DNA of 64,000 nt from Lachnoclostridium sp. (GTDB lineage Bacteria > Bacillota > Clostridia > Lachnospirales > Lachnospiraceae): contig JAMPEY010000014.1 in assembly GCA_023664665.1 (NCBI GenBank), positions 1 to 64,000 of the forward strand, given 5' to 3'. Position numbers and translations under genes: made by a program. Positions 1 through 64,000 of this stretch are shown piece by piece; the first letter of the stretch is position 1; each line of letters begins with the position of its first letter. The notes under the pieces are model-generated. The model made no database searches. It was given only the letters and a program-made list of their open reading frames with translations, and had not been told where the DNA came from.

Positions 1-712
1 TTTCTACTGATAGTGCAATAAAACATAAATAGTTTGATAAATATTCCGTTATAAGCACTCCATTGAGGTGATTTATTAAAAACTTCACATAGATAATCGG
101 TTTTAACAGAACGCGGATACAAATACAAGCCAACGGATATATAAAAATAAATTTTTTGTCTACAACCGAAGTTACTATCCCATTATCCCACTGAACAGGA
201 ATTTCTGCCGGCAATTTCACATATGATAATACTCCGATTATTAAGCATAATAATGTAATGATTGCCCATGTGATAAGACTGCCCCATATATGCAGGAAAC
301 TAACGGAATCCAGCTTGAAAACAGGTTTCGTATCGTCCCAATAAGTTTCCAAATCTTCTACATATTTTTCAATCTGTAATTCATCAAAGTTGATATTTTC
401 GGATGTAAGCATTCTTTCGCATATGCTTTTTGCTTTATTTAACCCCTCTATTTGCGCCCCGATCATTGCAGCTTGCTTTTCTATAATTTCTGTCAATGAC
501 ACTTTATCAGATATGATATTACGGATATCCTCAATGGAAATTCCCAATGTACGCAAATAAGCAATTTTTTTAATATTTTCAATGTCGTGTTCGGAATAAT
601 CCCTATATCCGTTTTTATCATTTCGTGACGGTTCTATAAGTTTTTCTTTTTCATAAAAGCGTATGTTGGAACGCGTTAATCCTGTCTGTTTCTCAACTTC
701 TTTTATTGTCAT
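1..712 (-). CDS. MerR-family regulator with membrane C-terminus (partial)
   Basis: The frame begins at ATG 710-712 on the minus strand, behind a strong GGGAGG site, and is still open at the left edge (237 codons visible). Residues 1-70 are a MerR winged helix (start MTIKEVEKQTGLTRSNIRFY, then YRDYSEHDI). A helical linker reaches about residue 125. Hydrophobic segments follow at about 140-164 and 187-205, separated by LPAEIPVQWDNG, a motif that resembles the DUF1648 domain of SdpI-type membrane proteins. MerR domains bind operator DNA as dimers. The membrane part suggests a membrane-tethered regulator, which is my inference. The C-terminus is missing, so its full domain content is unknown. Confidence 0.85.
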   Translation of the reverse strand, partial: MTIKEVEKQTGLTRSNIRFYEKEKLIEPSRNDKNGYRDYSEHDIENIKKIAYLRTLGISIEDIRNIISDKVSLTEIIEKQAAMIGAQIEGLNKAKSICERMLTSENINFDELQIEKYVEDLETYWDDTKPVFKLDSVSFLHIWGSLITWAIITLLCLIIGVLSYVKLPAEIPVQWDNGIVTSVVDKKFIFIYPLACICIRVLLKPIIYVKFLINHLNGVLITEYLSNYLCFIALSVE

Positions 713-761
713 AACTCTTACCTCCCGGCATCAAAATTTATTTCATTGTCATTTTATGCTA

Positions 762-767
762 ATTATA
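762..767 (-). promoter_or_regulatory. Possible -10 box of the MerR gene
   Basis: A perfect TATAAT on the minus strand lies about 50 bp before the MerR start codon. I see no good -35 hexamer at 16-18 bp. That would fit a regulated promoter, but the call is weak. Confidence 0.35.
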
Positions 768-884
768 CATAATAAAACAATCATAGGGTATCGACAAGGT
801 TTACAGTCAAGAGTTTTTTCAAATTTTAAAATAATTGGGGAAATAAAAACGCTATGCAAACGGATAGTAACAGGCAAGCTAGAC

Positions 885-912
885 TTGATTTGTAGCGGGA
901 AAATGATATAAT
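885..912 (+). promoter_or_regulatory. Promoter of the tatD operon
   Basis: TTGATT (885-890) and TATAAT (907-912) are separated by 16 bp, with the tatD start codon about 49 bp downstream. This is the only good housekeeping promoter I see before the tatD-mecA-zinc ribbon-TPM gene run. Confidence 0.7.
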
Positions 913-960
913 GGTCTCACGGAGTACAAAAGCCGCAATGCGGGAGGTTTATACATATTT

Positions 961-1746
961 ATGACACCCATATTTGATACGCATGCCCATTATGATGATG
1001 AGGCGTTTGATGAAGACAGAAATATTCTTTTGGAAAAGCTGCCTAAGCAGGGTATTGCGAAAATAGTGAATGTAGGAGCGAGCCTTGCCTCATGCAAAAA
1101 GGCAAGAGAATTGGCGGAAAATTATTCCCATGTCTACTGCGCCATAGGTGTGCATCCCAGCGAGACGGCGGAGCTGACGGAAAAATCTTTTGATTGGCTA
1201 AAGGAACAGTGCAGCTATGAAAAATGTGTGGCGGTGGGAGAAATAGGTCTTGATTATCATTGGGAAGAACCAAGCCATGCCGTTCAAAAAGAGTGGTTTG
1301 TGAAGCAACTCCATCTGGCAAGAGAGGTCGGAAAGCCCGTCATCATTCATTCCAGGGATGCTGCAAAGGACACAGCGGACATTATGGCGGCGGAGCGTGC
1401 AGATGAAATAGGAGGTGTGATTCATTGCTTTTCTTATACCAAGGAAATGGCAAAGATTTTTTTGGATATGGGGTTTTACATCGGAATCGGTGGTGTGCTG
1501 ACCTTTAAAAACGCAAAGAAACTGAAGGAGGCAGCGGAATATATTCCTATAGAACGCATTGTGCTGGAGACGGATGCGCCGTATCTGTCTCCGGAGCCAA
1601 ACAGGGGAAAACGCAACAGTTCGTTAAATATTCCTTATGTAGTGACCGCATTGGCACAGATAAAGGGGATTTCCGAGGAGGAAGTCAGAAAGGCAGCGTG
1701 GGAAAATTCGCATAAACTGTATAATGATTCCTATAGCAAAATTTAG
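961..1746 (+). CDS. tatD: TatD family metal-dependent deoxyribonuclease
   Basis: 261 residues, the usual length for TatD. The metal ligands of the family are all visible: H8 and H10 in FDTHAHYD, E94 in GEIGLDY, H130 in IIHSRDA, H155 in IHCFS and D205 in ETDAPYLSPEP. The conserved RGKRN follows. TatD proteins are cytoplasmic TIM-barrel 3'-5' DNases or hydrolases linked to DNA repair and quality control. The start at 961 has GGGAGG 13 nt upstream, slightly long spacing. It is first in a run with mecA, a zinc-ribbon membrane protein and a TPM protein. Confidence 0.95.
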   Translation: MTPIFDTHAHYDDEAFDEDRNILLEKLPKQGIAKIVNVGASLASCKKARELAENYSHVYCAIGVHPSETAELTEKSFDWLKEQCSYEKCVAVGEIGLDYHWEEPSHAVQKEWFVKQLHLAREVGKPVIIHSRDAAKDTADIMAAERADEIGGVIHCFSYTKEMAKIFLDMGFYIGIGGVLTFKNAKKLKEAAEYIPIERIVLETDAPYLSPEPNRGKRNSSLNIPYVVTALAQIKGISEEEVRKAAWENSHKLYNDSYSKI

Positions 1747-1796
1747 CATTTCGTGGTATGATAAAAAAGAATGAAGTGACTTATGGAGGATTGGTT

Positions 1797-2549
1797 ATGA
1801 AAATAGAGCGTGTGGATGACAAAACGGTCAAATGTTTTCTTTCCAATGCGGAATTGGAGGAGTATGAGATTGATTATAAAGACTTTGTGCTTCGCAGCGA
1901 CAAAGCGAAGGAGATTGTCAAAGAGATTATAGAGCAGGCGGAAGCCGAGGTGGGTTATAAGCCCCCTAGATTTGCTTTTGATTTACAGATAATGATGCTG
2001 CCGGAGCAGGGAATGCTTTTGACTTTTTCTGAGAAGGAGCCTTTTGAAAGTGACGAAGGAGCGCAGATTATAGAGTATTTGAAGCAGGTGAAAAATCTTT
2101 TGCAGCAGACAAAGGAAAAAATCGGACAGGCAGCGGGAAATCTGGCAAAAGATACAGTCAGCGGCAATCAGGGCGCAGAGGGAAAGGCAGCCCCGCCGTC
2201 ACCTTCGGATTTTGCGGTTTTTCAATTTAGGAGTCTCGGAAATGTTATGGAATACGCCTCTTGTCTGCCCAAAACCTTTCGGGCGCAGAGCGAATTGTAT
2301 GAAATGCAGGGCGCTTATTATTTATATATGAAGAAAGCGGATGCTTCCTATGAGCGTTACAGCAAAGCCTGTGTGCAGGCGTTGGAATTTGCCCGGTTAT
2401 ATACCGCGGATGAGAGAGGTCTTTTGGTGCTGAAAGAGCATGGGCAGTGCCTGATTGCGGAAAAAGCATTAAAAAAGCTGTATCCGAAAACGAAGGAAAA
2501 TAAGAAGGAGAAATCATGTACGAATGCCCGAACTGCGCGGCTAACTTAA
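1797..2549 (+). CDS. mecA: Adaptor protein MecA
   Basis: 250 residues. The N-terminus MKIERVDDKTVKCFLSNAEL and the acidic C-terminal half match the MecA/YpbH family, which delivers substrates such as ComK to the ClpC unfoldase. An upstream in-frame ATG at 1758 exists, but the ATG at 1797 has GGAGGA 6 nt upstream and gives the family's normal N-terminus, so I take 1797. A low-complexity linker (about residues 105-140) joins the two domains, as is usual in the family. The last 34 bp overlap the next gene in another frame, indicating translational coupling. Confidence 0.9.
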   Translation: MKIERVDDKTVKCFLSNAELEEYEIDYKDFVLRSDKAKEIVKEIIEQAEAEVGYKPPRFAFDLQIMMLPEQGMLLTFSEKEPFESDEGAQIIEYLKQVKNLLQQTKEKIGQAAGNLAKDTVSGNQGAEGKAAPPSPSDFAVFQFRSLGNVMEYASCLPKTFRAQSELYEMQGAYYLYMKKADASYERYSKACVQALEFARLYTADERGLLVLKEHGQCLIAEKALKKLYPKTKENKKEKSCTNARTARLT

Positions 2550-4216
2550 AATTTGACATTGCAAGGCAAAAGCTTTATTGCATGCATTGCGATACGACGG
2601 TGGATCCTTATCATTTTCAAAAAGATAAGGACGCGGAAGAACAGGTTCTGCCGGAGCACGAAGGAGATTATGAGGTAACGGTTTTTACCTGTCCGCAGTG
2701 TGGGGGAGAGATTATCAGTGAGGATGTTACGGCAGCTACCTTCTGCAGCTTTTGCGGCGGAGCCACTATTTTGGACAGCCGTATCAGCAGGGAGCGGCGG
2801 CCGGAAATCATAATTCCCTTTCAAAAGACAAAGGAAGATTGCAAGAATGCTTACATAAAGATGATGCGTCGGGCAATTTTTGCACCTTCGGAATTAAAGG
2901 ATGAATTGTACATCCAGAAGTTCCGGGGTATTTATATGCCTTATTGGGTATATGATTTTGAGAAAAAAGGGCCTGCGGTTTTTCTGGGGAACCAATCGCA
3001 GAGAGATGGAGAGGATATCCTCACAATACATTATGAATTACATTGTGATGTGGATGAGGAATATAAAGGGATTGCTTATGATGCATCGGCGTCCTTTTCG
3101 GATAATTTGAGCGCAGCGATTGCCCCTTTTGACATGAAGGCAGTGAAGCCTTTTACACCTTCGTTCCTCAGCGGATTTTATGCGGATACCAATGATGTGG
3201 AGAAGGATTTATATTGGGAGGACGCTATAGAAACGGTTACGCAGAACGCAGCGGACCGGCTTGCCGGAAGCCCTGACTGCGCCGCCTATGAGATGTCCGG
3301 CGAAAAGTACAGGGAGGCGGTTAAAAATGCGGTGCGCCCCGAAAAAACCACGGTAAGGCTGGCGTTGCTTCCCGTATGGTTCTTGTCCTATCGAAAGGAT
3401 GACAGGGTAGTGTATGCCGCGGTGAACGGTCAGACGGGAAAGGCAGTGGCGGATTTGCCGGTGGACCCGAAAAAGTATCTGGCTTCCTCATTTCTTTTTA
3501 CAGTGCCTATCTTTATCCTGTTGAATATGTTTTTTACCGTTACCCCTGTGAAAATCCTGTTAATTGCGGCGGCGCTCGCCTTAGCCAGTGCTTTTTTGGC
3601 AAACCGGCAGATGACCCATTTACTTGCCAGAGAGTCCCACGAAGACGACAAGGGCATTCGGACCACGCAGGCATGGTTAAACCGGCATATACAGGATGAA
3701 CCTGAGTCCGGGGAGAGCCGGGACATTAAAATACGGTTCGGCAACAGTGAAAAAGTGGGAATTAAGGATTGGTTCAAAGATGTTTTGCTGACCGTCGGGC
3801 TTGCACTGATTATTTTGATTACCCAGATGGCAGCCAGAGGATTTGGCAGGGGAATGCAGATTGTGATTCGGATGGGAATACTGTGGATGGTCTGTCTTGT
3901 GGTGCAGTATGTCCTGTTTTCGGATTCCGCCAAAGCTTTTCGCAAATTCCGGGTAAGGAGACGGGCCTTTGCCAAAAAAATGAATTATACCGGCAATCTG
4001 GAAGAGAAGCTTACCACTCTGTTAAAGCCGCTTTTGGGAGTCTTTATTGCAATCTTTATTTTGATGCTGCACCCGATATATGATTGGATTTACTACATTG
4101 GCGCCTGTGCATGCATGGGTACGGTTCTTTGGTCGTTTGTAGATTTAATTAAACACCATAATCGGTTGAGTACCAGAGAGCTGCCTCAGTTTAATATACG
4201 GGGAGGAGATATGTGA
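2516..4216 (+). CDS. Zinc-ribbon membrane protein
   Basis: 566 residues. Two zinc ribbons sit at the N-terminus: CPNC...CMHC (residues about 4-25) and CPQC...CSFC (about 61-82). A soluble middle region of about 250 residues follows, then hydrophobic segments near residues 322-365 and 420-460 and again near 505-545. Clostridial genomes often carry such proteins, annotated only as TFIIB-type zinc-ribbon proteins; I know of no established function. It starts inside mecA with an AAGGAG site and is followed 7 nt later by a TPM-domain gene, so the two membrane proteins probably work together, perhaps in envelope maintenance (inference). Confidence 0.8.
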   Translation: MYECPNCAANLKFDIARQKLYCMHCDTTVDPYHFQKDKDAEEQVLPEHEGDYEVTVFTCPQCGGEIISEDVTAATFCSFCGGATILDSRISRERRPEIIIPFQKTKEDCKNAYIKMMRRAIFAPSELKDELYIQKFRGIYMPYWVYDFEKKGPAVFLGNQSQRDGEDILTIHYELHCDVDEEYKGIAYDASASFSDNLSAAIAPFDMKAVKPFTPSFLSGFYADTNDVEKDLYWEDAIETVTQNAADRLAGSPDCAAYEMSGEKYREAVKNAVRPEKTTVRLALLPVWFLSYRKDDRVVYAAVNGQTGKAVADLPVDPKKYLASSFLFTVPIFILLNMFFTVTPVKILLIAAALALASAFLANRQMTHLLARESHEDDKGIRTTQAWLNRHIQDEPESGESRDIKIRFGNSEKVGIKDWFKDVLLTVGLALIILITQMAARGFGRGMQIVIRMGILWMVCLVVQYVLFSDSAKAFRKFRVRRRAFAKKMNYTGNLEEKLTTLLKPLLGVFIAIFILMLHPIYDWIYYIGACACMGTVLWSFVDLIKHHNRLSTRELPQFNIRGGDM

Positions 4217-4223
4217 GGTAAAG

Positions 4224-5039
4224 ATGGTGATTGGCAGAGCATATAAACGGCGGGAAAGTCTGAAAAAAGAGGCAGTTTTTGTTTTTACGGCATTATTTTG
4301 GGTATTGTGCTTATTTATGACATATGTGTCAGAAGCAAAAGCGGAAGGTTCTTGGGCTGTCAATGCAGAGGGTGTCAATGAGGGGACAGGCTATCATCTG
4401 ATATTGGAAGACGATGCGGGACTTTTGACAAACGAAGAACGCATGACTTTACAGTGGAAGATGGAGCCAATCACGCAATATGGCAATGTGGCGTTTAAGA
4501 CGATACGGGAAAATGCCTCTTCTGCGGCAGATTTTGCGGAGAGCTATTACCATGCAAAGTTCGGAAGAGAAAGCGGTACACTTTTTTTGATAGACATGGA
4601 CAATCGGAAAATCTGGATTTTCAGCGATGGCGCAATCTATAAAGTCATCAATGAAAACTATGCGGAAACCGTTACGGATAATGTATATCGATACGCCACC
4701 AACGGGGAATATTATAGATGCAGCGCTCAGGCCTATGATGAAATTTATACCCTGCTTCAGGGAGGCAGGATTTCCCAGCCCATGAAGTATATCAGTAATC
4801 TGCTGTTGGCGTTGATTCTGGCATTGTTCGTAAATTTTCTGCTGGCCGGCTACATGAGCAAATTGAGGGCGCCCAGCGACAATGAAATTCTGGACAATGC
4901 AGTTGCGGATTTTTCCCATACACCGCCGGAGGCTGTTTACAAATACCAAACCAGACGCCATGCCCCCAGAAGCGGCGGAGGAGGCAGCAGTGGCGGCGGA
5001 GGCGGCAGAAGCGGCGGAGGAGGCGGACACAGCTTTTAA
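4224..5039 (+). CDS. TPM domain membrane protein with Gly-rich tail
   Basis: 271 residues. A basic N-terminus and hydrophobic segment (about 18-38) form a signal anchor. The TPM/YgcG-type domain follows (about 55-175: DDAGLLTNEE, GTLFLIDMDNRKIWIFSDG). A transmembrane helix (about 190-208) leads into a C-terminal tail of Gly/Ser repeats ending GGHSF, typical of the family. TPM proteins are exported or membrane-bound and poorly understood, with links to photosystem II repair in plants and to phosphatase-like folds. The Gly-rich end could anchor or space the protein at the envelope. The stop codon lies in the loop of a terminator hairpin. Confidence 0.85.
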   Translation: MVIGRAYKRRESLKKEAVFVFTALFWVLCLFMTYVSEAKAEGSWAVNAEGVNEGTGYHLILEDDAGLLTNEERMTLQWKMEPITQYGNVAFKTIRENASSAADFAESYYHAKFGRESGTLFLIDMDNRKIWIFSDGAIYKVINENYAETVTDNVYRYATNGEYYRCSAQAYDEIYTLLQGGRISQPMKYISNLLLALILALFVNFLLAGYMSKLRAPSDNEILDNAVADFSHTPPEAVYKYQTRRHAPRSGGGGSSGGGGGRSGGGGGHSF

Positions 5040-5060
5040 GGTTCTAAGGTTGTGTTTTTT
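5027..5060 (+). terminator. Intrinsic terminator of the tatD operon
   Basis: A 10-bp stem (5027-5036 with 5046-5055, two G-U pairs), a 9-nt loop and a run of six T. The TAA of the TPM gene (5037-5039) sits in the loop. Confidence 0.7.
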
Positions 5061-5065
5061 GCCCA

Positions 5066-5094
5066 TTGAATTATCCGCCAAAAGAGGATATAAT
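5066..5094 (+). promoter_or_regulatory. Promoter of proS
   Basis: TTGAAT (5066-5071), 17-bp spacer, TATAAT (5089-5094). It starts right after the preceding terminator and 47 bp before the proS ATG. I see no T-box leader in this short interval. Confidence 0.8.
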
Positions 5095-5140
5095 AGAATC
5101 TACTATGTTACAGGAAAAATGAGGAGTGAGGAGAAACGAC

Positions 5141-6574
5141 ATGGCGGACAAGAAATTGGTGGAAGAGATTACTTCCATGGATGTGGATTTTGCACAGTGG
5201 TACACGGATGTAGTGAAAAAGGCTGAGTTGATTGACTATACCAGCGTAAAGGGCTGCATGGTCATCAAGCCCGCGGGTTATGCTATCTGGGAGCTGATTC
5301 AAAAGCAGCTGGATGAAAGATTTAAAGAGGTAGGAGTCGAAAATGTATATCTGCCCATGTTTATTCCCGAATCTTTATTGCAGAAGGAAAAGGAGCATGT
5401 AGAGGGCTTTGCCCCGGAGGTGGCATGGGTGACCCATGGCGGCACGAACGAGCTTCAGGAAAGGCTTTGTGTGCGCCCTACTTCCGAGACCTTATTCTGT
5501 GATTTTTATAAAAATGATGTGCAGTCATACAGAGATTTGCCCAGAGTTTATAACCAATGGTGTTCCGTTGTCCGCTGGGAGAAGGAGACCAGACCGTTTC
5601 TGCGTTCCAGGGAATTTTTATGGCAGGAGGGTCATACGGCTCATGCCACCGCGCAGGAAGCAGAGGAGAGAACCATTCAGATGCTGAATGTGTATGCGGA
5701 TTTCTGTGAGCAGGTGCTGGCAATTCCGGTTATCAAGGGACAAAAGACAGAAAAAGAAAAGTTTGCAGGGGCGGAAGCCACCTATGCCATTGAGGCGTTA
5801 ATGCATGACGGAAAGGCTCTGCAGTCCGGCACCAGTCATAATTTCGGTGATGGATTTGCCAAGGCGTTCGGTATTCAGTTTGCGGATAAGGACAACACTT
5901 TGAAATATGTGTATCAGACTTCATGGGGTATGACCACCAGACTGATCGGCGCCATTATCATGGTTCACGGCGACAACGAAGGATTGGTGCTGCCGCCTAA
6001 GGTTGCGCCCATTCAGGCATGTATTATTCCCATTCAGCAGAAAAAAGAGGGCGTGCTGGACAAAGCATATGAATTGAAGGATCTGTTGTCTAAGAAGTTC
6101 CGGGTGAAGGTAGACGATTCGGACAAGACCCCCGGATGGAAATTCTCTGAGGCGGAGATGAGAGGATATCCTATCCGTATCGAAATCGGACCCAAGGACA
6201 TTGAGGCAGGCAAGTGTGTTATCTGCCGCCGCGATACCAGAGAAAAGATAGAAGTGCCACTCACGGAAATCGAAGCAAAGGTGGGCGAAGTGCTTGACAG
6301 TATGCAGAGGGAAATGCTGGAGAGAGCCAGAGCCCACAGGGAGGAACACACTTATACGGCAGCGAATAAAGAAGAATTTGAAAGATTGTTCCGTGAAAAA
6401 TCCGGTTTTGTAAAAGCAATGTGGTGCGGCGATACCGAGTGCGAGGAACAGATAAAGGAAAAGTTAAGCGTAACCAGCCGCTGCATGCCTTTTGAACAGG
6501 AAAAAATCGCGGACACCTGTGTGTGCTGCGGCAAACCCGCGAAAAAGATGGTATATTGGGGGCGTGCATACTAA
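5141..6574 (+). CDS. proS: Proline--tRNA ligase (ProS type 3)
   Basis: 477 residues. This is the compact eukaryote/archaea-type ProRS common in Clostridia, without the large editing insertion of the bacterial type. Visible class II signatures are [11 protein letters not shown], the motif 2 region [20 protein letters not shown], and the [12 protein letters not shown] helix. The C-terminal zinc-binding part has cysteines in [10 protein letters not shown] and [14 protein letters not shown]. An upstream GTG at 5126 is in frame, but ATG 5141 has AGGAG 7 nt upstream and gives the normal start [10 protein letters not shown]. It charges tRNA-Pro in the cytoplasm and appears to be transcribed alone. 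Confidence 0.96.
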
Positions 6575-6654
6575 GAAATATTACTATGTGTATCAGGTGT
6601 TTTTCATAAGCAGACTCAACCGACAAATTATATGAATTCAATAAGGAGAATGTT

Positions 6655-7503
6655 ATGACTCATTTAGTATATCCTTTACAGGAACAGGGTTCTCTGCCCT
6701 ATGCAAGAATGGAACTTTATATTCAGGAATATTCGGATGCATTAGCGATTGATAAACGGCCTTTGATATTGTTGTGCCCCGGCGGAGGGTATGGAAGAAC
6801 CTCTGACAGAGAGTCGGAACCTATGGCGCTTAAGTTTCTTGCCATGGGATATCATGCGGCGATTCTCCGATATTCCTGTGCCCCGGCGCAGTATCCTACG
6901 GCTTTGCTTGAGCTGGCAAGAGCTATGACGGTTATCCGGACCCGGGCGGAGGAGTGGCATATTGATGCGGAAAAGGTTGTGGTGCAGGGTTGCTCCGCAG
7001 GAGGACATTTAGCGGCAAGCCTCGGAATGTTCTGGGATGAAGATTTTGTTGCGGAAGGAATCGGTTTGACGGATAAAAACCATGAGATATTGCGCCCCTA
7101 TGGTATGGTTTTGTGTTATCCGGTCGTCACATCCGGAGAGTTTGCCCATAAAGGTTCCTTTGAAAAGCTGATAGGAGAGCAACAGGAAGAACGCAAAAAG
7201 GAACTTTTGGAAAAATTGTCTTTGGAAAATCAGGTGAGCGGTAAGACCCCCAAGGTGTTTATCTGGCATACCTTTACGGACCAATCGGTGCCCGTGGAAA
7301 ACTCCCTGCTTTTGGTAAGTGCGCTCAGAAAGGCTGGGATTTCTACGGAATTCCACATGTATCCTGCGGGAGAGCACGGATTGGCATTGGCGAATCATTT
7401 GACACAAAAGTCGGATGGGGGAGCGGTGCAGGAGGAGTGCAGCACTTGGATAAACTTGGCGGAAACATGGCTGAAAAATCTGTTTACGGGAGCAGCGGAG
7501 TAA
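6655..7503 (+). CDS. Alpha/beta hydrolase, acetyl-esterase type
   Basis: 282 residues. The oxyanion-hole segment LCPGGGYG (41-48), the nucleophile elbow GCSAGGH (S114), D209 in HTFTDQSVP and H241 in GEHGL form the catalytic set of BD-FAE/acetyl-xylan-esterase-like hydrolases. There is no signal peptide, so the enzyme is cytoplasmic and probably removes small acyl groups from imported sugars or oligosaccharides; the substrate is not readable from sequence. It follows proS after 80 bp without a recognisable promoter and ends in its own terminator. Confidence 0.85.
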   Translation: MTHLVYPLQEQGSLPYARMELYIQEYSDALAIDKRPLILLCPGGGYGRTSDRESEPMALKFLAMGYHAAILRYSCAPAQYPTALLELARAMTVIRTRAEEWHIDAEKVVVQGCSAGGHLAASLGMFWDEDFVAEGIGLTDKNHEILRPYGMVLCYPVVTSGEFAHKGSFEKLIGEQQEERKKELLEKLSLENQVSGKTPKVFIWHTFTDQSVPVENSLLLVSALRKAGISTEFHMYPAGEHGLALANHLTQKSDGGAVQEECSTWINLAETWLKNLFTGAAE

Positions 7504-7524
7504 ATCTCCGTTGCTCTTTTATAT
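7490..7524 (+). terminator. Intrinsic terminator of the hydrolase gene
   Basis: An 11-bp stem (7490-7500 with 7506-7516, one G-U pair) with a 5-nt loop and a T-rich tail. The TAA stop of the hydrolase (7501-7503) lies in the loop, the same arrangement as at 5027-5060. Confidence 0.8.
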
Positions 7525-7543
7525 TTATTTTATATTATTTTTA

Positions 7544-7571
7544 TTGAATTTTGCCGTAAATGTATTATAAT
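7544..7571 (+). promoter_or_regulatory. Promoter of the RND efflux operon
   Basis: TTGAAT (7544-7549), 16-bp spacer, TATAAT (7566-7571). The adaptor gene starts 64 bp later. Confidence 0.7.
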
Positions 7572-7635
7572 AAAAAAGCATTTGACTGTATGAAAACAAT
7601 AAGACAGATAGAGAAAAACAGGAAAGGAGCAGGAA

Positions 7636-9099
7636 ATGTATTATTCAAAGAAGAGAAAATACAGTGGGAAAATTGTGTTTGCACTGATAGGCGCTATGCT
7701 TCTGACAGGCTGTGGAAATACCGAAACGGTAGGTACGGAAGTAGCGGATATCATAGTGGATATGCAGCAGGCGGATGTGGGAAGCCTGACACTGCAAAGC
7801 AGTTTTGTGGGAACGGTTTCCCCTCAGGAATCGGTGTATGTGATTCCTTTCGCTTCCGGCACCGTCACGGAGGTCAATTATAATGTGGGCGATTATGTCA
7901 ATGTGGGCGATGTCCTGTTTAAAATAGACGACGAGGGGGCGCGGATGCAGTTACAGCAGGCGCAGCTCAGTGCCGAAAGCGCAAGGGAGCAGGTCAATAT
8001 GGCTACCGGCAGTCAGCAGGAATCCACCGATTTACAATTGCAGGCTTCTATCGTGCAGGCAAGGAGTGGTTATGAGCAGGCGCAGATTGCTTATTTTCAG
8101 GTAAAAGATTCTTATGAAGAATTAGATGATACAGTGGAAGAGCTGGAAGAGCAAGTGGAAAAGTTTGAACAGACAGTGAGCGGTGGAAATACTGTTGAAA
8201 GTGCTATTATGGCGGAAGGGTTCAAAGCGATGCTCCTTGCGTCTGCAGATGATGATTCTAAGAAATCAATCGAAGAACTTTCCACCGAGGCTGTTTTGGC
8301 AAAAGTCAAGGAGCAGCTTGCCACCATGCAGAAGAGCAGGGATCAGCTGCACAATTCCTTTCTTCAGGCGGCGTCCGCATACCGCGCAGCGGAGGACGGA
8401 CTTAAAATTTCAGAGGACTCCATAAAGCTTACACAGGGACAGATCCGTCAGGATACCAACGAACAGACGAAAACAAGCCTGGAATTGGCTCAACTTGGAG
8501 TGGAAAGCGCAGAACTGGCGTTATCTTATTATACGGTAAAGGCGCCTATTTCCGGCGTGGTTCAAAGCCGCAGCGTGGAGGTAAACAGCATTGCGGGACA
8601 GTCCTCCCCCGCCTTTGTCATTGCCAACGAAAATAGTATGCAGGTTACTTTTCAGGTAAGCGAATCTGTGAAAAACACTCTCAAAGCAGGAGATGCCGTC
8701 ACGGTAGAGCGCAACGGCCAAAATTTTGAAGGTACGGTCACGGAGGTTGGTGTGGCTGTAAACCAGCAGACCGGTCTGTTTCAGGTAAAGGCAAACATAA
8801 ATGCGGACGGCGGCGAACTGCCTGCGGGTGTGTCTGTCAAGCTTACGGCGGATACCTATTTTGTAGATAATAGCATATTGATTCCCTATAATGCGGTTTA
8901 TTATGACAACACAGGCGCCTATGTATATCTCTGTGCGGATAATAAAGCAGTAAAGACCTATGTGACAACAGGTATTTTTGATGATACAACCATTGCTGTT
9001 ACGGAAGGCATTTCCAAAGGGGATATTGTGATTACAAGCTGGTCTCCCAGATTGCTGGATGGCGTTTCTGTGAAAGCATCTGATGCGGATGGAAAGTAG
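7636..9099 (+). CDS. RND efflux periplasmic-type adaptor lipoprotein
   Basis: 487 residues. The N-terminus has a basic stretch, a hydrophobic core and the lipobox LLTGC (C26), so it is a lipoprotein on the outer face of the membrane. The layout is that of HlyD/AcrA-type membrane fusion proteins: a biotinyl-lipoyl-like half motif VYVIPFASGTVTEVNYNVGD, a long coiled-coil hairpin (about residues 105-300), the second lipoyl half YYTVKAPISGVVQSR, then beta-barrel domains. AGGAG lies 6 nt before the ATG. It is 11 bp upstream of the RND pump, which it should couple to. In a Gram-positive host no outer-membrane channel is needed; substrates may be lipids, drugs or peptides (unknown). Confidence 0.9.
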   Translation: MYYSKKRKYSGKIVFALIGAMLLTGCGNTETVGTEVADIIVDMQQADVGSLTLQSSFVGTVSPQESVYVIPFASGTVTEVNYNVGDYVNVGDVLFKIDDEGARMQLQQAQLSAESAREQVNMATGSQQESTDLQLQASIVQARSGYEQAQIAYFQVKDSYEELDDTVEELEEQVEKFEQTVSGGNTVESAIMAEGFKAMLLASADDDSKKSIEELSTEAVLAKVKEQLATMQKSRDQLHNSFLQAASAYRAAEDGLKISEDSIKLTQGQIRQDTNEQTKTSLELAQLGVESAELALSYYTVKAPISGVVQSRSVEVNSIAGQSSPAFVIANENSMQVTFQVSESVKNTLKAGDAVTVERNGQNFEGTVTEVGVAVNQQTGLFQVKANINADGGELPAGVSVKLTADTYFVDNSILIPYNAVYYDNTGAYVYLCADNKAVKTYVTTGIFDDTTIAVTEGISKGDIVITSWSPRLLDGVSVKASDADGK

Positions 9100-9110
9100 A
9101 GGGCTGGCGG

Positions 9111-12100
9111 ATGAATCTTACAAAGCTTGCATTAAAGCGACCGGTATCTTGTTTTTTAATGATTCTGGCATTAGCCGTATTTAGCATTTCCTCCTTATTT
9201 GGATTTCGTCTGGAGCTGACTCCGGATATCGAGATGCCCATGTTAATCGTTATGGCGACATATCCCAATGCTGACCCGGAGAGCGTGGATAAGCTGGTGG
9301 CATCAAAAATTGAAGATGCCGGCGAATCCCTAAGCGGTGTGGATTCTGTCACCACCATGTCCTCCGAAAACTACTGTGTGGTATTGTTTACTTATGATTA
9401 TGGTGTAGATATCTCAGAGTGCCACAATGATTTGCGTGCGGCGCTTGAAGTGGCGGCATTGAGTTTCCCGGATGAGGCATCAGACCCCACCATCATTGAA
9501 ATGAATATGAACAGTGTGCCTGTTTTAAGCGTTTCCGTGATTGAGACAGGTGATGTGGATTTGCTCAAAATAGTGAATGATTCCGTGGTGCCGGAACTGA
9601 AGGCTTTAGCAGGGGTGGCACAGGTCAGTGTCAGCGGCGGCAGCGAGGAATACATAAAAATCGAACTGGATGAAACGATGCTGAGGCAGTACGGATTGAC
9701 TATGTCCACGGTAGCACAGTTCCTTGGGGCGGTGGACTTTACCTATCCGGCAGGCAGTGTGCAGCAGGGCTCGCAGGATGTCAGCATAGCGACTTCCATG
9801 GAATACAATACAGTGCAGAAATTGAAGGAAGTGCCGATTATGACTGCTGCGGGCAGTGTTATCATGCTGCAGGATGTAGCGGAGGTTACGCTTTCTACTA
9901 AGGATGCAGAAAGCATGAGCCGCTATAACGGAAAAGACAATGTCAGCATCAGTGTTCAGAATAAGAGCAGCTTCGGCACAGTAAATGTCTGCAAGGATGT
10001 GATAAAAGAACTGGAAAAAATTCAGAAGGAGAATCCGGCGATTACCTTTGATATTACATATGATGCCAGCGAATCCATTGTGGATTCCCTGTCTTCCGTG
10101 GCACAGACTCTGGTTTTGGGTGTGTTGCTCACCATGCTGGTATTGTTTGTCTTCTTTGGCGATTTCAAGGCAAGCTTGATTGTAGGCGCATCCATGCCCA
10201 TATCCTTGTTCCTTACCTTGATTTTAATGAGCTTCATGGGATTTTCCATGAATATCGTAACCTTGGGTTCTCTGGTCATCGCCATCGGTATGATGGTGGA
10301 TGCTTCCATTGTGGTGATAGAGAGCTGTTTTAGAAGGAAAGAGAAGAAATTGGATTTTAAGGAGGCGGCATTTGAAGGAACCAAAGAAGTGACCGCTTCC
10401 ATTATTGCATCTACCATTACCACCATCGTAGTATATCTGCCCTTGGCAACCATGAAGGGTTTGTCGGGTCAGATATTCTCCCAGCTGGGCTTTACCATTG
10501 TGTTTGCCATGCTGGCTTCTCTAATAGCGGCTATGATGCTGGTGCCTTTGTTCTATTGTGTGTTTAGACCGAAGCCCAGGGAGAATCTGCCCATCGATAA
10601 GCTGCTGGCAAAAATCCATGAGGGTTATCGGAAATTATTGCGTAAGATTTTACATAAGCGTGCTATGGCAGTATTGGTTTCTTTGGCGCTGGTAGTTGTG
10701 TCTCTCATCATGGCAGGCTCCCTTGACATGGAACTCATGCCCTCTGCGGATGAAGGAATGGTACAGGTGGCGATAAACTTCCGTTCCGGAACTACCTTGG
10801 AGGCGGAAAATGCGGCGATTCAAAGATGGGAGCAGATTGCCGGTGATGATGAGAATGTGAAAGGCTATTCTGTTTCTGTAGGAAGCGGTTCAAATGATAT
10901 TTCTATAGGAGGCGGAAGCGCAAATTTGACAGCAAGCTTAAAAAAGGATCGTACGCTGACCACAGCACAGGTGGTAGATAAGTGGAATGAGATTGCTGCC
11001 AACATGACCAACATGGACATCACAGTATCCGCTACCGGAAGCAGCATGAGCAGCATGATGAGTACCGGAAGCTATGAAGTGGATCTGCAAAGTGACAACA
11101 TGGAAGAACTAAAGCAGGCGGCAGCGAATTTACAGATAGAATTATCAAAGGTGGACGGCGTAATAAAAATGGATAATTCTCTGTCGAATGCCAGCACCAT
11201 GGCAAAGGTACAGGTGGATCCTTTAAAGGCAATGCAATATGGGCTGACTCCTATTCAGGTTGCAACAACTTTGAATAATGTGCTCAGTGGCGTAAGTCCC
11301 TTAACGATTACTAAGGAAGGTTCCAAGTATGAAGTGCGCTTAGAATACCCCAAGGGAGTGTATGATGATTTGAATCAGCTTATGGATTTGGGATTGAGCA
11401 CTTCCGTTGGCGTTACGGTGCCTTTGCGTGACATTGCGGAAATTGCCTATGTGGACAGTCAGGAAACCATAACCAAACAGGATGGGCATTATCAGGTAAG
11501 CCTTACCGCAACCCTGACTTCGGATAAAATATTTGAAGCTCAGAGTGATATTGAGGATATAGTAGAACAAACCGTACTTCCGGAATCCGTTACCCCATCG
11601 GAGAGTATGATGGTGGAAACGATGAACGAGGAATTTGCCAGCCTGTTTAAGGCAATACTGACAGCAGTATTTTTGGTATTTCTGGTGATGGCAATGCAGT
11701 TTGAATCCCCCAGATTTTCCATTATGGTCATGCTGTGCATACCGTTCTCATTGATTGGCTCATTTTTCCTGCTGTTTATTACCGGTTCTACCTTCAGCAT
11801 GGTATCCTTGATGGGATTTTTGATGCTGATAGGTATTGTGGTAAACAACGGTATTTTGTTTGTGGATTCTACCAATATGTTAAAACAGGAGATGCCTGTG
11901 GAAGATGCCTTGATTGAAACAGGTGTTATCAGACTTCGTCCTATTTTGATGACTACGCTGACTACCATTCTTTCCATGGTGCCCATGGGTATGGCGATAG
12001 GCGGCGGCAATGCGATTATGATGCAGGGAATGGCATTGGTTATTATTGGCGGTCTGATTGCTTCCACTGCGCTGACGCTCATTTTGATTCCTACTTTCTA

Positions 12101-12170
12101 TCTGATTCTGGATAAAGAGGAGAGGCGTAAGCGTAAGGAACAGAAACAAATGCGGAAAATGAAAAGCTAA
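9111..12170 (+). CDS. RND family efflux transporter (HAE1/AcrB-like)
   Basis: 1019 residues, full length for the family. TM1 is near the N-terminus (LKRPVSCFLMILALAVFSIS). Two large extracellular loops follow TM1 and TM7, and the TM4 proton-relay region reads IAIGMMVDASIVVIES. Only the first of AcrB's two adjacent aspartates is kept, as in many Gram-positive homologues such as SwrC. The second TM bundle contains LMGFLMLIGIVVNNGILFVD. The basic C-terminus ends RRKRKEQKQMRKMKS. It forms an operon with the lipoprotein adaptor upstream and possibly with the exonuclease 16 bp downstream. Confidence 0.94.
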   Translation: MNLTKLALKRPVSCFLMILALAVFSISSLFGFRLELTPDIEMPMLIVMATYPNADPESVDKLVASKIEDAGESLSGVDSVTTMSSENYCVVLFTYDYGVDISECHNDLRAALEVAALSFPDEASDPTIIEMNMNSVPVLSVSVIETGDVDLLKIVNDSVVPELKALAGVAQVSVSGGSEEYIKIELDETMLRQYGLTMSTVAQFLGAVDFTYPAGSVQQGSQDVSIATSMEYNTVQKLKEVPIMTAAGSVIMLQDVAEVTLSTKDAESMSRYNGKDNVSISVQNKSSFGTVNVCKDVIKELEKIQKENPAITFDITYDASESIVDSLSSVAQTLVLGVLLTMLVLFVFFGDFKASLIVGASMPISLFLTLILMSFMGFSMNIVTLGSLVIAIGMMVDASIVVIESCFRRKEKKLDFKEAAFEGTKEVTASIIASTITTIVVYLPLATMKGLSGQIFSQLGFTIVFAMLASLIAAMMLVPLFYCVFRPKPRENLPIDKLLAKIHEGYRKLLRKILHKRAMAVLVSLALVVVSLIMAGSLDMELMPSADEGMVQVAINFRSGTTLEAENAAIQRWEQIAGDDENVKGYSVSVGSGSNDISIGGGSANLTASLKKDRTLTTAQVVDKWNEIAANMTNMDITVSATGSSMSSMMSTGSYEVDLQSDNMEELKQAAANLQIELSKVDGVIKMDNSLSNASTMAKVQVDPLKAMQYGLTPIQVATTLNNVLSGVSPLTITKEGSKYEVRLEYPKGVYDDLNQLMDLGLSTSVGVTVPLRDIAEIAYVDSQETITKQDGHYQVSLTATLTSDKIFEAQSDIEDIVEQTVLPESVTPSESMMVETMNEEFASLFKAILTAVFLVFLVMAMQFESPRFSIMVMLCIPFSLIGSFFLLFITGSTFSMVSLMGFLMLIGIVVNNGILFVDSTNMLKQEMPVEDALIETGVIRLRPILMTTLTTILSMVPMGMAIGGGNAIMMQGMALVIIGGLIASTALTLILIPTFYLILDKEERRKRKEQKQMRKMKS

Positions 12171-12186
12171 GTGATGTGGGGGGCGA

Positions 12187-13149
12187 ATGGATTATATTGT
12201 TTTAGACTTGGAGTGGAATCAGGGAAATGCAGGCTCGGAGACCGACACGGGAAAGCTTGTCTTTGAAATCATAGAAATCGGCGCCATTAAATTAAATGAC
12301 AGTTATGTCATGATTAGTGAATTTAATGAACTGATAAGACCCAGAGTGTATCAGAAAATGCATCCGATTACCGGAAAGCTTATTCATCTGCAGATGGAGG
12401 AGTTAAAGCGGGGCGGGCTTTTTAAAGATGTGGCGGAGCAGTTTTTGAACTGGTGCGGGGAGGAATACCGTTTTTGTACATGGGGCGTTCTGGATCTTGC
12501 GCAGTTACAGCACAATATGAAATTTTATGGGATGGAGCCTCTGGCGCAGGGGCCGATTCCCTTTTTGGATGTGCAGAAATTATTTGCATTGGCTTATGAA
12601 GAAAATGCAAAAGTCCGAAGAAGTCTGGAATATGCCATTGATTTTTTGAAGGTGGAGAAGGATATCCCTTTTCACCGTGCATTCAGCGACGCCTACTATA
12701 CAGCAAAGGTTTTTGCAAAGCTGGCGCAGGAAAGACCGGATGTTTTGGTCAATCTTTCCTATGATGTGACCAATCCGCCCAAACGGCGGGAAGATGAAGT
12801 TAAGATACAGTTTGAACATTATTTTAAATATATTTCCAGACAATTTGCCGACAAAGCGGAGGCTCTGGAAGATAGGGAAGTCGCTTCCAGCAAATGCTAT
12901 TTGTGCCATCGTAATTTGAAGAAACAGGTAAAATGGTTTACGCCAAACGGTAAGAATTATTATTGCGCGGCGTATTGTGAAAAACATGGATATCTCAAGG
13001 GAAAAATTCGGGTTCGCAGAACGGAAGAAGATATGGTTTATATCGTGAAGACCACAAAGTTTATTTCCGAGCAGGAGGCAGAGCAGATTGCGGAACGCTA
13101 TGAACACATCAAAGAGCTGCGTAAGCAGCATAAGAAAAAAAGGCATTAG
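12187..13149 (+). CDS. DEDDh 3'-5' exonuclease family protein
   Basis: 320 residues. The exonuclease domain covers about residues 1-185: D6 and E8 in VLDLEWNQ, the acidic residue in TWGVLDLAQ, and the H-x(4)-D signature HRAFSDAYYTA. This is the ERI1/KapD-like branch, which acts on RNA or DNA 3' ends. The C-terminal half (about 190-320) holds a possible metal site of cysteines (CYLCHRN and YYCAAYCEKHG) and a Lys/Arg-rich end. The gene follows the RND pump after 16 bp. Its stop overlaps the stop of the convergent carboxypeptidase gene by 4 bp, so there is no room for a terminator between them. Confidence 0.85.
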   Translation: MDYIVLDLEWNQGNAGSETDTGKLVFEIIEIGAIKLNDSYVMISEFNELIRPRVYQKMHPITGKLIHLQMEELKRGGLFKDVAEQFLNWCGEEYRFCTWGVLDLAQLQHNMKFYGMEPLAQGPIPFLDVQKLFALAYEENAKVRRSLEYAIDFLKVEKDIPFHRAFSDAYYTAKVFAKLAQERPDVLVNLSYDVTNPPKRREDEVKIQFEHYFKYISRQFADKAEALEDREVASSKCYLCHRNLKKQVKWFTPNGKNYYCAAYCEKHGYLKGKIRVRRTEEDMVYIVKTTKFISEQEAEQIAERYEHIKELRKQHKKKRH

Positions 13150-14690
13150 CGGCGGCGTCTGCCGGTTCGGAAGCTGTTTTTACGCCGTTGACGGCGTTTT
13201 GCCGCCATAATTTCCTTTCTGCGGCTGCGGGCAAGGTCATCCGACGAGGGGAGCGGGCGCTTGCGCCGTCTTCTGTCTCTCAGCCATGAGCGGCGTGTAT
13301 TGCGGGAAGAAAAATAGTAATTTTTGTATACGAAGACAAGCAGATAAATAATGCCGCAGCCGGCTGCCAAAACAAGGACATAGAACAGAACTTTAAAGAT
13401 ATTGACAAATACAACAGAGACGGCGCCGCCGGATTTGGGCGCGGCATCATCCACATCCGGCTCCACATCAAAGGCGTAGGGGGATTTTGTGTTGGTGGAC
13501 AAATCGACAGAGGCGGAACCGATATATTCGCCGTGATAGGTATAAGTGATAATGGCCGCCTGATTTTCATTTTGTGTTTCATAGGAGATGGAGGAAACCG
13601 TGTCGGCAAAATCCGCTGTTTTGGGCAAAACGATATAATCCTCTTTATTCAGTGCCAGAATCGGCTGGGAATTGCCGAAAACATCGTAGTCACTGTAAAA
13701 AGAACCTGTATTATCAATATTGTATTTGGTCTCCGCCTGAGAGATATTCACTTTCGCAAAATTGGCGAATCCATAATCAAACAGGGCAATGGTATCTTCA
13801 TAATTCAGGTTATTCTCGTCCTTCATGATGACGCAGATAAGTTTTAACCCGTCCTTTTCCGCACAGGAAACCAGAGTGTATCTGGCATCATTGGTGAAGC
13901 CGGTTTTACATCCTACCAGATATTTGTATTCATATTGACCGCCGGGAATCAGTTCCATTTTGTTCTTATCTCTGTATTCCCCGGTTTTTTTTTCGAGCAC
14001 CAGCATGGGAGTCATGGTCATTCTGCACAATATTTCACTGGAAAAAAAGGCTCGTCCGATCATTGCCAGATCATAAGCGCTGGTATAGTGATCCTCATCC
14101 GGCAGACCGTTGGGATTGACAAAATGAGAATCCACACAGCCCAATTCTTCGGCGCGCTTATTCATGATATCGGCAAAATCATCCCATGTGCCCCCGATAT
14201 GTTCCGCCACGGCGTAAGATACCTCATTGGCGGAGCGGATTAAAATAGCGTTCAGACATTGTTCCATGGTGAGGGTATCGCCTTCGTTCATGGCAATATG
14301 ATTGCTGTCCAAAGGAATGCCAAATACGGCGTCATGGGAAAAAGTGACGATTTCATCCATGGAACATTGCTCTATGGCGATGAGGGAGGTTAGGATTTTG
14401 GTGGTGCTGGCAGGATATTCCTGTTTATGAATATTTTTGGCATACAAAATAGCGCCGGTTTTGGCTTCCATTAAAATGGCAGCTTCCGCATTCACAACAG
14501 GACCGGTGGGCCAATTTTCGATTTCGTTGGATGCAACGGGCATGAGCCGCTGGGCGTCGATGCGTTTCTGCGCAGTCTCGGTGATTGCCAGCACGGGAAG
14601 CGATTGCGCTCCGCACAGGCACAGTATGCAGATGAACATAACAAGGCGGGCAGATAATTTATATAAAAAATGTTTTGAATGATAAAACAT
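13146..14690 (-). CDS. D-alanyl-D-alanine carboxypeptidase (peptidase S11) with basic tail
   Basis: 514 residues. After a signal peptide (about 1-36) comes the S11/PBP5-type catalytic domain: S95-T-T-K98 (SxxK), S153-A-N155 (SxN) and K262-T-G (KTG). The enzyme trims the terminal D-Ala of peptidoglycan stem peptides outside the cell. A C-terminal domain of about 130 residues follows, then one transmembrane helix (about 430-455). The cytoplasmic tail of roughly 55 residues is extremely rich in Arg/Lys (RDRRRRKRPLPSS, AAKRRQRRKNSF, RTGRRRR). GGAG lies 7 nt before the ATG. The basic tail is unusual for a DacF/PBP5 protein and may bind nucleic acid or acidic lipids (inference). Confidence 0.92.
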   Translation of the reverse strand: MFYHSKHFLYKLSARLVMFICILCLCGAQSLPVLAITETAQKRIDAQRLMPVASNEIENWPTGPVVNAEAAILMEAKTGAILYAKNIHKQEYPASTTKILTSLIAIEQCSMDEIVTFSHDAVFGIPLDSNHIAMNEGDTLTMEQCLNAILIRSANEVSYAVAEHIGGTWDDFADIMNKRAEELGCVDSHFVNPNGLPDEDHYTSAYDLAMIGRAFFSSEILCRMTMTPMLVLEKKTGEYRDKNKMELIPGGQYEYKYLVGCKTGFTNDARYTLVSCAEKDGLKLICVIMKDENNLNYEDTIALFDYGFANFAKVNISQAETKYNIDNTGSFYSDYDVFGNSQPILALNKEDYIVLPKTADFADTVSSISYETQNENQAAIITYTYHGEYIGSASVDLSTNTKSPYAFDVEPDVDDAAPKSGGAVSVVFVNIFKVLFYVLVLAAGCGIIYLLVFVYKNYYFSSRNTRRSWLRDRRRRKRPLPSSDDLARSRRKEIMAAKRRQRRKNSFRTGRRRR

Positions 14691-14761
14691 AGTAAACTCC
14701 AGTCTACAATATATTGTGATTTTATCTTATCATATGCACTATTGATATTGCAAGGAAGTAT

Positions 14762-14789
14762 TTGTTTTTTGGAGAAATTTTGCTATAAT
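14762..14789 (+). promoter_or_regulatory. Promoter of trmB
   Basis: TTGTTT (14762-14767), 16-bp spacer, TATAAT (14784-14789). The -35 box is poor but the -10 box is perfect. The interval to the trmB start (about 75 bp) carries a duplicated leader sequence. Confidence 0.6.
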
Positions 14790-14863
14790 GGGGACAGGGA
14801 AAGAAAGAGTTTTTTCATTATTGTTTGTGCCGGCAGTTGAAAGACGGCGGAATGGAGATTGGC

Positions 14864-15517
14864 GTGAGATTGCGGAATATAACGGGTTCACGGGAAATGA
14901 TTGCAGAGAGCCCTTATGTGGTGAAGGAAGAAAAATTGGAGAGCTATCCGGGACATTGGCAGGAAATTTTCGGAAACGGGCAGCCCATCCATATTGAAAT
15001 CGGTATGGGAAAAGGGAAATTTCTATATACTATGGCAAAGTTCCATCCTGATATCAATTATATAGGGATTGAAAAATATTCCAGCGTTCTTCTCAGAGCC
15101 ATTCAGAAAATGGAGGAAGAGGAGCTTCCCAATTTAAGGTTTATACGCATGGATGCGGAAAATATTGACAGGGTATTCGGCAGGGAAGAAGTAGATAAAA
15201 TATATTTAAACTTTTCCGACCCATGGCCGAAAGACCGGCATGCCAAACGCAGACTGCCCTCCGGTCAGTTTTTGGCAAAATATGATATCATATTAAAAAA
15301 GGCGGGGCAACTTGAATTTAAAACGGATAATAGGGAATTATTTGATTATGCGGTAGAGGAATTGGAACCGGCGGGCTGGATAGCGGATATCGTTACTTAT
15401 GATCTGCACGGGGACAAGGATTTGATGCAGGGCAATGTGATGACGGAATATGAAGAAAAGTTTTCCGGTCAGGGGAATTCGATTTGCAAATATGTGATTC
15501 ACAGAGACAAAGTTTAG
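14864..15517 (+). CDS. trmB: tRNA (guanine-N7-)-methyltransferase
   Basis: 217 residues from a GTG start. The N-terminus RLRNITGSREMIAESPYVV, the SAM-binding IEIGMGKGKF, the acidic IGIEKYSS loop and NFSDPWPKDRHAKRRL are TrmB hallmarks. The enzyme makes m7G46 in tRNA. The frame is open further upstream (ATG at 14852). I prefer GTG 14864 because GGAG is 6 nt upstream and family members begin at MRLRN. The last codons and stop (15509-15519) form the left copy of an 11-bp duplication that flanks a MITE-like insertion. Confidence 0.93.
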   Translation: MRLRNITGSREMIAESPYVVKEEKLESYPGHWQEIFGNGQPIHIEIGMGKGKFLYTMAKFHPDINYIGIEKYSSVLLRAIQKMEEEELPNLRFIRMDAENIDRVFGREEVDKIYLNFSDPWPKDRHAKRRLPSGQFLAKYDIILKKAGQLEFKTDNRELFDYAVEELEPAGWIADIVTYDLHGDKDLMQGNVMTEYEEKFSGQGNSICKYVIHRDKV

Positions 15518-15739
15518 AGTAGGCATTTGCGAAACTCTAGTTTTTGTAGAGTGTCGTTGTGCAAATTGCACATTCCACCGCAGACGCGCTCTCGCTCCGT
15601 GAAAAACGCAGTGGTACATAAGATGCTAAAGTACAGCATCTAAGTACCAGCGTTTTTCAAGGGTCTGCTTGTGGAACATACAATCTGCACAACTAGGTTT
15701 ATGAAAGTTTGAGTTTCGCAAATACCTAAAAGTTTAGAG
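15509..15739. mobile_element. MITE-like element with terminal inverted repeats and target duplication
   Basis: The terminal inverted repeats are TAGGCATTTGCGAAACTC (15520-15537) and its complement at 15711-15728, with 17 of 18 positions matching. Outside them the 11-bp AAAGTTTAGAG occurs at 15509-15519 and again at 15729-15739, as expected of a target-site duplication. The left copy is the end of trmB. The 209-bp element codes for nothing obvious and can fold end to end. Inner arms pair imperfectly (15550-15585 with about 15660-15695), and a central hairpin with arms GAAAAACGC and GCGTTTTTC has the loop AAAGTAC. Removing the element and one repeat restores a plausible short trmB-trxA spacer. 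No transposase is in the window. Confidence 0.75.
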
Positions 15740-15759
15740 GACAGAAAGGAGCAAGAGTT

Positions 15760-16080
15760 ATGGAACACACATTTACGACAGAAAATTTTGAGAAAGAGGT
15801 GCTGCAGTCCGAGCTGCCGGTATTGGTGGATTTTTATGCGGATTGGTGCGGACCCTGTAAAAAGATGGCGCCCATTGTGGAAGGACTTGCCGAAAAGACA
15901 CAAGGGAAGCTCAAGGTCGGAAAGTGCGATGTCAGCGCAAATATGCCTTTGGCACAGAAATACAGGGTGGCAAATATCCCTGCCTTTAAGATTTTTAAAA
16001 ACGGGGAAGTGATAGCCGATATGATAGGCGCTATGGATGGTGAGGAGTTTTTTGAGAAAGTTAAGGAAGCTGTACTGTGA
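15760..16080 (+). CDS. trxA: Thioredoxin
   Basis: 106 residues with the active site WCGPC (C30, C33) in the family context VDFYADWCGPCKKMAPIV and the cis-proline region NIPAFKIFKNG. It is a cytoplasmic dithiol reductant for ribonucleotide reductase, peroxidases and similar enzymes. AGAAAGGAG precedes the ATG. It was probably co-transcribed with trmB before the MITE-like element inserted between them, and it ends in a strong terminator. No thioredoxin reductase is adjacent. Confidence 0.95.
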   Translation: MEHTFTTENFEKEVLQSELPVLVDFYADWCGPCKKMAPIVEGLAEKTQGKLKVGKCDVSANMPLAQKYRVANIPAFKIFKNGEVIADMIGAMDGEEFFEKVKEAVL

Positions 16081-16107
16081 GTCGGGATTTTCCGGTAAAA
16101 GTGTTGA

Positions 16108-16134
16108 ATCGAGCGCCCGTGCGCTCGATTTTTT
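16108..16134 (+). terminator. Intrinsic terminator of trxA
   Basis: A perfect 9-bp stem, ATCGAGCGC (16108-16116) with GCGCTCGAT (16121-16129), a 4-nt loop, and a T run. The opposite strand lacks a good T run, so it probably serves only trxA. Confidence 0.85.
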
Positions 16135-16161
16135 ATATCATTAGGAAATTGCGAGAGTTTT

Positions 16162-17646
16162 TTAGGGATGATACAGCTTTTGTGATTGATAAGTGGGCTC
16201 ACAGGTTAAGTTAACACCCAGCTTGCGCAGGATATTTTGGTCCACATGGGACAGGATGACGCTGGAATGGACTTCCGAGCCCCGAAGCTTCTGCAGCTGT
16301 TCCATGGCAAGTCTTGCCGTGGAATCCGTGGCGGCGCAGATAGAGAGTGCAATCAGGATTTCGTCCGTATGCAGTCTGGGATTTCTGTTGCCGAGATGTT
16401 TCACTTTTAAATCCTGAATAGGTCCTATGGTTTCGGGAGAAATTAACTGAACTTCATCATCGATTCCCGCAAGCGCTTTCAAAGCGTTTAAGAGCATTGC
16501 GGAGGTTGCTCCGAGCAGGGTACTGGTCTTGCCGGTGATGATGCGCTGGTCCGGAAGTTCAATGGCAGCGGCGGGTTCTCCGGTGGTTTCCGCTTTTACT
16601 TTAGCAGCACTTATGACAGCTCTGTCATCTACAGAAATTTCCGCCTGCTTCATCAATAATTCAATCTTGAGTACGGATTCCGCATCTGCTCCGCCCTGCC
16701 TTTGCTGGCATAGAGTAGTATAATACCGGCGGATGATTTCCTGTTGGGCAGCATATCTGACAGCTTCGTCATCAATGATGCCGAAACCCGCCATATTGAC
16801 ACCCATGTCAGTAGGAGACTGATAAGGGGAGTGCCCCATGATTTTTTCAAACATAGCGCGCAGCACAGGGAAAATTTCTACATCGCGGTTGTAATTGATG
16901 GTGGTTTCCCCGTAAGCTTCCAAATGGAAAGGGTCGATCATATTTACATCTTTTAAATCTGCGGTGGCTGCTTCATAAGCTAAGTTCACGGGATGCTTCA
17001 GAGGCAGATTCCAGATAGGGAAAGTTTCGTATTTTGCATATCCCGCATTAACCCCCCTTTTGTATTCGTGATACAGCTGGGAGAGGCAGGTAGCCATTTT
17101 GCCGCTGCCCGGTCCCGGGGCGGTAATTACTACCAGCGAACGGGAGGTTTCGATATAGTCATTTTTACCGTAACCTTCGTCACTCACAATCATGGGGATG
17201 TTAGAGGGATAGCCGGAAATGGGATAATGGCGGTAAACCTTCATCCCCAGAGATTCCAATTTTTTCTGGTAAGCTATGGCGCTGGGTTGTCCCGCAAATT
17301 GGGTCAGGCACACGCTGCCTACATACAGACCATATCCCCTGAAAGCATCAATGAGGCGAAGGACATCCACATCATAAGTGATGCCAAGGTCCGAGCGGAC
17401 CTTATTTTTTTCTATGTCGGAGGCGTTGATAACAATAACAATTTCAGCCTGTTCCTTTAATTGAACCAGCATGTTGATTTTACTGTCCGGTTTAAATCCC
17501 GGCAGAACTCTGGATGCGTGATAATCGTCAAATAATTTTCCGCCGAATTCCAGATAAAGCTTTCCGCCGAACTGCGCAATCCGTTTTTTAATATTTTCAG
17601 ACTGCATTTTCAGATATTTGTCATTGTCAAAGCCTGTCTTAACCAT
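16162..17646 (-). CDS. DUF1846 family protein
   Basis: 494 residues from ATG 17646. A TTG start at 17676 would add ten residues, but family members begin like [19 protein letters not shown]. Conserved stretches are [22 protein letters not shown], the loop [20 protein letters not shown] and [15 protein letters not shown]1846 proteins are cytoplasmic and widespread in Bacillota. A structure is known and a nucleotide or phosphate-binding role has been suggested, but I know of no firm reaction. It stands alone and is convergent with trxA. Confidence 0.9.
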
Positions 17647-17690
17647 GGGAATTTTGTTTCCTTTCTGTATATTCAATACCTACTTTCTGT

Positions 17691-17719
17691 ATCATACAAA
17701 AAATATTTGCCAAAATCAA
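17691..17719 (-). promoter_or_regulatory. Promoter of the DUF1846 gene
   Basis: On the minus strand, TTGATT (17719-17714), 17-bp spacer, TATGAT (17696-17691), about 45 bp before the ATG. It is back-to-back with the ftsH promoter. Confidence 0.65.
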
Positions 17720-17773
17720 TGAAAATTTAACAAATCTTTTAGAGAGGACACTATTTTTTCATAATTTATCCTA

Positions 17774-17802
17774 TTGATTTATCGTCTTGGAATCTCTATA
17801 AT
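17774..17802 (+). promoter_or_regulatory. Promoter of ftsH
   Basis: TTGATT (17774-17779), 17-bp spacer, TATAAT (17797-17802). No heat-shock operator (CIRCE or CtsR-like repeat) is visible nearby. Confidence 0.75.
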
Positions 17803-17866
17803 GAAAAAGTGGATAGGCGGGTCAGATAGGAAAAACTTACAATAAAAGATGGAGATGTGGTCAAGT

Positions 17867-19966
17867 ATGGACAATCAAATGAACGGATATGACAACAGCG
17901 GCGGTTATGGAAACGGGAATAACTACGGCGCAAATAACGGCCATGGCAATAATAACAACCGCGGCAATAATGGAGGACCGAACGGAAACGGCGAACCTCC
18001 GCGCCGTCCCAATATATTTATGCTGATTCTTACGGGACTCAGCACGGTAATGCTGGCACTCTTTTTCTACAGCATGCTGTTTGGCGGAAGCTCTGCCTCA
18101 CAGACGGTGGAATATACACAGTTTATACAGGATTTGGAAGATGAAAAAGTAGAGTCTGTACAAGTCAACATGGAGAGCGGCGAAATTCTGGTCACATTGA
18201 AGCAGGAAACCGCCGAAAAAAAGGAGCAGACGAAAACAGAAACCGATACAAAAACCGTGGATGAAAAAATACAGGAATTTTCTCCGCAGATTTCCCAACC
18301 CACTACCATATGGGATATGCTGGCTATGAAGCAGAGCAAAACCTATTCGACGCTGATGATGGAGAGCGCCGATAAGCTTACCGAGCGTCTGGAAGAGCAT
18401 GGCGTGCAGGCAAGGCGGATAGTGCGCAATAATTGGCTGATGGAGATTCTGATCACCGTAGTGCTGCCGGTGCTGCTTTTGTGGCTGGTGATAGGTTTCT
18501 TTTTCCGCAAAATGGGAGGAAGCGGCGGTCCCTTAGGCGTGGGTAAGAGCAATGCAAAGGTTTATGTCCAGAAGGAGACAGGGGTTACTTTCAAGGATGT
18601 GGCGGGAGAAGACGAAGCCAAGGAATCTTTAGTGGAAGTGGTGGACTTTTTACACAATCCCGGAAGATATTCCAAGATAGGTGCAAAGCTTCCCAAAGGA
18701 GCTTTGTTAGTGGGCCCTCCCGGAACCGGTAAAACCCTGCTTGCAAGGGCGGTGGCAGGAGAGGCGCATGTGCCGTTCTTTTCCCTGACAGGTTCTGATT
18801 TTATCGAATTATATGTGGGCGTAGGCGCGAGCCGTGTCCGTGACCTTTTTAAGGAAGCTACAAAAAATGCGCCCTGTATTGTTTTTATTGATGAGATAGA
18901 CGCTATCGGCCGGAGTCGTGATTCCAAATACGGCGGCGGTAACGAAGAGCGGGAGCAGACCTTGAATCAGTTGCTTTCCGAAATGGATGGTTTTGACAGT
19001 TCCAAGGGAATTTTGATTTTGGCGGCTACCAACCGCCCTGAGATTCTGGATAAAGCGTTGCTGCGGCCGGGGCGCTTTGACCGGCGTATTATTGTAGACA
19101 AGCCGGATTTGAAGGGGCGTGTGGAAATATTAAAGGTGCATTCCAAGGATGTAAAAATGGATGAAAGCGTGGATTTGGACGCTATTGCCCTTGCGACCAG
19201 TGGAGCCGTGGGTTCCGATTTGGCAAACATGATTAACGAGGCGGCAATCAATGCGGTAAAGGAAGGCAGAGAGTATGTCAATCAGCAGGATTTGTTTAAT
19301 GCAGTGGAACTGGTTCTGGTGGGTAAGGAGAAGAAGGACCGCATCATGAGCAAGGAGGAGCGGAAAATTGTATCTTACCATGAGGTAGGACATGCCCTTA
19401 TCAGCGCCTTGCAGAAAAATTCCGAACCGGTTCAAAAGATTACTATTGTGCCCCGCACTATGGGTGCATTGGGATATGTAATGCATGTGCCGGAGGAAGA
19501 GAAATACCTGAACACCGAGGCGGAGCTTCGGGATATGCTGGTAAGTCTGGTGGGAGGACGCGCGGCAGAGGAAGTAGTGTTTGACACCGTTACCACCGGC
19601 GCGGCAAACGATATAGAGAAAGCAACGGATATTGCCCGTAACATGGTTACAAGATACGGCATGAGCAGAAAATTCGGGCTGGTAGGTCTTGCCACCGTGG
19701 AGAGTCAATATCTGGAGGGCAGGACGGCATTAAACTGTAGTGACGAAACGGCTGCGGCCATTGATGAAGAAGTAGTGGCAATCATTAAAGAGAGCTATGA
19801 AAAAGCACTGACAATGCTGAAAGAAAACCGCACAATTATGGATAAACTGGCGGCGTTTCTGATTGAGAAAGAAACTATCACAGGCAAAGAATTTATGGAA
19901 ATCTTCCGCAGAGAGAAAGGGCTGCCGGAGCCTGAGAAGGACAGTAAGGAAGAAGAACAGCAGTAA
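17867..19966 (+). CDS. ftsH: ATP-dependent zinc metalloprotease FtsH
   Basis: 699 residues from ATG 17867; ATGs at 17849 and 17855 are also in frame and the choice is uncertain. An Asn/Gly-rich cytoplasmic extension of about 40 residues precedes TM1 (about 50-72). The extracytoplasmic domain is followed by TM2 (about 191-213), then the AAA+ module with Walker A GPPGTGKT (283-290), Walker B IVFIDEID and the second region of homology [20 protein letters not shown]. The protease domain has the zinc motif HEVGH (505-509). FtsH degrades membrane and unstable cytoplasmic proteins as a hexamer. The N-terminal Asn/Gly tract is longer than in model FtsH proteins. Monocistronic, with promoter and terminator. 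Confidence 0.96.
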
Positions 19967-19971
19967 ACCGC

Positions 19972-20003
19972 AAAAAATCGACAGTCAATGTCGATTTTTT
20001 GTT
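19972..20003 (+). terminator. Intrinsic terminator of ftsH
   Basis: A 12-bp stem AAAAAATCGACA (19972-19983) with TGTCGATTTTTT (19989-20000), a 5-nt loop and a T-rich continuation. The A/T symmetry could let it work in both directions. Confidence 0.85.
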
Positions 20004-20022
20004 ATTTATAAAGTGCTGTCTC

Positions 20023-20050
20023 TTGACTTTTTGGCAGGAAGTAATAAAAT
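20023..20050 (+). promoter_or_regulatory. Promoter of the solute-binding/5'-nucleotidase-domain gene
   Basis: TTGACT (20023-20028), 16-bp spacer, TAAAAT (20045-20050). The leader of about 115 nt carries a GC-rich hairpin just before the ribosome-binding site. Confidence 0.65.
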
Positions 20051-20138
20051 CAATTTGAGAGATTGAATGGAAGCAAACAGCACCGACAGAAAACGGAGTC
20101 GCCGGATGACGCCGTGCGTCCCAAAGTTCCCACTGATT

Positions 20139-20168
20139 AAAATGCCGCTTGCGCGGCGGAATGAGAGG
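20139..20168 (+). repeat. 30-bp leader repeat with hairpin and ribosome-binding site
   Basis: These 30 bp recur without mismatch at 57542-57571. They hold the hairpin GCCGC-TTGC-GCGGC directly followed by the ribosome-binding segment GGAATGAGAGG. The two downstream genes are unrelated (a lipoprotein and a polysaccharide deacetylase), so the duplication is of the leader, not of a gene. Confidence 0.8.
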
Positions 20169-20172
20169 AAAA

Positions 20173-21990
20173 ATGAAAAAGTTGTTAGGCCTGATTACGG
20201 CAACGCTGTTAACGGCGTTACTGTTCGGATGCGGAAAATCGGAAGAATCCGGGCGGGAGCAGGTTACAGTGGCTTTGTGGAGCGACCAGCTTACCGAGCG
20301 TTATGCGCCTTATTTGCAGGAACGCTTCCCGGAAGTGGACTTTACATTTTATGTGGCAACCAATTCTACAGACTTCTACCGTTTTAAGCAGGAGAGGGGA
20401 GATTTGCCGGATATCCTCACCGTGCGGCGTTTTGCCCTGCGGGATGTGGCGGAGTGGAAGGATTCTTTGCTGGATTTAAGTGATACAAAGCTGGCAAATA
20501 CCTTTTCCCAGACTTATCTGCGAAGTTACACCTACAATGACGGTACGGTAAACTGGCTTCCCGCTTGCGCGGAGGTGGATGGTATCCTTGTAAACAAGAC
20601 ACTGTTAGAGAAGCATGGACTGTCCCTGCCCGAAACCTATCAGGAATTTGTGGAGTTATGCGGTGTATTGGAGGAATTGGGCATTCGACCTTTTCAGGCT
20701 AATTTTGAAGCGGATTACACCTGTATGGAAATGCTTCAGGGGTTATCGATAGAACAGCTTACCTCTCAGAAAGGGCGGGAGTGGCGGCAGCAGTATGAGA
20801 GCGGCCGGACGGATCGGTTAAGTGAGGAAGTCTGGCTTCCCGTCTTTGAGAGAATGGAAGAGTTTATTGCATATACCGGTCTTGATTCTTCCGACCTGAC
20901 AGGAAGCGCAGAGGACTATTTCCATGCGCTTGAGAGCGGCAAAACCGCGATGATCCGCACGACTCCCAATGAGGCAAACAGTTACGGCGTGGCGGACGAC
21001 TGCCTGTTACTTCCCTACTTTGGGGAGACGGCGGAGAATAGTTGGTATCTTACCTATCCGGCTTTTCAGGTAGCCGCCAATATTCGGGGAACGGAAGATC
21101 CTGCCCGCAAAGAACTGATTCTGGAAATCATGTCGGCAATGTTGGACGAGGAGGCGCTAAAGCAGATTACCAGTGACGATACCCTGATCGCTTACAACAA
21201 GGATGTAACACAGAATTTGTCCCCTTTGCTTGCCCCTATGGAAGAGCCGATGAAAGATAACCGGCTTTATATCCGACTGGCTTCCGCAGACATGTTTTCC
21301 GTTTCACAAACGGTGGTGCAGGGAATGATTACAGGTGAATATCCTGATGCCCGCTCCGCTTTTGAAGCGTTTAACACTGCCATGAGCAAGCCGCCGGATG
21401 ACGGGAAGATAATCGCTCACATTGACACCGGTTATTCTTATGCTTTTGACCCGAAACACGGAAGTCAGGCGGCGTCGGCGGTGCTTAACTCTTTGAGGGA
21501 GGAAGTGGGAACGCAGATGCTCATCGGTCCTGCCGAATCTGTGGCAGGTAATATTATTGCCGGAGACTACACGCAGACGGAACTGCGTTTTCTGACAATG
21601 GGCGAGGAGCCGGTTATTGTCCTGTGTGAAATGACAGGAGAACAATTGTATCAATATGTGGATTATGTGATTACCAATCGCGGCGGGCGGGGAGCTGTTA
21701 TCAACGATTCCACTCTGTATGTGTCCAGCGGTTTTGAGATGACTGTGAGGAAAACGGATACGGGATATGCTCTGGAAGGGTTGACTGTTGACGGACAGAA
21801 GCTGGATAAAGAAGCGGTGTACACCGTGGCAACGCTTGGAAATCTGGAAAATATGATGGAGGCGGCTTTGGAAGCCATAGGAGTAACAAATTATGACCGC
21901 ACAAAAACTGCATATAAGCAGATTGTAACGGGCAGGCTGGCAGAAGGCAGGCAGCTGGCTGCGCCTACGGATTATATTACATTGCAATAA
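20173..21990 (+). CDS. Lipoprotein: ABC solute-binding domain fused to 5'-nucleotidase C-terminal domain
   Basis: 605 residues from ATG 20173 (GAGAGG just upstream). The signal sequence ends in the lipobox LLFGC (C20). Residues about 30-400 look like an extracellular family 1 solute-binding protein (VTVALWSDQLTERYAPYLQERFPEVD, later WLPACAEVDGILVNK). Residues about 430-600 match the substrate-specificity domain of 5'-nucleotidases: EMTGEQLYQYVDYVITNRGG, LYVSSGFEMTVRK and EAVYTVATLGN. The catalytic metallophosphatase domain of such enzymes is absent, so I infer binding rather than hydrolysis. No ABC permease is nearby. The gene is 22 bp from a hybrid histidine kinase, so it is probably the extracellular sensor component of that kinase. 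Confidence 0.85.
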   Translation: MKKLLGLITATLLTALLFGCGKSEESGREQVTVALWSDQLTERYAPYLQERFPEVDFTFYVATNSTDFYRFKQERGDLPDILTVRRFALRDVAEWKDSLLDLSDTKLANTFSQTYLRSYTYNDGTVNWLPACAEVDGILVNKTLLEKHGLSLPETYQEFVELCGVLEELGIRPFQANFEADYTCMEMLQGLSIEQLTSQKGREWRQQYESGRTDRLSEEVWLPVFERMEEFIAYTGLDSSDLTGSAEDYFHALESGKTAMIRTTPNEANSYGVADDCLLLPYFGETAENSWYLTYPAFQVAANIRGTEDPARKELILEIMSAMLDEEALKQITSDDTLIAYNKDVTQNLSPLLAPMEEPMKDNRLYIRLASADMFSVSQTVVQGMITGEYPDARSAFEAFNTAMSKPPDDGKIIAHIDTGYSYAFDPKHGSQAASAVLNSLREEVGTQMLIGPAESVAGNIIAGDYTQTELRFLTMGEEPVIVLCEMTGEQLYQYVDYVITNRGGRGAVINDSTLYVSSGFEMTVRKTDTGYALEGLTVDGQKLDKEAVYTVATLGNLENMMEAALEAIGVTNYDRTKTAYKQIVTGRLAEGRQLAAPTDYITLQ

Positions 21991-22012
21991 GATTAAGAGG
22001 AAAGGAAGCACT

Positions 22013-24679
22013 ATGAGTTTTAAGGGAAATAAAAGGAATATGTTTCTTCCGATAGCGCTGATTTTGGGGCTGCTGGCAGTTTTGGCGGCAGGAACATCCT
22101 TTTTTTCAAAATATCTGGATAACAAGATTTTCGAGGAGCGTACAACGCAGTTAGTGGAGATTACCGCTCAGGTACAGGTGAATCTGCTCAACGCTTTGGA
22201 CACACATTGGAATTATCTTACCGCCGCAGTGAATGCCCTTGAGGAGGGAACCTTTGAAGATGGGGAGGATGTAGCGGACTATGTGGGCGGTCTGGAGCGT
22301 TTGCTGGAAACGGACAGCTACCATTCCAACCTTATGCTGTTGGACAGTCAGGGAAACTGCTGGGATGAACAGGGCAGGCACAGCGTATGGACCGATCTGG
22401 ACATAGTGGCAGGCGGGGATGAGCGATATAGCTTTATTTCCGACAGTTATATTGCGCAGGGCAGTTGTTGGGTTTTTGTACAAAAATTGGAGAAGCCACT
22501 GGAAACGGCAGACGGTCTGGTGTTTACCCACGCTGTTCTTTTGAAAGATATCTATACGCTGGTAGAATATTATGACAGCGCTGCCTATGGAAACCAAAAC
22601 GAGACTTATATTTTGAAGAGCAACGGCACCCGGATGCACGATAATATCTCGCAGGAAAATATCATTCAGGCATATAATGTACTGAAAGTGCTGGAAGAGA
22701 TGGAGGGTCAGCAATATCACGATATCCGTGCCGCGCTGGCTGAGAATGACACACTCAGCACGAATTTTTGGACGGAGGGGAAGGAGTATTATTACTGCAT
22801 TACCTCTTTGGAAAAGTATGATACGCTGTTATTGTTTTTAATTCCGGCAGAGTTTGTGGCTCCCGGAACGGTGGGCATGGTGAATATGGTGGTGCGTACG
22901 CTGCTGATTCTGGCGGTGGCGCTCCTTGTGCTGGTAATATTGGCTTTTGTAGCAATTCTCCGGCAGCGAAACAGCGCCCGGCTGTATCTTCAGGAGCAGG
23001 AAAATCTGCACCGTCAGGAGGAGCTAAATCAACAATTGGAAGAGTATAATACCATGCTGGCTCAATCCAAGGAGTCGGCGGAACAGGCTTTCCAGATTGC
23101 GGAGGAGGCAAACCGTGCCAAGAGCTCCTTCCTGTCCAATATGAGCCATGATATCCGCACGCCAATGAACGCGATTGTGGGATTCACGACTTTGCTGGCC
23201 CGTGACGCGGATAAACCCGACAAGGTGAGAGAGTACATTCAGAAGATTAACTCTTCCAGCCAGCACCTTCTGGGACTGATCAATGATATTCTGGATATCA
23301 GCAAAATAGAGGCGGGTAAAACAACGCTGAATGTGTCGGAAGAAAGCATTGTAGATTTGATTGGAGGTATTGACGGCATTATCCGTCCCCAGATGAAGGC
23401 AAGGGGACATAACTTTGAGGTTTACAGCAAAGATTTGCAGCATGAGCGTGTGGTGATGGACAAACTCCGCTTGAATCAGATTTTGCTGAATCTGCTGTCC
23501 AATGCGGCGAAATATACGCCGGATGGCGGACATATTACCCTGACTGTGCAGGAGCTGCCGCAGCATACCAGACAGCTTGCAAGTTATCGTTTTGTTGTGG
23601 CAGACAACGGTTATGGTATGAGTGAAGAATATCAGAACACTATCTTTCAGGCTTTTACCCGTGAAGAGAGCAGTGTGACGAATAAAATTCAAGGAACCGG
23701 CTTAGGAATGGCTATCACGAAAAATCTATTGGATCTGATGGGTGGAAGCATTTCGGTAAAGAGTAAAAAAGGAGAGGGTTCTACATTTACCGTGGATTTG
23801 GACCTACAGATCAGTGAACAGGCCATTGATCGGAAGTTCTGGAAAAAGAATAACATTACCCGACTGCTGGCGGTGGACGATGAGGAGGTCGTCTGCCAGA
23901 ATATCCAATTGACGATGAAGGACACCGGAGTTGCTGTGGATTATGTACTGGATGGCAAAAGCGCGATGGAAATGGTGAAACATTCCGCCGGGGAGGGAGT
24001 ACCGTACGATATCGTTTTGTTGGATTGGAAAATGCCGGGTATGGACGGAATAGAAACTGCCCGCCGTATCCGGGAAATGACTCTCGGAAATGCTCCTCTT
24101 CTGATTCTCACCAGCTATGATTGGCCGGAAGTGGAGGAAGAGGCTCGTGACGCCGGAGTAGATGCTTTTCTGCCCAAACCGTTTTTCCTTACCAGCTTCA
24201 GGAAGAAAGTGGATGAAATTTTGAAACAGGAAGCGTCCGACATCCTGACAGAAGAGGCTGCCATAGAAGAAACCGCAGAGGGTCAGAGCGTATTTCAGGG
24301 AATGCATATTCTGGCGGCGGAAGACAATGAGATCAATGCGGAGATTCTTAATGCGGTGCTGGATAACAGCGGAGCCACCTGTAAAATTTGCGAAAACGGA
24401 CAGCTTGTGGTGGAAGAGTTTAAGCAGTCCGTACCCGGCCAGTATCAGTTAATCCTGATGGATGTGCAGATGCCGGTGATGAACGGCTATGAGGCAACAA
24501 AAGCAATACGGGCGCTGGACCATCCGCTGGCAAAGGAAATCCCTATTATTGCCATGACGGCGAACGCGTTTGCCGAGGATGTCCGGGACGCGCTGGAAGC
24601 CGGAATGAATGCGCATGTGGCAAAGCCGGTGGACATAGCGGTACTGGAGCAGACAATCAAGTCGGTATTGCATTCATAA
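22013..24679 (+). CDS. Hybrid sensor histidine kinase with two receiver domains
   Basis: 888 residues. TM1 (about 10-30), an extracellular sensor region (about 31-290, Cache-like by layout), TM2 (about 292-315), a coiled coil, then HisKA with H379 in MSHDIRTPMN. The HATPase domain has the N box LLNLLSNAAKY, the G1 motif ADNGYGMS and the G2 motif GTGLGMAI. Two receiver domains follow with D671 (LLDWKMPGMDG) and D817 (LILMDVQMPVMNG). There is no Hpt domain or DNA-binding output in the protein, so phosphate probably passes to a partner elsewhere. It is co-transcribed with the upstream lipoprotein, which likely supplies ligand information. Confidence 0.92.
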   Translation: MSFKGNKRNMFLPIALILGLLAVLAAGTSFFSKYLDNKIFEERTTQLVEITAQVQVNLLNALDTHWNYLTAAVNALEEGTFEDGEDVADYVGGLERLLETDSYHSNLMLLDSQGNCWDEQGRHSVWTDLDIVAGGDERYSFISDSYIAQGSCWVFVQKLEKPLETADGLVFTHAVLLKDIYTLVEYYDSAAYGNQNETYILKSNGTRMHDNISQENIIQAYNVLKVLEEMEGQQYHDIRAALAENDTLSTNFWTEGKEYYYCITSLEKYDTLLLFLIPAEFVAPGTVGMVNMVVRTLLILAVALLVLVILAFVAILRQRNSARLYLQEQENLHRQEELNQQLEEYNTMLAQSKESAEQAFQIAEEANRAKSSFLSNMSHDIRTPMNAIVGFTTLLARDADKPDKVREYIQKINSSSQHLLGLINDILDISKIEAGKTTLNVSEESIVDLIGGIDGIIRPQMKARGHNFEVYSKDLQHERVVMDKLRLNQILLNLLSNAAKYTPDGGHITLTVQELPQHTRQLASYRFVVADNGYGMSEEYQNTIFQAFTREESSVTNKIQGTGLGMAITKNLLDLMGGSISVKSKKGEGSTFTVDLDLQISEQAIDRKFWKKNNITRLLAVDDEEVVCQNIQLTMKDTGVAVDYVLDGKSAMEMVKHSAGEGVPYDIVLLDWKMPGMDGIETARRIREMTLGNAPLLILTSYDWPEVEEEARDAGVDAFLPKPFFLTSFRKKVDEILKQEASDILTEEAAIEETAEGQSVFQGMHILAAEDNEINAEILNAVLDNSGATCKICENGQLVVEEFKQSVPGQYQLILMDVQMPVMNGYEATKAIRALDHPLAKEIPIIAMTANAFAEDVRDALEAGMNAHVAKPVDIAVLEQTIKSVLHS

Positions 24680-24793
24680 ACCATGAAGTATGTTGCGCTT
24701 GCTTTTTTATTTATGGGGTGTTAGAATCACTTTAGTATAAAATGCTGTTTTGAGGGTTTTGAAGCACAAAAATCGTTCGGAGAGAAGAAATCG

Positions 24794-25570
24794 GTGGATA
24801 ATAAACGCGTAAAAGGAAAACGGGAAAAAGTAATATTGGCAGCCGCCGGATTTGTGGCTTGCAGTTATGCTGTTTTGAATTATATTGCAAAAAGAAAGAA
24901 AGACGCCATAGAGCCTGTTGTTGAGGGTTCCTTTTATGAAAAAAATATAAAGCGGGTGATTGATAAGGGGCTGTCCTTTGCAGGATTGATTGTATTGGCG
25001 CCCATATACGGAATTATCTCATTGGCAATTGTTATTGATGATCCGGGACCGGTGCTGTTTACCCAGAAGAGAGTAGGAAAGGATAAGGAGTTTTTTGTAC
25101 TCCACAAATTCCGTTCCATGAAAATGAAGACGCCCCATGATGTTCCCACGCACCAATTAGAGAATCCGGAACAGTATATTACAAGAGTGGGAAAGTTTAT
25201 ACGCAAATACAGTTTGGATGAACTGCCGCAGATATGGGATATCTTTGTGGGAAATATGAGCATTATCGGACCGCGTCCTGCCCTCTGGAATCAGGACGAT
25301 CTGGTGGCGGAACGGGATAAATACGGGGCAAATGATATTCTTCCGGGCTTGACCGGCTGGGCACAGATTAATGGGCGGGACGAGCTGGAAATAGAGGATA
25401 AGGCAAAGCTGGACGGAGTGTATGTTGAGAAATTGAGACAGGGCGGTATAAAGGCTTTGTTTTTTGATATAAAATGTTTTTTCGGAACAATATGGTCTGT
25501 GCTTGACAGTGACGGCGTAGTAGAAGGCGGAACAGGGGAGATGCACAGGGCGGAGAAGAGCGTTAAATGA
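24794..25570 (+). CDS. Undecaprenyl-phosphate sugar phosphotransferase
   Basis: 258 residues from a GTG start with GGAGAG upstream. One N-terminal hydrophobic segment (about 12-30) and a reentrant helix (about 58-80) precede the bacterial sugar transferase core: DDPGPVLFTQKRVGKDKEFFVLHKFRSMK, SLDELPQIWDIFVGNMSIIGPRP and LPGLTGWAQINGRDEL. Such enzymes start capsule or glycan repeat units by putting a sugar-1-phosphate on the lipid carrier. It is short, without the four-TM N-terminal domain of WbaP. It stands alone; the sugar genes at 52-57 kb might feed it, but nothing shows this directly. Confidence 0.9.
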   Translation: MDNKRVKGKREKVILAAAGFVACSYAVLNYIAKRKKDAIEPVVEGSFYEKNIKRVIDKGLSFAGLIVLAPIYGIISLAIVIDDPGPVLFTQKRVGKDKEFFVLHKFRSMKMKTPHDVPTHQLENPEQYITRVGKFIRKYSLDELPQIWDIFVGNMSIIGPRPALWNQDDLVAERDKYGANDILPGLTGWAQINGRDELEIEDKAKLDGVYVEKLRQGGIKALFFDIKCFFGTIWSVLDSDGVVEGGTGEMHRAEKSVK

Positions 25571-25574
25571 AAAG

Positions 25575-25608
25575 CCTCTTGCAAACTATCTGTCTGCAAG
25601 AGGTTTTG
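25575..25608. terminator. Bidirectional terminator between convergent genes
   Basis: A 9-bp perfect stem CCTCTTGCA (25575-25583) with TGCAAGAGG (25595-25603). T runs follow on the + side (TTTTGCT), with a shorter one on the minus side. It separates the sugar transferase from the convergent FlxA-like gene. Confidence 0.75.
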
Positions 25609-25623
25609 CTATGCGTTATTCGC

Positions 25624-26496
25624 TTAATTAAAGATGATAGAGATGTTATCAAACATTTTCTTGTTGTTAATGATGCCGGTTCTGTTGATGGCATCTAACT
25701 GTTGGTCGGCATAGATTTTCAGCTCTTCTTTGTGCTGCTCCAAGGCATTGGCAGTCTGTTTTGCTTTGTCTGGCTTGTTGCCGGAATCCTTGTGCAGGGA
25801 AGAGATGGCATCTTCCGTTATGATGATTTTTTTGCCGATACCGCTGGCAACTTTGTTGATTTGCCCCTGCAGGGAAGCTTTTTCCTCCTCTGTGGGTGCG
25901 GTGCGCTGCCTGCCCTCCAGAGCGGTGCGTATCCTGCCCATATCTGCAATCTGCTCTTTTGTAGAGGAGAGGGTAATCAGTACGCCGGATTCCTTACTGC
26001 CAAGCAATGCAGGCTGCGGTTCCTCTTCTTTTTCGGAATTTATATTGCTTCCGGTGGTGTCCACAGCCTTATTATTTATAGAAGAAGATTTACCGTCGAC
26101 CGGATTGTCATCGGAAAAATTGCCGTCGGCTGAATTGCCGTGGGTGGACTGACCGTCTGTTGCCTGAACGGACTGATGTTCCTCTGACAGGGTCTGCTTG
26201 CTGTCTGTCTCTTTTAAAGCTTGTTTGGCAGCCTCCTGTTTTTGGGCGGCTTCTTCCTGCCTTTTCTGTATCTGGTATTGGCGCAATTCGCTGTTCAAAT
26301 CCTGAATCTGCTCTCTTGCGGACTGCTTTTTCCGGGTCTTTTGGTCATCACTCATCTCCTGATCGTTAGAGATAGTCCTCAGTTCCTCCTGAAGATTGGA
26401 AATCTTTTTGCGGAGGCTGCTTTCACGGCTGTCCGGTGCGGACTGCTTGGAAGATACATTATTTTGAGATAAACTGTTAATTCCTGATATATTCAT
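25624..26496 (-). CDS. FlxA-like coiled-coil protein
   Basis: 290 residues behind a strong AAGGAGG site. The N-terminal third is a heptad-rich helix (SLRKKISNLQEELRTISNDQ, then AREQIQDLNSELRQYQIQKR) like the FlxA-like family. The middle (about 105-150) is a low-complexity Ser/Asp/Gly/Asn region with short degenerate repeats (HGNSADG, GNFSDDN, NPVDGKS). The C-terminal part (about 165-290) is helical and charged and ends IINNKKMFDNISIIFN. No signal peptide or membrane segment is visible. FlxA is a flagellar-regulon protein of unknown role in E. coli, but no flagellar gene is in this window. Function unknown. Confidence 0.75.
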   Translation of the reverse strand: MNISGINSLSQNNVSSKQSAPDSRESSLRKKISNLQEELRTISNDQEMSDDQKTRKKQSAREQIQDLNSELRQYQIQKRQEEAAQKQEAAKQALKETDSKQTLSEEHQSVQATDGQSTHGNSADGNFSDDNPVDGKSSSINNKAVDTTGSNINSEKEEEPQPALLGSKESGVLITLSSTKEQIADMGRIRTALEGRQRTAPTEEEKASLQGQINKVASGIGKKIIITEDAISSLHKDSGNKPDKAKQTANALEQHKEELKIYADQQLDAINRTGIINNKKMFDNISIIFN

Positions 26497-26597
26497 ATGC
26501 CTACCTCCTTATCAACATAATCTGCCTTACTTGTCTATATCCGAATAAATTCGGTATAGGCAAATACGGCATACTATCAAAATGAATTGTAATACAA

Positions 26598-26626
26598 ATT
26601 ATAGCACAATTTGCAAAATTTATCAA
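26598..26626 (-). promoter_or_regulatory. Promoter of the FlxA-like gene
   Basis: On the minus strand, TTGATA (26626-26621), 17-bp spacer, TATAAT (26603-26598). The leader of about 95 nt contains the inverted repeat CCGAATAAATTCGG (26541-26554), a candidate operator. I do not see a sigma-28 (FliA) type promoter. Confidence 0.75.
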
Positions 26627-26681
26627 CTATGCCCAAACAATTTGTTTGCAATTTGTTTGCCCGATTTGCCTGCTTGCCGCA

Positions 26682-26710
26682 TTGCATCAAACAGGTAATT
26701 ATGGTATCAT
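26682..26710 (+). promoter_or_regulatory. Promoter of uvrC
   Basis: TTGCAT (26682-26687), 17-bp spacer, TATCAT (26705-26710). Transcription would start near 26717, which argues against the ATG at 26719 and for the one at 26767. Confidence 0.55.
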
Positions 26711-26766
26711 AAAACCATATGCAGGAACTGCTGTGGGAGCCATGGACGGAAAGGCGGCCAAACTTC

Positions 26767-28623
26767 ATGTTTAATCTGGATGAAGAACTGAAAAAGCTTC
26801 CCAAGAAACCGGGAGTATATATTATGCATGATGTGAAGGATACCATTCTCTATGTGGGAAAAGCGGTGAATCTTCATAATCGTGTGCGTTCTTATTTTCG
26901 GGAAAATATCGGCAGGGGACCGGCTATTGACCGGATGGTGGCACAGATTGCCCGTTTTGAGTACATTGTCACGGATTCGGAATTAGAAGCCCTGGTGTTG
27001 GAGAATAATCTTATTAAGGAGCATTCGCCCAAATACAATACTCTTTTAAAAGATGATAAGACTTATCCTTATATTAAGGTGACGGTGGGGGAGGATTATC
27101 CCCGCATTCTCTTTTCGCGTACCATGAAAAAGGATAAGTCTAAATATTTCGGTCCTTACAGCAGTGCGGCAGCGGTGAAGGATACCATTGATCTGCTGAA
27201 TAAGCTGTACCGGCTGCGCACCTGTAACAGGAATTTACCCAGAGATATCGGACTGGACAGACCTTGTCTGAATTATCATATTAAGCAGTGCATGGCGCCC
27301 TGTCAGGGGCTGGTGGACAAGGAGCGGTATAGGGCGCAGATAAACGGAGCGCTGGAATTTTTGAACGGAAATTATCAATTGATTTTAAAGAGTCTGGAAG
27401 AAAAAATGAAGGCGGCTTCCGAGCAGTTGGAATTTGAGGAGGCGGCGGGATATCGGGATCTGTATAACAGTGTGAAGTCCGTTGCGCAGAAACAGAAAAT
27501 TACAGACAGCACAGGGGATGACAAGGATGTGATTGCACTCTATCAGGAAGAAGAGGAGGCAGTGGTGCAGGTTTTCTTTGTGCGGGACGGTAAGCTGATT
27601 GGCAGGGAGCATTATTATATGACACATGTGTCGGATAATGACAAGGCGATGGTTCTGCAGGATTTCATTAAACAGTTTTATGCGGGAACTCCCTTTATTC
27701 CCAAAGAATTGATGCTGCAATATGAAATAGAAGACGGAGAATTGATAGAGAAGTGGCTGGGTGAAAGAAGGGGCGGCAGGGTGCGCCTGCGGGTTCCTAA
27801 GATTGGCTCTAAGGAAAAGCTGGTGGAGCTGGCAGCGCAAAATGCGAAGCTGATATTGTCTCAGGACAGGGAGAAGCTGAAAAGGGAAGAGGGCAGAACG
27901 ATAGGAGCTGTCAAGGAGATAGCGGGGCTTCTGGGTTTGGAAAAGGTGGACAGGATGGAGGCATTTGACATTTCCAACACCAACGGCTTTGAAAATGTGG
28001 GTTCTATGGTGGTTTATGAGAAAGGAAAACCCAAGCGCAGCGATTATCGGAAATTTAAGATAAAGAGTGTATCGGGACCGGATGATTATGCCTGCATGAA
28101 AGAGGTGTTGACAAGAAGATTTGTCCATGGCATGGAAGAGGGCAGGGAGCTGGCGCAAAAGTCACTGGAAAAGGAATACGGAAGTTTTACCAGATTTCCG
28201 GATCTGCTTTTGATGGACGGCGGAAAGGGACAGGTCAATATTGCCTTGTCGGTGTTAAAGGAACTGCATATTGAAATACCTGTGTGCGGCATGGTAAAGG
28301 ATGATAACCACCGGACCAGAGGATTGTATTTTGAAAATGAGGAACTGCCCATCGACACTCACTCTGAGGGTTTTAAACTGATTACCCGCATTCAGGATGA
28401 GGCGCACCGTTTTGCCATTGAATATCATAAATCCCTCCGGGGGAAAGCTCAGGTGAAGTCGGTATTAGACGACATTCCCGGAGTGGGACCGGCCAGAAGA
28501 AAAGCCTTGATGCGGCATTTTAAATCATTGGATGAGATAAAACAGGCTACGGTGGAGGAGCTTTTGGAGCTGCCGGAGATGAACAGGCAGGCAGCGGAAG
28601 CGGTGGCGGAATTTTTCGGATAG
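26767..28623 (+). CDS. uvrC: Excinuclease ABC subunit C
   Basis: 618 residues, normal for UvrC. The GIY-YIG nuclease domain is at the N-terminus ([19 protein letters not shown]), followed by a UVR motif region (about 200-235), the RNase H-like endonuclease half ([27 protein letters not shown]) and the C-terminal helix-hairpin-helix pair ([19 protein letters not shown]). It makes both incisions in nucleotide excision repair with UvrA and UvrB, which are not in the window. An in-frame ATG at 26719 exists, but the family start [12 protein letters not shown] is at 26767, with GGAAAGG 12 nt upstream. Confidence 0.95.
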
Positions 28624-28626
28624 ATA

Positions 28627-28655
28627 TTCACAACAAAATCGTCATGTGATACAAT
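28627..28655 (+). promoter_or_regulatory. Promoter of the hprK operon
   Basis: TTCACA (28627-28632), 17-bp spacer, TACAAT (28650-28655). The transcript would have a leader of more than 200 nt with three or four hairpins before hprK. Confidence 0.6.
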
Positions 28656-28691
28656 CAAAACAATGAGCCGCCAAAGGCGGCAGGGAGGATA

Positions 28692-28786
28692 GCGTGAGAA
28701 GTACTTCTAAAGCTCATGCCAATGGGCATTTCGCTAAGAAGTACTAAATCTCACGCCGAAGAATGCCCAAAATTCAGGCATTCTTC
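28692..28786 (+). repeat. Two-hairpin repeat element (copy in the hprK leader)
   Basis: Hairpin 1 is closed by GCGTGAGA (28692-28699) with TCTCACGC (28749-28756), continued by AGTACTTCT with AGAAGTACT. One nucleotide later comes hairpin 2, GAAGAATGCC (28758-28767) with GGCATTCTTC (28777-28786). The same order, spacing and pairing, with compensating base changes, is found at 33752-33839 and 59986-60098. Here a GTG (28694) with GGGAGG 5 nt upstream opens a 17-codon frame, MRSTSKAHANGHFAKKY, ending between the arms. It may be a leader peptide or chance. Confidence 0.75.
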
Positions 28787-28789
28787 ATC

Positions 28790-28852
28790 CGAATTTGTGC
28801 TTGAGGGCACATACAACAAAAAGCATGTGCTTTTCGTTGTCAAGAATTCGCA
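28790..28852 (+). promoter_or_regulatory. Additional stem-loop before the hprK start
   Basis: Nested pairing: CGAATT...CTTGA with TCAAG-AATTCG outside, and a 12-bp inner stem (28813-28825 with 28828-28840) closed by a 2-nt loop. It sits directly upstream of the ribosome-binding site AAAGGAG of hprK. Confidence 0.5.
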
Positions 28853-28879
28853 GGTTGAGAAAGGAGCAAGGTTATTAAT

Positions 28880-29830
28880 ATGGCAGGTATAAGTTTACAG
28901 AAAATTATCGAGAAGATGAATCTTACAAATCTGACGCCGCAGATAGCGGTAGACAAAATTAAGATTACGCAGCCGGACATTAACAGGCCGGCAATACAGA
29001 TTGCCGGATATTATGACTATTTTGACGCAACAAGACTGCAAATTGTCGGATTTGTGGAATATAATTATATGGAAGATATGCCTCAGGAGAGAAAAAGGGA
29101 AGCCTATGAGAAGCTGCTTTCCTGTGATATTCCCGCCATTGTGTTCTGCCGTGATTTAAGACCGAACGATCTTTTCAGGGAGATTGCCATTGCCCATGGG
29201 ATTCCGCTTTTAAGCACCGTCAAAGAAACATCTAATTTTATGGCGGAAATCATCCGTTGGCTGAATGTAAAGCTGGCGCCCTGCATTTCCGTCCATGGGG
29301 TGCTATTGGATGTTTATGGTGAGGGCGTGCTGATTACAGGCGAGAGCGGCATCGGTAAGTCCGAGGCGGCGTTAGAGCTGATTAAGAGGGGACACCGGCT
29401 GGTTACGGATGATGTGGTGGAACTGCGTAAAGTCAGCGATGATACGCTGGTAGGTTCCGCACCGGATATCACAAAGCACTTCATTGAACTGAGGGGCATC
29501 GGCATTGTGGATGTGAAAGCGCTTTTTGGCGCGTCTTCCGTAAAAGATACGCAGGAAGTGGATTTGGTGATTCGTCTGGAAGACTGGGATAAAGAAAAAG
29601 AGTATGACAGGCTGGGACTTGAGGAAAACTATACTGAGTATCTGGGCAATAAAGTGGTCTGTCACAATCTTCCCGTTCGCCCGGGGCGTAATATTGCCAT
29701 TATCTGCGAGGCGGCAGCAGTCAATTACCGCCAGAAGAAGATGGGATATAACGCGGCGCAGGAATTGTATGCCCGCGTACAGCAGTCTCTGGCAAAGAGA
29801 AGAGAAGAAGAGGAAGAGGAAGATGATTAA
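28880..29830 (+). CDS. hprK: HPr kinase/phosphorylase
   Basis: 316 residues. The N-terminal regulatory domain (1-130) is followed by the catalytic domain with H139 (SVHGVLLD), Walker A GESGIGKS (154-161), the ISGESGIGKSE-type loop and the family signature ELRGIGIVDVKALFG, then the C-terminal VRPGRNIA. The C-terminus is very acidic (REEEEEEDD). HprK phosphorylates HPr and Crh on Ser46 in response to glycolytic intermediates and reverses the reaction with phosphate, controlling carbon catabolite repression through CcpA. It leads an operon with a ROK kinase, murB, rapZ, whiA and an HPr-like gene. AAAGGAG is 13 nt from the ATG, and the leader is strongly structured. Confidence 0.95.
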   Translation: MAGISLQKIIEKMNLTNLTPQIAVDKIKITQPDINRPAIQIAGYYDYFDATRLQIVGFVEYNYMEDMPQERKREAYEKLLSCDIPAIVFCRDLRPNDLFREIAIAHGIPLLSTVKETSNFMAEIIRWLNVKLAPCISVHGVLLDVYGEGVLITGESGIGKSEAALELIKRGHRLVTDDVVELRKVSDDTLVGSAPDITKHFIELRGIGIVDVKALFGASSVKDTQEVDLVIRLEDWDKEKEYDRLGLEENYTEYLGNKVVCHNLPVRPGRNIAIICEAAAVNYRQKKMGYNAAQELYARVQQSLAKRREEEEEEDD

Positions 29831-30767
29831 ATATGCATTTGGAGTGGATATCGGAGGCACAACAGTAAAGATTGGACTTTTCGATAAGGAAGGTATTGTA
29901 TTGGATAAGTGGGAAATTCCTACCGTGACGGAGAATGGCGGTGCAGCTATCTTGCCGGATATTACCAAAAGCATTCTGGCAAAAATGCAGGAAAAGGGCA
30001 TTGAAAAAGCAGATGTTGCAGGCGTGGGCGTGGGCGCTCCCGGAGCCGTTGACGAAAAGGGCATGATGGTAGGGGGAGCCGTAAATTTAGGCTGGGCGCC
30101 TTTTAATCTGGAACAATCTTTACATGATCTGCTGGATTTGCCGATTAAGGCTGCCAATGATGCCAATGCGGCGGCATATGGTGAAATGTGGAAGGGCGGC
30201 GGCGCAGGCTGCGCCAATCTGGTGGCAGTCACTTTGGGAACCGGCATAGGCGGCGGCATTATTGTGAATGGAAAGCTTTTGGTCGGAGCTGTAGGCGGAG
30301 GCGGTGAAATCGGTCATATTTCCGTCGAGGATAAGGAAAGTGAAAGTTGTAACTGTGGGAAAAAGGGATGTGTGGAGCAATATGCTTCCGCCACGGGCAT
30401 TGTGCGGCTTGCCAAAAGGAGGCTGGCAGAAGATGAAAAGCCCAGCGTGCTCAGACAGGAAGAAATTTCCGCAAAAACGGTTTTTGATGCCGTTCGGGCG
30501 GGGGATGAGCTGGCAATAGAGGTTGCGGAGAGGTTTGGAGAATACCTTGGAAAGATGCTGGCGGCTGTGGCGTGCGTGGTCAATCCGGAAGTTTTTGTGA
30601 TAGGCGGCGGCGTATCCAAGGCAGGAGACATCCTGATTTCTTATGTGGAACCCTATTTTCAAAAGTATGTGTTTGCGCCCTGCCGCAATGTAAGGTTTAC
30701 TTTGGCGGCATTGGGCAACGATGCGGGAATTTATGGAGCGGCAGGTCTGATTTTGAACCCAAATTAG
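29823..30767 (+). CDS. ROK family glucokinase
   Basis: 314 residues. The start ATG lies inside the last codons of hprK (8-bp overlap) with the purine-rich GAGGAAGAGGAAG upstream. The longer open frame that begins inside hprK is not used. It shows the ATP loop FGVDIGGTTVKIGLF, the sugar site LGTGIGGGIIVNGKL, and the ROK zinc motif CNCGKKGCVEQ preceded by the H of GEIGHISVE. It probably phosphorylates glucose or a related hexose. The overlap with hprK ties sugar phosphorylation to HPr control. The symbol glcK would fit but the exact sugar is not shown. Confidence 0.92.
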   Translation: MIKYAFGVDIGGTTVKIGLFDKEGIVLDKWEIPTVTENGGAAILPDITKSILAKMQEKGIEKADVAGVGVGAPGAVDEKGMMVGGAVNLGWAPFNLEQSLHDLLDLPIKAANDANAAAYGEMWKGGGAGCANLVAVTLGTGIGGGIIVNGKLLVGAVGGGGEIGHISVEDKESESCNCGKKGCVEQYASATGIVRLAKRRLAEDEKPSVLRQEEISAKTVFDAVRAGDELAIEVAERFGEYLGKMLAAVACVVNPEVFVIGGGVSKAGDILISYVEPYFQKYVFAPCRNVRFTLAALGNDAGIYGAAGLILNPN

Positions 30768-30791
30768 AACCCTGCAAAGGAGAGCAGAATA

Positions 30792-31697
30792 ATGATCAGT
30801 GGAGCCGTAATAGAAACGCTTAAAAAATTTGTACCGCAAGAGAATATTTATTTACAGGAGCCGATGTCCCTGCATACTACTTTTAAAGTGGGAGGCAATG
30901 CCGACTGTCTGGTAGAATTGGAAACGGAAGAGCAGGCGAGACAGGTATACCGATACCTGAACATGATAGAAGTTCCCTTTTTTGTGCTGGGAAACGGGAG
31001 CAACACACTGGTGAGGGACGAGGGCTATAACGGTGTGATGCTTCGGATGGGACAAAAAATGAGCGCCATAGATATAGAAGGAAACTGTATGAGAGTTCAG
31101 GCGGGGGCGCTGCTTTCCCAGACCTCCAAAGCGGCAATGGAACACGGGCTTTCCGGTCTGGAATTTGCATCCGGCATTCCCGGGACAGTGGGCGGCGGCG
31201 TCATCATGAATGCAGGGGCCTACGGAGGAGAAATGAGTCAGGTGGTAACGGAGGTCACTGTGATAAACAAAGAAGGAGAGATGCTGCTGTTGGACAATGA
31301 GACTATGGAATTTGGTTATAGATACAGCAGCATCCGAAATCAGCCTTTTTTGGTGACACAAGTGTCGTTTAAGCTGCAGCAGGCTAATCCTCTGGAGATT
31401 CAGGCAAAGATGGAAGAACTGACAGTAAAACGCAGACAGAAACAGCCTTTGGAATACCCCAGCGCAGGCAGTACCTTTAAAAGGCCGGAGGGATATTTTG
31501 CGGGAGAACTGATTATGAATGCGGGTTTAAGGGGATACCAGATTGGAGGAGCCAGAGTTTCGGATAAGCATTGCGGATTTGTGGTTAATATGGGAAATGC
31601 CACGGCGGCGGATGTGCTGGATGTAATAGCAGAGGTGCAGGAACGGGTAAAGGAACGGTTTGGCGTGGAACTGCAGCCGGAAGTGGTAATCGTATAA
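30792..31697 (+). CDS. murB: UDP-N-acetylenolpyruvoylglucosamine reductase
   Basis: 301 residues, type II MurB. FAD-binding PCMH segments are VLGNGSNTLVRDEGYNGVMLRMG and SGLEFASGIPGTVGGGVIMNAGAYGGEM. The catalytic region is KQPLEYPSAGSTFKRPEGYFAGELI, and the end is VKERFGVELQPEVVIV. It reduces UDP-GlcNAc-enolpyruvate to UDP-MurNAc for peptidoglycan. AAAGGAG precedes the ATG. It lies 24 bp after the ROK kinase in the hprK operon. Confidence 0.96.
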   Translation: MISGAVIETLKKFVPQENIYLQEPMSLHTTFKVGGNADCLVELETEEQARQVYRYLNMIEVPFFVLGNGSNTLVRDEGYNGVMLRMGQKMSAIDIEGNCMRVQAGALLSQTSKAAMEHGLSGLEFASGIPGTVGGGVIMNAGAYGGEMSQVVTEVTVINKEGEMLLLDNETMEFGYRYSSIRNQPFLVTQVSFKLQQANPLEIQAKMEELTVKRRQKQPLEYPSAGSTFKRPEGYFAGELIMNAGLRGYQIGGARVSDKHCGFVVNMGNATAADVLDVIAEVQERVKERFGVELQPEVVIV

Positions 31698-31729
31698 GTA
31701 TTTGAAGGTTAGATTGAAGAGAGGCACAT

Positions 31730-32614
31730 ATGAGGTTTGTAATTGTTACGGGAATGAGCGGCGCGGGTAAGAGTACCGCATTGAAAATGCTGGAGGATGC
31801 CGGTTTTTACTGCGTGGATAATCTGCCGGTTTCTCTGATTGAGAAATTTGTGGAGCTGATTACCATGCCCTTGAGTGAGATTACCAAAGTGGCATTGGGT
31901 CTGGATGTGCGTTCCGACCAATCCTTTGAACAGACTACCAATGTTTTGGGGCAGTTGAAGGAAAAGGGATATCAGTTTGAAATCCTTTTTATGGAAGCAG
32001 ATGCAAAATCCATTATCAAGCGTTATAAAGAGACCAGAAGAATACATCCTCTGGCGGCGGAAGGCAGAGTGGAGGAAGGCGTTTACAGGGAAAAGGCAGT
32101 GTTGGAGGGTATTCGCAAGCGGGCGGATTATGTGCTTGACACCTCCAATCTGCTTACCAGGGAACTGAAGGAAGAGCTTGACCGCATTTTTGTGCAGAAC
32201 GAAGAATATAACAGTCTTATGGTTACGGTGATGTCCTTTGGCTTTAAGCATGGCATTCCCTCGGATGCGGATTTGGTATTTGATGTCCGTTTTCTGCCCA
32301 ATCCTTTTTATGTTGACGAGCTTAAGAATCAGACGGGCAATGACGCGGCGGTGCAGAATTATGTGATGGGTTTTCCGGAAGCGGGGGAATTTATGGACAA
32401 GCTGACGGAAATGCTGCAATTTTTGGTTCCCAATTATGTCAAAGAAGGTAAATACCGTCTGGTGGTGGCAATCGGCTGTACCGGCGGGAAGCACAGAAGC
32501 GTGACTCTGGCAAATGAGCTGTATCGGCGCATGAAGAACCACGGGCAGTATGGCATTAAGCTGTACCATAGGGATGTGGGAAACCGGGCGGAGGCAGATA
32601 GAGAGGTGCATTAA
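31730..32614 (+). CDS. rapZ: RNase adapter/nucleotide-binding protein RapZ (YvcJ)
   Basis: 294 residues. Walker A GMSGAGKST (8-16), LDVRSDQSF in place of Walker B, and the C-terminal signature IGCTGGKHRSVTLANEL are all typical. In E. coli RapZ steers RNase E to a small RNA that controls GlmS; in Bacillus YvcJ binds nucleotide and affects competence. Its stop is directly followed by the whiA ATG. The order rapZ-whiA-HPr-like matches Bacillus yvcJ-(yvcK)-yvcL-crh except that yvcK is missing here. Confidence 0.95.
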   Translation: MRFVIVTGMSGAGKSTALKMLEDAGFYCVDNLPVSLIEKFVELITMPLSEITKVALGLDVRSDQSFEQTTNVLGQLKEKGYQFEILFMEADAKSIIKRYKETRRIHPLAAEGRVEEGVYREKAVLEGIRKRADYVLDTSNLLTRELKEELDRIFVQNEEYNSLMVTVMSFGFKHGIPSDADLVFDVRFLPNPFYVDELKNQTGNDAAVQNYVMGFPEAGEFMDKLTEMLQFLVPNYVKEGKYRLVVAIGCTGGKHRSVTLANELYRRMKNHGQYGIKLYHRDVGNRAEADREVH

Positions 32615-33481
32615 ATGTCATTTTCCAAAGAAGTAAAGGAAGAATTGGAAAAAATCATCAGTCCCGCAAGACACTGCCGGATAGCGGAATTAGCGGCTAT
32701 TTGGAGCTTTTGCGGGCAGTATGGGCGCGATAAAGAAGGGAGATTTTTGATTGGTTTTCAGACAGAAAATGAAACCGTTATCAGAAAAGGCTTTACATTA
32801 TTGAAAAAAACATATAATATAGATACTGATGTTATAATAAGCGATGAACAGATGGAGGGGATTCTTCAGAAACTTGGAAATCCCCGGAGACCTATCAGCC
32901 ATCTGTTAATCAAAAATTCCTGCTGTCAAAGGGCATTTTTAAGAGGAGCTTTCCTAAGTATTGGTTCCATCAGCGACCCGCGGAAGAGTTACCATTTGGA
33001 ATTTGTATGTACCGATGAGGATAAAGCGAGACAGATACAGAGTGTGATACAGGGATTTGGAATAGATGCAAAAATCGTGTTACGCAAAAAGTATTATGTT
33101 GTCTATCTGAAAGAGGGAGAGAGCATTGTGGATTTGTTAAATGTCTGCGAGGCTCATGTATCCCTGATGAAGTTGGAGAATCTGCGAATTGTCAAGGAAG
33201 TACGAAATTCCATCAATAGAAGGGTGAACTGTGAAACTGCCAATATCACCAAAACCGTGACAGCCGCTGCCAGACAGGTAGAAGATATCGAATATCTTCG
33301 GGATTATTATGGCTTTCAAAACCTGCCGGATAGTCTGCGGCAGATGGCAGAAGCGCGTTTGGAATATCCGGATGTATCCTTGAAGGAATTGGGCGAATGT
33401 CTGGACCCTCCCATTGGCAAATCGGGTGTTAACCACCGTCTCCGAAAACTCAGTGAACTTGCGGATAGACTGAGAGCTTAA
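32615..33481 (+). CDS. whiA: DNA-binding protein WhiA
   Basis: 288 residues, slightly shorter than the usual 305-320. The N-terminal LAGLIDADG-like domain (MSFSKEVKEELEKI, CCQRAFLRGAFLSIGSISDP, YHLEFVCTDED) and the C-terminal helix-turn-helix (YPDVSLKELGECLDPPIGKSGVNHRLRKL) are clear. WhiA is a nucleoid-associated or transcriptional protein of Gram-positives, tied to sporulation in Streptomyces and to division and carbon metabolism in Bacillus. Its ATG overlaps the end of rapZ in the same operon. Confidence 0.95.
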   Translation: MSFSKEVKEELEKIISPARHCRIAELAAIWSFCGQYGRDKEGRFLIGFQTENETVIRKGFTLLKKTYNIDTDVIISDEQMEGILQKLGNPRRPISHLLIKNSCCQRAFLRGAFLSIGSISDPRKSYHLEFVCTDEDKARQIQSVIQGFGIDAKIVLRKKYYVVYLKEGESIVDLLNVCEAHVSLMKLENLRIVKEVRNSINRRVNCETANITKTVTAAARQVEDIEYLRDYYGFQNLPDSLRQMAEARLEYPDVSLKELGECLDPPIGKSGVNHRLRKLSELADRLRA

Positions 33482-33498
33482 AAAGAGGAGAAAGGATT

Positions 33499-33750
33499 AT
33501 GACAAAGAAGAACATCCAAATTAAACTGGAAAAAGGACAGGAAGCAAGGCGAATAGCCTTATTGGTGCAGGAAGCCAGCAAGTATGAGAGCAAAATTTAT
33601 ATTGAGGAAGCGTCTAAACGGGTGAATGCCAAAAGTATTATGGGCATGATGAGTTTAAGCATCGATGCGGGAGCAGAAGTAACCGTGACTGCGGAAGGTG
33701 TGGACGAGCAGGAGGCAGTGGATGCCATTGAAAAATTCCTGAAAGGATAA
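33499..33750 (+). CDS. Crh-like HPr-family protein (Glu at position 15, Ser46 kept)
   Basis: 83 residues. The alignment to HPr is colinear. The active-site segment, normally GxHARPA, reads GQEARRIA, so the phosphate-accepting His15 is Glu15 and the following Pro is Arg18. The regulatory Ser46 is kept in NAKSIMGMMSL. The protein cannot serve as a PTS phosphocarrier but could still be phosphorylated by HprK. Bacillus Crh (Gln15, Ser46) has exactly this property and is also encoded after yvcJ-yvcL, so I call this Crh-like. It is the last gene of the hprK operon; a two-hairpin element begins immediately after its stop. Confidence 0.9.
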   Translation: MTKKNIQIKLEKGQEARRIALLVQEASKYESKIYIEEASKRVNAKSIMGMMSLSIDAGAEVTVTAEGVDEQEAVDAIEKFLKG

Positions 33751-33751
33751 A

Positions 33752-33839
33752 GTGTGAAGAGAATTTCTAAGTCTGCAAAGTACGCAGACATAAGAAATTC
33801 TAGATCTTCACACCGAAGAACGCAAAATCGGCGTTCTTC
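33752..33839 (+). repeat. Two-hairpin repeat element after the Crh-like gene
   Basis: Hairpin 1: GTGTGAAGA (33752-33760) with TCTTCACAC (33805-33813), inner pairs GAATTTCT with AGAAATTC and GTCTGC with GCAGAC, loop AAAGTAC. Hairpin 2: GAAGAACGC (33815-33823) with GCGTTCTTC (33831-33839), then a T-rich tail, so it may end the hprK operon. Compared with the copies at 28692 and 59986, several stem positions change on both sides so that pairing is kept. A GTG at 33754 opens a 30-codon basic frame, probably incidental. The rest of the interval to 34001 has only a small hairpin near 33940. Confidence 0.75.
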
Positions 33840-34001
33840 TTATTAATTGTTTGTGGATAAGGCTCTTTAGAGCTTAGAGGCGGTACAAAAGGAGGGTGGG
33901 GTCAATAGAGTAATTTTCTGTTGATGCTGCCTTTATGCTTTTAGGCAAATAGTTACATATCATTTGACAGGAAGCGGTTTATGCGCGGAAATGAGGTTAT
34001 C

Positions 34002-34901
34002 ATGGAACGGACAATGCTTTTTATCTATAATCCGAGAGCCGGAAAGGAAAAAATCAAAGGGAAGCTGGCTCAAATTTTGGATATTTTTGCAAAAGCCGGA
34101 TATGAGATGACGGTTTATCCCACCCTGCAGAGTGGCGATGCCAAAAGAATTGTGGCGGATTGTAAAAAACAGTATGATCTTGTGGTGTGTAGCGGCGGCG
34201 ACGGCACTTTGGACGAAGTGGTGACAGGCATGATGCAAAGTGCATTCAAGGCGCCCATCGGATATATTCCTGCGGGGAGCACCAACGATTTCGGAGGAAG
34301 TCTGTCACTGCCCAAAAATATGGTGCGGGCGGCGGAGATTGCCGTGGGAGGGAGCAATTTTGCCTGTGATGTGGGAACTTTTAATAACGATGTATTTGTT
34401 TATATTGCGGCATTCGGTATCTTTACGGAGGTTTCCTACGGGACGGAGCAGGAAATCAAAAATATGATCGGGCATATGGCATATTTACTGGAGGGTATGA
34501 GATCCATTCCCAATATCCGTTCCTATCATATGAAGATTTCCTATGAGGATCAGGTTATAGAGGATGACTTTATTTTCGGGATGATTACCAATTCTGCCTC
34601 CGTGGGCGGTTTCAAGAGGATTACGGGGAAGCATGTAAAGTTGGATGACGGTGTGTTTGAGGTGACATTAATTAAAAGCCCCAAGAATCCCATGGAGCTG
34701 AACAACATCATAGTGTCCCTGCTGAACCGCGATATAGACAGCGACGCCATGTATTGTTTTAAAACATCGGCGCTGACGCTGGAGTCGCCGGAAGAGGAAG
34801 TGGCATGGACTTTGGATGGGGAATTTGGCGGTTCCCATGAGAAAGTGGTGATTGAGAATCAGTGCAAGGCGATTGAGTTTCGGGTCGGGAAAACAGTGTA
34901 G
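34002..34901 (+). CDS. Diacylglycerol/lipid kinase family protein
   Basis: 299 residues from ATG 34002 (GAGG 5 nt upstream); ATG 33981 is in frame but has no site. The N-terminal DAGK catalytic domain shows LFIYNPRAGKEKI, the nucleotide loop VVCSGGDGTLDEVVTGM and the conserved IPAGSTNDFGGSLSLP. The C-terminal beta-sandwich ends in TLDGEFGG. It belongs with the YegS/BmrU/DgkB lipid kinases and probably phosphorylates diacylglycerol or a related lipid at the membrane, returning it to phospholipid synthesis. It stands alone between structured intergenic regions. Confidence 0.9.
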   Translation: MERTMLFIYNPRAGKEKIKGKLAQILDIFAKAGYEMTVYPTLQSGDAKRIVADCKKQYDLVVCSGGDGTLDEVVTGMMQSAFKAPIGYIPAGSTNDFGGSLSLPKNMVRAAEIAVGGSNFACDVGTFNNDVFVYIAAFGIFTEVSYGTEQEIKNMIGHMAYLLEGMRSIPNIRSYHMKISYEDQVIEDDFIFGMITNSASVGGFKRITGKHVKLDDGVFEVTLIKSPKNPMELNNIIVSLLNRDIDSDAMYCFKTSALTLESPEEEVAWTLDGEFGGSHEKVVIENQCKAIEFRVGKTV

Positions 34902-34905
34902 CTAA

Positions 34906-35031
34906 GAAAGTGGTATTTCAGCAGAAACAATCAAAGGCAGCAATGCACTGATTGAATTAACGGTTTATAAGTTTAACCTGAAAACAGGAACGCCACACTT
35001 TTACCGGCAGTTGGACGGGTTACAGACCTAA
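34906..35031 (+). pseudogene. Possible gene remnant
   Basis: An open stretch of 41 codons with no start codon or ribosome-binding site reads like protein towards its end (ELTVYKFNLKTGTPHFYRQL, stop at 35029-35031). I do not recognise it. It may be the tail of a decayed gene or chance. Confidence 0.2.
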
Positions 35032-35078
35032 AATGATTTTGGGATTTCAATTATTTTTAAGAAAGGGTAATAAAGCAA

Positions 35079-35384
35079 ATGGTAAAGAAAAGTTTGATAT
35101 GTGCATTAGCGCTTGGTGCAATGCTTACTATGTGCGCATGCGGCATGACGGGTAATACCAATAGTGTATCTGTTGGTCAAACATCAGGTATCGTTAATGA
35201 GGATGCGCTCAGGCTGAGGGAAGAGCCATCTACAGACGCAAAGGTGGTTGCCCTGTTGCAAAAAGAGCAGGAGGTAAGTATTGTGGCGGAGCAGAACGGA
35301 TTTTATCAGGTGTCCCTTCAAGCTGCGGAAGAGGATGAAATTTTGGGCGGCTATGTAAAAAAAGAATATATAGATGCCAAATAA
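35079..35384 (+). CDS. Small lipoprotein with SH3-like domain
   Basis: 101 residues. The signal peptide ends in the lipobox TMCAC, so the mature protein is lipid-anchored outside. Residues about 38-100 form a bacterial SH3 domain (ALRLREEPSTDAKVVALLQKEQEVSIVAEQNGFYQVSL, later GGYVKKEYI), usually a cell-wall or peptide-binding module. AAAGGG precedes the ATG. It is monocistronic and ends in a strong hairpin. No catalytic domain is attached; the ligand is unknown. Confidence 0.85.
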   Translation: MVKKSLICALALGAMLTMCACGMTGNTNSVSVGQTSGIVNEDALRLREEPSTDAKVVALLQKEQEVSIVAEQNGFYQVSLQAAEEDEILGGYVKKEYIDAK

Positions 35385-35452
35385 GTAAAGTTCTCAAAAG
35401 GAATAGTGGACGCCGGCATACAGCGCCAATGACTTGGCTTATCATGGAGTGT

Positions 35453-35487
35453 GGGTATACCTTATATGTAAGGTATACCCCTTTTTA
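35453..35487 (+). terminator. Intrinsic terminator of the SH3 lipoprotein gene
   Basis: A perfect 12-bp stem GGGTATACCTTA (35453-35464) with TAAGGTATACCC (35469-35480), a 4-nt loop, followed by CTTTTTAAT. Confidence 0.85.
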
Positions 35488-35527
35488 ATATCAGGGCAAA
35501 TTTCATATTTCATTTTCGGAACAGATA

Positions 35528-35536
35528 TGGTATAAT
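35528..35536 (+). promoter_or_regulatory. Extended -10 promoter of fba
   Basis: TGGTATAAT is an extended -10 element. The -35 region 17 bp upstream (TTTCAT) is weak, as is common with extended -10 promoters. The fba ATG is 39 bp downstream. Confidence 0.6.
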
Positions 35537-35574
35537 TATAAATCAATAAATTAAATAAATGGAGGAATGAAACA

Positions 35575-36438
35575 ATGTTAGTATCCGCAACAGAAATGCT
35601 GAAAAAAGCAAAAGCAGGTCATTATGCAGTTGGACAGTTTAACATTAACAATCTGGAGTGGACAAAATCCATTCTCCTTACTGCAAAAGAGCTTAAGTCC
35701 CCTGTTATTCTGGGCGTATCCGAAGGCGCCGGCAAGTACATGGGCGGCTATCATGCGGTAGTGGGCATGGTAAACGGTCTTTTGAAGGATTTGGATATTG
35801 ATGTTCCTGTGGCATTGCATTTGGACCACGGCAGTTTTGAAGGCTGCTATAAGTGTATTGAGGCAGGCTTCTCATCCATTATGTTTGACGGTTCCCATTA
35901 TCCCATTGATGAGAATGTACAGAAGACTACCGAATTGGTAAAGGCTGCTCATGGCAAGGGTTTGTCCATCGAGGCTGAAGTCGGCTCCATCGGCGGCGAG
36001 GAAGACGGCGTTATCGGTATGGGCGAATGCGCAGACCCCAAGGAGTGCAAGGCGATTGCCGATCTGGGCGTAGATTTCCTTGCGGCAGGCATCGGCAATA
36101 TCCATGGCAAATATCCTGCAAATTGGAAGGGACTCAGCTTTGAGACTCTGGATGCCGTTCAGCAGTTGACAGGCGAACTTCCTTTGGTGCTTCACGGCGG
36201 CACGGGTATTCCTGCAGACATGATTAAGAAAGCGATTTCTCTGGGCGTGGCAAAGATTAATGTAAATACCGAATGCCAGCTTTCCTTTGCAGAAGCTACC
36301 CGTAAGTACATAGAGGCAGGCAAGGACTTGGAAGGAAAGGGCTTTGACCCCCGCAAACTTCTGGCTCCCGGCGCAGAAGCCATCAAGGCTACCGTAAAAG
36401 AGAAGATGGAACTTTTCGGTTCCGTGGGCAAAGCGTAA
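35575..36438 (+). CDS. fba: Class II fructose-bisphosphate aldolase
   Basis: 287 residues. Zinc ligands are in ALHLDHG, EAEVGSIGG, GNIHGKYP and LHGGTG, and the FBP-contacting segment is INVNTECQLSF, all as in class IIA/B aldolases of Bacillota. It cleaves fructose 1,6-bisphosphate in glycolysis and runs in reverse in gluconeogenesis. GGAGG lies 7 nt upstream of the ATG. It has its own promoter and terminator and strongly biased codon use, in line with high expression. Confidence 0.97.
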   Translation: MLVSATEMLKKAKAGHYAVGQFNINNLEWTKSILLTAKELKSPVILGVSEGAGKYMGGYHAVVGMVNGLLKDLDIDVPVALHLDHGSFEGCYKCIEAGFSSIMFDGSHYPIDENVQKTTELVKAAHGKGLSIEAEVGSIGGEEDGVIGMGECADPKECKAIADLGVDFLAAGIGNIHGKYPANWKGLSFETLDAVQQLTGELPLVLHGGTGIPADMIKKAISLGVAKINVNTECQLSFAEATRKYIEAGKDLEGKGFDPRKLLAPGAEAIKATVKEKMELFGSVGKA

Positions 36439-36481
36439 AAGCCGAAACTTCACATTTGAATATTTCCCCTGAAAAGGGAGG

Positions 36482-36512
36482 ATGCCAAGGGATTCTATCC
36501 CTTGGCATTTAT
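36482..36512 (+). terminator. Terminator after fba
   Basis: A perfect 12-bp stem ATGCCAAGGGAT (36482-36493) with ATCCCTTGGCAT (36497-36508), a 3-nt loop, and the short T-rich tail TTATTAT. Confidence 0.75.
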
Positions 36513-36780
36513 TATGAAAAAGTTATTCAATGTAGCTTATAAAAGCTTATAGAGGATTATCGTTTTTACTATTCTAAGTATATGAAACAGAAATGTCTAA
36601 AACATGATGCACAATTTAAAAAAAATTTAAAGATTTGTGAACAAAATATGAACAAGGCATGGTTTTCTGAAAAATCCCAAAGAAAAGTATGGTAAGCACA
36701 AGAAACAAAATGTAATTTGCTATAACCAAAAGTTATAAAAAAGTATAAAAATTCGTGATGACAAAATAAAGAGCCTATTA
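36513..36780. other. Gene-free AT-rich interval
   Basis: Together with its flanks this is the longest gap in the window (36439-36866). Between the fba terminator and the next promoter I see only AT-rich sequence with scattered stop codons in all frames and no convincing hairpin or gene. It could hold upstream regulatory sites for the thiol-conjugate operon, but I recognise none. Confidence 0.6.
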
Positions 36781-36808
36781 TTGACAGAAACGGGTCAAGT
36801 GATATAAT
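36781..36808 (+). promoter_or_regulatory. Promoter of the thiol-conjugate operon
   Basis: A consensus TTGACA (36781-36786), 16-bp spacer and TATAAT (36803-36808). The inverted repeat TATCAAAAAGATA (36831-36843) lies between promoter and the AAAGGAGGT ribosome-binding site and could be an operator. No riboswitch-like fold is visible. Confidence 0.85.
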
Positions 36809-36866
36809 AGCATCTATAACATACTAATCATATCAAAAAGATAGGAATTAAAAGGAGGTAATCATA

Positions 36867-38078
36867 ATGAGTCATGCAGATGTACAGGAGGAGCTGCAGC
36901 CCTATTCAGATGAAGAAGCAGAAGCTCATGCCCGGGAGGTAGGCGTAAATCCCAGACCCAAGGAGACCATCAGTGAAATTGATGAAAGAGGAGCATTTAT
37001 TCGTCAGCCCAATGCTTTTATTCAGCCCTTTGGGGATAAAGAGGGGGATTTGAAAGCAGAAGCCGGGCGTTATGCCATTTATTGGGCGGTGGGATGTAAT
37101 TGGTCAAACCGGCCGGTCATTGTAAGAGACCTTTTGGGGCTGCAGGATGTCATAAAAGATTGTCTGGTGACTCATTCCGGGCAGACGAATAAATATGGTC
37201 ATGGATTTGGAAATCAGCCGGGACATAAGGATTCTTTGACGGGAGCGTATTTTTTAAGTGAGTTTTATAAGAGAGCCAATCCGGAATTTACCGGCAGAGC
37301 CACTACACCCACGCTGGTAGATATTATCAAAAAGGAAGCGGTGAATAATGATTACCACCGCCTGACCAATTACTTAGAGGTGCAGTTTCGGCCGTTCCAG
37401 CCGAAAGATGCGCCGGATCTTTACCCTAAGAAATTCCGCAAGGAAATCGATGAATTTAATGATTGGCTGTTTCCCCATGTAAACAACGGCCACTACCGCA
37501 TGGCATTCTGCCAATCTCCGGAGGCTTATGATGAGGCATATGAGGATTTCTATGAGTCTTTGGAGAAGCTGGAAAAAAGGCTTGAAACCAATCGCTTCCT
37601 GTTTGGAGATTACATTACGGACAGCGATGTGCGGGCTTATGTGACGCTTGTCAGATGGGATGTGAGCTATTATCACAACATAGGACCTGTGAAGAAACCC
37701 ATTCGTGATTATGAAAACATCTGGGGGTATTTGAGGGAACTTAACACGATACCGGCATTTCATAACAACAGCAATGCAAGAACGCTGGCTCTTAACGGCA
37801 TCCCCAAGGACAGCGGGAAGCTTTTCAGCGGTTATAACGAGAGAATTTTGACGAAGGTGGATTTTGATAAGCTCTGGGCGTATGACGGCGAAAGGCGGAA
37901 ATTAAGCAAAACTCCCGATGAGCTGTTTCTCCGCCATCCGGAAGGTGAAACATATGAGGAATATGCAGGCGAGATTTCCAAGACAATATGGAACAGTCCC
38001 GATTGGGAGGATCGGAATCCGAAAAACGGAGTTTTGTCTGTGGATGCATCTATAAATCCTTTGAAAGATCTGCTATAA
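36867..38078 (+). CDS. Glutathionyl-hydroquinone reductase-like protein (GST Xi/omega type)
   Basis: 403 residues behind AAAGGAGGT. The thioredoxin-like domain has the catalytic cysteine C77 in VGCNWSNRPVIVRDL, where YqjG/ECM4 enzymes have CPWAHR. It is followed by TPTLVDIIKKEAVNNDYHRLTNYLE and the all-helical GST C-terminal domain (LEKRLETNRFLFGDYITDSDVRAYVTLVRWD). Family members reductively remove glutathione from glutathionyl-hydroquinones. The extra N-terminal segment (about 1-30) and the C-terminal extension (about 330-403) differ from YqjG. Glutathione is rare in such anaerobes, so the real substrate may be another thiol conjugate (inference from the importer, GNAT and M20 genes downstream). 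First gene of an eight-gene run. Confidence 0.88.
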   Translation: MSHADVQEELQPYSDEEAEAHAREVGVNPRPKETISEIDERGAFIRQPNAFIQPFGDKEGDLKAEAGRYAIYWAVGCNWSNRPVIVRDLLGLQDVIKDCLVTHSGQTNKYGHGFGNQPGHKDSLTGAYFLSEFYKRANPEFTGRATTPTLVDIIKKEAVNNDYHRLTNYLEVQFRPFQPKDAPDLYPKKFRKEIDEFNDWLFPHVNNGHYRMAFCQSPEAYDEAYEDFYESLEKLEKRLETNRFLFGDYITDSDVRAYVTLVRWDVSYYHNIGPVKKPIRDYENIWGYLRELNTIPAFHNNSNARTLALNGIPKDSGKLFSGYNERILTKVDFDKLWAYDGERRKLSKTPDELFLRHPEGETYEEYAGEISKTIWNSPDWEDRNPKNGVLSVDASINPLKDLL

Positions 38079-38118
38079 AAATACAAAGCGCGGAAAGAGC
38101 GCGGAAAAGAGGAAAATT

Positions 38119-38994
38119 ATGAAAAAGAATATTGGAAAGAAAATTCTGGCATTGTCACTGCTTACTGCATTAGCATTTGGCACATTGGCAGGATGCGGAA
38201 ACAGCGACAGCGGCCAGAAAGCATCTGGTGTAAAAAAGATTACAGTAGCAACTACCGGAAGTCCGGCGCCTTATATGGTTGTGGATGAGAACAATGAGAT
38301 TGGCGGAAGCGACATAGAGATTCTGAAAGCAATTTTTGAGAGGCTTCCCCAATACGAATTGGAGATTATAAAAGCCGATGATCCGCTGACAGGGCTTACC
38401 AGCGGTCTGTACGATCTGGCGGTCAATAATTACGCATGGCGGGACGAAAGAGGCGAGTTATACTATTACAGCCTTCCTTACAAGACCGGTTATGATGTGT
38501 TTATCCAGAGAATTAATGACAAACCGCTGACGGGACTGCAGGATCTTGCGGACAGAGGATATAAGGTTGAGGTCAGTGCAGGCAACAATAAGGCATTGGC
38601 GTTGGAGCATTGGAATGAAGAGAATCCGGACCATCCGATTAATATTCTCTATACAGAGTCAAATTTCCAGATTAAGTTCCAGAATATCGTAGACGGAAAG
38701 ACGGATGTGGCAATTGATGACGGACCGATTCTTGATACCCTGATTGGGCAGTTTGGGCTAGAAAACGATTTGGTGGGTAATCCCATTGATGCCCGGACAC
38801 AGGAGTTTATCAGCCCGCACAACAGCACTTATTTCCTTTTTCCAAAGGATGATGACGGAAAGGCGCTTAGGGAAGATGTTGATGCAGTGATTAAAGAGCT
38901 TAAGGAAGATGGGACTCTTGCGGAAATTCTGACCAAGTACTTTGGGACAGACACAAGCCCTGCCGTAGAAAACCTGGAAGCAGCGCCTAACTAA
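38119..38994 (+). CDS. Amino acid ABC transporter substrate-binding lipoprotein
   Basis: 291 residues. The lipobox LAGC follows an MKKNIGKKILALSLL signal. The family 3 (polar amino acid) binding fold is shown by KITVATTGSPAPYMVVDENNEIGGSDIEILKAIFER and DVAIDDGPILDTLIG. It should bind an amino acid or amino-acid conjugate outside the cell and pass it to the permease (40889) and ATPase (41728) of the same operon. Unlike most such operons, three enzyme genes separate it from its permease. A small hairpin follows the stop and may stabilise its message. Confidence 0.92.
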   Translation: MKKNIGKKILALSLLTALAFGTLAGCGNSDSGQKASGVKKITVATTGSPAPYMVVDENNEIGGSDIEILKAIFERLPQYELEIIKADDPLTGLTSGLYDLAVNNYAWRDERGELYYYSLPYKTGYDVFIQRINDKPLTGLQDLADRGYKVEVSAGNNKALALEHWNEENPDHPINILYTESNFQIKFQNIVDGKTDVAIDDGPILDTLIGQFGLENDLVGNPIDARTQEFISPHNSTYFLFPKDDDGKALREDVDAVIKELKEDGTLAEILTKYFGTDTSPAVENLEAAPN

Positions 38995-39032
38995 ACCAAT
39001 CTAATGGGTTGGAGTAAAAATATGCACGAAAG

Positions 39033-39066
39033 TTCGCAGGTTATGGAAAGGCATGGTTATTAATAT
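39033..39066 (+). repeat. Duplicated leader before the amidohydrolase gene
   Basis: The segment after TTCGCAGGTT is nearly the same as at 41701-41723 before the ABC ATPase (22 of 23 positions from 39038) and similar to 28847-28880 before hprK. It contains GGAAAGGCATGGTTAT including a potential ribosome-binding site. Confidence 0.6.
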
Positions 39067-39069
39067 AAA

Positions 39070-40329
39070 ATGAAAAAACTTATCAAAAATGTGAATGTCT
39101 TTGATGGCAGGAGCGATTCCGTCTTGGAGCATCAAAATATTGTCATATCGGACAATCTGGTAACAGAGATTTTTGCGGGAGATTTTTCTGAGGAAGGCTT
39201 TGATGAGGTGACGGACGGGAAAGGGCAGTATGCCATTCCGGGACTTACGGATGCCCATGTGCATCTTGGCAAAACACATATTGATGGGGCTTCCCCGTCC
39301 TATGATGCCATAGTGGGAGCCGTGGTAGCAGGAAAACTCTTGAATCATGGCATTACCACGGTTCGGGATGCGGGAAGCATGACGGATGGGTTAAAGCGTG
39401 CCATAGACGAGGGAGTGATTCCGGGACCGAGGATTTATCCAAGCATGAACTATTTATCCCAGACCTGCGGGCATGGCGACTGCGAGGAGGCTCATGCCAA
39501 CAGAGATATACAGTACAGAAGTCCCAGAGGAGTGGCTTTGTGCGATGGTGTTGCGGAATGCAGGAGAGCAGTGAGGGAGCAGTTCTTTTTAGGGGCATCC
39601 CAGATTAAAATAATGGCGGGCGGAGGAATGAGTTCTGCCTGCGACCCGGTGGAAACCTTGCAGTTTTCTTTAGAGGAAATGAAGGCAATTGTCGAAACTG
39701 CTGCCGATTATGGAAGTTATGTGCTGGCGCACCTGTATACACCTAAGTGTATACAGCGTGCAGTGCAGGCTGGTGTCAAAAGTCTGGAGCATGGTCATTG
39801 GATTGACGAGGAAACCGCAAAAATGATGAAAGATGCAGAGGTTTTCTTAAATCCCTGCCCCCAGTTTACATTGGAAGAGGTAAAGTGGAATCATATGGGT
39901 GAATTTTCCGACCAGCCCTCGCAGTTAAAGAAAAAGAAGAAAAAGGGCGGGGCAAGGATTAAGGAGCACATAGAAGAAACCACGGAACTCATTCATAAAT
40001 ATGACTTGAAAATTCTCTTTGGCACGGATTTGATGATTATGTATAACGAATATGAGCCGAGGGAAAGCATGGATTTTACGGTTTACAAAAAGCGGTTCGG
40101 GTCATACAAGGGGCTGCTTGCAGCTACCGGGAACTTTAATGACATTACAAAACTGACAACTTATCAGAATCCCTATCCCGATGGAGAGATTGGGGTTTTG
40201 AAGAAAGGCTCTTATGCGGATATCGTGATTACAAATGGAAATCCCGTGGAAGATTTGGATATTCTGGGAAATACGGAGAATATTCTGTTTGTCATGAAGG
40301 ATGGGAAAGCATATAAGAATAAGTTGTAA
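39070..40329 (+). CDS. Metal-dependent amidohydrolase (imidazolonepropionase/prolidase-like)
   Basis: 419 residues. The binuclear metal site of the COG1228-type amidohydrolases is complete: the HxH in TDAHVHLG, a candidate carbamylated Lys in SQIKIMAGGGMSS, His in VLAHLYT and LEHGHWID, and Asp in LFGTDLM. The C-terminal small domain ends GSYADIVITNGNPVEDL. An odd Lys tract (QLKKKKKKGGARIKEH) sits in a surface loop. The enzyme likely hydrolyses a C-N or peptide bond of an imported compound. The ATG overlaps the stop of a six-codon frame (39053-39073). The best ribosome-binding site, GGAAAGG, is 18 nt away, so initiation may be coupled or weak. Confidence 0.88.
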   Translation: MKKLIKNVNVFDGRSDSVLEHQNIVISDNLVTEIFAGDFSEEGFDEVTDGKGQYAIPGLTDAHVHLGKTHIDGASPSYDAIVGAVVAGKLLNHGITTVRDAGSMTDGLKRAIDEGVIPGPRIYPSMNYLSQTCGHGDCEEAHANRDIQYRSPRGVALCDGVAECRRAVREQFFLGASQIKIMAGGGMSSACDPVETLQFSLEEMKAIVETAADYGSYVLAHLYTPKCIQRAVQAGVKSLEHGHWIDEETAKMMKDAEVFLNPCPQFTLEEVKWNHMGEFSDQPSQLKKKKKKGGARIKEHIEETTELIHKYDLKILFGTDLMIMYNEYEPRESMDFTVYKKRFGSYKGLLAATGNFNDITKLTTYQNPYPDGEIGVLKKGSYADIVITNGNPVEDLDILGNTENILFVMKDGKAYKNKL

Positions 40330-40365
40330 ACAGATAAATGGAAACAAAAGAAAGGCGGCGGCAGC

Positions 40366-40875
40366 ATGGAAGTTTATAGAATCGAAGGAGAGAATGCACC
40401 TGCATGGCTGTATAAAGCATATGACTATGTGAGAATGGATGCCTTTGTCTTTGGGCAGAATATTCCGCTTGAAATGGAATTTGGGCATGACGAGCCTGTA
40501 GAAACCCTTGAGGCAGTGGTGCTTACAGAAGACCATAAGCCCATAGCCGGCTGCCGGATCACCTATCCAAGAGATGATATCGGAAAGATAGGCAGGGTAT
40601 GCGTGATTCGTGACAGGCAGAGAAGCGGTGTAGGACATATTTTGATAGAGGAAGCGGAAAAGTGGATTAGGGAAAAGGGATATCGGCATATTGTGATTAA
40701 TTCTCAGGATCGGGCGGCGGCATTCTATAAGAAATGCGGATATTATCTGGTTCCAGATGTGGATCCTGAAATCTATGAGAATCATCCGCCACGCATGCAG
40801 AATGAAGAAGAGAAACAAAAGCACAGGGCAGAGATGGGCTTTAGCTGTGTACTGGTAGAAAAATATTTAGATTGA
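40366..40875 (+). CDS. GNAT family N-acetyltransferase
   Basis: 169 residues, a single GNAT domain of the ElaA-like type. The acetyl-CoA loop is RVCVIRDRQRSGVGHILIEEAEKW (Q/R-x-x-G-x-G form), and the late strand and helix carry INSQDRAAAFYKKCGYYLVPD. AAAGGCGGCGG lies before the ATG. In Bacillus operons for S-substituted cysteines a GNAT enzyme acetylates the amino group of the imported conjugate, and an M20 enzyme later removes the acetyl group. The same pair occurs here, which suggests an equivalent role. Confidence 0.87.
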   Translation: MEVYRIEGENAPAWLYKAYDYVRMDAFVFGQNIPLEMEFGHDEPVETLEAVVLTEDHKPIAGCRITYPRDDIGKIGRVCVIRDRQRSGVGHILIEEAEKWIREKGYRHIVINSQDRAAAFYKKCGYYLVPDVDPEIYENHPPRMQNEEEKQKHRAEMGFSCVLVEKYLD

Positions 40876-40888
40876 GAAGGAAACGGTT

Positions 40889-41623
40889 ATGACAAAACTT
40901 TTTGATTTTAAGCAGGTACTGACAAATATACCGGAATTGCTTACATATCTTCCTATCACATTAGAATTGGCATTGCTGGCAATGCTCATGGGGTTAGGGC
41001 TGGGGCTTTTGCTGGCGGTTATAAAAATAAAAGAGATTCCCATATTAAAGCAGATTGCGGCAGTTTTTGTGTCGATGGTCAGAGGCACGCCGGTATTGGT
41101 GCAGCTTTATATCGTATATTTTGGCGTTCCTATGTTTTTTAAGTATTTGAACCAGAAGTATGGAACAAACCTTGCGGTGGCGAATATTCCGGGATTTTTG
41201 TATGCAGTGCTTGCTCTGGGATTGAATTCTTCGGCATTCAGTGCGGAAATGATCCGCTCTGCGCTTATGAGCGTGGGAAAAGGGCAGCTGGAAGCGGCAT
41301 ATGCTTTGGGAATGACATACGGACAGGCACTGCGAAGGATTATTCTTCCGGAAGCAATGACAGTGGCGCTCCCTACCATTGGAAATTCGCTGATATCATC
41401 TATCAAAGGGACTTCGCTGGCATTTACCTGCGCGGTGGTGGAAATTACCGCACAGGGAAAAATCATAGGAGGAAGGAACTACCGTTACTTTGAGGTTTAT
41501 TGTTCTCTGGCAATCATTTATTGGCTTGTGACGATAGTGATAGAGCAGATTCTCAAATTTGCGGAAAAGAAATTGGCATTGCCCGAGCAGGTGGAAAATT
41601 TTACCGAGCAGAAGGCGGCATGA
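40889..41623 (+). CDS. Amino acid ABC transporter permease
   Basis: 244 residues with five predicted membrane spans typical of HisM/TcyB-type permeases. The EAA loop reads AYALGMTYGQALRRIILPEA, which docks the ATPase. Downstream LISSIKGTSLAFTCAVVEIT is also family-typical. Only one permease gene is present, so it should work as a homodimer with the lipoprotein at 38119 and the ATPase at 41728. It starts 13 bp after the GNAT gene. Confidence 0.93.
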   Translation: MTKLFDFKQVLTNIPELLTYLPITLELALLAMLMGLGLGLLLAVIKIKEIPILKQIAAVFVSMVRGTPVLVQLYIVYFGVPMFFKYLNQKYGTNLAVANIPGFLYAVLALGLNSSAFSAEMIRSALMSVGKGQLEAAYALGMTYGQALRRIILPEAMTVALPTIGNSLISSIKGTSLAFTCAVVEITAQGKIIGGRNYRYFEVYCSLAIIYWLVTIVIEQILKFAEKKLALPEQVENFTEQKAA

Positions 41624-41700
41624 GCGGTAAGGAGAGCAAAACAAATCTATTTGTCCTGCAAATATGTGCCTGCGGTGGCATATAATCGCCAAGAAACCGT

Positions 41701-41723
41701 AGGTTGTGGAAAGGCATGGTTAT
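41701..41723 (+). repeat. Duplicated leader before the ABC ATPase gene
   Basis: A 23-bp match (one mismatch) to 39038-39060. The 104-bp gap between permease and ATPase also has two small hairpins (near 41643-41653 and 41662-41685), possible points of RNA processing inside the operon. Confidence 0.65.
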
Positions 41724-41727
41724 CACT

Positions 41728-42498
41728 ATGAGCTTTATAGAAATCAGGAATTTACATAAAAAATATAAAGAGAATGTTGTATTGGACGGAATAAATCTGG
41801 ATATTGCGCAGGGAAATGTCATAGGCATCATAGGACCTTCCGGAACGGGAAAGTCAACCTTTCTGCGATGTCTGAATCAGCTTGAGATACCCGAAGTGGG
41901 GACAATAAAGCTTCAGGATGCAGAGATTAATCTTTCTTCTAAGAAGAACAAGAAAGAGATTTTGGAGCTTCGTCAAAATACTGGAATGGTATTTCAGCAG
42001 TTCAATTTATTTGACCGCAAGACGGCGCTGGAAAATGTGGAAGAGGGATTATTGGTTGTCCAGAAGAAATCAAAGTTGGAAGCCAGAGAAATTGCAATGG
42101 AAGAATTGAGAAGAGTAGGGATGTTAGGATGGGCAAACCATTATCCCAGACATCTTTCGGGCGGCCAGCAGCAGAGAGTAGCTATTGCGAGGGCGTTGGC
42201 GATGAAACCCAAGCTTTTGCTTTTTGATGAACCTACATCTGCATTGGACCCGGAGATGGTGGGCGAAGTGTTGGATGTTATCAAGCAGATTGCCTCCGAA
42301 GGGTTCACCATGCTTTTGGTATCCCATGAGATGGCGTTTGTAAGGAATGTTTCAAACAGAGTGATATTTATTGACAAGGGTGGGATTGTGGAAGACGGAA
42401 CTCCGCAGCAGGTGTTTTATAATCCGCAGAATGAAAGGACAAAGGAGTTCTTGGCAAAGATGCATATGCTGGAAATGGAACCGGAGTATATTATTTAA
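41728..42498 (+). CDS. Amino acid ABC transporter ATP-binding protein
   Basis: 256 residues from ATG 41728 (MSFIEIRNLHKKY); ATG 41716 is an alternative in the same frame. Walker A GPSGTGKST, the Q loop GMVFQQFNLF, signature LSGGQQQR, Walker B LLLFDEPTSALDPE and the switch His in VSHEM are all intact, as in GlnQ/HisP-type ATPases. It energises the importer made with the permease and lipoprotein of the same operon. Confidence 0.95.
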   Translation: MSFIEIRNLHKKYKENVVLDGINLDIAQGNVIGIIGPSGTGKSTFLRCLNQLEIPEVGTIKLQDAEINLSSKKNKKEILELRQNTGMVFQQFNLFDRKTALENVEEGLLVVQKKSKLEAREIAMEELRRVGMLGWANHYPRHLSGGQQQRVAIARALAMKPKLLLFDEPTSALDPEMVGEVLDVIKQIASEGFTMLLVSHEMAFVRNVSNRVIFIDKGGIVEDGTPQQVFYNPQNERTKEFLAKMHMLEMEPEYII

Positions 42499-42524
42499 AA
42501 ATTTTGCGATAGGAGAAAATGAAA

Positions 42525-44378
42525 ATGGCGCAGTATGATTATGAGATAGTGAATGGGAGAAAAATAAGAGTCCGCCCTAAGGAAACGGTATCGGAGATAG
42601 ATGTGAATGGTTATTTTAGAAGGCAGCCGAATCATTTTACGACTCCCTTTGGAGATGGCGAGGGGGAGCTTAAGGCGGAAGGAAACGGAAGATACAGGCT
42701 TGTGTGGGCAAAGCTCTGCCATTGGTCAAACAGGGCATCCATAGTGAGGGAGTTAGAAGGGCTTGAAGACCAAATTTCAGTGAATATGGTGGAACATGCG
42801 CCCCATGAGAAAAATCTTGGCTGGGAATATGTATATAACAAAGATAATGTGGATCCGATTTTAGGCGACCAATTTTTGTCGGAAGCATATTACAGGGCGG
42901 ATGAAGATTACCAAGGGAGAACTACGGTTCCTGCACTGATTGACACGGTGACGGGAAAAGTGGTTAATAACGATTATAATTGGCTGACGAATTATCTGGA
43001 AGTGGCTTTCAGGCCATGGCATAAAGAAGGGGCACCGGAATTATATCCCATAGGGCTTCGGGAAGAAATTGATAAAATGAATCTTTGGTTATTTGATAAT
43101 ATTAATAATGCCGTTTACAGAAGTTCTTTTTCCCGGAGCAATGAAGGGCATTTTGACGGGGTAAATACTTTTTATGCGGCAATGGACAGGCTGGAGAAGA
43201 GATTGGAAACAAGGCGCTTTCTGTTTGGCGATTATGTTACGGATTCCGATGTGCGGCTTTATGTGACGCTTGCCCGGCTGGATATCAGGTATACGAATCA
43301 ATTGGGAGAAACCAAGCATCCGCTTTATACTTATAAGAATTTATGGGGCTATGCAAGGGAACTGTGGAGCATTCCTGCATTTAGAAATAATACTTTCTTT
43401 GCGGATTTTGCGGTGCCGCCTGCGGATGTAAAGGGAAATGCCCGGAGGAGTTTTAATTTCCGATTTTTAAAGCAGATTGATTTTGAGAAATATTGGGGCG
43501 AGCCTGTGGACAGGTCAGGATTGTCAAAAGATCCGCAGAATAAACTTCTGCCGGAAACAGATGCCGGAAGCGCCAGAAAGGCGGATGATACCATTGTGGG
43601 TGCTGCAAAGTTTGCGGCCGATGCAGAGATTTATCGCGGCATCCATTCCGTGCCAAGCACGGAGATTGCAAAATATACGGAGGAGGAACTTCCGACAATT
43701 AAAGATGCCAAAAGTCTTCCTGAATTTAAAGACGGCAGGGCAAAAAACGCGGCGGATATTATTGCGGAAATCAAGGAACTGCCCGATGGACCGGAGCTTG
43801 CGCCGGAGAATAAAAAGGAGCAGCTTGACCAATGGAAAGAGTATATTAAGGTTAATGTGACAGATGCTTTATCAAGCCTTCTTACATCTGTTAAATTGGA
43901 AGATTTTATAAACGCAGGCGGTCTGTTTTATGGGGCGCTGGAAAAATTGGAACAGGAACTTACGAACAAAAGATTTTTGCTGGGAGATTTTGTGTCGGAA
44001 GCGGATGTGCTTTTGTATGTGTCATTAGTCAGATTTGATGTGCATTATTCAAGATATCTGGGACCGGTAAAATACAGGGTGCAGGATTTAAAAAACATAT
44101 CCGAGTATTTGCGGGATCTTTATCAGATTCCTGCCTTTATGCATCATACGGATTTTGGGGAGCTGCTCAGGGAAGGGGAGAACACTTCCGAAAATCCGCT
44201 GTTTCGCGAAAGCACTCATTATGACCGTGTGCTTCCCGGAATAGATTTTGATGCACAGTGGAAAGTTCTCACAGAAAGAGCCTATCTTTCCGAAGACCCC
44301 ACACATCCCATACAGCTTACGGATAACAGGAGATTTTCCTTGGATCCTGCATGGTATGAACTTGGAGCCGAGGCATAA
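42525..44378 (+). CDS. Glutathionyl-hydroquinone reductase-like protein with extra GST-C domain
   Basis: 617 residues from ATG 42525 (AGGAG 9 nt upstream). Residues about 15-355 parallel the first gene of the operon: RVRPKETVSEIDVNGYFRRQ, catalytic C65 in AKLCHWSNRASIVREL, and a GST-C domain with LEKRLETRRFLFGDYVTDSDVRLYVTLARLD. After a linker (about 355-425) a second GST-C-like helical domain follows (about 430-550: LEKLEQELTNKRFLLGDFVSEADVLLYVSLVRFD, YLRDLYQIPAFMHH) without its own thioredoxin fold or Cys. I know of no described GST with this order. Duplication of the first gene's domain is the simplest origin. Confidence 0.88.
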   Translation: MAQYDYEIVNGRKIRVRPKETVSEIDVNGYFRRQPNHFTTPFGDGEGELKAEGNGRYRLVWAKLCHWSNRASIVRELEGLEDQISVNMVEHAPHEKNLGWEYVYNKDNVDPILGDQFLSEAYYRADEDYQGRTTVPALIDTVTGKVVNNDYNWLTNYLEVAFRPWHKEGAPELYPIGLREEIDKMNLWLFDNINNAVYRSSFSRSNEGHFDGVNTFYAAMDRLEKRLETRRFLFGDYVTDSDVRLYVTLARLDIRYTNQLGETKHPLYTYKNLWGYARELWSIPAFRNNTFFADFAVPPADVKGNARRSFNFRFLKQIDFEKYWGEPVDRSGLSKDPQNKLLPETDAGSARKADDTIVGAAKFAADAEIYRGIHSVPSTEIAKYTEEELPTIKDAKSLPEFKDGRAKNAADIIAEIKELPDGPELAPENKKEQLDQWKEYIKVNVTDALSSLLTSVKLEDFINAGGLFYGALEKLEQELTNKRFLLGDFVSEADVLLYVSLVRFDVHYSRYLGPVKYRVQDLKNISEYLRDLYQIPAFMHHTDFGELLREGENTSENPLFRESTHYDRVLPGIDFDAQWKVLTERAYLSEDPTHPIQLTDNRRFSLDPAWYELGAEA

Positions 44379-44413
44379 AATATTATTTAGCGGACGATTA
44401 AGGAGAGAAAAGC

Positions 44414-45517
44414 GTGATTTCCGGTGATTTTATAAAAGAAACATTCAGTGAACTTGTGTCGATTGATTCGCCGTCTCTGAACGAAAGGGCTATGAAGGAT
44501 CATATGAAGGCAATGTTCTTAAAATTAGGAATAGAATTGGAAGAGGATGCCAGTGCATCTATTACCGGTTCAAATGCAGGCAATCTGTACGGATATGTAA
44601 AGGGAAACGGGCAGCCGCCTATTCTGCTTTCGGCGCATATGGATACGGTGATGCCCGGATTAGGGAAAAAGGCAGTTTTTCATAAGGATGGGAAAATTAC
44701 AAGCGATGGGACGACCGTGCTGGGAGCAGACGATGTTTCGGGAATCACAGCCATTTATGCAGCTCTGTGTAATTTACACAGCAATTCTATGGAGCATCGT
44801 GACATAGAGCTGCTCTTTACCACGGGAGAGGAATTGTATTGTAAAGGAGCGAAAGCTTTCGATTATAAAAGGGTGAAATCGAAAAGCACGGTTGTGCTGG
44901 ATTTGAGCGGTGAGATTGGCGATGCAGCTTATGCTGCCCCTACAATTTTTTCTATTGAAGCAAAAATTCAGGGGAAATCTGCTCACGCAGGATTCTGTCC
45001 GGAGGAGGGCATTCATGCCATCAAGGCCTGCTGTGAAGCTGTGGCGCATCTGCCGCAGGGACATATAGACGAGGTGACTACCGCAAATATTGGTTTGATT
45101 GCAGGAGGCGACGGCATTAATATTGTTCCGAAGGAGTGTGTGGTAAAAGGGGAAGTGCGCAGCTTGTGTCATGAGCGCGCGCAGGCTGTGGCAGAACAGT
45201 GGAAGCAGATTTTTGTGGAAAATGTCCAAAAGTGCGGCGCAAGACTGCAATGGAAGCAGCAGATGGATATTCAGGCTTATGAAACGAGTCAAAACAGCCG
45301 GATTATCCGTGATTATGAAAAAGCCTGCAAACGAATAAATATTACACCACATTTCGTGAAAAGCTTTGGCGGAAGCGACAACAATGTCTTTGCGCAGAAT
45401 GGAATAGAGGGCATTGTAATTGCCACATCCATGAATAATGTGCATGGGTGTGAGGAATATGCAGATGTAGCCGAAATTTCAAAAGTTTCGGAAATTTTGA
45501 TAGGAATGCTGGCTTAA
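44414..45517 (+). CDS. M20 family metallopeptidase (peptidase T-like)
   Basis: 367 residues from a GTG start. Zinc ligands and catalytic residues are in place: SAHMDTV, LGADDVSG, TTGEE, VVLDLSGEIG and NNVHGCEEY. The dimerisation domain sits in the middle (AKIQGKSAHAGFCPEEGIHAIKA). It resembles PepT/PepT2-like aminopeptidases, and members of this clan also deacylate N-acyl amino acids. In this operon it is the candidate for the last step, releasing a free amino acid from an N-acetylated or peptidyl intermediate (inference). Last gene of the operon. Confidence 0.88.
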   Translation: MISGDFIKETFSELVSIDSPSLNERAMKDHMKAMFLKLGIELEEDASASITGSNAGNLYGYVKGNGQPPILLSAHMDTVMPGLGKKAVFHKDGKITSDGTTVLGADDVSGITAIYAALCNLHSNSMEHRDIELLFTTGEELYCKGAKAFDYKRVKSKSTVVLDLSGEIGDAAYAAPTIFSIEAKIQGKSAHAGFCPEEGIHAIKACCEAVAHLPQGHIDEVTTANIGLIAGGDGINIVPKECVVKGEVRSLCHERAQAVAEQWKQIFVENVQKCGARLQWKQQMDIQAYETSQNSRIIRDYEKACKRINITPHFVKSFGGSDNNVFAQNGIEGIVIATSMNNVHGCEEYADVAEISKVSEILIGMLA

Positions 45518-45519
45518 TG

Positions 45520-45553
45520 AACCGAAGAAGCTCTTTAAAGCTTCTCCGGTTCC
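45520..45553. terminator. Hairpin between convergent M20 and cyclophilin genes
   Basis: Arms AACCG-AGAAGCT and AGCTTCT-CGGTT (45520-45532 and 45539-45551) around a short loop that includes the cyclophilin stop codon. Neither side has a proper T run, so termination strength is doubtful. Confidence 0.45.
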
Positions 45554-46056
45554 GGATATTCTACTCCGAAACAGTCTACAGTCACACTTTTCATTACTTG
45601 TTTTTCTAAAGGCCTGTCAGAATAATCCGTAGGCGTTTCAGCAATACGGTTTACCACATCCATACCTTCAATCACTTTCCCGAACGCCGCATAGCCGCCG
45701 TCCAGATGGGGTGCGTTTTTGTGCATGATAAAGAATTGGGAGCCTGCGGAATCGGGATGTTTGGATCTCGCCATGGACAGTACGCCTTCCGTATGCTTTA
45801 AATCATTGGTCACACCGTTTTGTGCGAATTCCCCCTTGATGCTGTAGCCGGGGCCGCCCATGCCGGTGCCTTCCGGACAGCCGCCCTGAATCATAAACCC
45901 GCGGATGACTCTGTGAAAAATCAAACCGTCATAAAAGTTTTTATGAATCAGGCTGATGAAATTGTTTACGGAGACGGGCGCCACATCGGGATAAAGCTCC
46001 AGACGGATGATATCTCCGTTTTCCATGGTGATTGTTACAATAGGATTTTGTGCCAT
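45535..46056 (-). CDS. Peptidyl-prolyl cis-trans isomerase (cyclophilin type)
   Basis: 173 residues. The cyclophilin core is clear: YDGLIFHRVIRGFMIQGGCPEGTG with the catalytic Arg, GEFAQNG, LSMARSKHPDSAGSQFFI and FGKVIEGMDVVNRIAE. There is no signal peptide, so the protein is cytoplasmic and a general folding catalyst. It lies opposite the neighbouring genes and is not part of their operons. Confidence 0.95.
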   Translation of the reverse strand: MAQNPIVTITMENGDIIRLELYPDVAPVSVNNFISLIHKNFYDGLIFHRVIRGFMIQGGCPEGTGMGGPGYSIKGEFAQNGVTNDLKHTEGVLSMARSKHPDSAGSQFFIMHKNAPHLDGGYAAFGKVIEGMDVVNRIAETPTDYSDRPLEKQVMKSVTVDCFGVEYPEPEKL

Positions 46057-46089
46057 AAGAATAACCTGTACCTTTCTTGTTGTGTGATT

Positions 46090-46095
46090 TATAAT
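46090..46095 (+). promoter_or_regulatory. Possible -10 box of the GNAT gene at 46167
   Basis: TATAAT with a poor -35 (TGTACC, 17 bp upstream). Transcription from it would begin at about 46102, just past the ATG at 46101, which supports the later start at 46167. Confidence 0.35.
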
Positions 46096-46166
46096 ATTAA
46101 ATGAATGAAAACATTAATATTGTAGCGGAAAATGCCGAAAAGGTAAAGAGGCGGAGAAAGGTTTCC

Positions 46167-47012
46167 ATGTATTATTTGCAAAAAACAGAGGTCATCTTAG
46201 AGGAAAAAGAATATGCGGAGAGGTTTTTTACGGTGTTTGATGCTTTAAAAGCGCAGGGGCTGGAAGCAGACATTTGCGAAGCGGACAATGCGGAAGAAGC
46301 GGAAAATACGGGAACGCTTCTGATTACCGATAGCGTTTCCGTGACCCAAAAGGCTGTGGCGGCAGGCAGGGCGGTGCTGGTATTTTTACACGGGAAAAAC
46401 AGAAAACAGAGCTTTGAGGGGGTGTGCTACGCTTTTGAAAATCCGGAGGATTTGGACAGAGAGTATCTGGAGCAGGTGTACCGCCGCCATGCGGGGCTGC
46501 CATGGGATATTCTGGATACGGAGAGATGTCATCTGCGGGAAACTACGGAGGCGGATGTGGAAGATTTTTACCGCATTTATGCGGAACCTTCCGTCACGGC
46601 ATATATGGAGGACTTATACAGTGACCCGGAGCAGGAGAGGGAATATACCCGCAAATATATTGAAAATGTCTATGGCTTTTATGGATTTGGCGTGTGGACG
46701 GTGATAAAGAAAGATACGGGAGAAGTCATCGGCAGGGCCGGCCTTTCTTATAGGGAAGGATTTGACGAACCGGAGCTGGGCTTTGTTATCGGTGTGCCCT
46801 GGCAGGGGAAGGGTTATGGTCTGGAAGTGTGCCGGGCGGTGCTTAGGTATGGCAGGGAGCATCTGGGGCTGGGAACCATACAGGCTTTGGTGGAAGCCGG
46901 AAATCAAGTGTCCCTGCATTTGTGCAAAAAGCTGGGAATGACTGTGGCAGGGACGGTCATTTTGCAAGAGAAACAATATGTAAAGCTGATTTTTGATGAA
47001 TTATTTATATAG
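46167..47012 (+). CDS. Two-domain GNAT acetyltransferase
   Basis: 281 residues from ATG 46167 (GAGAAAGG 6 nt upstream); the frame opens at ATG 46101 but without a ribosome-binding site. The N-terminal 110 residues form an unassigned alpha/beta region resembling a small haloacid-dehalogenase or receiver-like fold (LLITDSVSVTQKAVAAGRAVLVFLHG). The C-terminal part (about 115-281) is a RimJ/RimL-type GNAT domain (ERCHLRETTEADVEDFYRI, ELGFVIGVPWQGKGYGLEVC). The substrate is unknown. It stands alone between the cyclophilin gene and the FecR-domain gene. Confidence 0.8.
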   Translation: MYYLQKTEVILEEKEYAERFFTVFDALKAQGLEADICEADNAEEAENTGTLLITDSVSVTQKAVAAGRAVLVFLHGKNRKQSFEGVCYAFENPEDLDREYLEQVYRRHAGLPWDILDTERCHLRETTEADVEDFYRIYAEPSVTAYMEDLYSDPEQEREYTRKYIENVYGFYGFGVWTVIKKDTGEVIGRAGLSYREGFDEPELGFVIGVPWQGKGYGLEVCRAVLRYGREHLGLGTIQALVEAGNQVSLHLCKKLGMTVAGTVILQEKQYVKLIFDELFI

Positions 47013-47028
47013 GGATTCATTTTCCCTA

Positions 47029-47057
47029 TTGGCAGAAATTGGTTCTTTTGTTATAAT
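47029..47057 (+). promoter_or_regulatory. Promoter of the FecR/cyclase/deoxysugar gene run
   Basis: TTGGCA (47029-47034), 17-bp spacer, TATAAT (47052-47057). It is the last strong promoter before 57.4 kb on this strand. It also shows that the in-frame ATG at 46993 cannot be the start of the FecR gene. Confidence 0.75.
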
Positions 47058-47136
47058 AAAAATTGGGAAATTAGACGAACCCGCGAATGGCGTTATTGTC
47101 GGGAAAGTCTGCGTAACAAAGAGAGGAGTGTGCACT

Positions 47137-48861
47137 ATGGGAAAAGCAATGGGGCATAAAAAACTAATCATTGCCTTAGCCGTGTCGGCAGCCCTGCTGG
47201 TGGGAATTGTGGCATGTGTTATGGCGTTCGGGAGCAAGAAACAATCGTATCGTTCCATCAAAATCGTGGAGATGGAAGGAAAGGTTGCCATAGACAGAGA
47301 GGGCATGGCAAGCTTGGACGCATCGGTGAATATGAATCTGGTGTCGGGGGATTATGTGACTACGGCACAGGATTCCTATGTGGTGTTACGGTTGGATGCG
47401 GACAAGTATGTGATGCTGGGAGAAGGCGGCGCCATGAAAGTGATTGCCGAGGGAGATGAAAACAGCGGCAGGACTTCCATAGAGCTGGCTTCCGGCAGTG
47501 TGTTAAATGAAATCCAGAACCCTCTGGGGCAGAATGCTACCTTTGATATCGTTACGCCAAATGCGACCATGTCTGTGAGGGGCACTGTGTTTGAGGTGCG
47601 TAAAAACGCCGACGGTACTATGGGCGTGTTGGTTTATGACGGTAAGGTAGCCGTAGGATTGGACGGAAAAGAACCGGTATTGTATCAAGCCGGGGAATAT
47701 ACCGAATTTACCGGCGGAGACACTCCCGAATTTTTGACGGAAAAGGGAACCATTACCGAGGCGCAGATGAGCGAAGAGGTATTGGAGCGTTTACAGAAAA
47801 TACAGGAGCAGGGCAGGGATTTGAATTTGGATGTGCTGCAGACATCTGCAAAGAATGAAGGTGAGCAGAGCAAAGCGCAGGAAGAGGCATCGCGCAAGGA
47901 AGAGATAGCGCAGCAGAAAGAGCAGGAAGAAGTAACGCAGCAGAAAGAACAGGAAGCGGCACAGCACAAAGTGCAGGAAGCAACACAGCACAAGGAAGAA
48001 ACAGTGCAACAGAAAGAACAGGAATCCGTACAGAAACAGAAAGAAGAGGCAGCACAGCGCAAGGAAGAAACAGCACAAAAGAAAGAACTTGCACAGAAAA
48101 AGGAACCTGTGACGAAACCGCAGGAAACAGTTCAACAACCGGCACCGGAACAGGCTCAGACAACGGCGGAAGAACCGAATATAGATGTGGATGACGATGA
48201 TGATGACGATTCCGATACGGATTCCGGAATGAGTTCCGTGCAGCCGGCTCCGGAAGAACCCGAGCAGCCGGCTCCGGTAGCGCCGGACAAACCGACGCCG
48301 GAAGAACCGGACAAGCCAAATGTGGGAGAACCCGAGAAACCGGATCCGATAGTGCCGGATAAGCCAAGTGTGGAAGAGCCGGATAAGCCGACGCCGGAAG
48401 AGCCGGATAAACCTAAACCGGAAGAACCCGATAAGCCCAAACCGGAGCAGGCTAAGGTGATATATCTGCTGCCTTGTATTGTATTGAGCAGTGAGGGAGA
48501 AGACGGCGAAAGATATTCTGACCTTAAGGATGTGGAGCCCGTTGTTTATATGGAGAAAACCGTTGAAGAAGCGAACTGGCCGTGGAAGTCTATCAGTGTA
48601 GAGGAAACCGCAGATTATCAGGGTGATATCGGCGGCGCAACGCACTATCAGATTATAGGCTGGTGTACGGAAGACGGAACAGAGTGGAATTTCAGCAAGG
48701 ATGCCCTGCAGGAGGATGTGAATATATATCCTATTTGGCATAATAACGGGAAATTCTATTATCCTGTGATTTATGATGACCCGGATACAGGCAAGACCTA
48801 TTGCAACAGCATCGAAAAGGGCTCCCTGCCCCGAGTGAACGGTACGGTAATCGGTCAATAA
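47137..48861 (+). CDS. FecR-domain surface protein with charged and Pro-rich repeats
   Basis: 574 residues from ATG 47137 (AGAGGAG upstream). One N-terminal transmembrane helix (about 8-30) anchors it. A FecR domain follows (about 40-190: VEMEGKVAIDREG, LVSGDYVTTAQDSYVVLRLD, FDIVTPNATMSVRGTVFEV). Next come a Gln/Glu/Lys-rich segment with repeats of about 8-10 residues (about 245-345), an acidic run (DDDDDDDSDTDS), and a Pro-rich spacer of PEEPDKP-type repeats (about 370-440). The C-terminal domain of about 130 residues holds a Listeria-Bacteroides type (Flg_new) strand pair, IIGWCTEDGTEWNF and VNIYPIW. FecR domains often sense or transmit signals outside the cell. It precedes a CHASE2 cyclase. 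Confidence 0.85.
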   Translation: MGKAMGHKKLIIALAVSAALLVGIVACVMAFGSKKQSYRSIKIVEMEGKVAIDREGMASLDASVNMNLVSGDYVTTAQDSYVVLRLDADKYVMLGEGGAMKVIAEGDENSGRTSIELASGSVLNEIQNPLGQNATFDIVTPNATMSVRGTVFEVRKNADGTMGVLVYDGKVAVGLDGKEPVLYQAGEYTEFTGGDTPEFLTEKGTITEAQMSEEVLERLQKIQEQGRDLNLDVLQTSAKNEGEQSKAQEEASRKEEIAQQKEQEEVTQQKEQEAAQHKVQEATQHKEETVQQKEQESVQKQKEEAAQRKEETAQKKELAQKKEPVTKPQETVQQPAPEQAQTTAEEPNIDVDDDDDDDSDTDSGMSSVQPAPEEPEQPAPVAPDKPTPEEPDKPNVGEPEKPDPIVPDKPSVEEPDKPTPEEPDKPKPEEPDKPKPEQAKVIYLLPCIVLSSEGEDGERYSDLKDVEPVVYMEKTVEEANWPWKSISVEETADYQGDIGGATHYQIIGWCTEDGTEWNFSKDALQEDVNIYPIWHNNGKFYYPVIYDDPDTGKTYCNSIEKGSLPRVNGTVIGQ

Positions 48862-48922
48862 TCAAGGCATGAACAAAGACGGATCAAAACCAAAGATATC
48901 ATTTTGAAATACAGGGTGTGGC

Positions 48923-50722
48923 ATGAAGCAGGATAAATTAAATCAAAAAGCAAGACTGGCGCTGTTAGCAGCGCTGTCTGCTTTCTTGGCAGGGATATTG
49001 GCTTTTATAGAACCCTTTGACAGCGCAGAATATTTATTGACGGACAGTTTGCTGATTTCCGAGAAGCCGGTGGATAACCGGATCAAGATTATCGGAATTG
49101 ACGAGGCAACCTTACAGGAATACGGACCTTTTTCCGGCTGGAGCAGGCAGCAGGCGGCGGATTTGCTGAATGCTTTTGACCCGGATTGTCCGCCTGCGGT
49201 GATTGCTTTCGATATTAATTATTTCGGAAATCACCCCACGGATCCCGAAGGTGATAATGCCTTGGTGGAAGCCGTGAAAAATTATGACCATGTGGTGATG
49301 GCGTCCTATCTGCAATATGGGGAAAAGCTGGAGCAGCAGCCTGACGGCGGCTGGCATATGAACACAATGTATCTAAGTCAGGTGGAAAAGCCGTATGAGG
49401 AATTGAATGCTGTCTGTGAGAACGGCTTTACCAACACCGTGCAGGATGCGGATAACTATGTGCGCCGGGCTTTACTGTCCGCCGATTGGGAAGGAGAAAC
49501 GACTTACAGTTTTGCCTATGCCGCTTACCGAAGTTACATGGAGTGGGCCGGACTAGAGGCGCAGATTCCCAAGACGGATAATCAGGGCATTTATGGGTTT
49601 GACTATACTGCGGAGCCGGGAATGTATGAGGTATATTCTTACGCAGATGTGGTGTCGGGAAAATATGATGCAAGAATCTTTCAGGATAGTATTGTGCTGG
49701 TAGGAGCTTATGCATCCGGCATGATGGATCAATATATGGTGCCGATTGCACATGGCACGGTGATGAACGGAGTGGAGGGACAGGCGAATCATATCAACGC
49801 CCTTTTGGACGGAAGAACTTACAGACTGATGCCGCGTTGGTGCAACGCATTATTGGCGGCGGCAATAGTGGGCGTCTATGTATGTTGCATCTCCGATAAG
49901 CGTTTTTGGATAGGTATGGCGGGAGGACTGGGATTTGAGTTTGCTATCCTTGGCGCAGCAAAGATTTTGTATGCTCAGGGGATTTACTGGAAAATTTTAA
50001 TGCCTTGTCTGGGCGTGCTCGTGGCGGCTTTGGCAAAAGTGGTGACGGGATATCTGACAGAGCGTTTCCGCAGAAGAAAAATATTGAATGTCTTTAGAAC
50101 CTACATGGCGCCACAGGTGGTTGAAGAGCTGAGTAAAAACAAGAATTTTCAAATAGAACTTGGGGGAAGCAACAGAGAAGTAGCGGTGCTTTTTGTGGAT
50201 ATCAGAGGATTTACTTCCCTGTCCGAGCGGCTTGCTCCGGGAGAGATTGTAGGAATCTTAAACCGTTATCTGGAACAGGTGACAGAAGCCATCTTTCACA
50301 ATGAGGGGACTTTGGACAAATTTATCGGGGACGCCGTGATGGCTGTGTATAATGCGCCTTTGGATGTGGCGGATTATCAGATAAAGGCGGTGCAGACGGG
50401 CATTGATATCGTGCATGCGGTGGAAGCCCTGAATGACGGTTTGAAGAAAGATTTTAATGTGGAGATTGCCTGTGGCGTAGGCATTCACTGCGGCAGAGCC
50501 GTTGTGGGAAATATCGGCTGTAATTACCGTATGGATTACACTGCCATAGGAGATACCGTAAACAGTGCGGAGCGGTTGGAGAGCATTGCCGGGAAGGGAC
50601 AGGTGCTCATCAGCGAAGAATTATATGAATGCGTAAAACAGCATTTTCATGCGGAATTTATAGGCGAGCAGAGCCTGAAAGGCAAACAGGACAAAATAAA
50701 GGTCTTTTCCGTGAAACTCTAA
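48923..50722 (+). CDS. CHASE2 adenylate/guanylate cyclase
   Basis: 599 residues. After a signal-anchor helix (about 12-30) the extracellular CHASE2 domain spans about 35-290 (KIIGIDEATLQEYGPFSGWSR, VIAFDINYFG). About three membrane helices follow (about 305-375). The C-terminal class III cyclase domain has metal-binding D426 (LFVDIRGFTSLSE) and D470 (FIGDAVMAVYNAP), the preceding Lys of TLDKFIGD, and YTAIGDTVNSAERLE with the Asn and Arg that stabilise the transition state. All key residues are intact, and the Lys with Thr/Asp pattern favours ATP. It should make cAMP in response to an extracellular cue, perhaps via the neighbouring FecR protein. Confidence 0.92.
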   Translation: MKQDKLNQKARLALLAALSAFLAGILAFIEPFDSAEYLLTDSLLISEKPVDNRIKIIGIDEATLQEYGPFSGWSRQQAADLLNAFDPDCPPAVIAFDINYFGNHPTDPEGDNALVEAVKNYDHVVMASYLQYGEKLEQQPDGGWHMNTMYLSQVEKPYEELNAVCENGFTNTVQDADNYVRRALLSADWEGETTYSFAYAAYRSYMEWAGLEAQIPKTDNQGIYGFDYTAEPGMYEVYSYADVVSGKYDARIFQDSIVLVGAYASGMMDQYMVPIAHGTVMNGVEGQANHINALLDGRTYRLMPRWCNALLAAAIVGVYVCCISDKRFWIGMAGGLGFEFAILGAAKILYAQGIYWKILMPCLGVLVAALAKVVTGYLTERFRRRKILNVFRTYMAPQVVEELSKNKNFQIELGGSNREVAVLFVDIRGFTSLSERLAPGEIVGILNRYLEQVTEAIFHNEGTLDKFIGDAVMAVYNAPLDVADYQIKAVQTGIDIVHAVEALNDGLKKDFNVEIACGVGIHCGRAVVGNIGCNYRMDYTAIGDTVNSAERLESIAGKGQVLISEELYECVKQHFHAEFIGEQSLKGKQDKIKVFSVKL

Positions 50723-50776
50723 GTCTCACGCTACTATTTGTGCTGCTAACCAAAGGGCGGCGGAATGGAGATTAGT

Positions 50777-52297
50777 ATGGAACAGATGCAGGCAGATAAA
50801 ATATTGGAAACCGGGATTCTTCTGGCGGCAGAGCGCAATTACGATGAACTGTTGTCAAAGATTGTTGATTGCGCCATGGATTTGACACAAAGTGACGGAG
50901 GCACTCTTTATCTCTATGAAGAAGAGCAGCTGAAATTTTGCATTATGAAGAATGCGTCCCTCAAGGTGAACCGGAAAGGTGTGGATGGAGAGCAGTATCC
51001 TCCGGTTGCCATGAATGAGAAAAATGTTTGCGCGTATTCGGCGATTCACAGAAGGCTTTTAAATATCGAGGATGTGTACAGCTGCGAAGAATTTGATTTC
51101 AGCGGACCCAGAGAATATGACAAGATGACAGGCTACCACACCAAATCCGTGCTGGTGTTCCCTCTGGTAAATCATGAGGGGAATCTGGTGGGCGTGGTAC
51201 AGTTGATTAATGCCCAGAATGAGGCAGGGGAAGTGGTGCCTTACAAAAAAGAATATGAAAAGGTATTGAAATCATTGGGCTCACAGGCGGCGGTGGCAGT
51301 TTCCAACATGAGATATGTTCAGGAAATGGAACAGCTTATGTTTTCCATCACCCAAGTGTTTACGGATGCTATCGATACCCGCATTCCTTATAATTATTTT
51401 CATTCGAGGAATGTGTATCTCTATGTTAAAATGATGGCGAACCACATGAATAAAAAATATTGGGAAGGGAAGTGTAAATATTTCTTTACCGCTGCGGAGC
51501 AGAATGAATTGGAAATGTCGGCCTTAATGCATGATATCGGAAAAATGGTGATTCCCAATGAAATCATCAATAAAACCACCCGTCTGGATACAGGGATTTC
51601 GCTGGTGCTGGAGCGGTTTGACCATTTAAAGGCTTTAAGCCGCATCGACTGTCTGGAGGGAAGAATCGGTCAGGAAGAATGGCTTGAGGCAAAGGAACGC
51701 TTTGCGGAAGCCAAGAAGAGGGTGGAGGAAATCGATCAAAAGCCCAATCTGGATGAGGATGATATTGCATATATTAACGGATTGTCCGCCATGGTATATA
51801 CGGATGAAGAGGGCGGACAGATTCCCTATCTGACGCCGGAGGAGACCGAATGCCTGACAGTAAAGCAGGGAAATCTGACGCCGGAGGAAAGAGGGGTTAT
51901 CTGTTCCCATGTGACCTATACGGAGAAATATCTTTCCGCCATGAATTTTGGAAAAAGATATCCCCACATTATCGAATGGGCAGGAGCGCACCATGAATAT
52001 TTGGACGGAAGTGGATATCCGAGAGGACTGAAGGGGGATGAGGTTCCTTTTGAGGCGAGAATACTGACCATAGTGGATGTATTTGAGGCATTGACCAGCG
52101 CTGACAGACCTTACAAAAAATCCATGGACGCGGAGAAAGCATTTTCGGTGCTGGAAGATATGGCGGCTCATAATAAAATTGACAAAGAACTGTTGGGGTT
52201 GTTTAAAGAGGCCTTTTTTGAGAACAGGCACAAACTGCATTTATTCGGAAAGGATGGGGAGCCTTTTCAAGCAGACGCAGGCAGAAACGGAGATTAA
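50777..52297 (+). CDS. GAF and HD-GYP domain phosphodiesterase
   Basis: 506 residues from ATG 50777 (GGAG 6 nt upstream; ATG 50765 overlaps the site). The N-terminal GAF domain (about 15-180: TQSDGGTLYLYEEE, KSVLVFPLVNHEGNLVGVVQLIN) is followed by an HD-GYP domain. The metal HD is H252-D253 in LMHDIGK, an insertion of about 110 residues separates it from H405-H406 in GAHHEYLDGSGYPRGLKG, and FEARILTIVDVFEALTSADRPYK closes the motif. HD-GYP enzymes hydrolyse c-di-GMP or cGAMP, and GAF domains often bind cyclic nucleotides, so the upstream cyclase could control it through cAMP (inference). No membrane segment. Confidence 0.9.
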   Translation: MEQMQADKILETGILLAAERNYDELLSKIVDCAMDLTQSDGGTLYLYEEEQLKFCIMKNASLKVNRKGVDGEQYPPVAMNEKNVCAYSAIHRRLLNIEDVYSCEEFDFSGPREYDKMTGYHTKSVLVFPLVNHEGNLVGVVQLINAQNEAGEVVPYKKEYEKVLKSLGSQAAVAVSNMRYVQEMEQLMFSITQVFTDAIDTRIPYNYFHSRNVYLYVKMMANHMNKKYWEGKCKYFFTAAEQNELEMSALMHDIGKMVIPNEIINKTTRLDTGISLVLERFDHLKALSRIDCLEGRIGQEEWLEAKERFAEAKKRVEEIDQKPNLDEDDIAYINGLSAMVYTDEEGGQIPYLTPEETECLTVKQGNLTPEERGVICSHVTYTEKYLSAMNFGKRYPHIIEWAGAHHEYLDGSGYPRGLKGDEVPFEARILTIVDVFEALTSADRPYKKSMDAEKAFSVLEDMAAHNKIDKELLGLFKEAFFENRHKLHLFGKDGEPFQADAGRNGD

Positions 52298-52302
52298 AAG
52301 AG

Positions 52303-53100
52303 ATGTTGGAGCATAACGAAATCACTCATATTATTCCTAATGTTAAAGAGTTGGATGCTTATGTAGAGATGGCAGAACAGTATTCGTTGGGATTTGAATA
52401 CAATGATTTTTTTATTCCGGATTTGTTGGATGACCCAAAAGAGGTCAGGCAGAGAATTGCCGTGTATAACGGACTGGGAAGACCTAAAGGAAGGGATACC
52501 CTTCATGGGGCTTTTTTGGATATTGTTCCTTTCAGTCAGGACAGCGGCATTCGCAAACACAGCATTTACCGGATGCAGCAGTCGGTGGAGATTGCCGGAG
52601 AGCTGGGATGCCGGGGAGTCATATTTCACACGGGACTGATACCCGATATGGTAGGGGATGAAAAATATAACTCCCGTTGGCTGGCAATTATGGCGGATAC
52701 CATAAGGATGCTTTTAAAGCAGGACAGCAGCATAGAGATATATTGTGAAAATATGTTTGACGACTCCCCGCAGGCATTGGCGGAATTGGCAAAGCTGCTG
52801 CGGGAGGAAGAACGCTTTGGTGTTTGTCTGGACATCGGACATATGATGCTGAAAACCAAGGAACCGGCGGAGTGGTTCCGGATTCTGGGGTCAAGCATCC
52901 GTCATTTTCACATGAACGACAATTATTTAAAACGGGACAATCATTTGGCGCTGGGCGACGGAGAGATTGACTGGAATGATATATTTGCATTAATGAGTCG
53001 GCATGGATTGTGGGACAGAAGCAGACTGTTGGAAGTAAGCGACCTTCAAAAGATTCATAGCAGTCTGGACTACTTAAAAAAACAGCATTTCAATGCCTGA
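52303..53100 (+). CDS. TIM-barrel sugar isomerase/epimerase-like protein
   Basis: 265 residues of the AP-endonuclease-2/xylose isomerase-like superfamily: EYNDFFIPDLL, GVIFHTGLIP, IEIYCENMF with the metal Glu, GVCLDIGHMML, IRHFHMNDN and a late RLLEVSD. The metal site looks complete. The reaction cannot be told from sequence. The gene begins 5 bp after the HD-GYP gene and 12 bp before the DegT aminotransferase, so it bridges the signalling and deoxysugar parts of the run. Part of its leader (GCAGAAACGGAGATT, 52281-52295) is repeated before glpK. Confidence 0.82.
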   Translation: MLEHNEITHIIPNVKELDAYVEMAEQYSLGFEYNDFFIPDLLDDPKEVRQRIAVYNGLGRPKGRDTLHGAFLDIVPFSQDSGIRKHSIYRMQQSVEIAGELGCRGVIFHTGLIPDMVGDEKYNSRWLAIMADTIRMLLKQDSSIEIYCENMFDDSPQALAELAKLLREEERFGVCLDIGHMMLKTKEPAEWFRILGSSIRHFHMNDNYLKRDNHLALGDGEIDWNDIFALMSRHGLWDRSRLLEVSDLQKIHSSLDYLKKQHFNA

Positions 53101-53112
53101 AAGGAAAGGTTA

Positions 53113-54216
53113 ATGACGATGATACCGGTAAATGAACTAGTGAGAGGATTCAATTTATATAGAGAGGAGTATGAGCAAAAGGCAGTTTCCGTGCTGAGAA
53201 GCGGATGGTATGTTCTCGGAAAAGAAGTGGAGCAGTTTGAGCTGGAATATGCGAAATCTCTTGGGGGAGACTGTTACTGCGCCGGCGTGGATAACGGTCT
53301 GAACGCTATCCGTCTGGGACTTTATGCCTGCGGCATCGGCCCGGGGGATGAGGTGATTGTACAGGCAAACGGCTATATCGCAACTATGCTGGGTGTTACC
53401 CAGAACGGAGGGATACCGGTATTTGTGGAGCCGGACAAATACCACAATCTGGACCCGGATAAAATCGAAGCGGCGATTACGGATAAGACGAAAGCGGTTT
53501 TGGTGACGCATCTTTACGGTCAGGCAACCAGAATGGACAAAGTGTTGGAAGTGTGCAAAAAACACAATTTGATGCTTTTTGAAGATTGTGCCCAATCTCA
53601 TTTTTCTTCTTATAAGGGAACTTATACGGGACTTTTTGGAGACGCAGGATTTTTCAGTTTTTATCCCACGAAGAATCTGGGCTGCTTCGGAGACGGCGGC
53701 GGCGTAGTGTCACGGAATAAAGAGCTGATTGACAGAATTAAGGTTTTGCGGAATTACGGAAGCGATTACAAATACCACAATGTAGAGCCCGGTTTCAATT
53801 CCAGATTGGATGAGCTGCAGGCGGGGCTTTTGCGGGTGAAGTTGAGCCATATGCCGGAGCTGCTCGCCAACAGGAGGCATATTGCGGAATCTTACCTGAA
53901 GGGAATCAAGAATCCTTTGGTGGAACTGCCGTTTCTGGCGGAGGATGTGGTGCCCATCTGGTATCTTTTTGTAGTGAGGGTAAAGGATCAGGCAGGATTT
54001 CGGAAATATATGCAGGACAACGGTGTTCAGACGGACATTCATTTTCCCACACCGCCCCATATGCAGCCTGCTTTGGCATATTTGGGACATCATGAGGGCT
54101 CTTTCCCCATTGCGGAAAATTATTGCAAAACCGTTGTTTCGCTGCCTATGATGGATTATTTGTCCGAGGAGGAAATCGAGACGGTGATTAAGGTGGTGAA
54201 TGCATATGAAGGATAG
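53113..54216 (+). CDS. DegT/DnrJ/EryC1/StrS sugar aminotransferase (QdtB/FdtB-like)
   Basis: 367 residues. The PLP lysine is K187 in FSFYPTKNLGCFGDGG. Other family landmarks are CAGVDNGLNAIRLGL, EDCAQSHFSSYKGTYTGLFGDAGF, and NSRLDELQAGLLRVKL. The close fit is to transaminases that make dTDP-3-amino-3,6-dideoxyhexoses (QdtB, FdtB), whose partner ketoisomerase FdtA/QdtA is the next gene. AAAGGAAAGG precedes the start. Its end overlaps the ketoisomerase gene by 11 bp. Confidence 0.92.
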   Translation: MTMIPVNELVRGFNLYREEYEQKAVSVLRSGWYVLGKEVEQFELEYAKSLGGDCYCAGVDNGLNAIRLGLYACGIGPGDEVIVQANGYIATMLGVTQNGGIPVFVEPDKYHNLDPDKIEAAITDKTKAVLVTHLYGQATRMDKVLEVCKKHNLMLFEDCAQSHFSSYKGTYTGLFGDAGFFSFYPTKNLGCFGDGGGVVSRNKELIDRIKVLRNYGSDYKYHNVEPGFNSRLDELQAGLLRVKLSHMPELLANRRHIAESYLKGIKNPLVELPFLAEDVVPIWYLFVVRVKDQAGFRKYMQDNGVQTDIHFPTPPHMQPALAYLGHHEGSFPIAENYCKTVVSLPMMDYLSEEEIETVIKVVNAYEG

Positions 54217-54619
54217 AAAATATTATCTGGTGGATATCCGCTGCGTGGAAGAGGCGGACGGAAAGCTGATTGTTGCGGAAAGCGGCGCACAGGTTCCCTT
54301 TGATATCAAAAGAGTCTTTTGTGTAAAAGATGTGGCAAAAGGACAGGAGAGAGGAACCCATGCCACCAAGAAAACCAAATTGATTCTGGTTCCTTTGGCG
54401 GGAGCCTGCGAGGTGGAAGTGGACACCGGAACCAAGAAGGAAACTTTTTACATGGATTCGCCCACAAAAGGATTGTATATTGATGAAATGATATGGCGTA
54501 CCATGAAAAATTTCACGCCGGACTGCATTATGATGGCTTTGGCGGACCGGGTCTTTGATGCGAAGGACGAAACCTATAATGATTATGAAGAATTTCTTGC
54601 AGCGGTGGCAGCTGACTGA
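54206..54619 (+). CDS. FdtA/QdtA-type cupin (dTDP-4-keto-6-deoxyglucose 3,4-ketoisomerase)
   Basis: 137 residues from ATG 54206 (AAGGTGGTG 7 nt upstream). It is a single cupin with DIKRVFCVKDV, RGTHATKKTKLILVPLAGACEVEVD and DEMIWRTMKNFTPDCIMMALAD, the pattern of FdtA/QdtA/WxcM-C isomerases. RGTHATKK stands where the family has RGxHAHK. These enzymes move the keto group of dTDP-4-keto-6-deoxyglucose from C4 to C3 for the transaminase encoded just upstream. The overlap with the transaminase gene supports joint function. Confidence 0.88.
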   Translation: MKDRKYYLVDIRCVEEADGKLIVAESGAQVPFDIKRVFCVKDVAKGQERGTHATKKTKLILVPLAGACEVEVDTGTKKETFYMDSPTKGLYIDEMIWRTMKNFTPDCIMMALADRVFDAKDETYNDYEEFLAAVAAD

Positions 54620-54660
54620 AACCCTTTGCAGCACACATGTTTATGAAAGGAGACAGCCTT

Positions 54661-56004
54661 TTGAAAATGGAAGAGCATCAATACAGTCTGCATGCAACAA
54701 AGGATATCCTTTCATGGCTGGAAGAGCGCAAAAATCATCTGGAGGTCCGGTTGGAGCAGATTACCTTGGATGAGTGCGAACCTTGGTATTATGATGAAAC
54801 GGAAGGGTTGATTCGCAACAGGAAAGGAACTTTTTTTCAGATTGCGGGGATTAGGCTGATTAAGGCTGACGGTCAGGTCACGGAACAGCCTATTATCTTA
54901 CAGGACGAAATCGGTTTCCTGGGCATTATCTGCTGTAAGATAAAGGGCGTATGGCATTATCTGATGCAGGCGAAAATCGAGCCCGGCAATGTGAATCATG
55001 TACAGGTTTCCCCCACCATTCAGGCAACCAAAAGTAATTTTACCAGACAGCATGGGGGCGCAAGTCCGGCATTTTTGGAATATTTTCTGAATATGCAGCC
55101 GGGGAATGTGCTGGTGGATCAGATACAGTCGGAGCAGTCCTCACGCTTTTTGCGGAAGAGAAACAGAAATGTGATTCTGACGGTGGAGCGGCAGATAGAA
55201 GAGCCGCCGACCCACAGATGGATGACCTTGGCGCAGATTAAAGAGTTGATGAAATATGACAACCTTGTCAACATGGACACTCGGACGGTTTTATCCTGCA
55301 TGCCCTATGTGTTGCTGGGAGAAGAGGGGGATGTGCCCTTTAAAGATAAACTATATTTTCACAGAACCGCAGGCTCCCTCGACAGGCAGACCATCGTTAA
55401 TATTTATCATCAAATCAATAATTATAAAATGTTTGAAAAGGGAAGCATTGAAAAAGTGCCTTTGTTTGCCATGCAGAATTGGAAAATGCAGAACGGAGAG
55501 TTTTGCAGCGGTGGGGATTATTCTTTTAAGGTTATTTTCTGTAATATTGCAATAGAGGGGCGGGAAGTGAATCAGTGGAAGCAGCCCTTGTTTGCCGCTA
55601 CGGGAATTGCCACCTTTGGTCTGATATGCTGTGATGATGGCGGAATTTTGAAATTTTTAGTGAAGGTCAGACCGGAAATCGGCTGCTTTGACGGTGCGGA
55701 GCTTGGCCCTACCGTACAAAAGGAAGCAAATGACTCTGCTCCCGAGGACAATGTGAATCAGGTGTTTTGGCAAAAGCTCCGGGAGAAAAAAGGCATTCTG
55801 GTGGATGTGCTTTTGTCGGAGGAAGGTGGGCGTTTTTATCAGGAGCAGAATCGGAATGTGATTATTTCCATTGAAAAGGGCGAGCTGGAGGAACTGCCTC
55901 CCGGCTATGTATGGAGCGATTACGGGACCTTGAATATTTTGACACAGATTAATAATTGCCTGAACATTCAACTGAGGAATCTGCTTTCCATTTTACAATT
56001 ATAA
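54661..56004 (+). CDS. NDP-hexose 2,3-dehydratase family protein
   Basis: 447 residues if started at TTG 54661, which has AAGGAG 8 nt upstream; ATG 54637 and ATG 54667 are alternatives. The protein has two related halves, each with the family pattern: GTFFQIAGIRLI, FLGIICCKIKGVWHYLMQAKIEPGN and VQVSPTIQATKSNF, then DYSFKVIFCNIAIEGREVNQW, FGLICCDDGGILKFLVKVRPEIG and ELGPTVQKEA. This duplicated fold is typical of EvaA/TylX3-type dehydratases, which take dTDP-4-keto-6-deoxyglucose towards 2,6-dideoxysugars. Such genes are best known from actinomycete antibiotic clusters. Confidence 0.9.
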   Translation: MKMEEHQYSLHATKDILSWLEERKNHLEVRLEQITLDECEPWYYDETEGLIRNRKGTFFQIAGIRLIKADGQVTEQPIILQDEIGFLGIICCKIKGVWHYLMQAKIEPGNVNHVQVSPTIQATKSNFTRQHGGASPAFLEYFLNMQPGNVLVDQIQSEQSSRFLRKRNRNVILTVERQIEEPPTHRWMTLAQIKELMKYDNLVNMDTRTVLSCMPYVLLGEEGDVPFKDKLYFHRTAGSLDRQTIVNIYHQINNYKMFEKGSIEKVPLFAMQNWKMQNGEFCSGGDYSFKVIFCNIAIEGREVNQWKQPLFAATGIATFGLICCDDGGILKFLVKVRPEIGCFDGAELGPTVQKEANDSAPEDNVNQVFWQKLREKKGILVDVLLSEEGGRFYQEQNRNVIISIEKGELEELPPGYVWSDYGTLNILTQINNCLNIQLRNLLSILQL

Positions 56005-56034
56005 ATTCAGGTTAGAAAACAGTGGAGACCGATT

Positions 56035-57069
56035 ATGGAAAAAATCAGAATAGGCATTTTAGGCGCTTCGGATATTGCATACCGGCGGTTCCTGCCGGCG
56101 TTAAAAAGGACAGAAACCTTTGCGTTTGCGGGAGTCGCCGTAGCGGACTGCAAAGAATGGGGCGGCGGGTATGAGGAATCCTCCTATGCGCCTCTTTTAT
56201 CTGCCAAGAAAGAAAAAGCAGAGAAATTTTTGGAAAACTTTGGCGGCAAACTCTATGTCGGTTACGAGAATCTGCTGCGTTCGGAAGAGATTGATGCGGT
56301 TTATGTTCCCCTGCCTCCCAGCCTGCACTATTTTTGGTGCCATAAAGCATTAACGCTGGGAAAACATGTTTTGTCAGAAAAGCCCTGTACGGTCAAAGAG
56401 GAGGACACCGCAGAACTGGTTCGGCTGGCAGAAGAAAAAGGACTTGCGCTCAATGAAAATTATGCGTTCTGTATGCATAAACAGATAGGAAAAATTAAGG
56501 AATTGATAAGCGAAGGGGCAATAGGCGAGGTTCGGCTGGTTCGTTCGGCGTTTGGATTTCCCTATAGAAATGCATCGGATTTTCGCTATATCAAAGAGTT
56601 GGGGGGCGGCGCCCTTTTGGACTGCGGAGGATATGTCTTAAAAGCGGCGCAGCTTTTTTTGGGAGAAGATATCAGAGTGCTTACGGCGGCTTTGCATAGT
56701 ATATCCGGGCATAATGTTGATATTTACGGCAGTGCGGTGGTGGCGGACAAGACCCGGAGGGAGGCGCAGCTTGCTTTCGGAATGGACAATTCTTATCGGT
56801 GTGAGCTGGAGGTGTGGGGAAGCAAGGCATGTATTCTGGCTCCCAGAATTTTTACGCCTCCGGCGGATTTTGAAGCGCAGATTATCATAAAGGGGCAGCA
56901 GGAAGAGGTTGTGAAAGTAGAGCCTGACGACCAATTTGCCCATGGCATAGAATTTTTCGGAGCCTGCATAGACAATGAAGAAACCCGAAAAGCTGCCGGA
57001 AAAGAGCTTTTGAAACAGGCACGCCTTTTGGAAGAGGTCAGGGAAAAAGATATTGTAGGGGGCTATTAG
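56035..57069 (+). CDS. Gfo/Idh/MocA oxidoreductase, probable NDP-hexose 3-ketoreductase
   Basis: 344 residues. The Rossmann loop is GILGASDIAYRRFLPAL, the substrate/cofactor motif is KHVLSEKPCTVKEEDT, and GGGALLDCGGYVLKAAQLFLG lies in the C-terminal domain. These features match NDP-hexose 3-ketoreductases such as KijD10 and TylC1, which act directly after the 2,3-dehydratase. The gene follows that dehydratase by 30 bp. Product: probably a dTDP-4-keto-2,6-dideoxyhexose (inference from pathway order). Confidence 0.87.
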   Translation: MEKIRIGILGASDIAYRRFLPALKRTETFAFAGVAVADCKEWGGGYEESSYAPLLSAKKEKAEKFLENFGGKLYVGYENLLRSEEIDAVYVPLPPSLHYFWCHKALTLGKHVLSEKPCTVKEEDTAELVRLAEEKGLALNENYAFCMHKQIGKIKELISEGAIGEVRLVRSAFGFPYRNASDFRYIKELGGGALLDCGGYVLKAAQLFLGEDIRVLTAALHSISGHNVDIYGSAVVADKTRREAQLAFGMDNSYRCELEVWGSKACILAPRIFTPPADFEAQIIIKGQQEEVVKVEPDDQFAHGIEFFGACIDNEETRKAAGKELLKQARLLEEVREKDIVGGY

Positions 57070-57084
57070 CCCAAGGAGGGGTTC

Positions 57085-57444
57085 ATGGAACAAAGGATTT
57101 TGTCTTACCGAAAGTACATTGATGAATTGCTGCAAAAAGAAAATCAGGAATGGCAGAAAATTGCGGAATGGCATTTGGTGCAAATAGGATTTTTTCAGCA
57201 TGAGAGACTGATTCATCTGATTGTCACCGTTACCTTCGCGCTGCTGGAAATGATGTCCATGTGCATGACACTGGTGTCATTTTCGCCCTTTCTGGGATTG
57301 CTGACCATACTGCTGTTGGTACTTTTGATTCCCTATATCAGACATTATTATATTCTGGAAAACGAAGTGCAGAAGATGTACGGTCAATACGACAGGATGA
57401 TGGAGCAGTCGGGAGAATACACATTCAGACAAGGTAAAAATTAG
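57085..57444 (+). CDS. Small membrane protein with two transmembrane helices
   Basis: 119 residues. A charged N-terminal helix (about 1-40) precedes two hydrophobic segments (about 43-62 and 66-84, SFSPFLGLLTILLLVLLIPY) and a charged C-terminal helix. I do not recognise the family. It is the last gene of the run from 47 kb, 15 bp after the ketoreductase, with AAGGAGGGG before the ATG. It may help tether or export a product of the sugar genes, but nothing in the sequence shows that. Confidence 0.7.
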   Translation: MEQRILSYRKYIDELLQKENQEWQKIAEWHLVQIGFFQHERLIHLIVTVTFALLEMMSMCMTLVSFSPFLGLLTILLLVLLIPYIRHYYILENEVQKMYGQYDRMMEQSGEYTFRQGKN

Positions 57445-57480
57445 GGGATTCCTCAAAATAAAACTTTATCCCCTATCTAT
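57442..57480 (+). terminator. Weak terminator at the end of the deoxysugar run
   Basis: An 8-bp stem TAGGGGAT (57442-57449) with ATCCCCTA (57468-57475) around an AT-rich loop, followed by the T-rich TCTATTTAAT. It begins at the stop codon of the small membrane protein. Confidence 0.5.
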
Positions 57481-57487
57481 TTAATGT

Positions 57488-57493
57488 TATAAT
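57488..57493 (+). promoter_or_regulatory. Possible -10 box of the deacetylase gene
   Basis: TATAAT about 84 bp before the ATG, with a weak -35 (TTTATC, 17 bp upstream). Confidence 0.4.
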
Positions 57494-57541
57494 AAAAAAG
57501 ATGATGCATTCTGGCATATATAAAAGCCGTGCATAAAATTG

Positions 57542-57571
57542 AAAATGCCGCTTGCGCGGCGGAATGAGAGG
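57542..57571 (+). repeat. 30-bp leader repeat, second copy
   Basis: Identical over 30 bp to 20139-20168: the hairpin GCCGC-TTGC-GCGGC and the ribosome-binding stretch GGAATGAGAGG, here 5 nt before the deacetylase ATG. Confidence 0.8.
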
Positions 57572-57576
57572 TAAAT

Positions 57577-58449
57577 ATGAAAGTCTATATCTGTTTCCCG
57601 GAGGGGAAGGCAAAAGTTCTCACTATGAGCTATGACGACGGTAAGGAAGAGGATGTCCGCCTGCTGGAGATTTTTAATAAATATGGCATCAAAGGTACTT
57701 TTAATTTGAATTATGGCATGATGTGTCAGGACCAGACGGGGCAGAAGCATCCCCGTATCAGCAAGGACCGGATCAAGGAGCTTTATAAGGGACACGAAAT
57801 TGCCACACATACCATGACTCATCCCACCATTGCCCGCTGCCCTCTTACGGAAGTGGTGGAGGAAATTCTGGAAGACAGAAGAGGTCTGGAGAGTATTACC
57901 GGAACTTTGGTGAGGGGACATGCTTATCCTAACGGCTCTTACAATGAAGAGATTAAACAATTGTTCCGGCAAATGGGCATTGCCTATGCCAGAGTGACGG
58001 AATCCATGGCAGACACGGAAATTGCTCCTAACCTTGCAAAGTGGCGCAGGATAACGGATTATTCCCTGCCGGAAGATTACATGGCATGGCGTCCCACCTG
58101 TCATCATGATGATCCCAGACTGATGGAGAGAGCGGAGTTTTTTGCAAATTTTGAAAAGTCGCAGTACCTGAAGATTTTATATGTCTGGGGGCACAGCTAT
58201 GAGTTTAATGATAATGATAATTGGGAAGTGATTGAAGAATTTTGCAAATATATGGGCGGCAGACCGGATATCTGGTATGCCACCAATATTGAAATTATTG
58301 ACTACATGGAGGCAGCACGCAATCTTAAATTTTCCGCGGATTATTGCTCCGTTTACAACCCCAATGCCCAGAGCGTCTGGCTGCAGTTAAACGGAAGCCA
58401 ATGTGTGGAGATCAAAGGGGGAGCTTTTGTAAATCTGAAGGAATGTTAA
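57577..58449 (+). CDS. Polysaccharide deacetylase family protein
   Basis: 290 residues with the NodB-type metal motifs TMSYDDG (Asp pair) and HEIATHTMTHP (H-x-x-x-H), then RGHAYPNGSYNEEI and late VWGHSYEF. There is no signal peptide or membrane anchor, so this is a cytoplasmic member, unlike peptidoglycan deacetylases. It probably removes an N-acetyl group from a small sugar or oligosaccharide. The leader contains a 30-bp repeat shared with the gene at 20173. glpK follows after 42 bp. Confidence 0.87.
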   Translation: MKVYICFPEGKAKVLTMSYDDGKEEDVRLLEIFNKYGIKGTFNLNYGMMCQDQTGQKHPRISKDRIKELYKGHEIATHTMTHPTIARCPLTEVVEEILEDRRGLESITGTLVRGHAYPNGSYNEEIKQLFRQMGIAYARVTESMADTEIAPNLAKWRRITDYSLPEDYMAWRPTCHHDDPRLMERAEFFANFEKSQYLKILYVWGHSYEFNDNDNWEVIEEFCKYMGGRPDIWYATNIEIIDYMEAARNLKFSADYCSVYNPNAQSVWLQLNGSQCVEIKGGAFVNLKEC

Positions 58450-58491
58450 AGAGAATCATCGCAAAGAACATGCGCAGAAACGGAGATTGAG

Positions 58492-59982
58492 ATGAAGCAA
58501 TATATTATGGCACTGGATCAGGGAACTACAAGTTCAAGATGTATTCTTTTTGATAAGAGCGGCAATATCTGTTCCATGGCGCAGAAGGAATTTACGCAGA
58601 TTTATCCCAAGCCCGGATGGGTGGAGCATAATCCCATGGAAATCTGGTCTTCCCAGCTGGCAGTGGCAATCGAGTGCATGGCGAGAAAGGGAGTGTCCGC
58701 GGAGGAGATAGCGGCAATCGGGATTACCAACCAGAGAGAAACGACTGTCATTTGGGATAAGACTACGGGAGAACCTGTTTACAATGCCATTGTATGGCAG
58801 TGCCGCCGTACTTCGGACAAGATTGAAGAGTTAAAAGAGGACGGTTTTGACAATGTTATCAGAAATAAGACCGGGCTGATACCCGATGCTTATTTCAGCG
58901 CTTCCAAGATAGGATGGATTCTTGATAATGTACCGGGAGCAAGGCAGCGTGCGGAAAACGGCGAACTGCTTTTCGGAACGGTGGATACATGGCTGATCTG
59001 GAACCTGACCAAAGGGGCGGTTCATGCCACGGATTATACCAATGCTTCCCGCACCATGCTTTATGATATTCATAAGTTGTGCTGGGATAAAGATATTATG
59101 GAAAGATTTCGGATTCCCGAATCTCTGCTTCCCGAGGTGTGCGTTTCCAGCGGTATATTCGGAGAGACGGACGCTGCGATATTCGGTAGAGCCATTCCCA
59201 TTGCAGGCGTAGCGGGGGACCAGCAGGCAGCGCTTTTCGGGCAGTGTTGTTTTGAACAGGGAGAGGTAAAGAATACTTACGGAACCGGATGTTTCATGCT
59301 GATGAATACGGGTCATGACGCCATCACATCGAAATCGGGTCTTTTGACCACCATTGCCGCCAGCGTTTCAGAACAGGTAGAGTATGCTCTTGAAGGCAGC
59401 GTGTTTGTGGCCGGGGCAGGCATTCAGTGGCTGCGGGACAGTATGGAGATGATACAAACGGCTCCTCAGTCGGAAGAGGCGGCAAAACAGGTGGAGGATA
59501 CTGCCGGAATGTATATCGTTCCTGCTTTTGCGGGATTGGGCGCTCCCTATTGGAATCAATATGCCAGAGGTATGGCAGTGGGTTTAACCAGAGGATGCAC
59601 AAGAGAACATTTTATCAGGGCTGCTTTAGAGGCCATTGCCTATCAGACAGCGGATGTGCTGGCGGCAATGGAGCAGGACAGCGGGATTCATTTAAAGAGT
59701 TTGAAGGTGGACGGCGGCGCAAGCGCCAATGATTTCCTGATGCAGTTTCAATCCGACATTCTGGATACACGGGTACATCGCCCGAAATGTATAGAAACTA
59801 CCGCATTGGGTGCGGCTTATCTGGCAGGGCTTGCCGTCGGCTATTGGAAAGATAAGGCGGAAATCCGTGAGAATTGGCAGATAGATGAAGATTTTATGCC
59901 GGATATGAAAGAGGAACGCAGAGAAGAGCTTTTAAGAGGCTGGCACAAAGCGGTGAAGTGTGCACTTTCGTGGGGAGCGTGA
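58492..59982 (+). CDS. glpK: Glycerol kinase
   Basis: 496 residues of the FGGY family. Clear signatures are [30 protein letters not shown] with the glycerol contacts, [42 protein letters not shown] and the C-terminal [20 protein letters not shown]. It phosphorylates glycerol to sn-glycerol 3-phosphate. No glpF or glpD is adjacent. Low-GC GlpK enzymes are often activated by HPr-dependent phosphorylation of a conserved His; I have not placed that residue with certainty here. A two-hairpin element begins 4 bp after the stop. Confidence 0.96.
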
Positions 59983-59985
59983 AAA

Positions 59986-60098
59986 GCGTGAAGAGATTTT
60001 CTAAGTCTGCAAGAGGGTGTGTAAACACCCCTCTTTAGTACGCAGACTAAGAAAATCTAAAACTTCACGCCGAAAAACGCCAAGGGCGGGCGTTTTTC
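59986..60098 (+). repeat. Two-hairpin repeat element after glpK
   Basis: Hairpin 1: GCGTGAAG (59986-59993) with CTTCACGC (60063-60070), then GATTTTCT with AGAAAATC and AGTCTGC with GCAGACT. Its loop holds an inserted small hairpin (AGAGGG-TGT with ACA-CCCCTCT). Hairpin 2: GAAAAACGCC (60072-60081) with GGCGTTTTTC (60089-60098), which should act as the glpK terminator. Same architecture as 28692-28786 and 33752-33839, with paired substitutions. Confidence 0.78.
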
Positions 60099-60179
60099 AT
60101 AAGGCTGTTGGTTGACTATGGGATTTGAGATTCCGTGGAGCAGGGTGATCGCGGTTAGTGGGAGAACAGGAGGCTTGTT

Positions 60180-61367
60180 ATGCTGGTACAGAAATATAAA
60201 GATATGTTATCCGGGAAATCGGTTATCAGACAGCTTGCGGAATTTGCTGCCGCAAGGGGACAGGAAATCGGTTATGAAAATGTATTTGATTACAGTCTGG
60301 GCAATCCTTCCGTGCCTGTACCGCAGGAATTTACCGAAGAAATGATCCGGCTGCTGTCAGAAGAGGAATCTTCCGCGCTGCACGGTTACAGCCCTAATCT
60401 GGGAATTACCGGCGTCCGGGAGACGGTTGCGGCTTCCCTGCAAAAAAGATTCGGACTGCCCTATCGAAAGGAGCATATATTTATGGCATCGGGAGCGGCG
60501 GGAGCGCTGGCTCATGCTTTTCGGCTGGTAACGCAGCCCGGTGACGAGATACTGACATTTGCTCCGTTTTTTCCGGAATATCATCCTTATGTGGATTTGA
60601 CGGGAGCGGTATTAAAGGTAGTGCCCCCCGATACGCAGAATTTTCAGATTAACTTTGAAGCATTTGAGGAAATGCTGACGGATAAAGTGATGGCAGTTTT
60701 GATTAACACGCCCAACAATCCTTCCGGAGTGGTGTATTCCGCAGAGACACTGCAAAAGCTTGCGCATCTTTTGAGGCAGAAATCCGGACAGTATGGACAT
60801 AGTATTTATTTGATTTCGGACGAGCCCTATAGGGAAATTATTTTTGAAGGGGTGGATGCTCCTTGTGTGTCAAGCTTTTATGATGACACTATTATGTGCT
60901 ATTCTTTTTCAAAATCCCTGTCCCTGCCGGGAGAGCGCATCGGGTATGTGGCGGTAAATCCTGCCTGCAAAGATGCGGAAGACATGATTCAGATGTGTGT
61001 GCAGATTTCAAGAGGTATCGGACACAATTGTCCGCCCTCCATTATTCAGCTTGCGGTGGCAAAAGTGATTGACAGGACGGCGGATTTAAGCGTTTATGAG
61101 ACCAATATGAATATTTTGTATCAGGAGCTTATAAATCTCGGATTTACCTGTGTGAAGCCGGGAGGAACTTTTTATATTTTCCCCAAGGCATTGGAGGAGG
61201 ATGCAAAGGTATTCTGCCAAAAGGCGTTAAAATATGATTTGATTCTGGTGCCGGGAGATACTTTTGGCGCGCCCGGATATTTCCGCATGGCATATTGCAT
61301 TGATACAAAGAAGGTGCAGCGTTCTCTGGAGGCACTACGGAAATTTACAAAAGAGGTTTACGGTTAA
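60180..61367 (+). CDS. Class I pyridoxal-phosphate aminotransferase
   Basis: 395 residues behind AGGAGG. Features: YSLGNPSVPVP near the start, the PLP-phosphate segment MASGAAGALAHAF, NTPNNPSGVVY, the ISDEPYREI aspartate and tyrosine, the Schiff-base K245 in YSFSKSLSLPGERIGY, and the C-terminal Arg in YFRMAYCID. It transfers amino groups between an amino acid and a 2-oxo acid; the substrate (Asp, aromatic or Ala) cannot be fixed from sequence. The unrelated frame starting at 60112 is not a gene. Confidence 0.9.
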   Translation: MLVQKYKDMLSGKSVIRQLAEFAAARGQEIGYENVFDYSLGNPSVPVPQEFTEEMIRLLSEEESSALHGYSPNLGITGVRETVAASLQKRFGLPYRKEHIFMASGAAGALAHAFRLVTQPGDEILTFAPFFPEYHPYVDLTGAVLKVVPPDTQNFQINFEAFEEMLTDKVMAVLINTPNNPSGVVYSAETLQKLAHLLRQKSGQYGHSIYLISDEPYREIIFEGVDAPCVSSFYDDTIMCYSFSKSLSLPGERIGYVAVNPACKDAEDMIQMCVQISRGIGHNCPPSIIQLAVAKVIDRTADLSVYETNMNILYQELINLGFTCVKPGGTFYIFPKALEEDAKVFCQKALKYDLILVPGDTFGAPGYFRMAYCIDTKKVQRSLEALRKFTKEVYG

Positions 61368-61385
61368 CTGATGGGGGTGTCGGAA

Positions 61386-62264
61386 ATGTATCAGGCAGGA
61401 TTGGTTATGGAAGGCGGCGGACTGAAGGGGATTTATACCGCAGGCGTGCTGGATTGTTTTTTGGACAAGGGATTAGAATTTTCCCATGTATATGCAGTAT
61501 CTGCTGCGGCAGGACATATGTGCAGTTATCTGTCAAAGCAGCGGGGCAGGGCGTTGGATGTCAGTATCGATTATCTGGATTCCGAGCACTATTGGGGAGT
61601 GAAAAGTCTCGCTTTTACAGGAGACTTGTTTAATGTGGACACTTGCTATTATGTGATTCCCGAATATTTAAATCCCTATGATTATGCGAGCTTTAACGCG
61701 TATCGGGGAAAAGCCTACAGCGTGGCTACGGATATTGTCACAGGCAGCCCCAAGTATTTCAGGATACGGGATTTGAAGGAGGATATCATAAAAATCCGGG
61801 CTTCCGCATCCCTGCCTTTAGTGGCGAGAAATGTAAAGATTAACGGCGGTTATTATCTGGACGGCGGTATCAGCGATGCGATTCCTTTGCAGAAATCCAT
61901 TTTGGACGGCAATACCAAAAATGTAGTCATTATGACCAAAGAGGAGGGCTTTGTGCGGACTGCCGTGTCGCCTGCCAACTTAGCACTCATAAAGGCAAGG
62001 TATTTAAAATATCCTAAAGTATATGAATTAATGGCGGATAGACATCAACGCTATAATGAAACCTTGGATTTTATTGCAAGACAGCAGAAAAACGGGCAGG
62101 CATTTTTAATCCGTCCCAAAGACGGCGCGGGAGTGAAACGGCTGGAGACGGATAAGGATAAGCTGAACGCGCTTTACAGAGAAGGTTATCGGGATGCGGA
62201 GAATTGCTATGAGGAGCTGAAAATGTATCTGGAAGGAGATATGGAAAAAGGCACTGCGGGATGA
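61386..62264 (+). CDS. Patatin-like protein with altered nucleophile elbow
   Basis: 292 residues from ATG 61386 (GGGGGTG upstream). The oxyanion motif EGGGLKGIYTAG is intact and the catalytic Asp lies in YLDGGISDAIPL. The nucleophile elbow, GxSxG in the family (usually GVSAGA), reads AVSAAAG around S39, so both flanking glycines are Ala. Family members are serine lipases or acyl hydrolases acting on phospholipids with a Ser-Asp dyad. The change may alter or weaken activity, but Ser and Asp remain. It lies 18 bp after the aminotransferase gene. Confidence 0.87.
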   Translation: MYQAGLVMEGGGLKGIYTAGVLDCFLDKGLEFSHVYAVSAAAGHMCSYLSKQRGRALDVSIDYLDSEHYWGVKSLAFTGDLFNVDTCYYVIPEYLNPYDYASFNAYRGKAYSVATDIVTGSPKYFRIRDLKEDIIKIRASASLPLVARNVKINGGYYLDGGISDAIPLQKSILDGNTKNVVIMTKEEGFVRTAVSPANLALIKARYLKYPKVYELMADRHQRYNETLDFIARQQKNGQAFLIRPKDGAGVKRLETDKDKLNALYREGYRDAENCYEELKMYLEGDMEKGTAG

Positions 62265-62294
62265 GGCATCGGACCGATGCATCGGACCGATGCC
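62265..62294. repeat. Palindromic tandem repeat
   Basis: ATCGGACCGATGC is present twice in direct tandem (62268-62280 and 62281-62293), and each unit is itself a near palindrome, so the 30 bp form a nearly self-complementary block. It begins directly after the patatin-like gene's stop. Confidence 0.75.
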
Positions 62295-62341
62295 TGCGAT
62301 ACATGAAACAGGGTTTGCGAAGCGGTTCCTGTTGTATGCAG
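62292..62341 (+). other. Long hairpin between patatin-like gene and uppP
   Basis: CCTGCGATACA pairs with TGTATGCAGG (one bulge) and AACAGG with CCTGTT inside it. There is no T run after it on the + strand, so it is a structured spacer rather than a clear terminator. Confidence 0.45.
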
Positions 62342-62391
62342 GGGTATAAAAAAGAAACAGGCGCTGACCATGCGCGGAAATGAGGAAAGCT

Positions 62392-63243
62392 ATGTTGGAA
62401 ATTATCAAAGCGATTATTTATGGAATTGTGGAAGGCATTACGGAGTGGCTGCCCATCAGCAGCACGGGGCATTTGATTTTGGTGGAGGAGCTGATACCGT
62501 TTCAGGGCACCAGCGAAAATTTTTTCGGAATGTTTGATGTGGTGATCCAGCTGGGAGCAATTCTTGCGGTGGTGGTACTGTTTTTCGGAAAAATCTGGCC
62601 TTTCGCACTGACCAAGAAAGAGCGGGAAAAGTCGGGCAGCAAGTCCGTTATCAAGACGGATATTTTTGTTTTATGGTTTAAGATTTTGGTTTCCTGTGTG
62701 CCGGCTGCAGTGATTGGCGTGTTGTTTGACGATGTGTTTGACGCCCTTTTTTATAATCCTGTCTGCGTGGCGTTGGCATTGATTATTTTCGGTATCGCCT
62801 TTATTGTCATTGAAAATTGGAATAAAGGGCGTACTCCCAAGGTGACTGCCCTAAGTGAAATTACTTATCAAACGGCGCTGCTCATCGGCATTTTTCAAGT
62901 GATTGCGGCGGTATTTCCCGGAACCTCCCGGTCAGGAGCAACGATTGTGGGAGCTTTGTTGATCGGGGTGTCCAGAACGGTAGCGGCGGAGTACACTTTT
63001 TTCCTTGCGATTCCCGTGATGTTTGGCGCAAGCCTGTTAAAAGTGGTAAAGTTCGGTTTTGATTTTACTTCGCTGGAACTGGCGCTGCTGCTTATCGGCA
63101 CGGTGGTGGCGTTTGTGGTTTCACTGGCAGTTTTACGGTTTTTGATGGGTTATATCAAGAAGCATGACTTTAAGGTATTCGGCTGGTATCGGATTGCTCT
63201 GGGAATCGTGGTGCTGGCATACTTCGGACTGATGAGAAGGTAA
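62392..63243 (+). CDS. uppP: Undecaprenyl-diphosphate phosphatase
   Basis: 283 residues from ATG 62392 (GAGGAAA about 6 nt upstream); ATG 62380 overlaps that site. Conserved motifs: GIVEGITEWLPISSTGHLIL at the N-terminus and FPGTSRSGATIVGALLIG in the second half, with about eight membrane spans. It recycles undecaprenyl diphosphate to the monophosphate carrier for peptidoglycan and glycan synthesis and gives bacitracin resistance. Its leader ATGCGCGGAAATGAGG is repeated before the lipid kinase gene (33981-33996). Confidence 0.95.
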   Translation: MLEIIKAIIYGIVEGITEWLPISSTGHLILVEELIPFQGTSENFFGMFDVVIQLGAILAVVVLFFGKIWPFALTKKEREKSGSKSVIKTDIFVLWFKILVSCVPAAVIGVLFDDVFDALFYNPVCVALALIIFGIAFIVIENWNKGRTPKVTALSEITYQTALLIGIFQVIAAVFPGTSRSGATIVGALLIGVSRTVAAEYTFFLAIPVMFGASLLKVVKFGFDFTSLELALLLIGTVVAFVVSLAVLRFLMGYIKKHDFKVFGWYRIALGIVVLAYFGLMRR

Positions 63244-63276
63244 AGGAACGCGGGAAGCGGGAAGACGGGAGAGAAA

Positions 63277-64000
63277 ATGGAAGAGCTGTGGGGGTTTTTA
63301 AAATTATATTCGCCTGATAGTCTGGCTGTAAAGTCTTTTTTGACTTCCGGGGGACCGCTTTTGTGGCTTGTGCTTTTGTACGGAAACGCCATTTTTTATA
63401 TGGTAGATTTTTATAATCTGATGAAGAGAAAATCTACGGCGGAAACCTTTGCGATTCTGTCGGTTCCCTGCGCAATATCCTTTTTGGGAGCCGCCATGCT
63501 GCCACTCTGTGTCCATGTACCGGCGCCGGAACGGACGGGGCGGTTTGCAGAGGCGCTGGAGAGCAGCGAATTGAATCGGATGCTTTTGCTGGTGGCGGGC
63601 ATATATATATTTCTCTGGGGCATATCTTTGATTTCCCAATTGGAATTTTTTCAAAGGAAGACTTTTTTGGGCAAGCTGTTTCGTGAAAGGCGCAGGAAGC
63701 GGGATGTAATACGGTGGGTGCTTTTCGGCATTCCCGATTATCTCTATGCCGGTATGATGATTTTCTTTTCCCTGTGGCGCCTGATAGCGGGGCAGAGTTT
63801 TTTTGCCCGGGGAAACAGCCTGCTTTTGTGGATTTATTTATATGCCGTGTATCTTTTGTGCTGCAAGATCATTCTGCTTGCGGTGGCGTTATTGGTGCGC
63901 CTGTATTCCGTAAAGATTACCGTTTTTCGATGGCGGGAGGGGAAAAATCCCTCTGCTTTTCTGTTCCGCTATTTTCTCTTTTACCAAAGCGCCATGGTCA
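63277..64000 (+). CDS. Integral membrane protein (partial)
   Basis: At least 241 residues from ATG 63277, open at the right edge. About five hydrophobic segments are visible (near residues 26-48, 58-76, 106-124, 147-170 and 184-208), separated by basic loops such as FRERRRKRDVIRW. I do not recognise the family. It follows uppP after 33 bp and may be co-transcribed with it. Confidence 0.75.
   Translation, partial: MEELWGFLKLYSPDSLAVKSFLTSGGPLLWLVLLYGNAIFYMVDFYNLMKRKSTAETFAILSVPCAISFLGAAMLPLCVHVPAPERTGRFAEALESSELNRMLLLVAGIYIFLWGISLISQLEFFQRKTFLGKLFRERRRKRDVIRWVLFGIPDYLYAGMMIFFSLWRLIAGQSFFARGNSLLLWIYLYAVYLLCCKIILLAVALLVRLYSVKITVFRWREGKNPSAFLFRYFLFYQSAMV

What the first reader, a model, noticed from the sequence alone, without database searches (positions are those of the whole stretch)
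36781..45517. Eight-gene operon combining two thiol-conjugate reductases with amino acid import, N-acetylation and M20/amidohydrolase hydrolysis
Seen: one strong promoter and eight co-directional genes: GHR-like reductase, binding lipoprotein, amidohydrolase, GNAT, permease, ABC ATPase, a second GHR-like reductase and an M20 peptidase. Known: Bacillus yxe and ytm operons use an amino acid ABC importer, a GNAT acetylase, an oxidative C-S cleaving step and an M20 deacetylase to salvage S-substituted cysteines. Inference: here the oxygen-dependent step is replaced by GHR-like cysteine enzymes that reductively split a thiol conjugate, giving an oxygen-independent cysteine-conjugate or mercapturate-like salvage or detoxification pathway. 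I do not know of a description of this combination.
Basis: partly seen in the sequence, partly recalled or inferred. Interest (0 to 1): 0.8.

Follow-up and report, generated by a model that had tools for sequence, protein, structure and literature searches.

The report
Oxygen-free cysteine-conjugate salvage operon
A bacterium carries an eight-gene cassette that probably imports modified cysteine and splits it with unusual glutathione-transferase-like enzymes without oxygen; related clusters occur in other fermenting bacteria, but the reaction has not been tested.

Summary
The eight genes exist as described behind the only exact TTGACA-N16-18-TATAAT in the window. The one congener searched has the same flanks and no operon.

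GHR1 is a Xi-class GST by fold, GHR2 by sequence. They belong to one clade (44 rows) that keeps the catalytic Cys but lacks the CPWA motif and, in 42 of 43 rows with a letter, the third catalytic tyrosine.

The linkage is conserved. Of 37 loci with this clade, 35 have amino-acid ABC, GNAT, M20, cysteine-synthase-type or other cysteine/methionine PLP genes within 5 kb; 0 of 34 GHR loci in Actinomycetota, Bacillaceae-type and Alphaproteobacteria do. A Loigolactobacillus locus holds a yxe-type set with two GHRs and no known cleaving enzyme in view.

The 17 family genomes with a homologue show neither luciferase-type monooxygenases nor glutamate-cysteine ligase. Best reading: oxygen-independent salvage of S-conjugated cysteine, a third variant of acetylate-cleave-deacetylate pathways.

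Import and reduction of mixed disulfides is a serious rival.

The parts
36781..36808 (+). sigma-70 type promoter TTGACA-N16-TATAAT
   Evidence: 12 of 12 matches; only exact match in the window, 0.03 expected
36867..38078 (+). GHR1: Xi-class GST-like protein, CNWSNR active-site motif, 403 aa
38119..38994 (+). substrate-binding lipoprotein, family 3 (polar amino acid type)
   Evidence: SBP_bac_3; best solved relatives 4eq9, 4c0r and B. subtilis YtmK 2o1m
39070..40329 (+). COG1228-type amidohydrolase (prolidase/dipeptidase-like); local addition to the cluster (COG number recalled)
   Evidence: Amidohydro_1; best solved relatives 3feq/3n2c, 3mkv, 2qs8; in none of the relatives' GHR loci
40366..40875 (+). 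GNAT acetyltransferase
   Evidence: Acetyltransf_1 over cut-off
40889..41623 (+). polar amino acid ABC permease
   Evidence: BPD_transp_1; TIGR01726 over cut-off, best equivalog cystine permease PRK15100 below its cut-off
41728..42498 (+). amino acid ABC ATPase (ORF open from TTG 41704; ATG 41728 is the likelier start, my judgement)
   Evidence: ABC_tran; best model L-cystine TcyN, below its cut-off
42519..44378 (+). GHR2: Xi-class GST-like protein, CHWSNR motif, with a second GST C-terminal domain, 619 aa
   Evidence: two GST_C_2 stretches; its 11 PDB sequence matches are GHR/Xi-type or putative GST entries; architecture shared by 68 of 120 listed homologues; model pLDDT 73.7
44414..45517 (+). 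M20 metallopeptidase, PepT-like, GTG start
   Evidence: TIGR01883 over cut-off; best solved relative 3gb0; no other close copy in the genome, only two weak hits

Best explanation
The block is an accessory sulfur-salvage cassette. The SBP-permease-ATPase imports an S-substituted cysteine, possibly as a small peptide. The GNAT acetylates the amine (inferred). A GHR-like Xi-class GST attacks the conjugate sulfur with its Cys (C77 in GHR1, C67 in GHR2), releases the substituent as a reduced product and leaves an enzyme-cysteine mixed disulfide; a second small thiol, not glutathione, resolves it (inferred from yeast ECM4). The M20 protein, helped here by the amidohydrolase, frees cysteine from the amide or peptide (inferred). 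No oxygen is needed. The likeliest leaving groups are quinone/catechol-like or alpha-keto electrophiles, as for known GHRs; the lost third tyrosine leaves room for others. Shown: gene set, fold, conserved Cys, altered active site, conserved linkage to cysteine/methionine genes, and no detected monooxygenase family or glutamate-cysteine ligase in the 17 family genomes with a homologue.
For: Linkage: of 46 fermenter-type loci, 22 have the amino-acid permease, 25 the ATPase, 24 the SBP, 24 a GNAT, 14 a PepT-like M20, 18 a cysteine-synthase-type PALP, 11 a cystathionine-type enzyme and 8 a class I/II PLP gene within 5 kb on the same strand; 42 of 46 have at least one of six scored kinds, against 0 of 34 in other groups. 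Permease hits are 22 within 4 kb and 0 beyond 5 kb (335 and 185 kb seen); from the own genome's permease count the chance is roughly 1.4% per locus. One representative each passes the cut-off for cysteine synthase, PatB-family C-S lyase and OAH sulfhydrylase; LysR (12 loci), Rrf2 (5) and cysteine-desulfurase/NifU-type genes (4, 3) recur. L091 has GHR-SBP-permease-ATPase-GHR-GNAT-M20, the M20 best matching YxeP at 2e-95. 0 of 17 genomes show Bac_luciferase and 0 of 17 Glu_cys_ligase; among those at least 90% complete, 0 of 14. No class I lyase found by BLAST in loci L034-L133, and luciferase-like ORFs only in four non-fermenter loci. 11 of 102 published yxe loci have neither yxeK nor 2SL (PMC9706529 section 4). 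ECM4 breaks GS-menadione through a Cys-SG disulfide (PMC5063366 passages).
Against: No substrate, product or expression data. The window M20 is PepT-like, not YxeP-like. 44 of 44 clade members lack the Pro and Ala of CPWA, and only 1 of 43 has the third tyrosine, so known GHR chemistry may not carry over. The gene set varies: GNAT is not seen in 22 and PepT-like M20 not in 32 of the 46 fermenter loci, some of them cut by contig ends. The congener lacks the operon, and a homologue was found in 17 of 299 family genomes, its own included. The SBP's two best solved relatives are, from memory, glutathione-binding GshT proteins. 6 of 11 more distant bearers have a glutamate-cysteine ligase, and 3 of 13, L091's genome among them, have a luciferase-type gene. 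L091's contig ends 131 bases after the M20 gene, so a further gene there is not excluded.
Confidence: 0.5

Rival explanations
1. The GHR-like proteins are thioltransferases: the ABC system imports cystine or mixed disulfides, the GHRs reduce them, and the linked PLP enzymes use the cysteine. GNAT and M20 handle side products.
For: Permease and ATPase score best against cystine transporter models, below cut-off. The corynebacterial Xi enzyme MstX is a monothiol thiol transferase (PMC6815410 passages). It needs no new chemistry and fits the loss of CPWA and of the third tyrosine.
Against: Does not explain GNAT in 24 of 46 fermenter loci, the M20 family related to YxeP in 9 loci by clustering, 8 by direct BLAST, or the divergent GHR paralogues (27 of 46 fermenter loci have at least two).
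Confidence: 0.27
2. The cassette imports glutathione or cysteine peptides (GshT-like binding protein), digests them with the PepT-like M20 and the dipeptidase-like amidohydrolase, and the GHRs use the imported thiol or process glutathione S-conjugates.
For: SBP's best solved relatives are 4eq9 and 4c0r (their identity as GshT is recalled). Window M20 and amidohydrolase resemble peptidases. In G160 an amidohydrolase homologue sits beside the same type of ABC genes; no GHR hit in that stretch.
Against: The Glu-Ser pair that holds gamma-Glu in ECM4 is Asp-Tyr/Phe in 44 of 44 clade members, and Asp-Tyr also in the Gilliamella operon GHR although that genome has a glutamate-cysteine ligase. None of the eight genes is a gamma-glutamyl transpeptidase.
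Confidence: 0.13
3. The cassette is a quinone/oxidative-stress defence unit: cystine uptake supplies thiol and the GHRs detoxify quinone-thiol adducts; salvage of cysteine is incidental.
For: Known Xi enzymes act on glutathionyl/mycothiolyl-hydroquinones or -menadione, and a colitis metatranscriptome lists COG0435 among oxidative-stress genes, there driven by Brucella-assigned reads (PMC5030693 passages).
Against: Neighbours are largely sulfur amino acid genes; among the neighbour families in three or more loci whose representatives I scanned there was no quinone reductase or peroxidase (not all such families were scanned). The third tyrosine of the quinone site is lost.
Confidence: 0.07

Closest known systems
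B. subtilis scm (yxe) S-(2-succino)cysteine pathway: ScmL acetyltransferase, ScmK/YxeK monooxygenase or 2SL lyase, ScmP deacetylase, YxeMNO importer
   Same: Amino-acid ABC importer, GNAT and M20 hydrolase in one cluster; relatives L091 and L103 carry a YxeP-like M20.
   Different: No luciferase-type monooxygenase and no class I lyase found in the fermenter loci; one or more Xi-GST genes instead. In the window the M20 is PepT-like and there is an extra amidohydrolase.
B. subtilis ytm/ytn and yha clusters (S-alkylcysteine salvage)
   Same: Same logic of acetylation, breakdown and deacetylation (PMC12757645 passages); YtmK is the SBP's third best solved relative.
   Different: Those clusters use monooxygenases; 0 of 17 genomes with the GHR homologue show the luciferase-type family.
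Xi-class GST / glutathionyl-hydroquinone reductases (YqjG, ECM4, PcpF, MstX)
   Same: Fold, catalytic Cys, Trp two residues on, two of three tyrosines, Arg at the G-site.
   Different: CHWS/CNWS instead of CPWA, third tyrosine lost, gamma-Glu pair ES changed to D[Y/F]; C-terminal tail (GHR1) or second C-terminal domain (GHR2).

Membership tests
Xi-class GST (glutathionyl-hydroquinone reductase) | Xi GST fold | tested here: met
Xi-class GST (glutathionyl-hydroquinone reductase) | active-site CPWA motif | tested here: not met
   CNWS and CHWS in the window; 44 of 44 clade members lack the Pro and have Ser for Ala. The motif's conservation is stated in PMC6345682 and PMC5063366 (passages)
Xi-class GST (glutathionyl-hydroquinone reductase) | tyrosine triad | tested here: not met
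   Y210 and Y268 of GHR1 present; third Tyr in 1 of 43 clade members with a letter, against 81 of 82 other rows (the exception also lacks the Cys)
Xi-class GST (glutathionyl-hydroquinone reductase) | thiol-dependent reduction of S-hydroquinone conjugates | not testable with these tools
   needs purified protein
yxe/scm-type S-conjugated cysteine pathway | amino-acid ABC importer in the cluster | tested here: met
   SBP, permease, ATPase
yxe/scm-type S-conjugated cysteine pathway | GNAT acetyltransferase in the cluster | tested here: met
   not compared with ScmL/YxeL itself, substrate unknown
yxe/scm-type S-conjugated cysteine pathway | ScmP/YxeP-type M20 deacetylase | tested here: not met
   window M20 is TIGR01883 PepT-like, YxeP match only 3e-4; met in relatives L091 and L103
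yxe/scm-type S-conjugated cysteine pathway | known cleaving enzyme (YxeK-type monooxygenase or 2SL lyase) | tested here: not met
   no Bac_luciferase in 17 of 17 family genomes; none of the eight genes is of either family

The most novel reading that the evidence does not exclude
The CxWSNR Xi-GST clade is a new class of oxygen-independent C-S-cleaving enzymes that act on (N-acetyl-)cysteine S-conjugates with a non-glutathione thiol. It is the missing third variant of the acetylate-cleave-deacetylate pathway, spread through gut and plant-associated fermenters.
Probability: 0.35. Interest if true: 0.82.

Novelty: new variant of a known kind. Interest (0 to 1): 0.66.

Why it matters
A published survey left 11 of 102 yxe-type loci without a known cleaving gene (PMC9706529 section 4). 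The GHR-like proteins are a concrete, testable candidate that would also work without oxygen. Whether they sit in those 11 loci was not checked. If right, this would show how gut anaerobes recover sulfur from cysteine conjugates of plant, host or drug electrophiles, and would give a role to a large group of proteins now named, where a source names them, only glutathione S-transferase, in a lineage where no glutamate-cysteine ligase was found.

Tried and rejected
Rfam: no RNA element in window 35000-47000. T-boxes were found only in L100, of 17 relatives' loci scanned; they lie before metNIQ-like (my reading of gene sizes) and cystathionine-type genes, and I could not read the specifier safely.

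Assembly error as the source of GHR2's length: rejected. A frameshift behind the Lys run in the amidohydrolase: rejected, since a 65% identical homologue has a similar stretch.

Amidohydrolase as part of the conserved set: rejected. M20 as a YxeP-type deacetylase in the window: not supported.

Literature: ten searches, all answered; one search failed on an input error. The listings showed no description of GHR-like genes in cysteine-import operons. The library holds open-licence papers only, most listings were capped at 8 to 40 papers, and I read passages or named sections, never a whole paper.

Capped and dropped rows: one search kept the best 80 of at least 589 loci. The tree (quick method) left out 15 of 21 Actinomycetota loci, duplicate loci L048 and L050, three misread ORFs, ORFs under 250 aa and one without the Cys motif. 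The groups were assigned by me from record titles; 'fermenters' is all the rest, and includes L055, titled Bacillus sp. L065, L075 and L081 carry the same isolate name (RGIG10167). Class I lyase absence in loci rests on BLAST with six lyase ORFs from family genomes. Luciferase absence in fermenter loci rests on BLAST with four luciferase ORFs; a fifth query was a wrongly chosen neighbouring ORF, and gave one weak hit in L046. A remote relative could be missed in both.

Full report
Observation. The eight co-directional genes are present as stated, with Pfam support for each. Gaps are short and there is one exact sigma-70 promoter, the only one in the window. The window lies in a 3.01 Mb genome. 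In the only same-genus genome among the 299 searched (G022), uvrC to fbaA and ppi-gnatR lie together with about 270 bp between, without the operon. Between these two genomes the eight genes are one accessory block. Co-transcription was not tested.

Conserved neighbourhood. A scan of reference genomes kept the best 80 of at least 589 loci. I sorted them by record title. Of 46 fermenter-type loci, 42 carry permease, GNAT, M20, PALP, cystathionine-type or class I/II PLP genes within 5 kb on the same strand; of the 10 Bacillaceae-type, 21 Actinomycetota and 3 alphaproteobacterial loci, none does. Permease, ATPase, SBP and GNAT hits fall close to the GHRs (22, 24, 26 and 27 within 4 kb, none beyond 5 kb; 335 and 185 kb seen). 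M20 (13 and 1) is close too; PALP (21 and 6; 0.063 and 0.032 per kb), cystathionine-type (11 and 3) and class I/II PLP (7 and 3) are less sharply placed. For the window's own clade, across both locus sets, 35 of 37 loci have such neighbours; the exceptions are L051, where the gene reaches the contig end, and L059, which has oligopeptide-type ABC genes instead. With a rough per-locus chance of 1.4% from the own genome's permease count, 19 of 37 permease linkages are far above chance, though loci are related and not independent. In the two nearest relatives (L034, L054) the order GHR1-SBP-GNAT-permease-ATPase-M20 is kept, without the amidohydrolase and GHR2.

Sulfur context. Tested representatives of linked genes pass cut-offs for cysteine synthase, PatB-family C-S lyase and O-acetylhomoserine sulfhydrylase, and cysteine synthase again in L103. 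LysR genes recur in 12 loci. An M20 family whose two members tested against NCBIfam (L085, L091) pass TIGR01891 recurs in 9 loci by clustering, 8 by direct BLAST. In Loigolactobacillus (L091) the cluster is GHR-SBP-permease-ATPase-GHR-GNAT-M20, and the M20 best matches YxeP, E 2e-95; the contig ends 131 bases further on. In an Enterococcus record (L103) the same M20 type (YxeP E 4.8e-94) sits with two GHRs, cysteine synthase and a cystathionine-type enzyme. These relatives are the strongest link to yxe/scm pathways, stronger than the window itself.

Absences. Luciferase-type monooxygenases were not found in 17 of 17 family genomes with a homologue (14 of them at least 90% complete; control: found in 10 of 14 known genomes), nor in 10 of 13 further genomes; the 3 with hits include L091's. 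In the loci themselves luciferase-like ORFs appeared only in L073, L089, L090 and L111, all outside the fermenter group. Glutamate-cysteine ligase was not found in the 17 (control 2 of 14) but is present in 6 of 11 more distant bearers, so lack of glutathione synthesis is a trait of this lineage and not of the whole system.

Mechanism. Yeast ECM4 crystals soaked with GS-menadione show a Cys-SG mixed disulfide, and turnover needs added GSH (PMC5063366 passages). The corynebacterial enzyme acts on a mycothiol-menadione conjugate and is also a thiol transferase (PMC6815410 passages). Against a simple analogy, the archaeal Xi enzyme NmGHR showed no activity in the assays tried (PMC6345682 passages). 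I propose attack by C77/C67 on the sulfur of a cysteine conjugate and resolution by another small thiol. Aliphatic thioethers with poor leaving groups are unlikely substrates by this chemistry (inference). Seven of the 80 loci name rumen, omasum or cecum in their titles, and Gilliamella and Snodgrassella are bee-gut symbionts (recalled), so plant quinone adducts of cysteine are a sensible first panel. This is a guess.

Known or new. Published work describes YxeK and 2SL as alternative cleaving enzymes and notes 11 of 102 loci with neither (PMC9706529 sections 4 and 10). A 2025 paper characterises the deacetylases (PMC12757645 passages). My searches found no description of Xi GSTs in this role. 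I rate it a new variant of a known kind.

Limits. No biochemical or expression data exist here. The disulfide-reduction rival explains the transporter and the GHRs but not GNAT and the M20 proteins; the glutathione/peptide rival explains the SBP, PepT-like M20 and amidohydrolase but not the altered G-site.

Noticed in passing
L104:2-5274, L105:3749-7810, L106:753-5567: NifH-like plus two nitrogenase-like subunits lie upstream of cysteine-synthase-type and GHR genes; the best solved relatives of the one tested (L106) are 9fmg and 9d9u at E 4e-80 and 2e-79, which I recall, unconfirmed, as methylthio-alkane reductases.
   Followed up: partly
L068, L075, L076, L077, L084, L045, L116: A second GHR paralogue clade with CPH[AS] in place of CPWA (7 rows, SH-aLRT 100), some with long C-terminal extensions, in several loci beside ordinary CPWA paralogues.
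   Followed up: partly
L100:642-917 and 13543-13813: Two T-box leaders flank a GHR-rich cluster in Paucilactobacillus, before metNIQ-like and cystathionine-type genes.
   Followed up: partly
L146:3054-6964: In genome G160 a homologue of the amidohydrolase sits beside permease, ATPase and SBP genes like those of the operon, with no GHR hit in the stretch.
   Followed up: partly
L037:10697-11992 and relatives: A recurring 370-430 aa protein with only a weak NMT1/THI5-like match, just over the cut-off, near GHR genes in several loci; perhaps a binding protein of another ABC system.
   Followed up: partly
window 46993-50722: Downstream of the operon: a repeat-rich protein with an N-terminal membrane segment, followed by a likely membrane adenylate/guanylate cyclase; names by eye, no family search run.
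   Followed up: no
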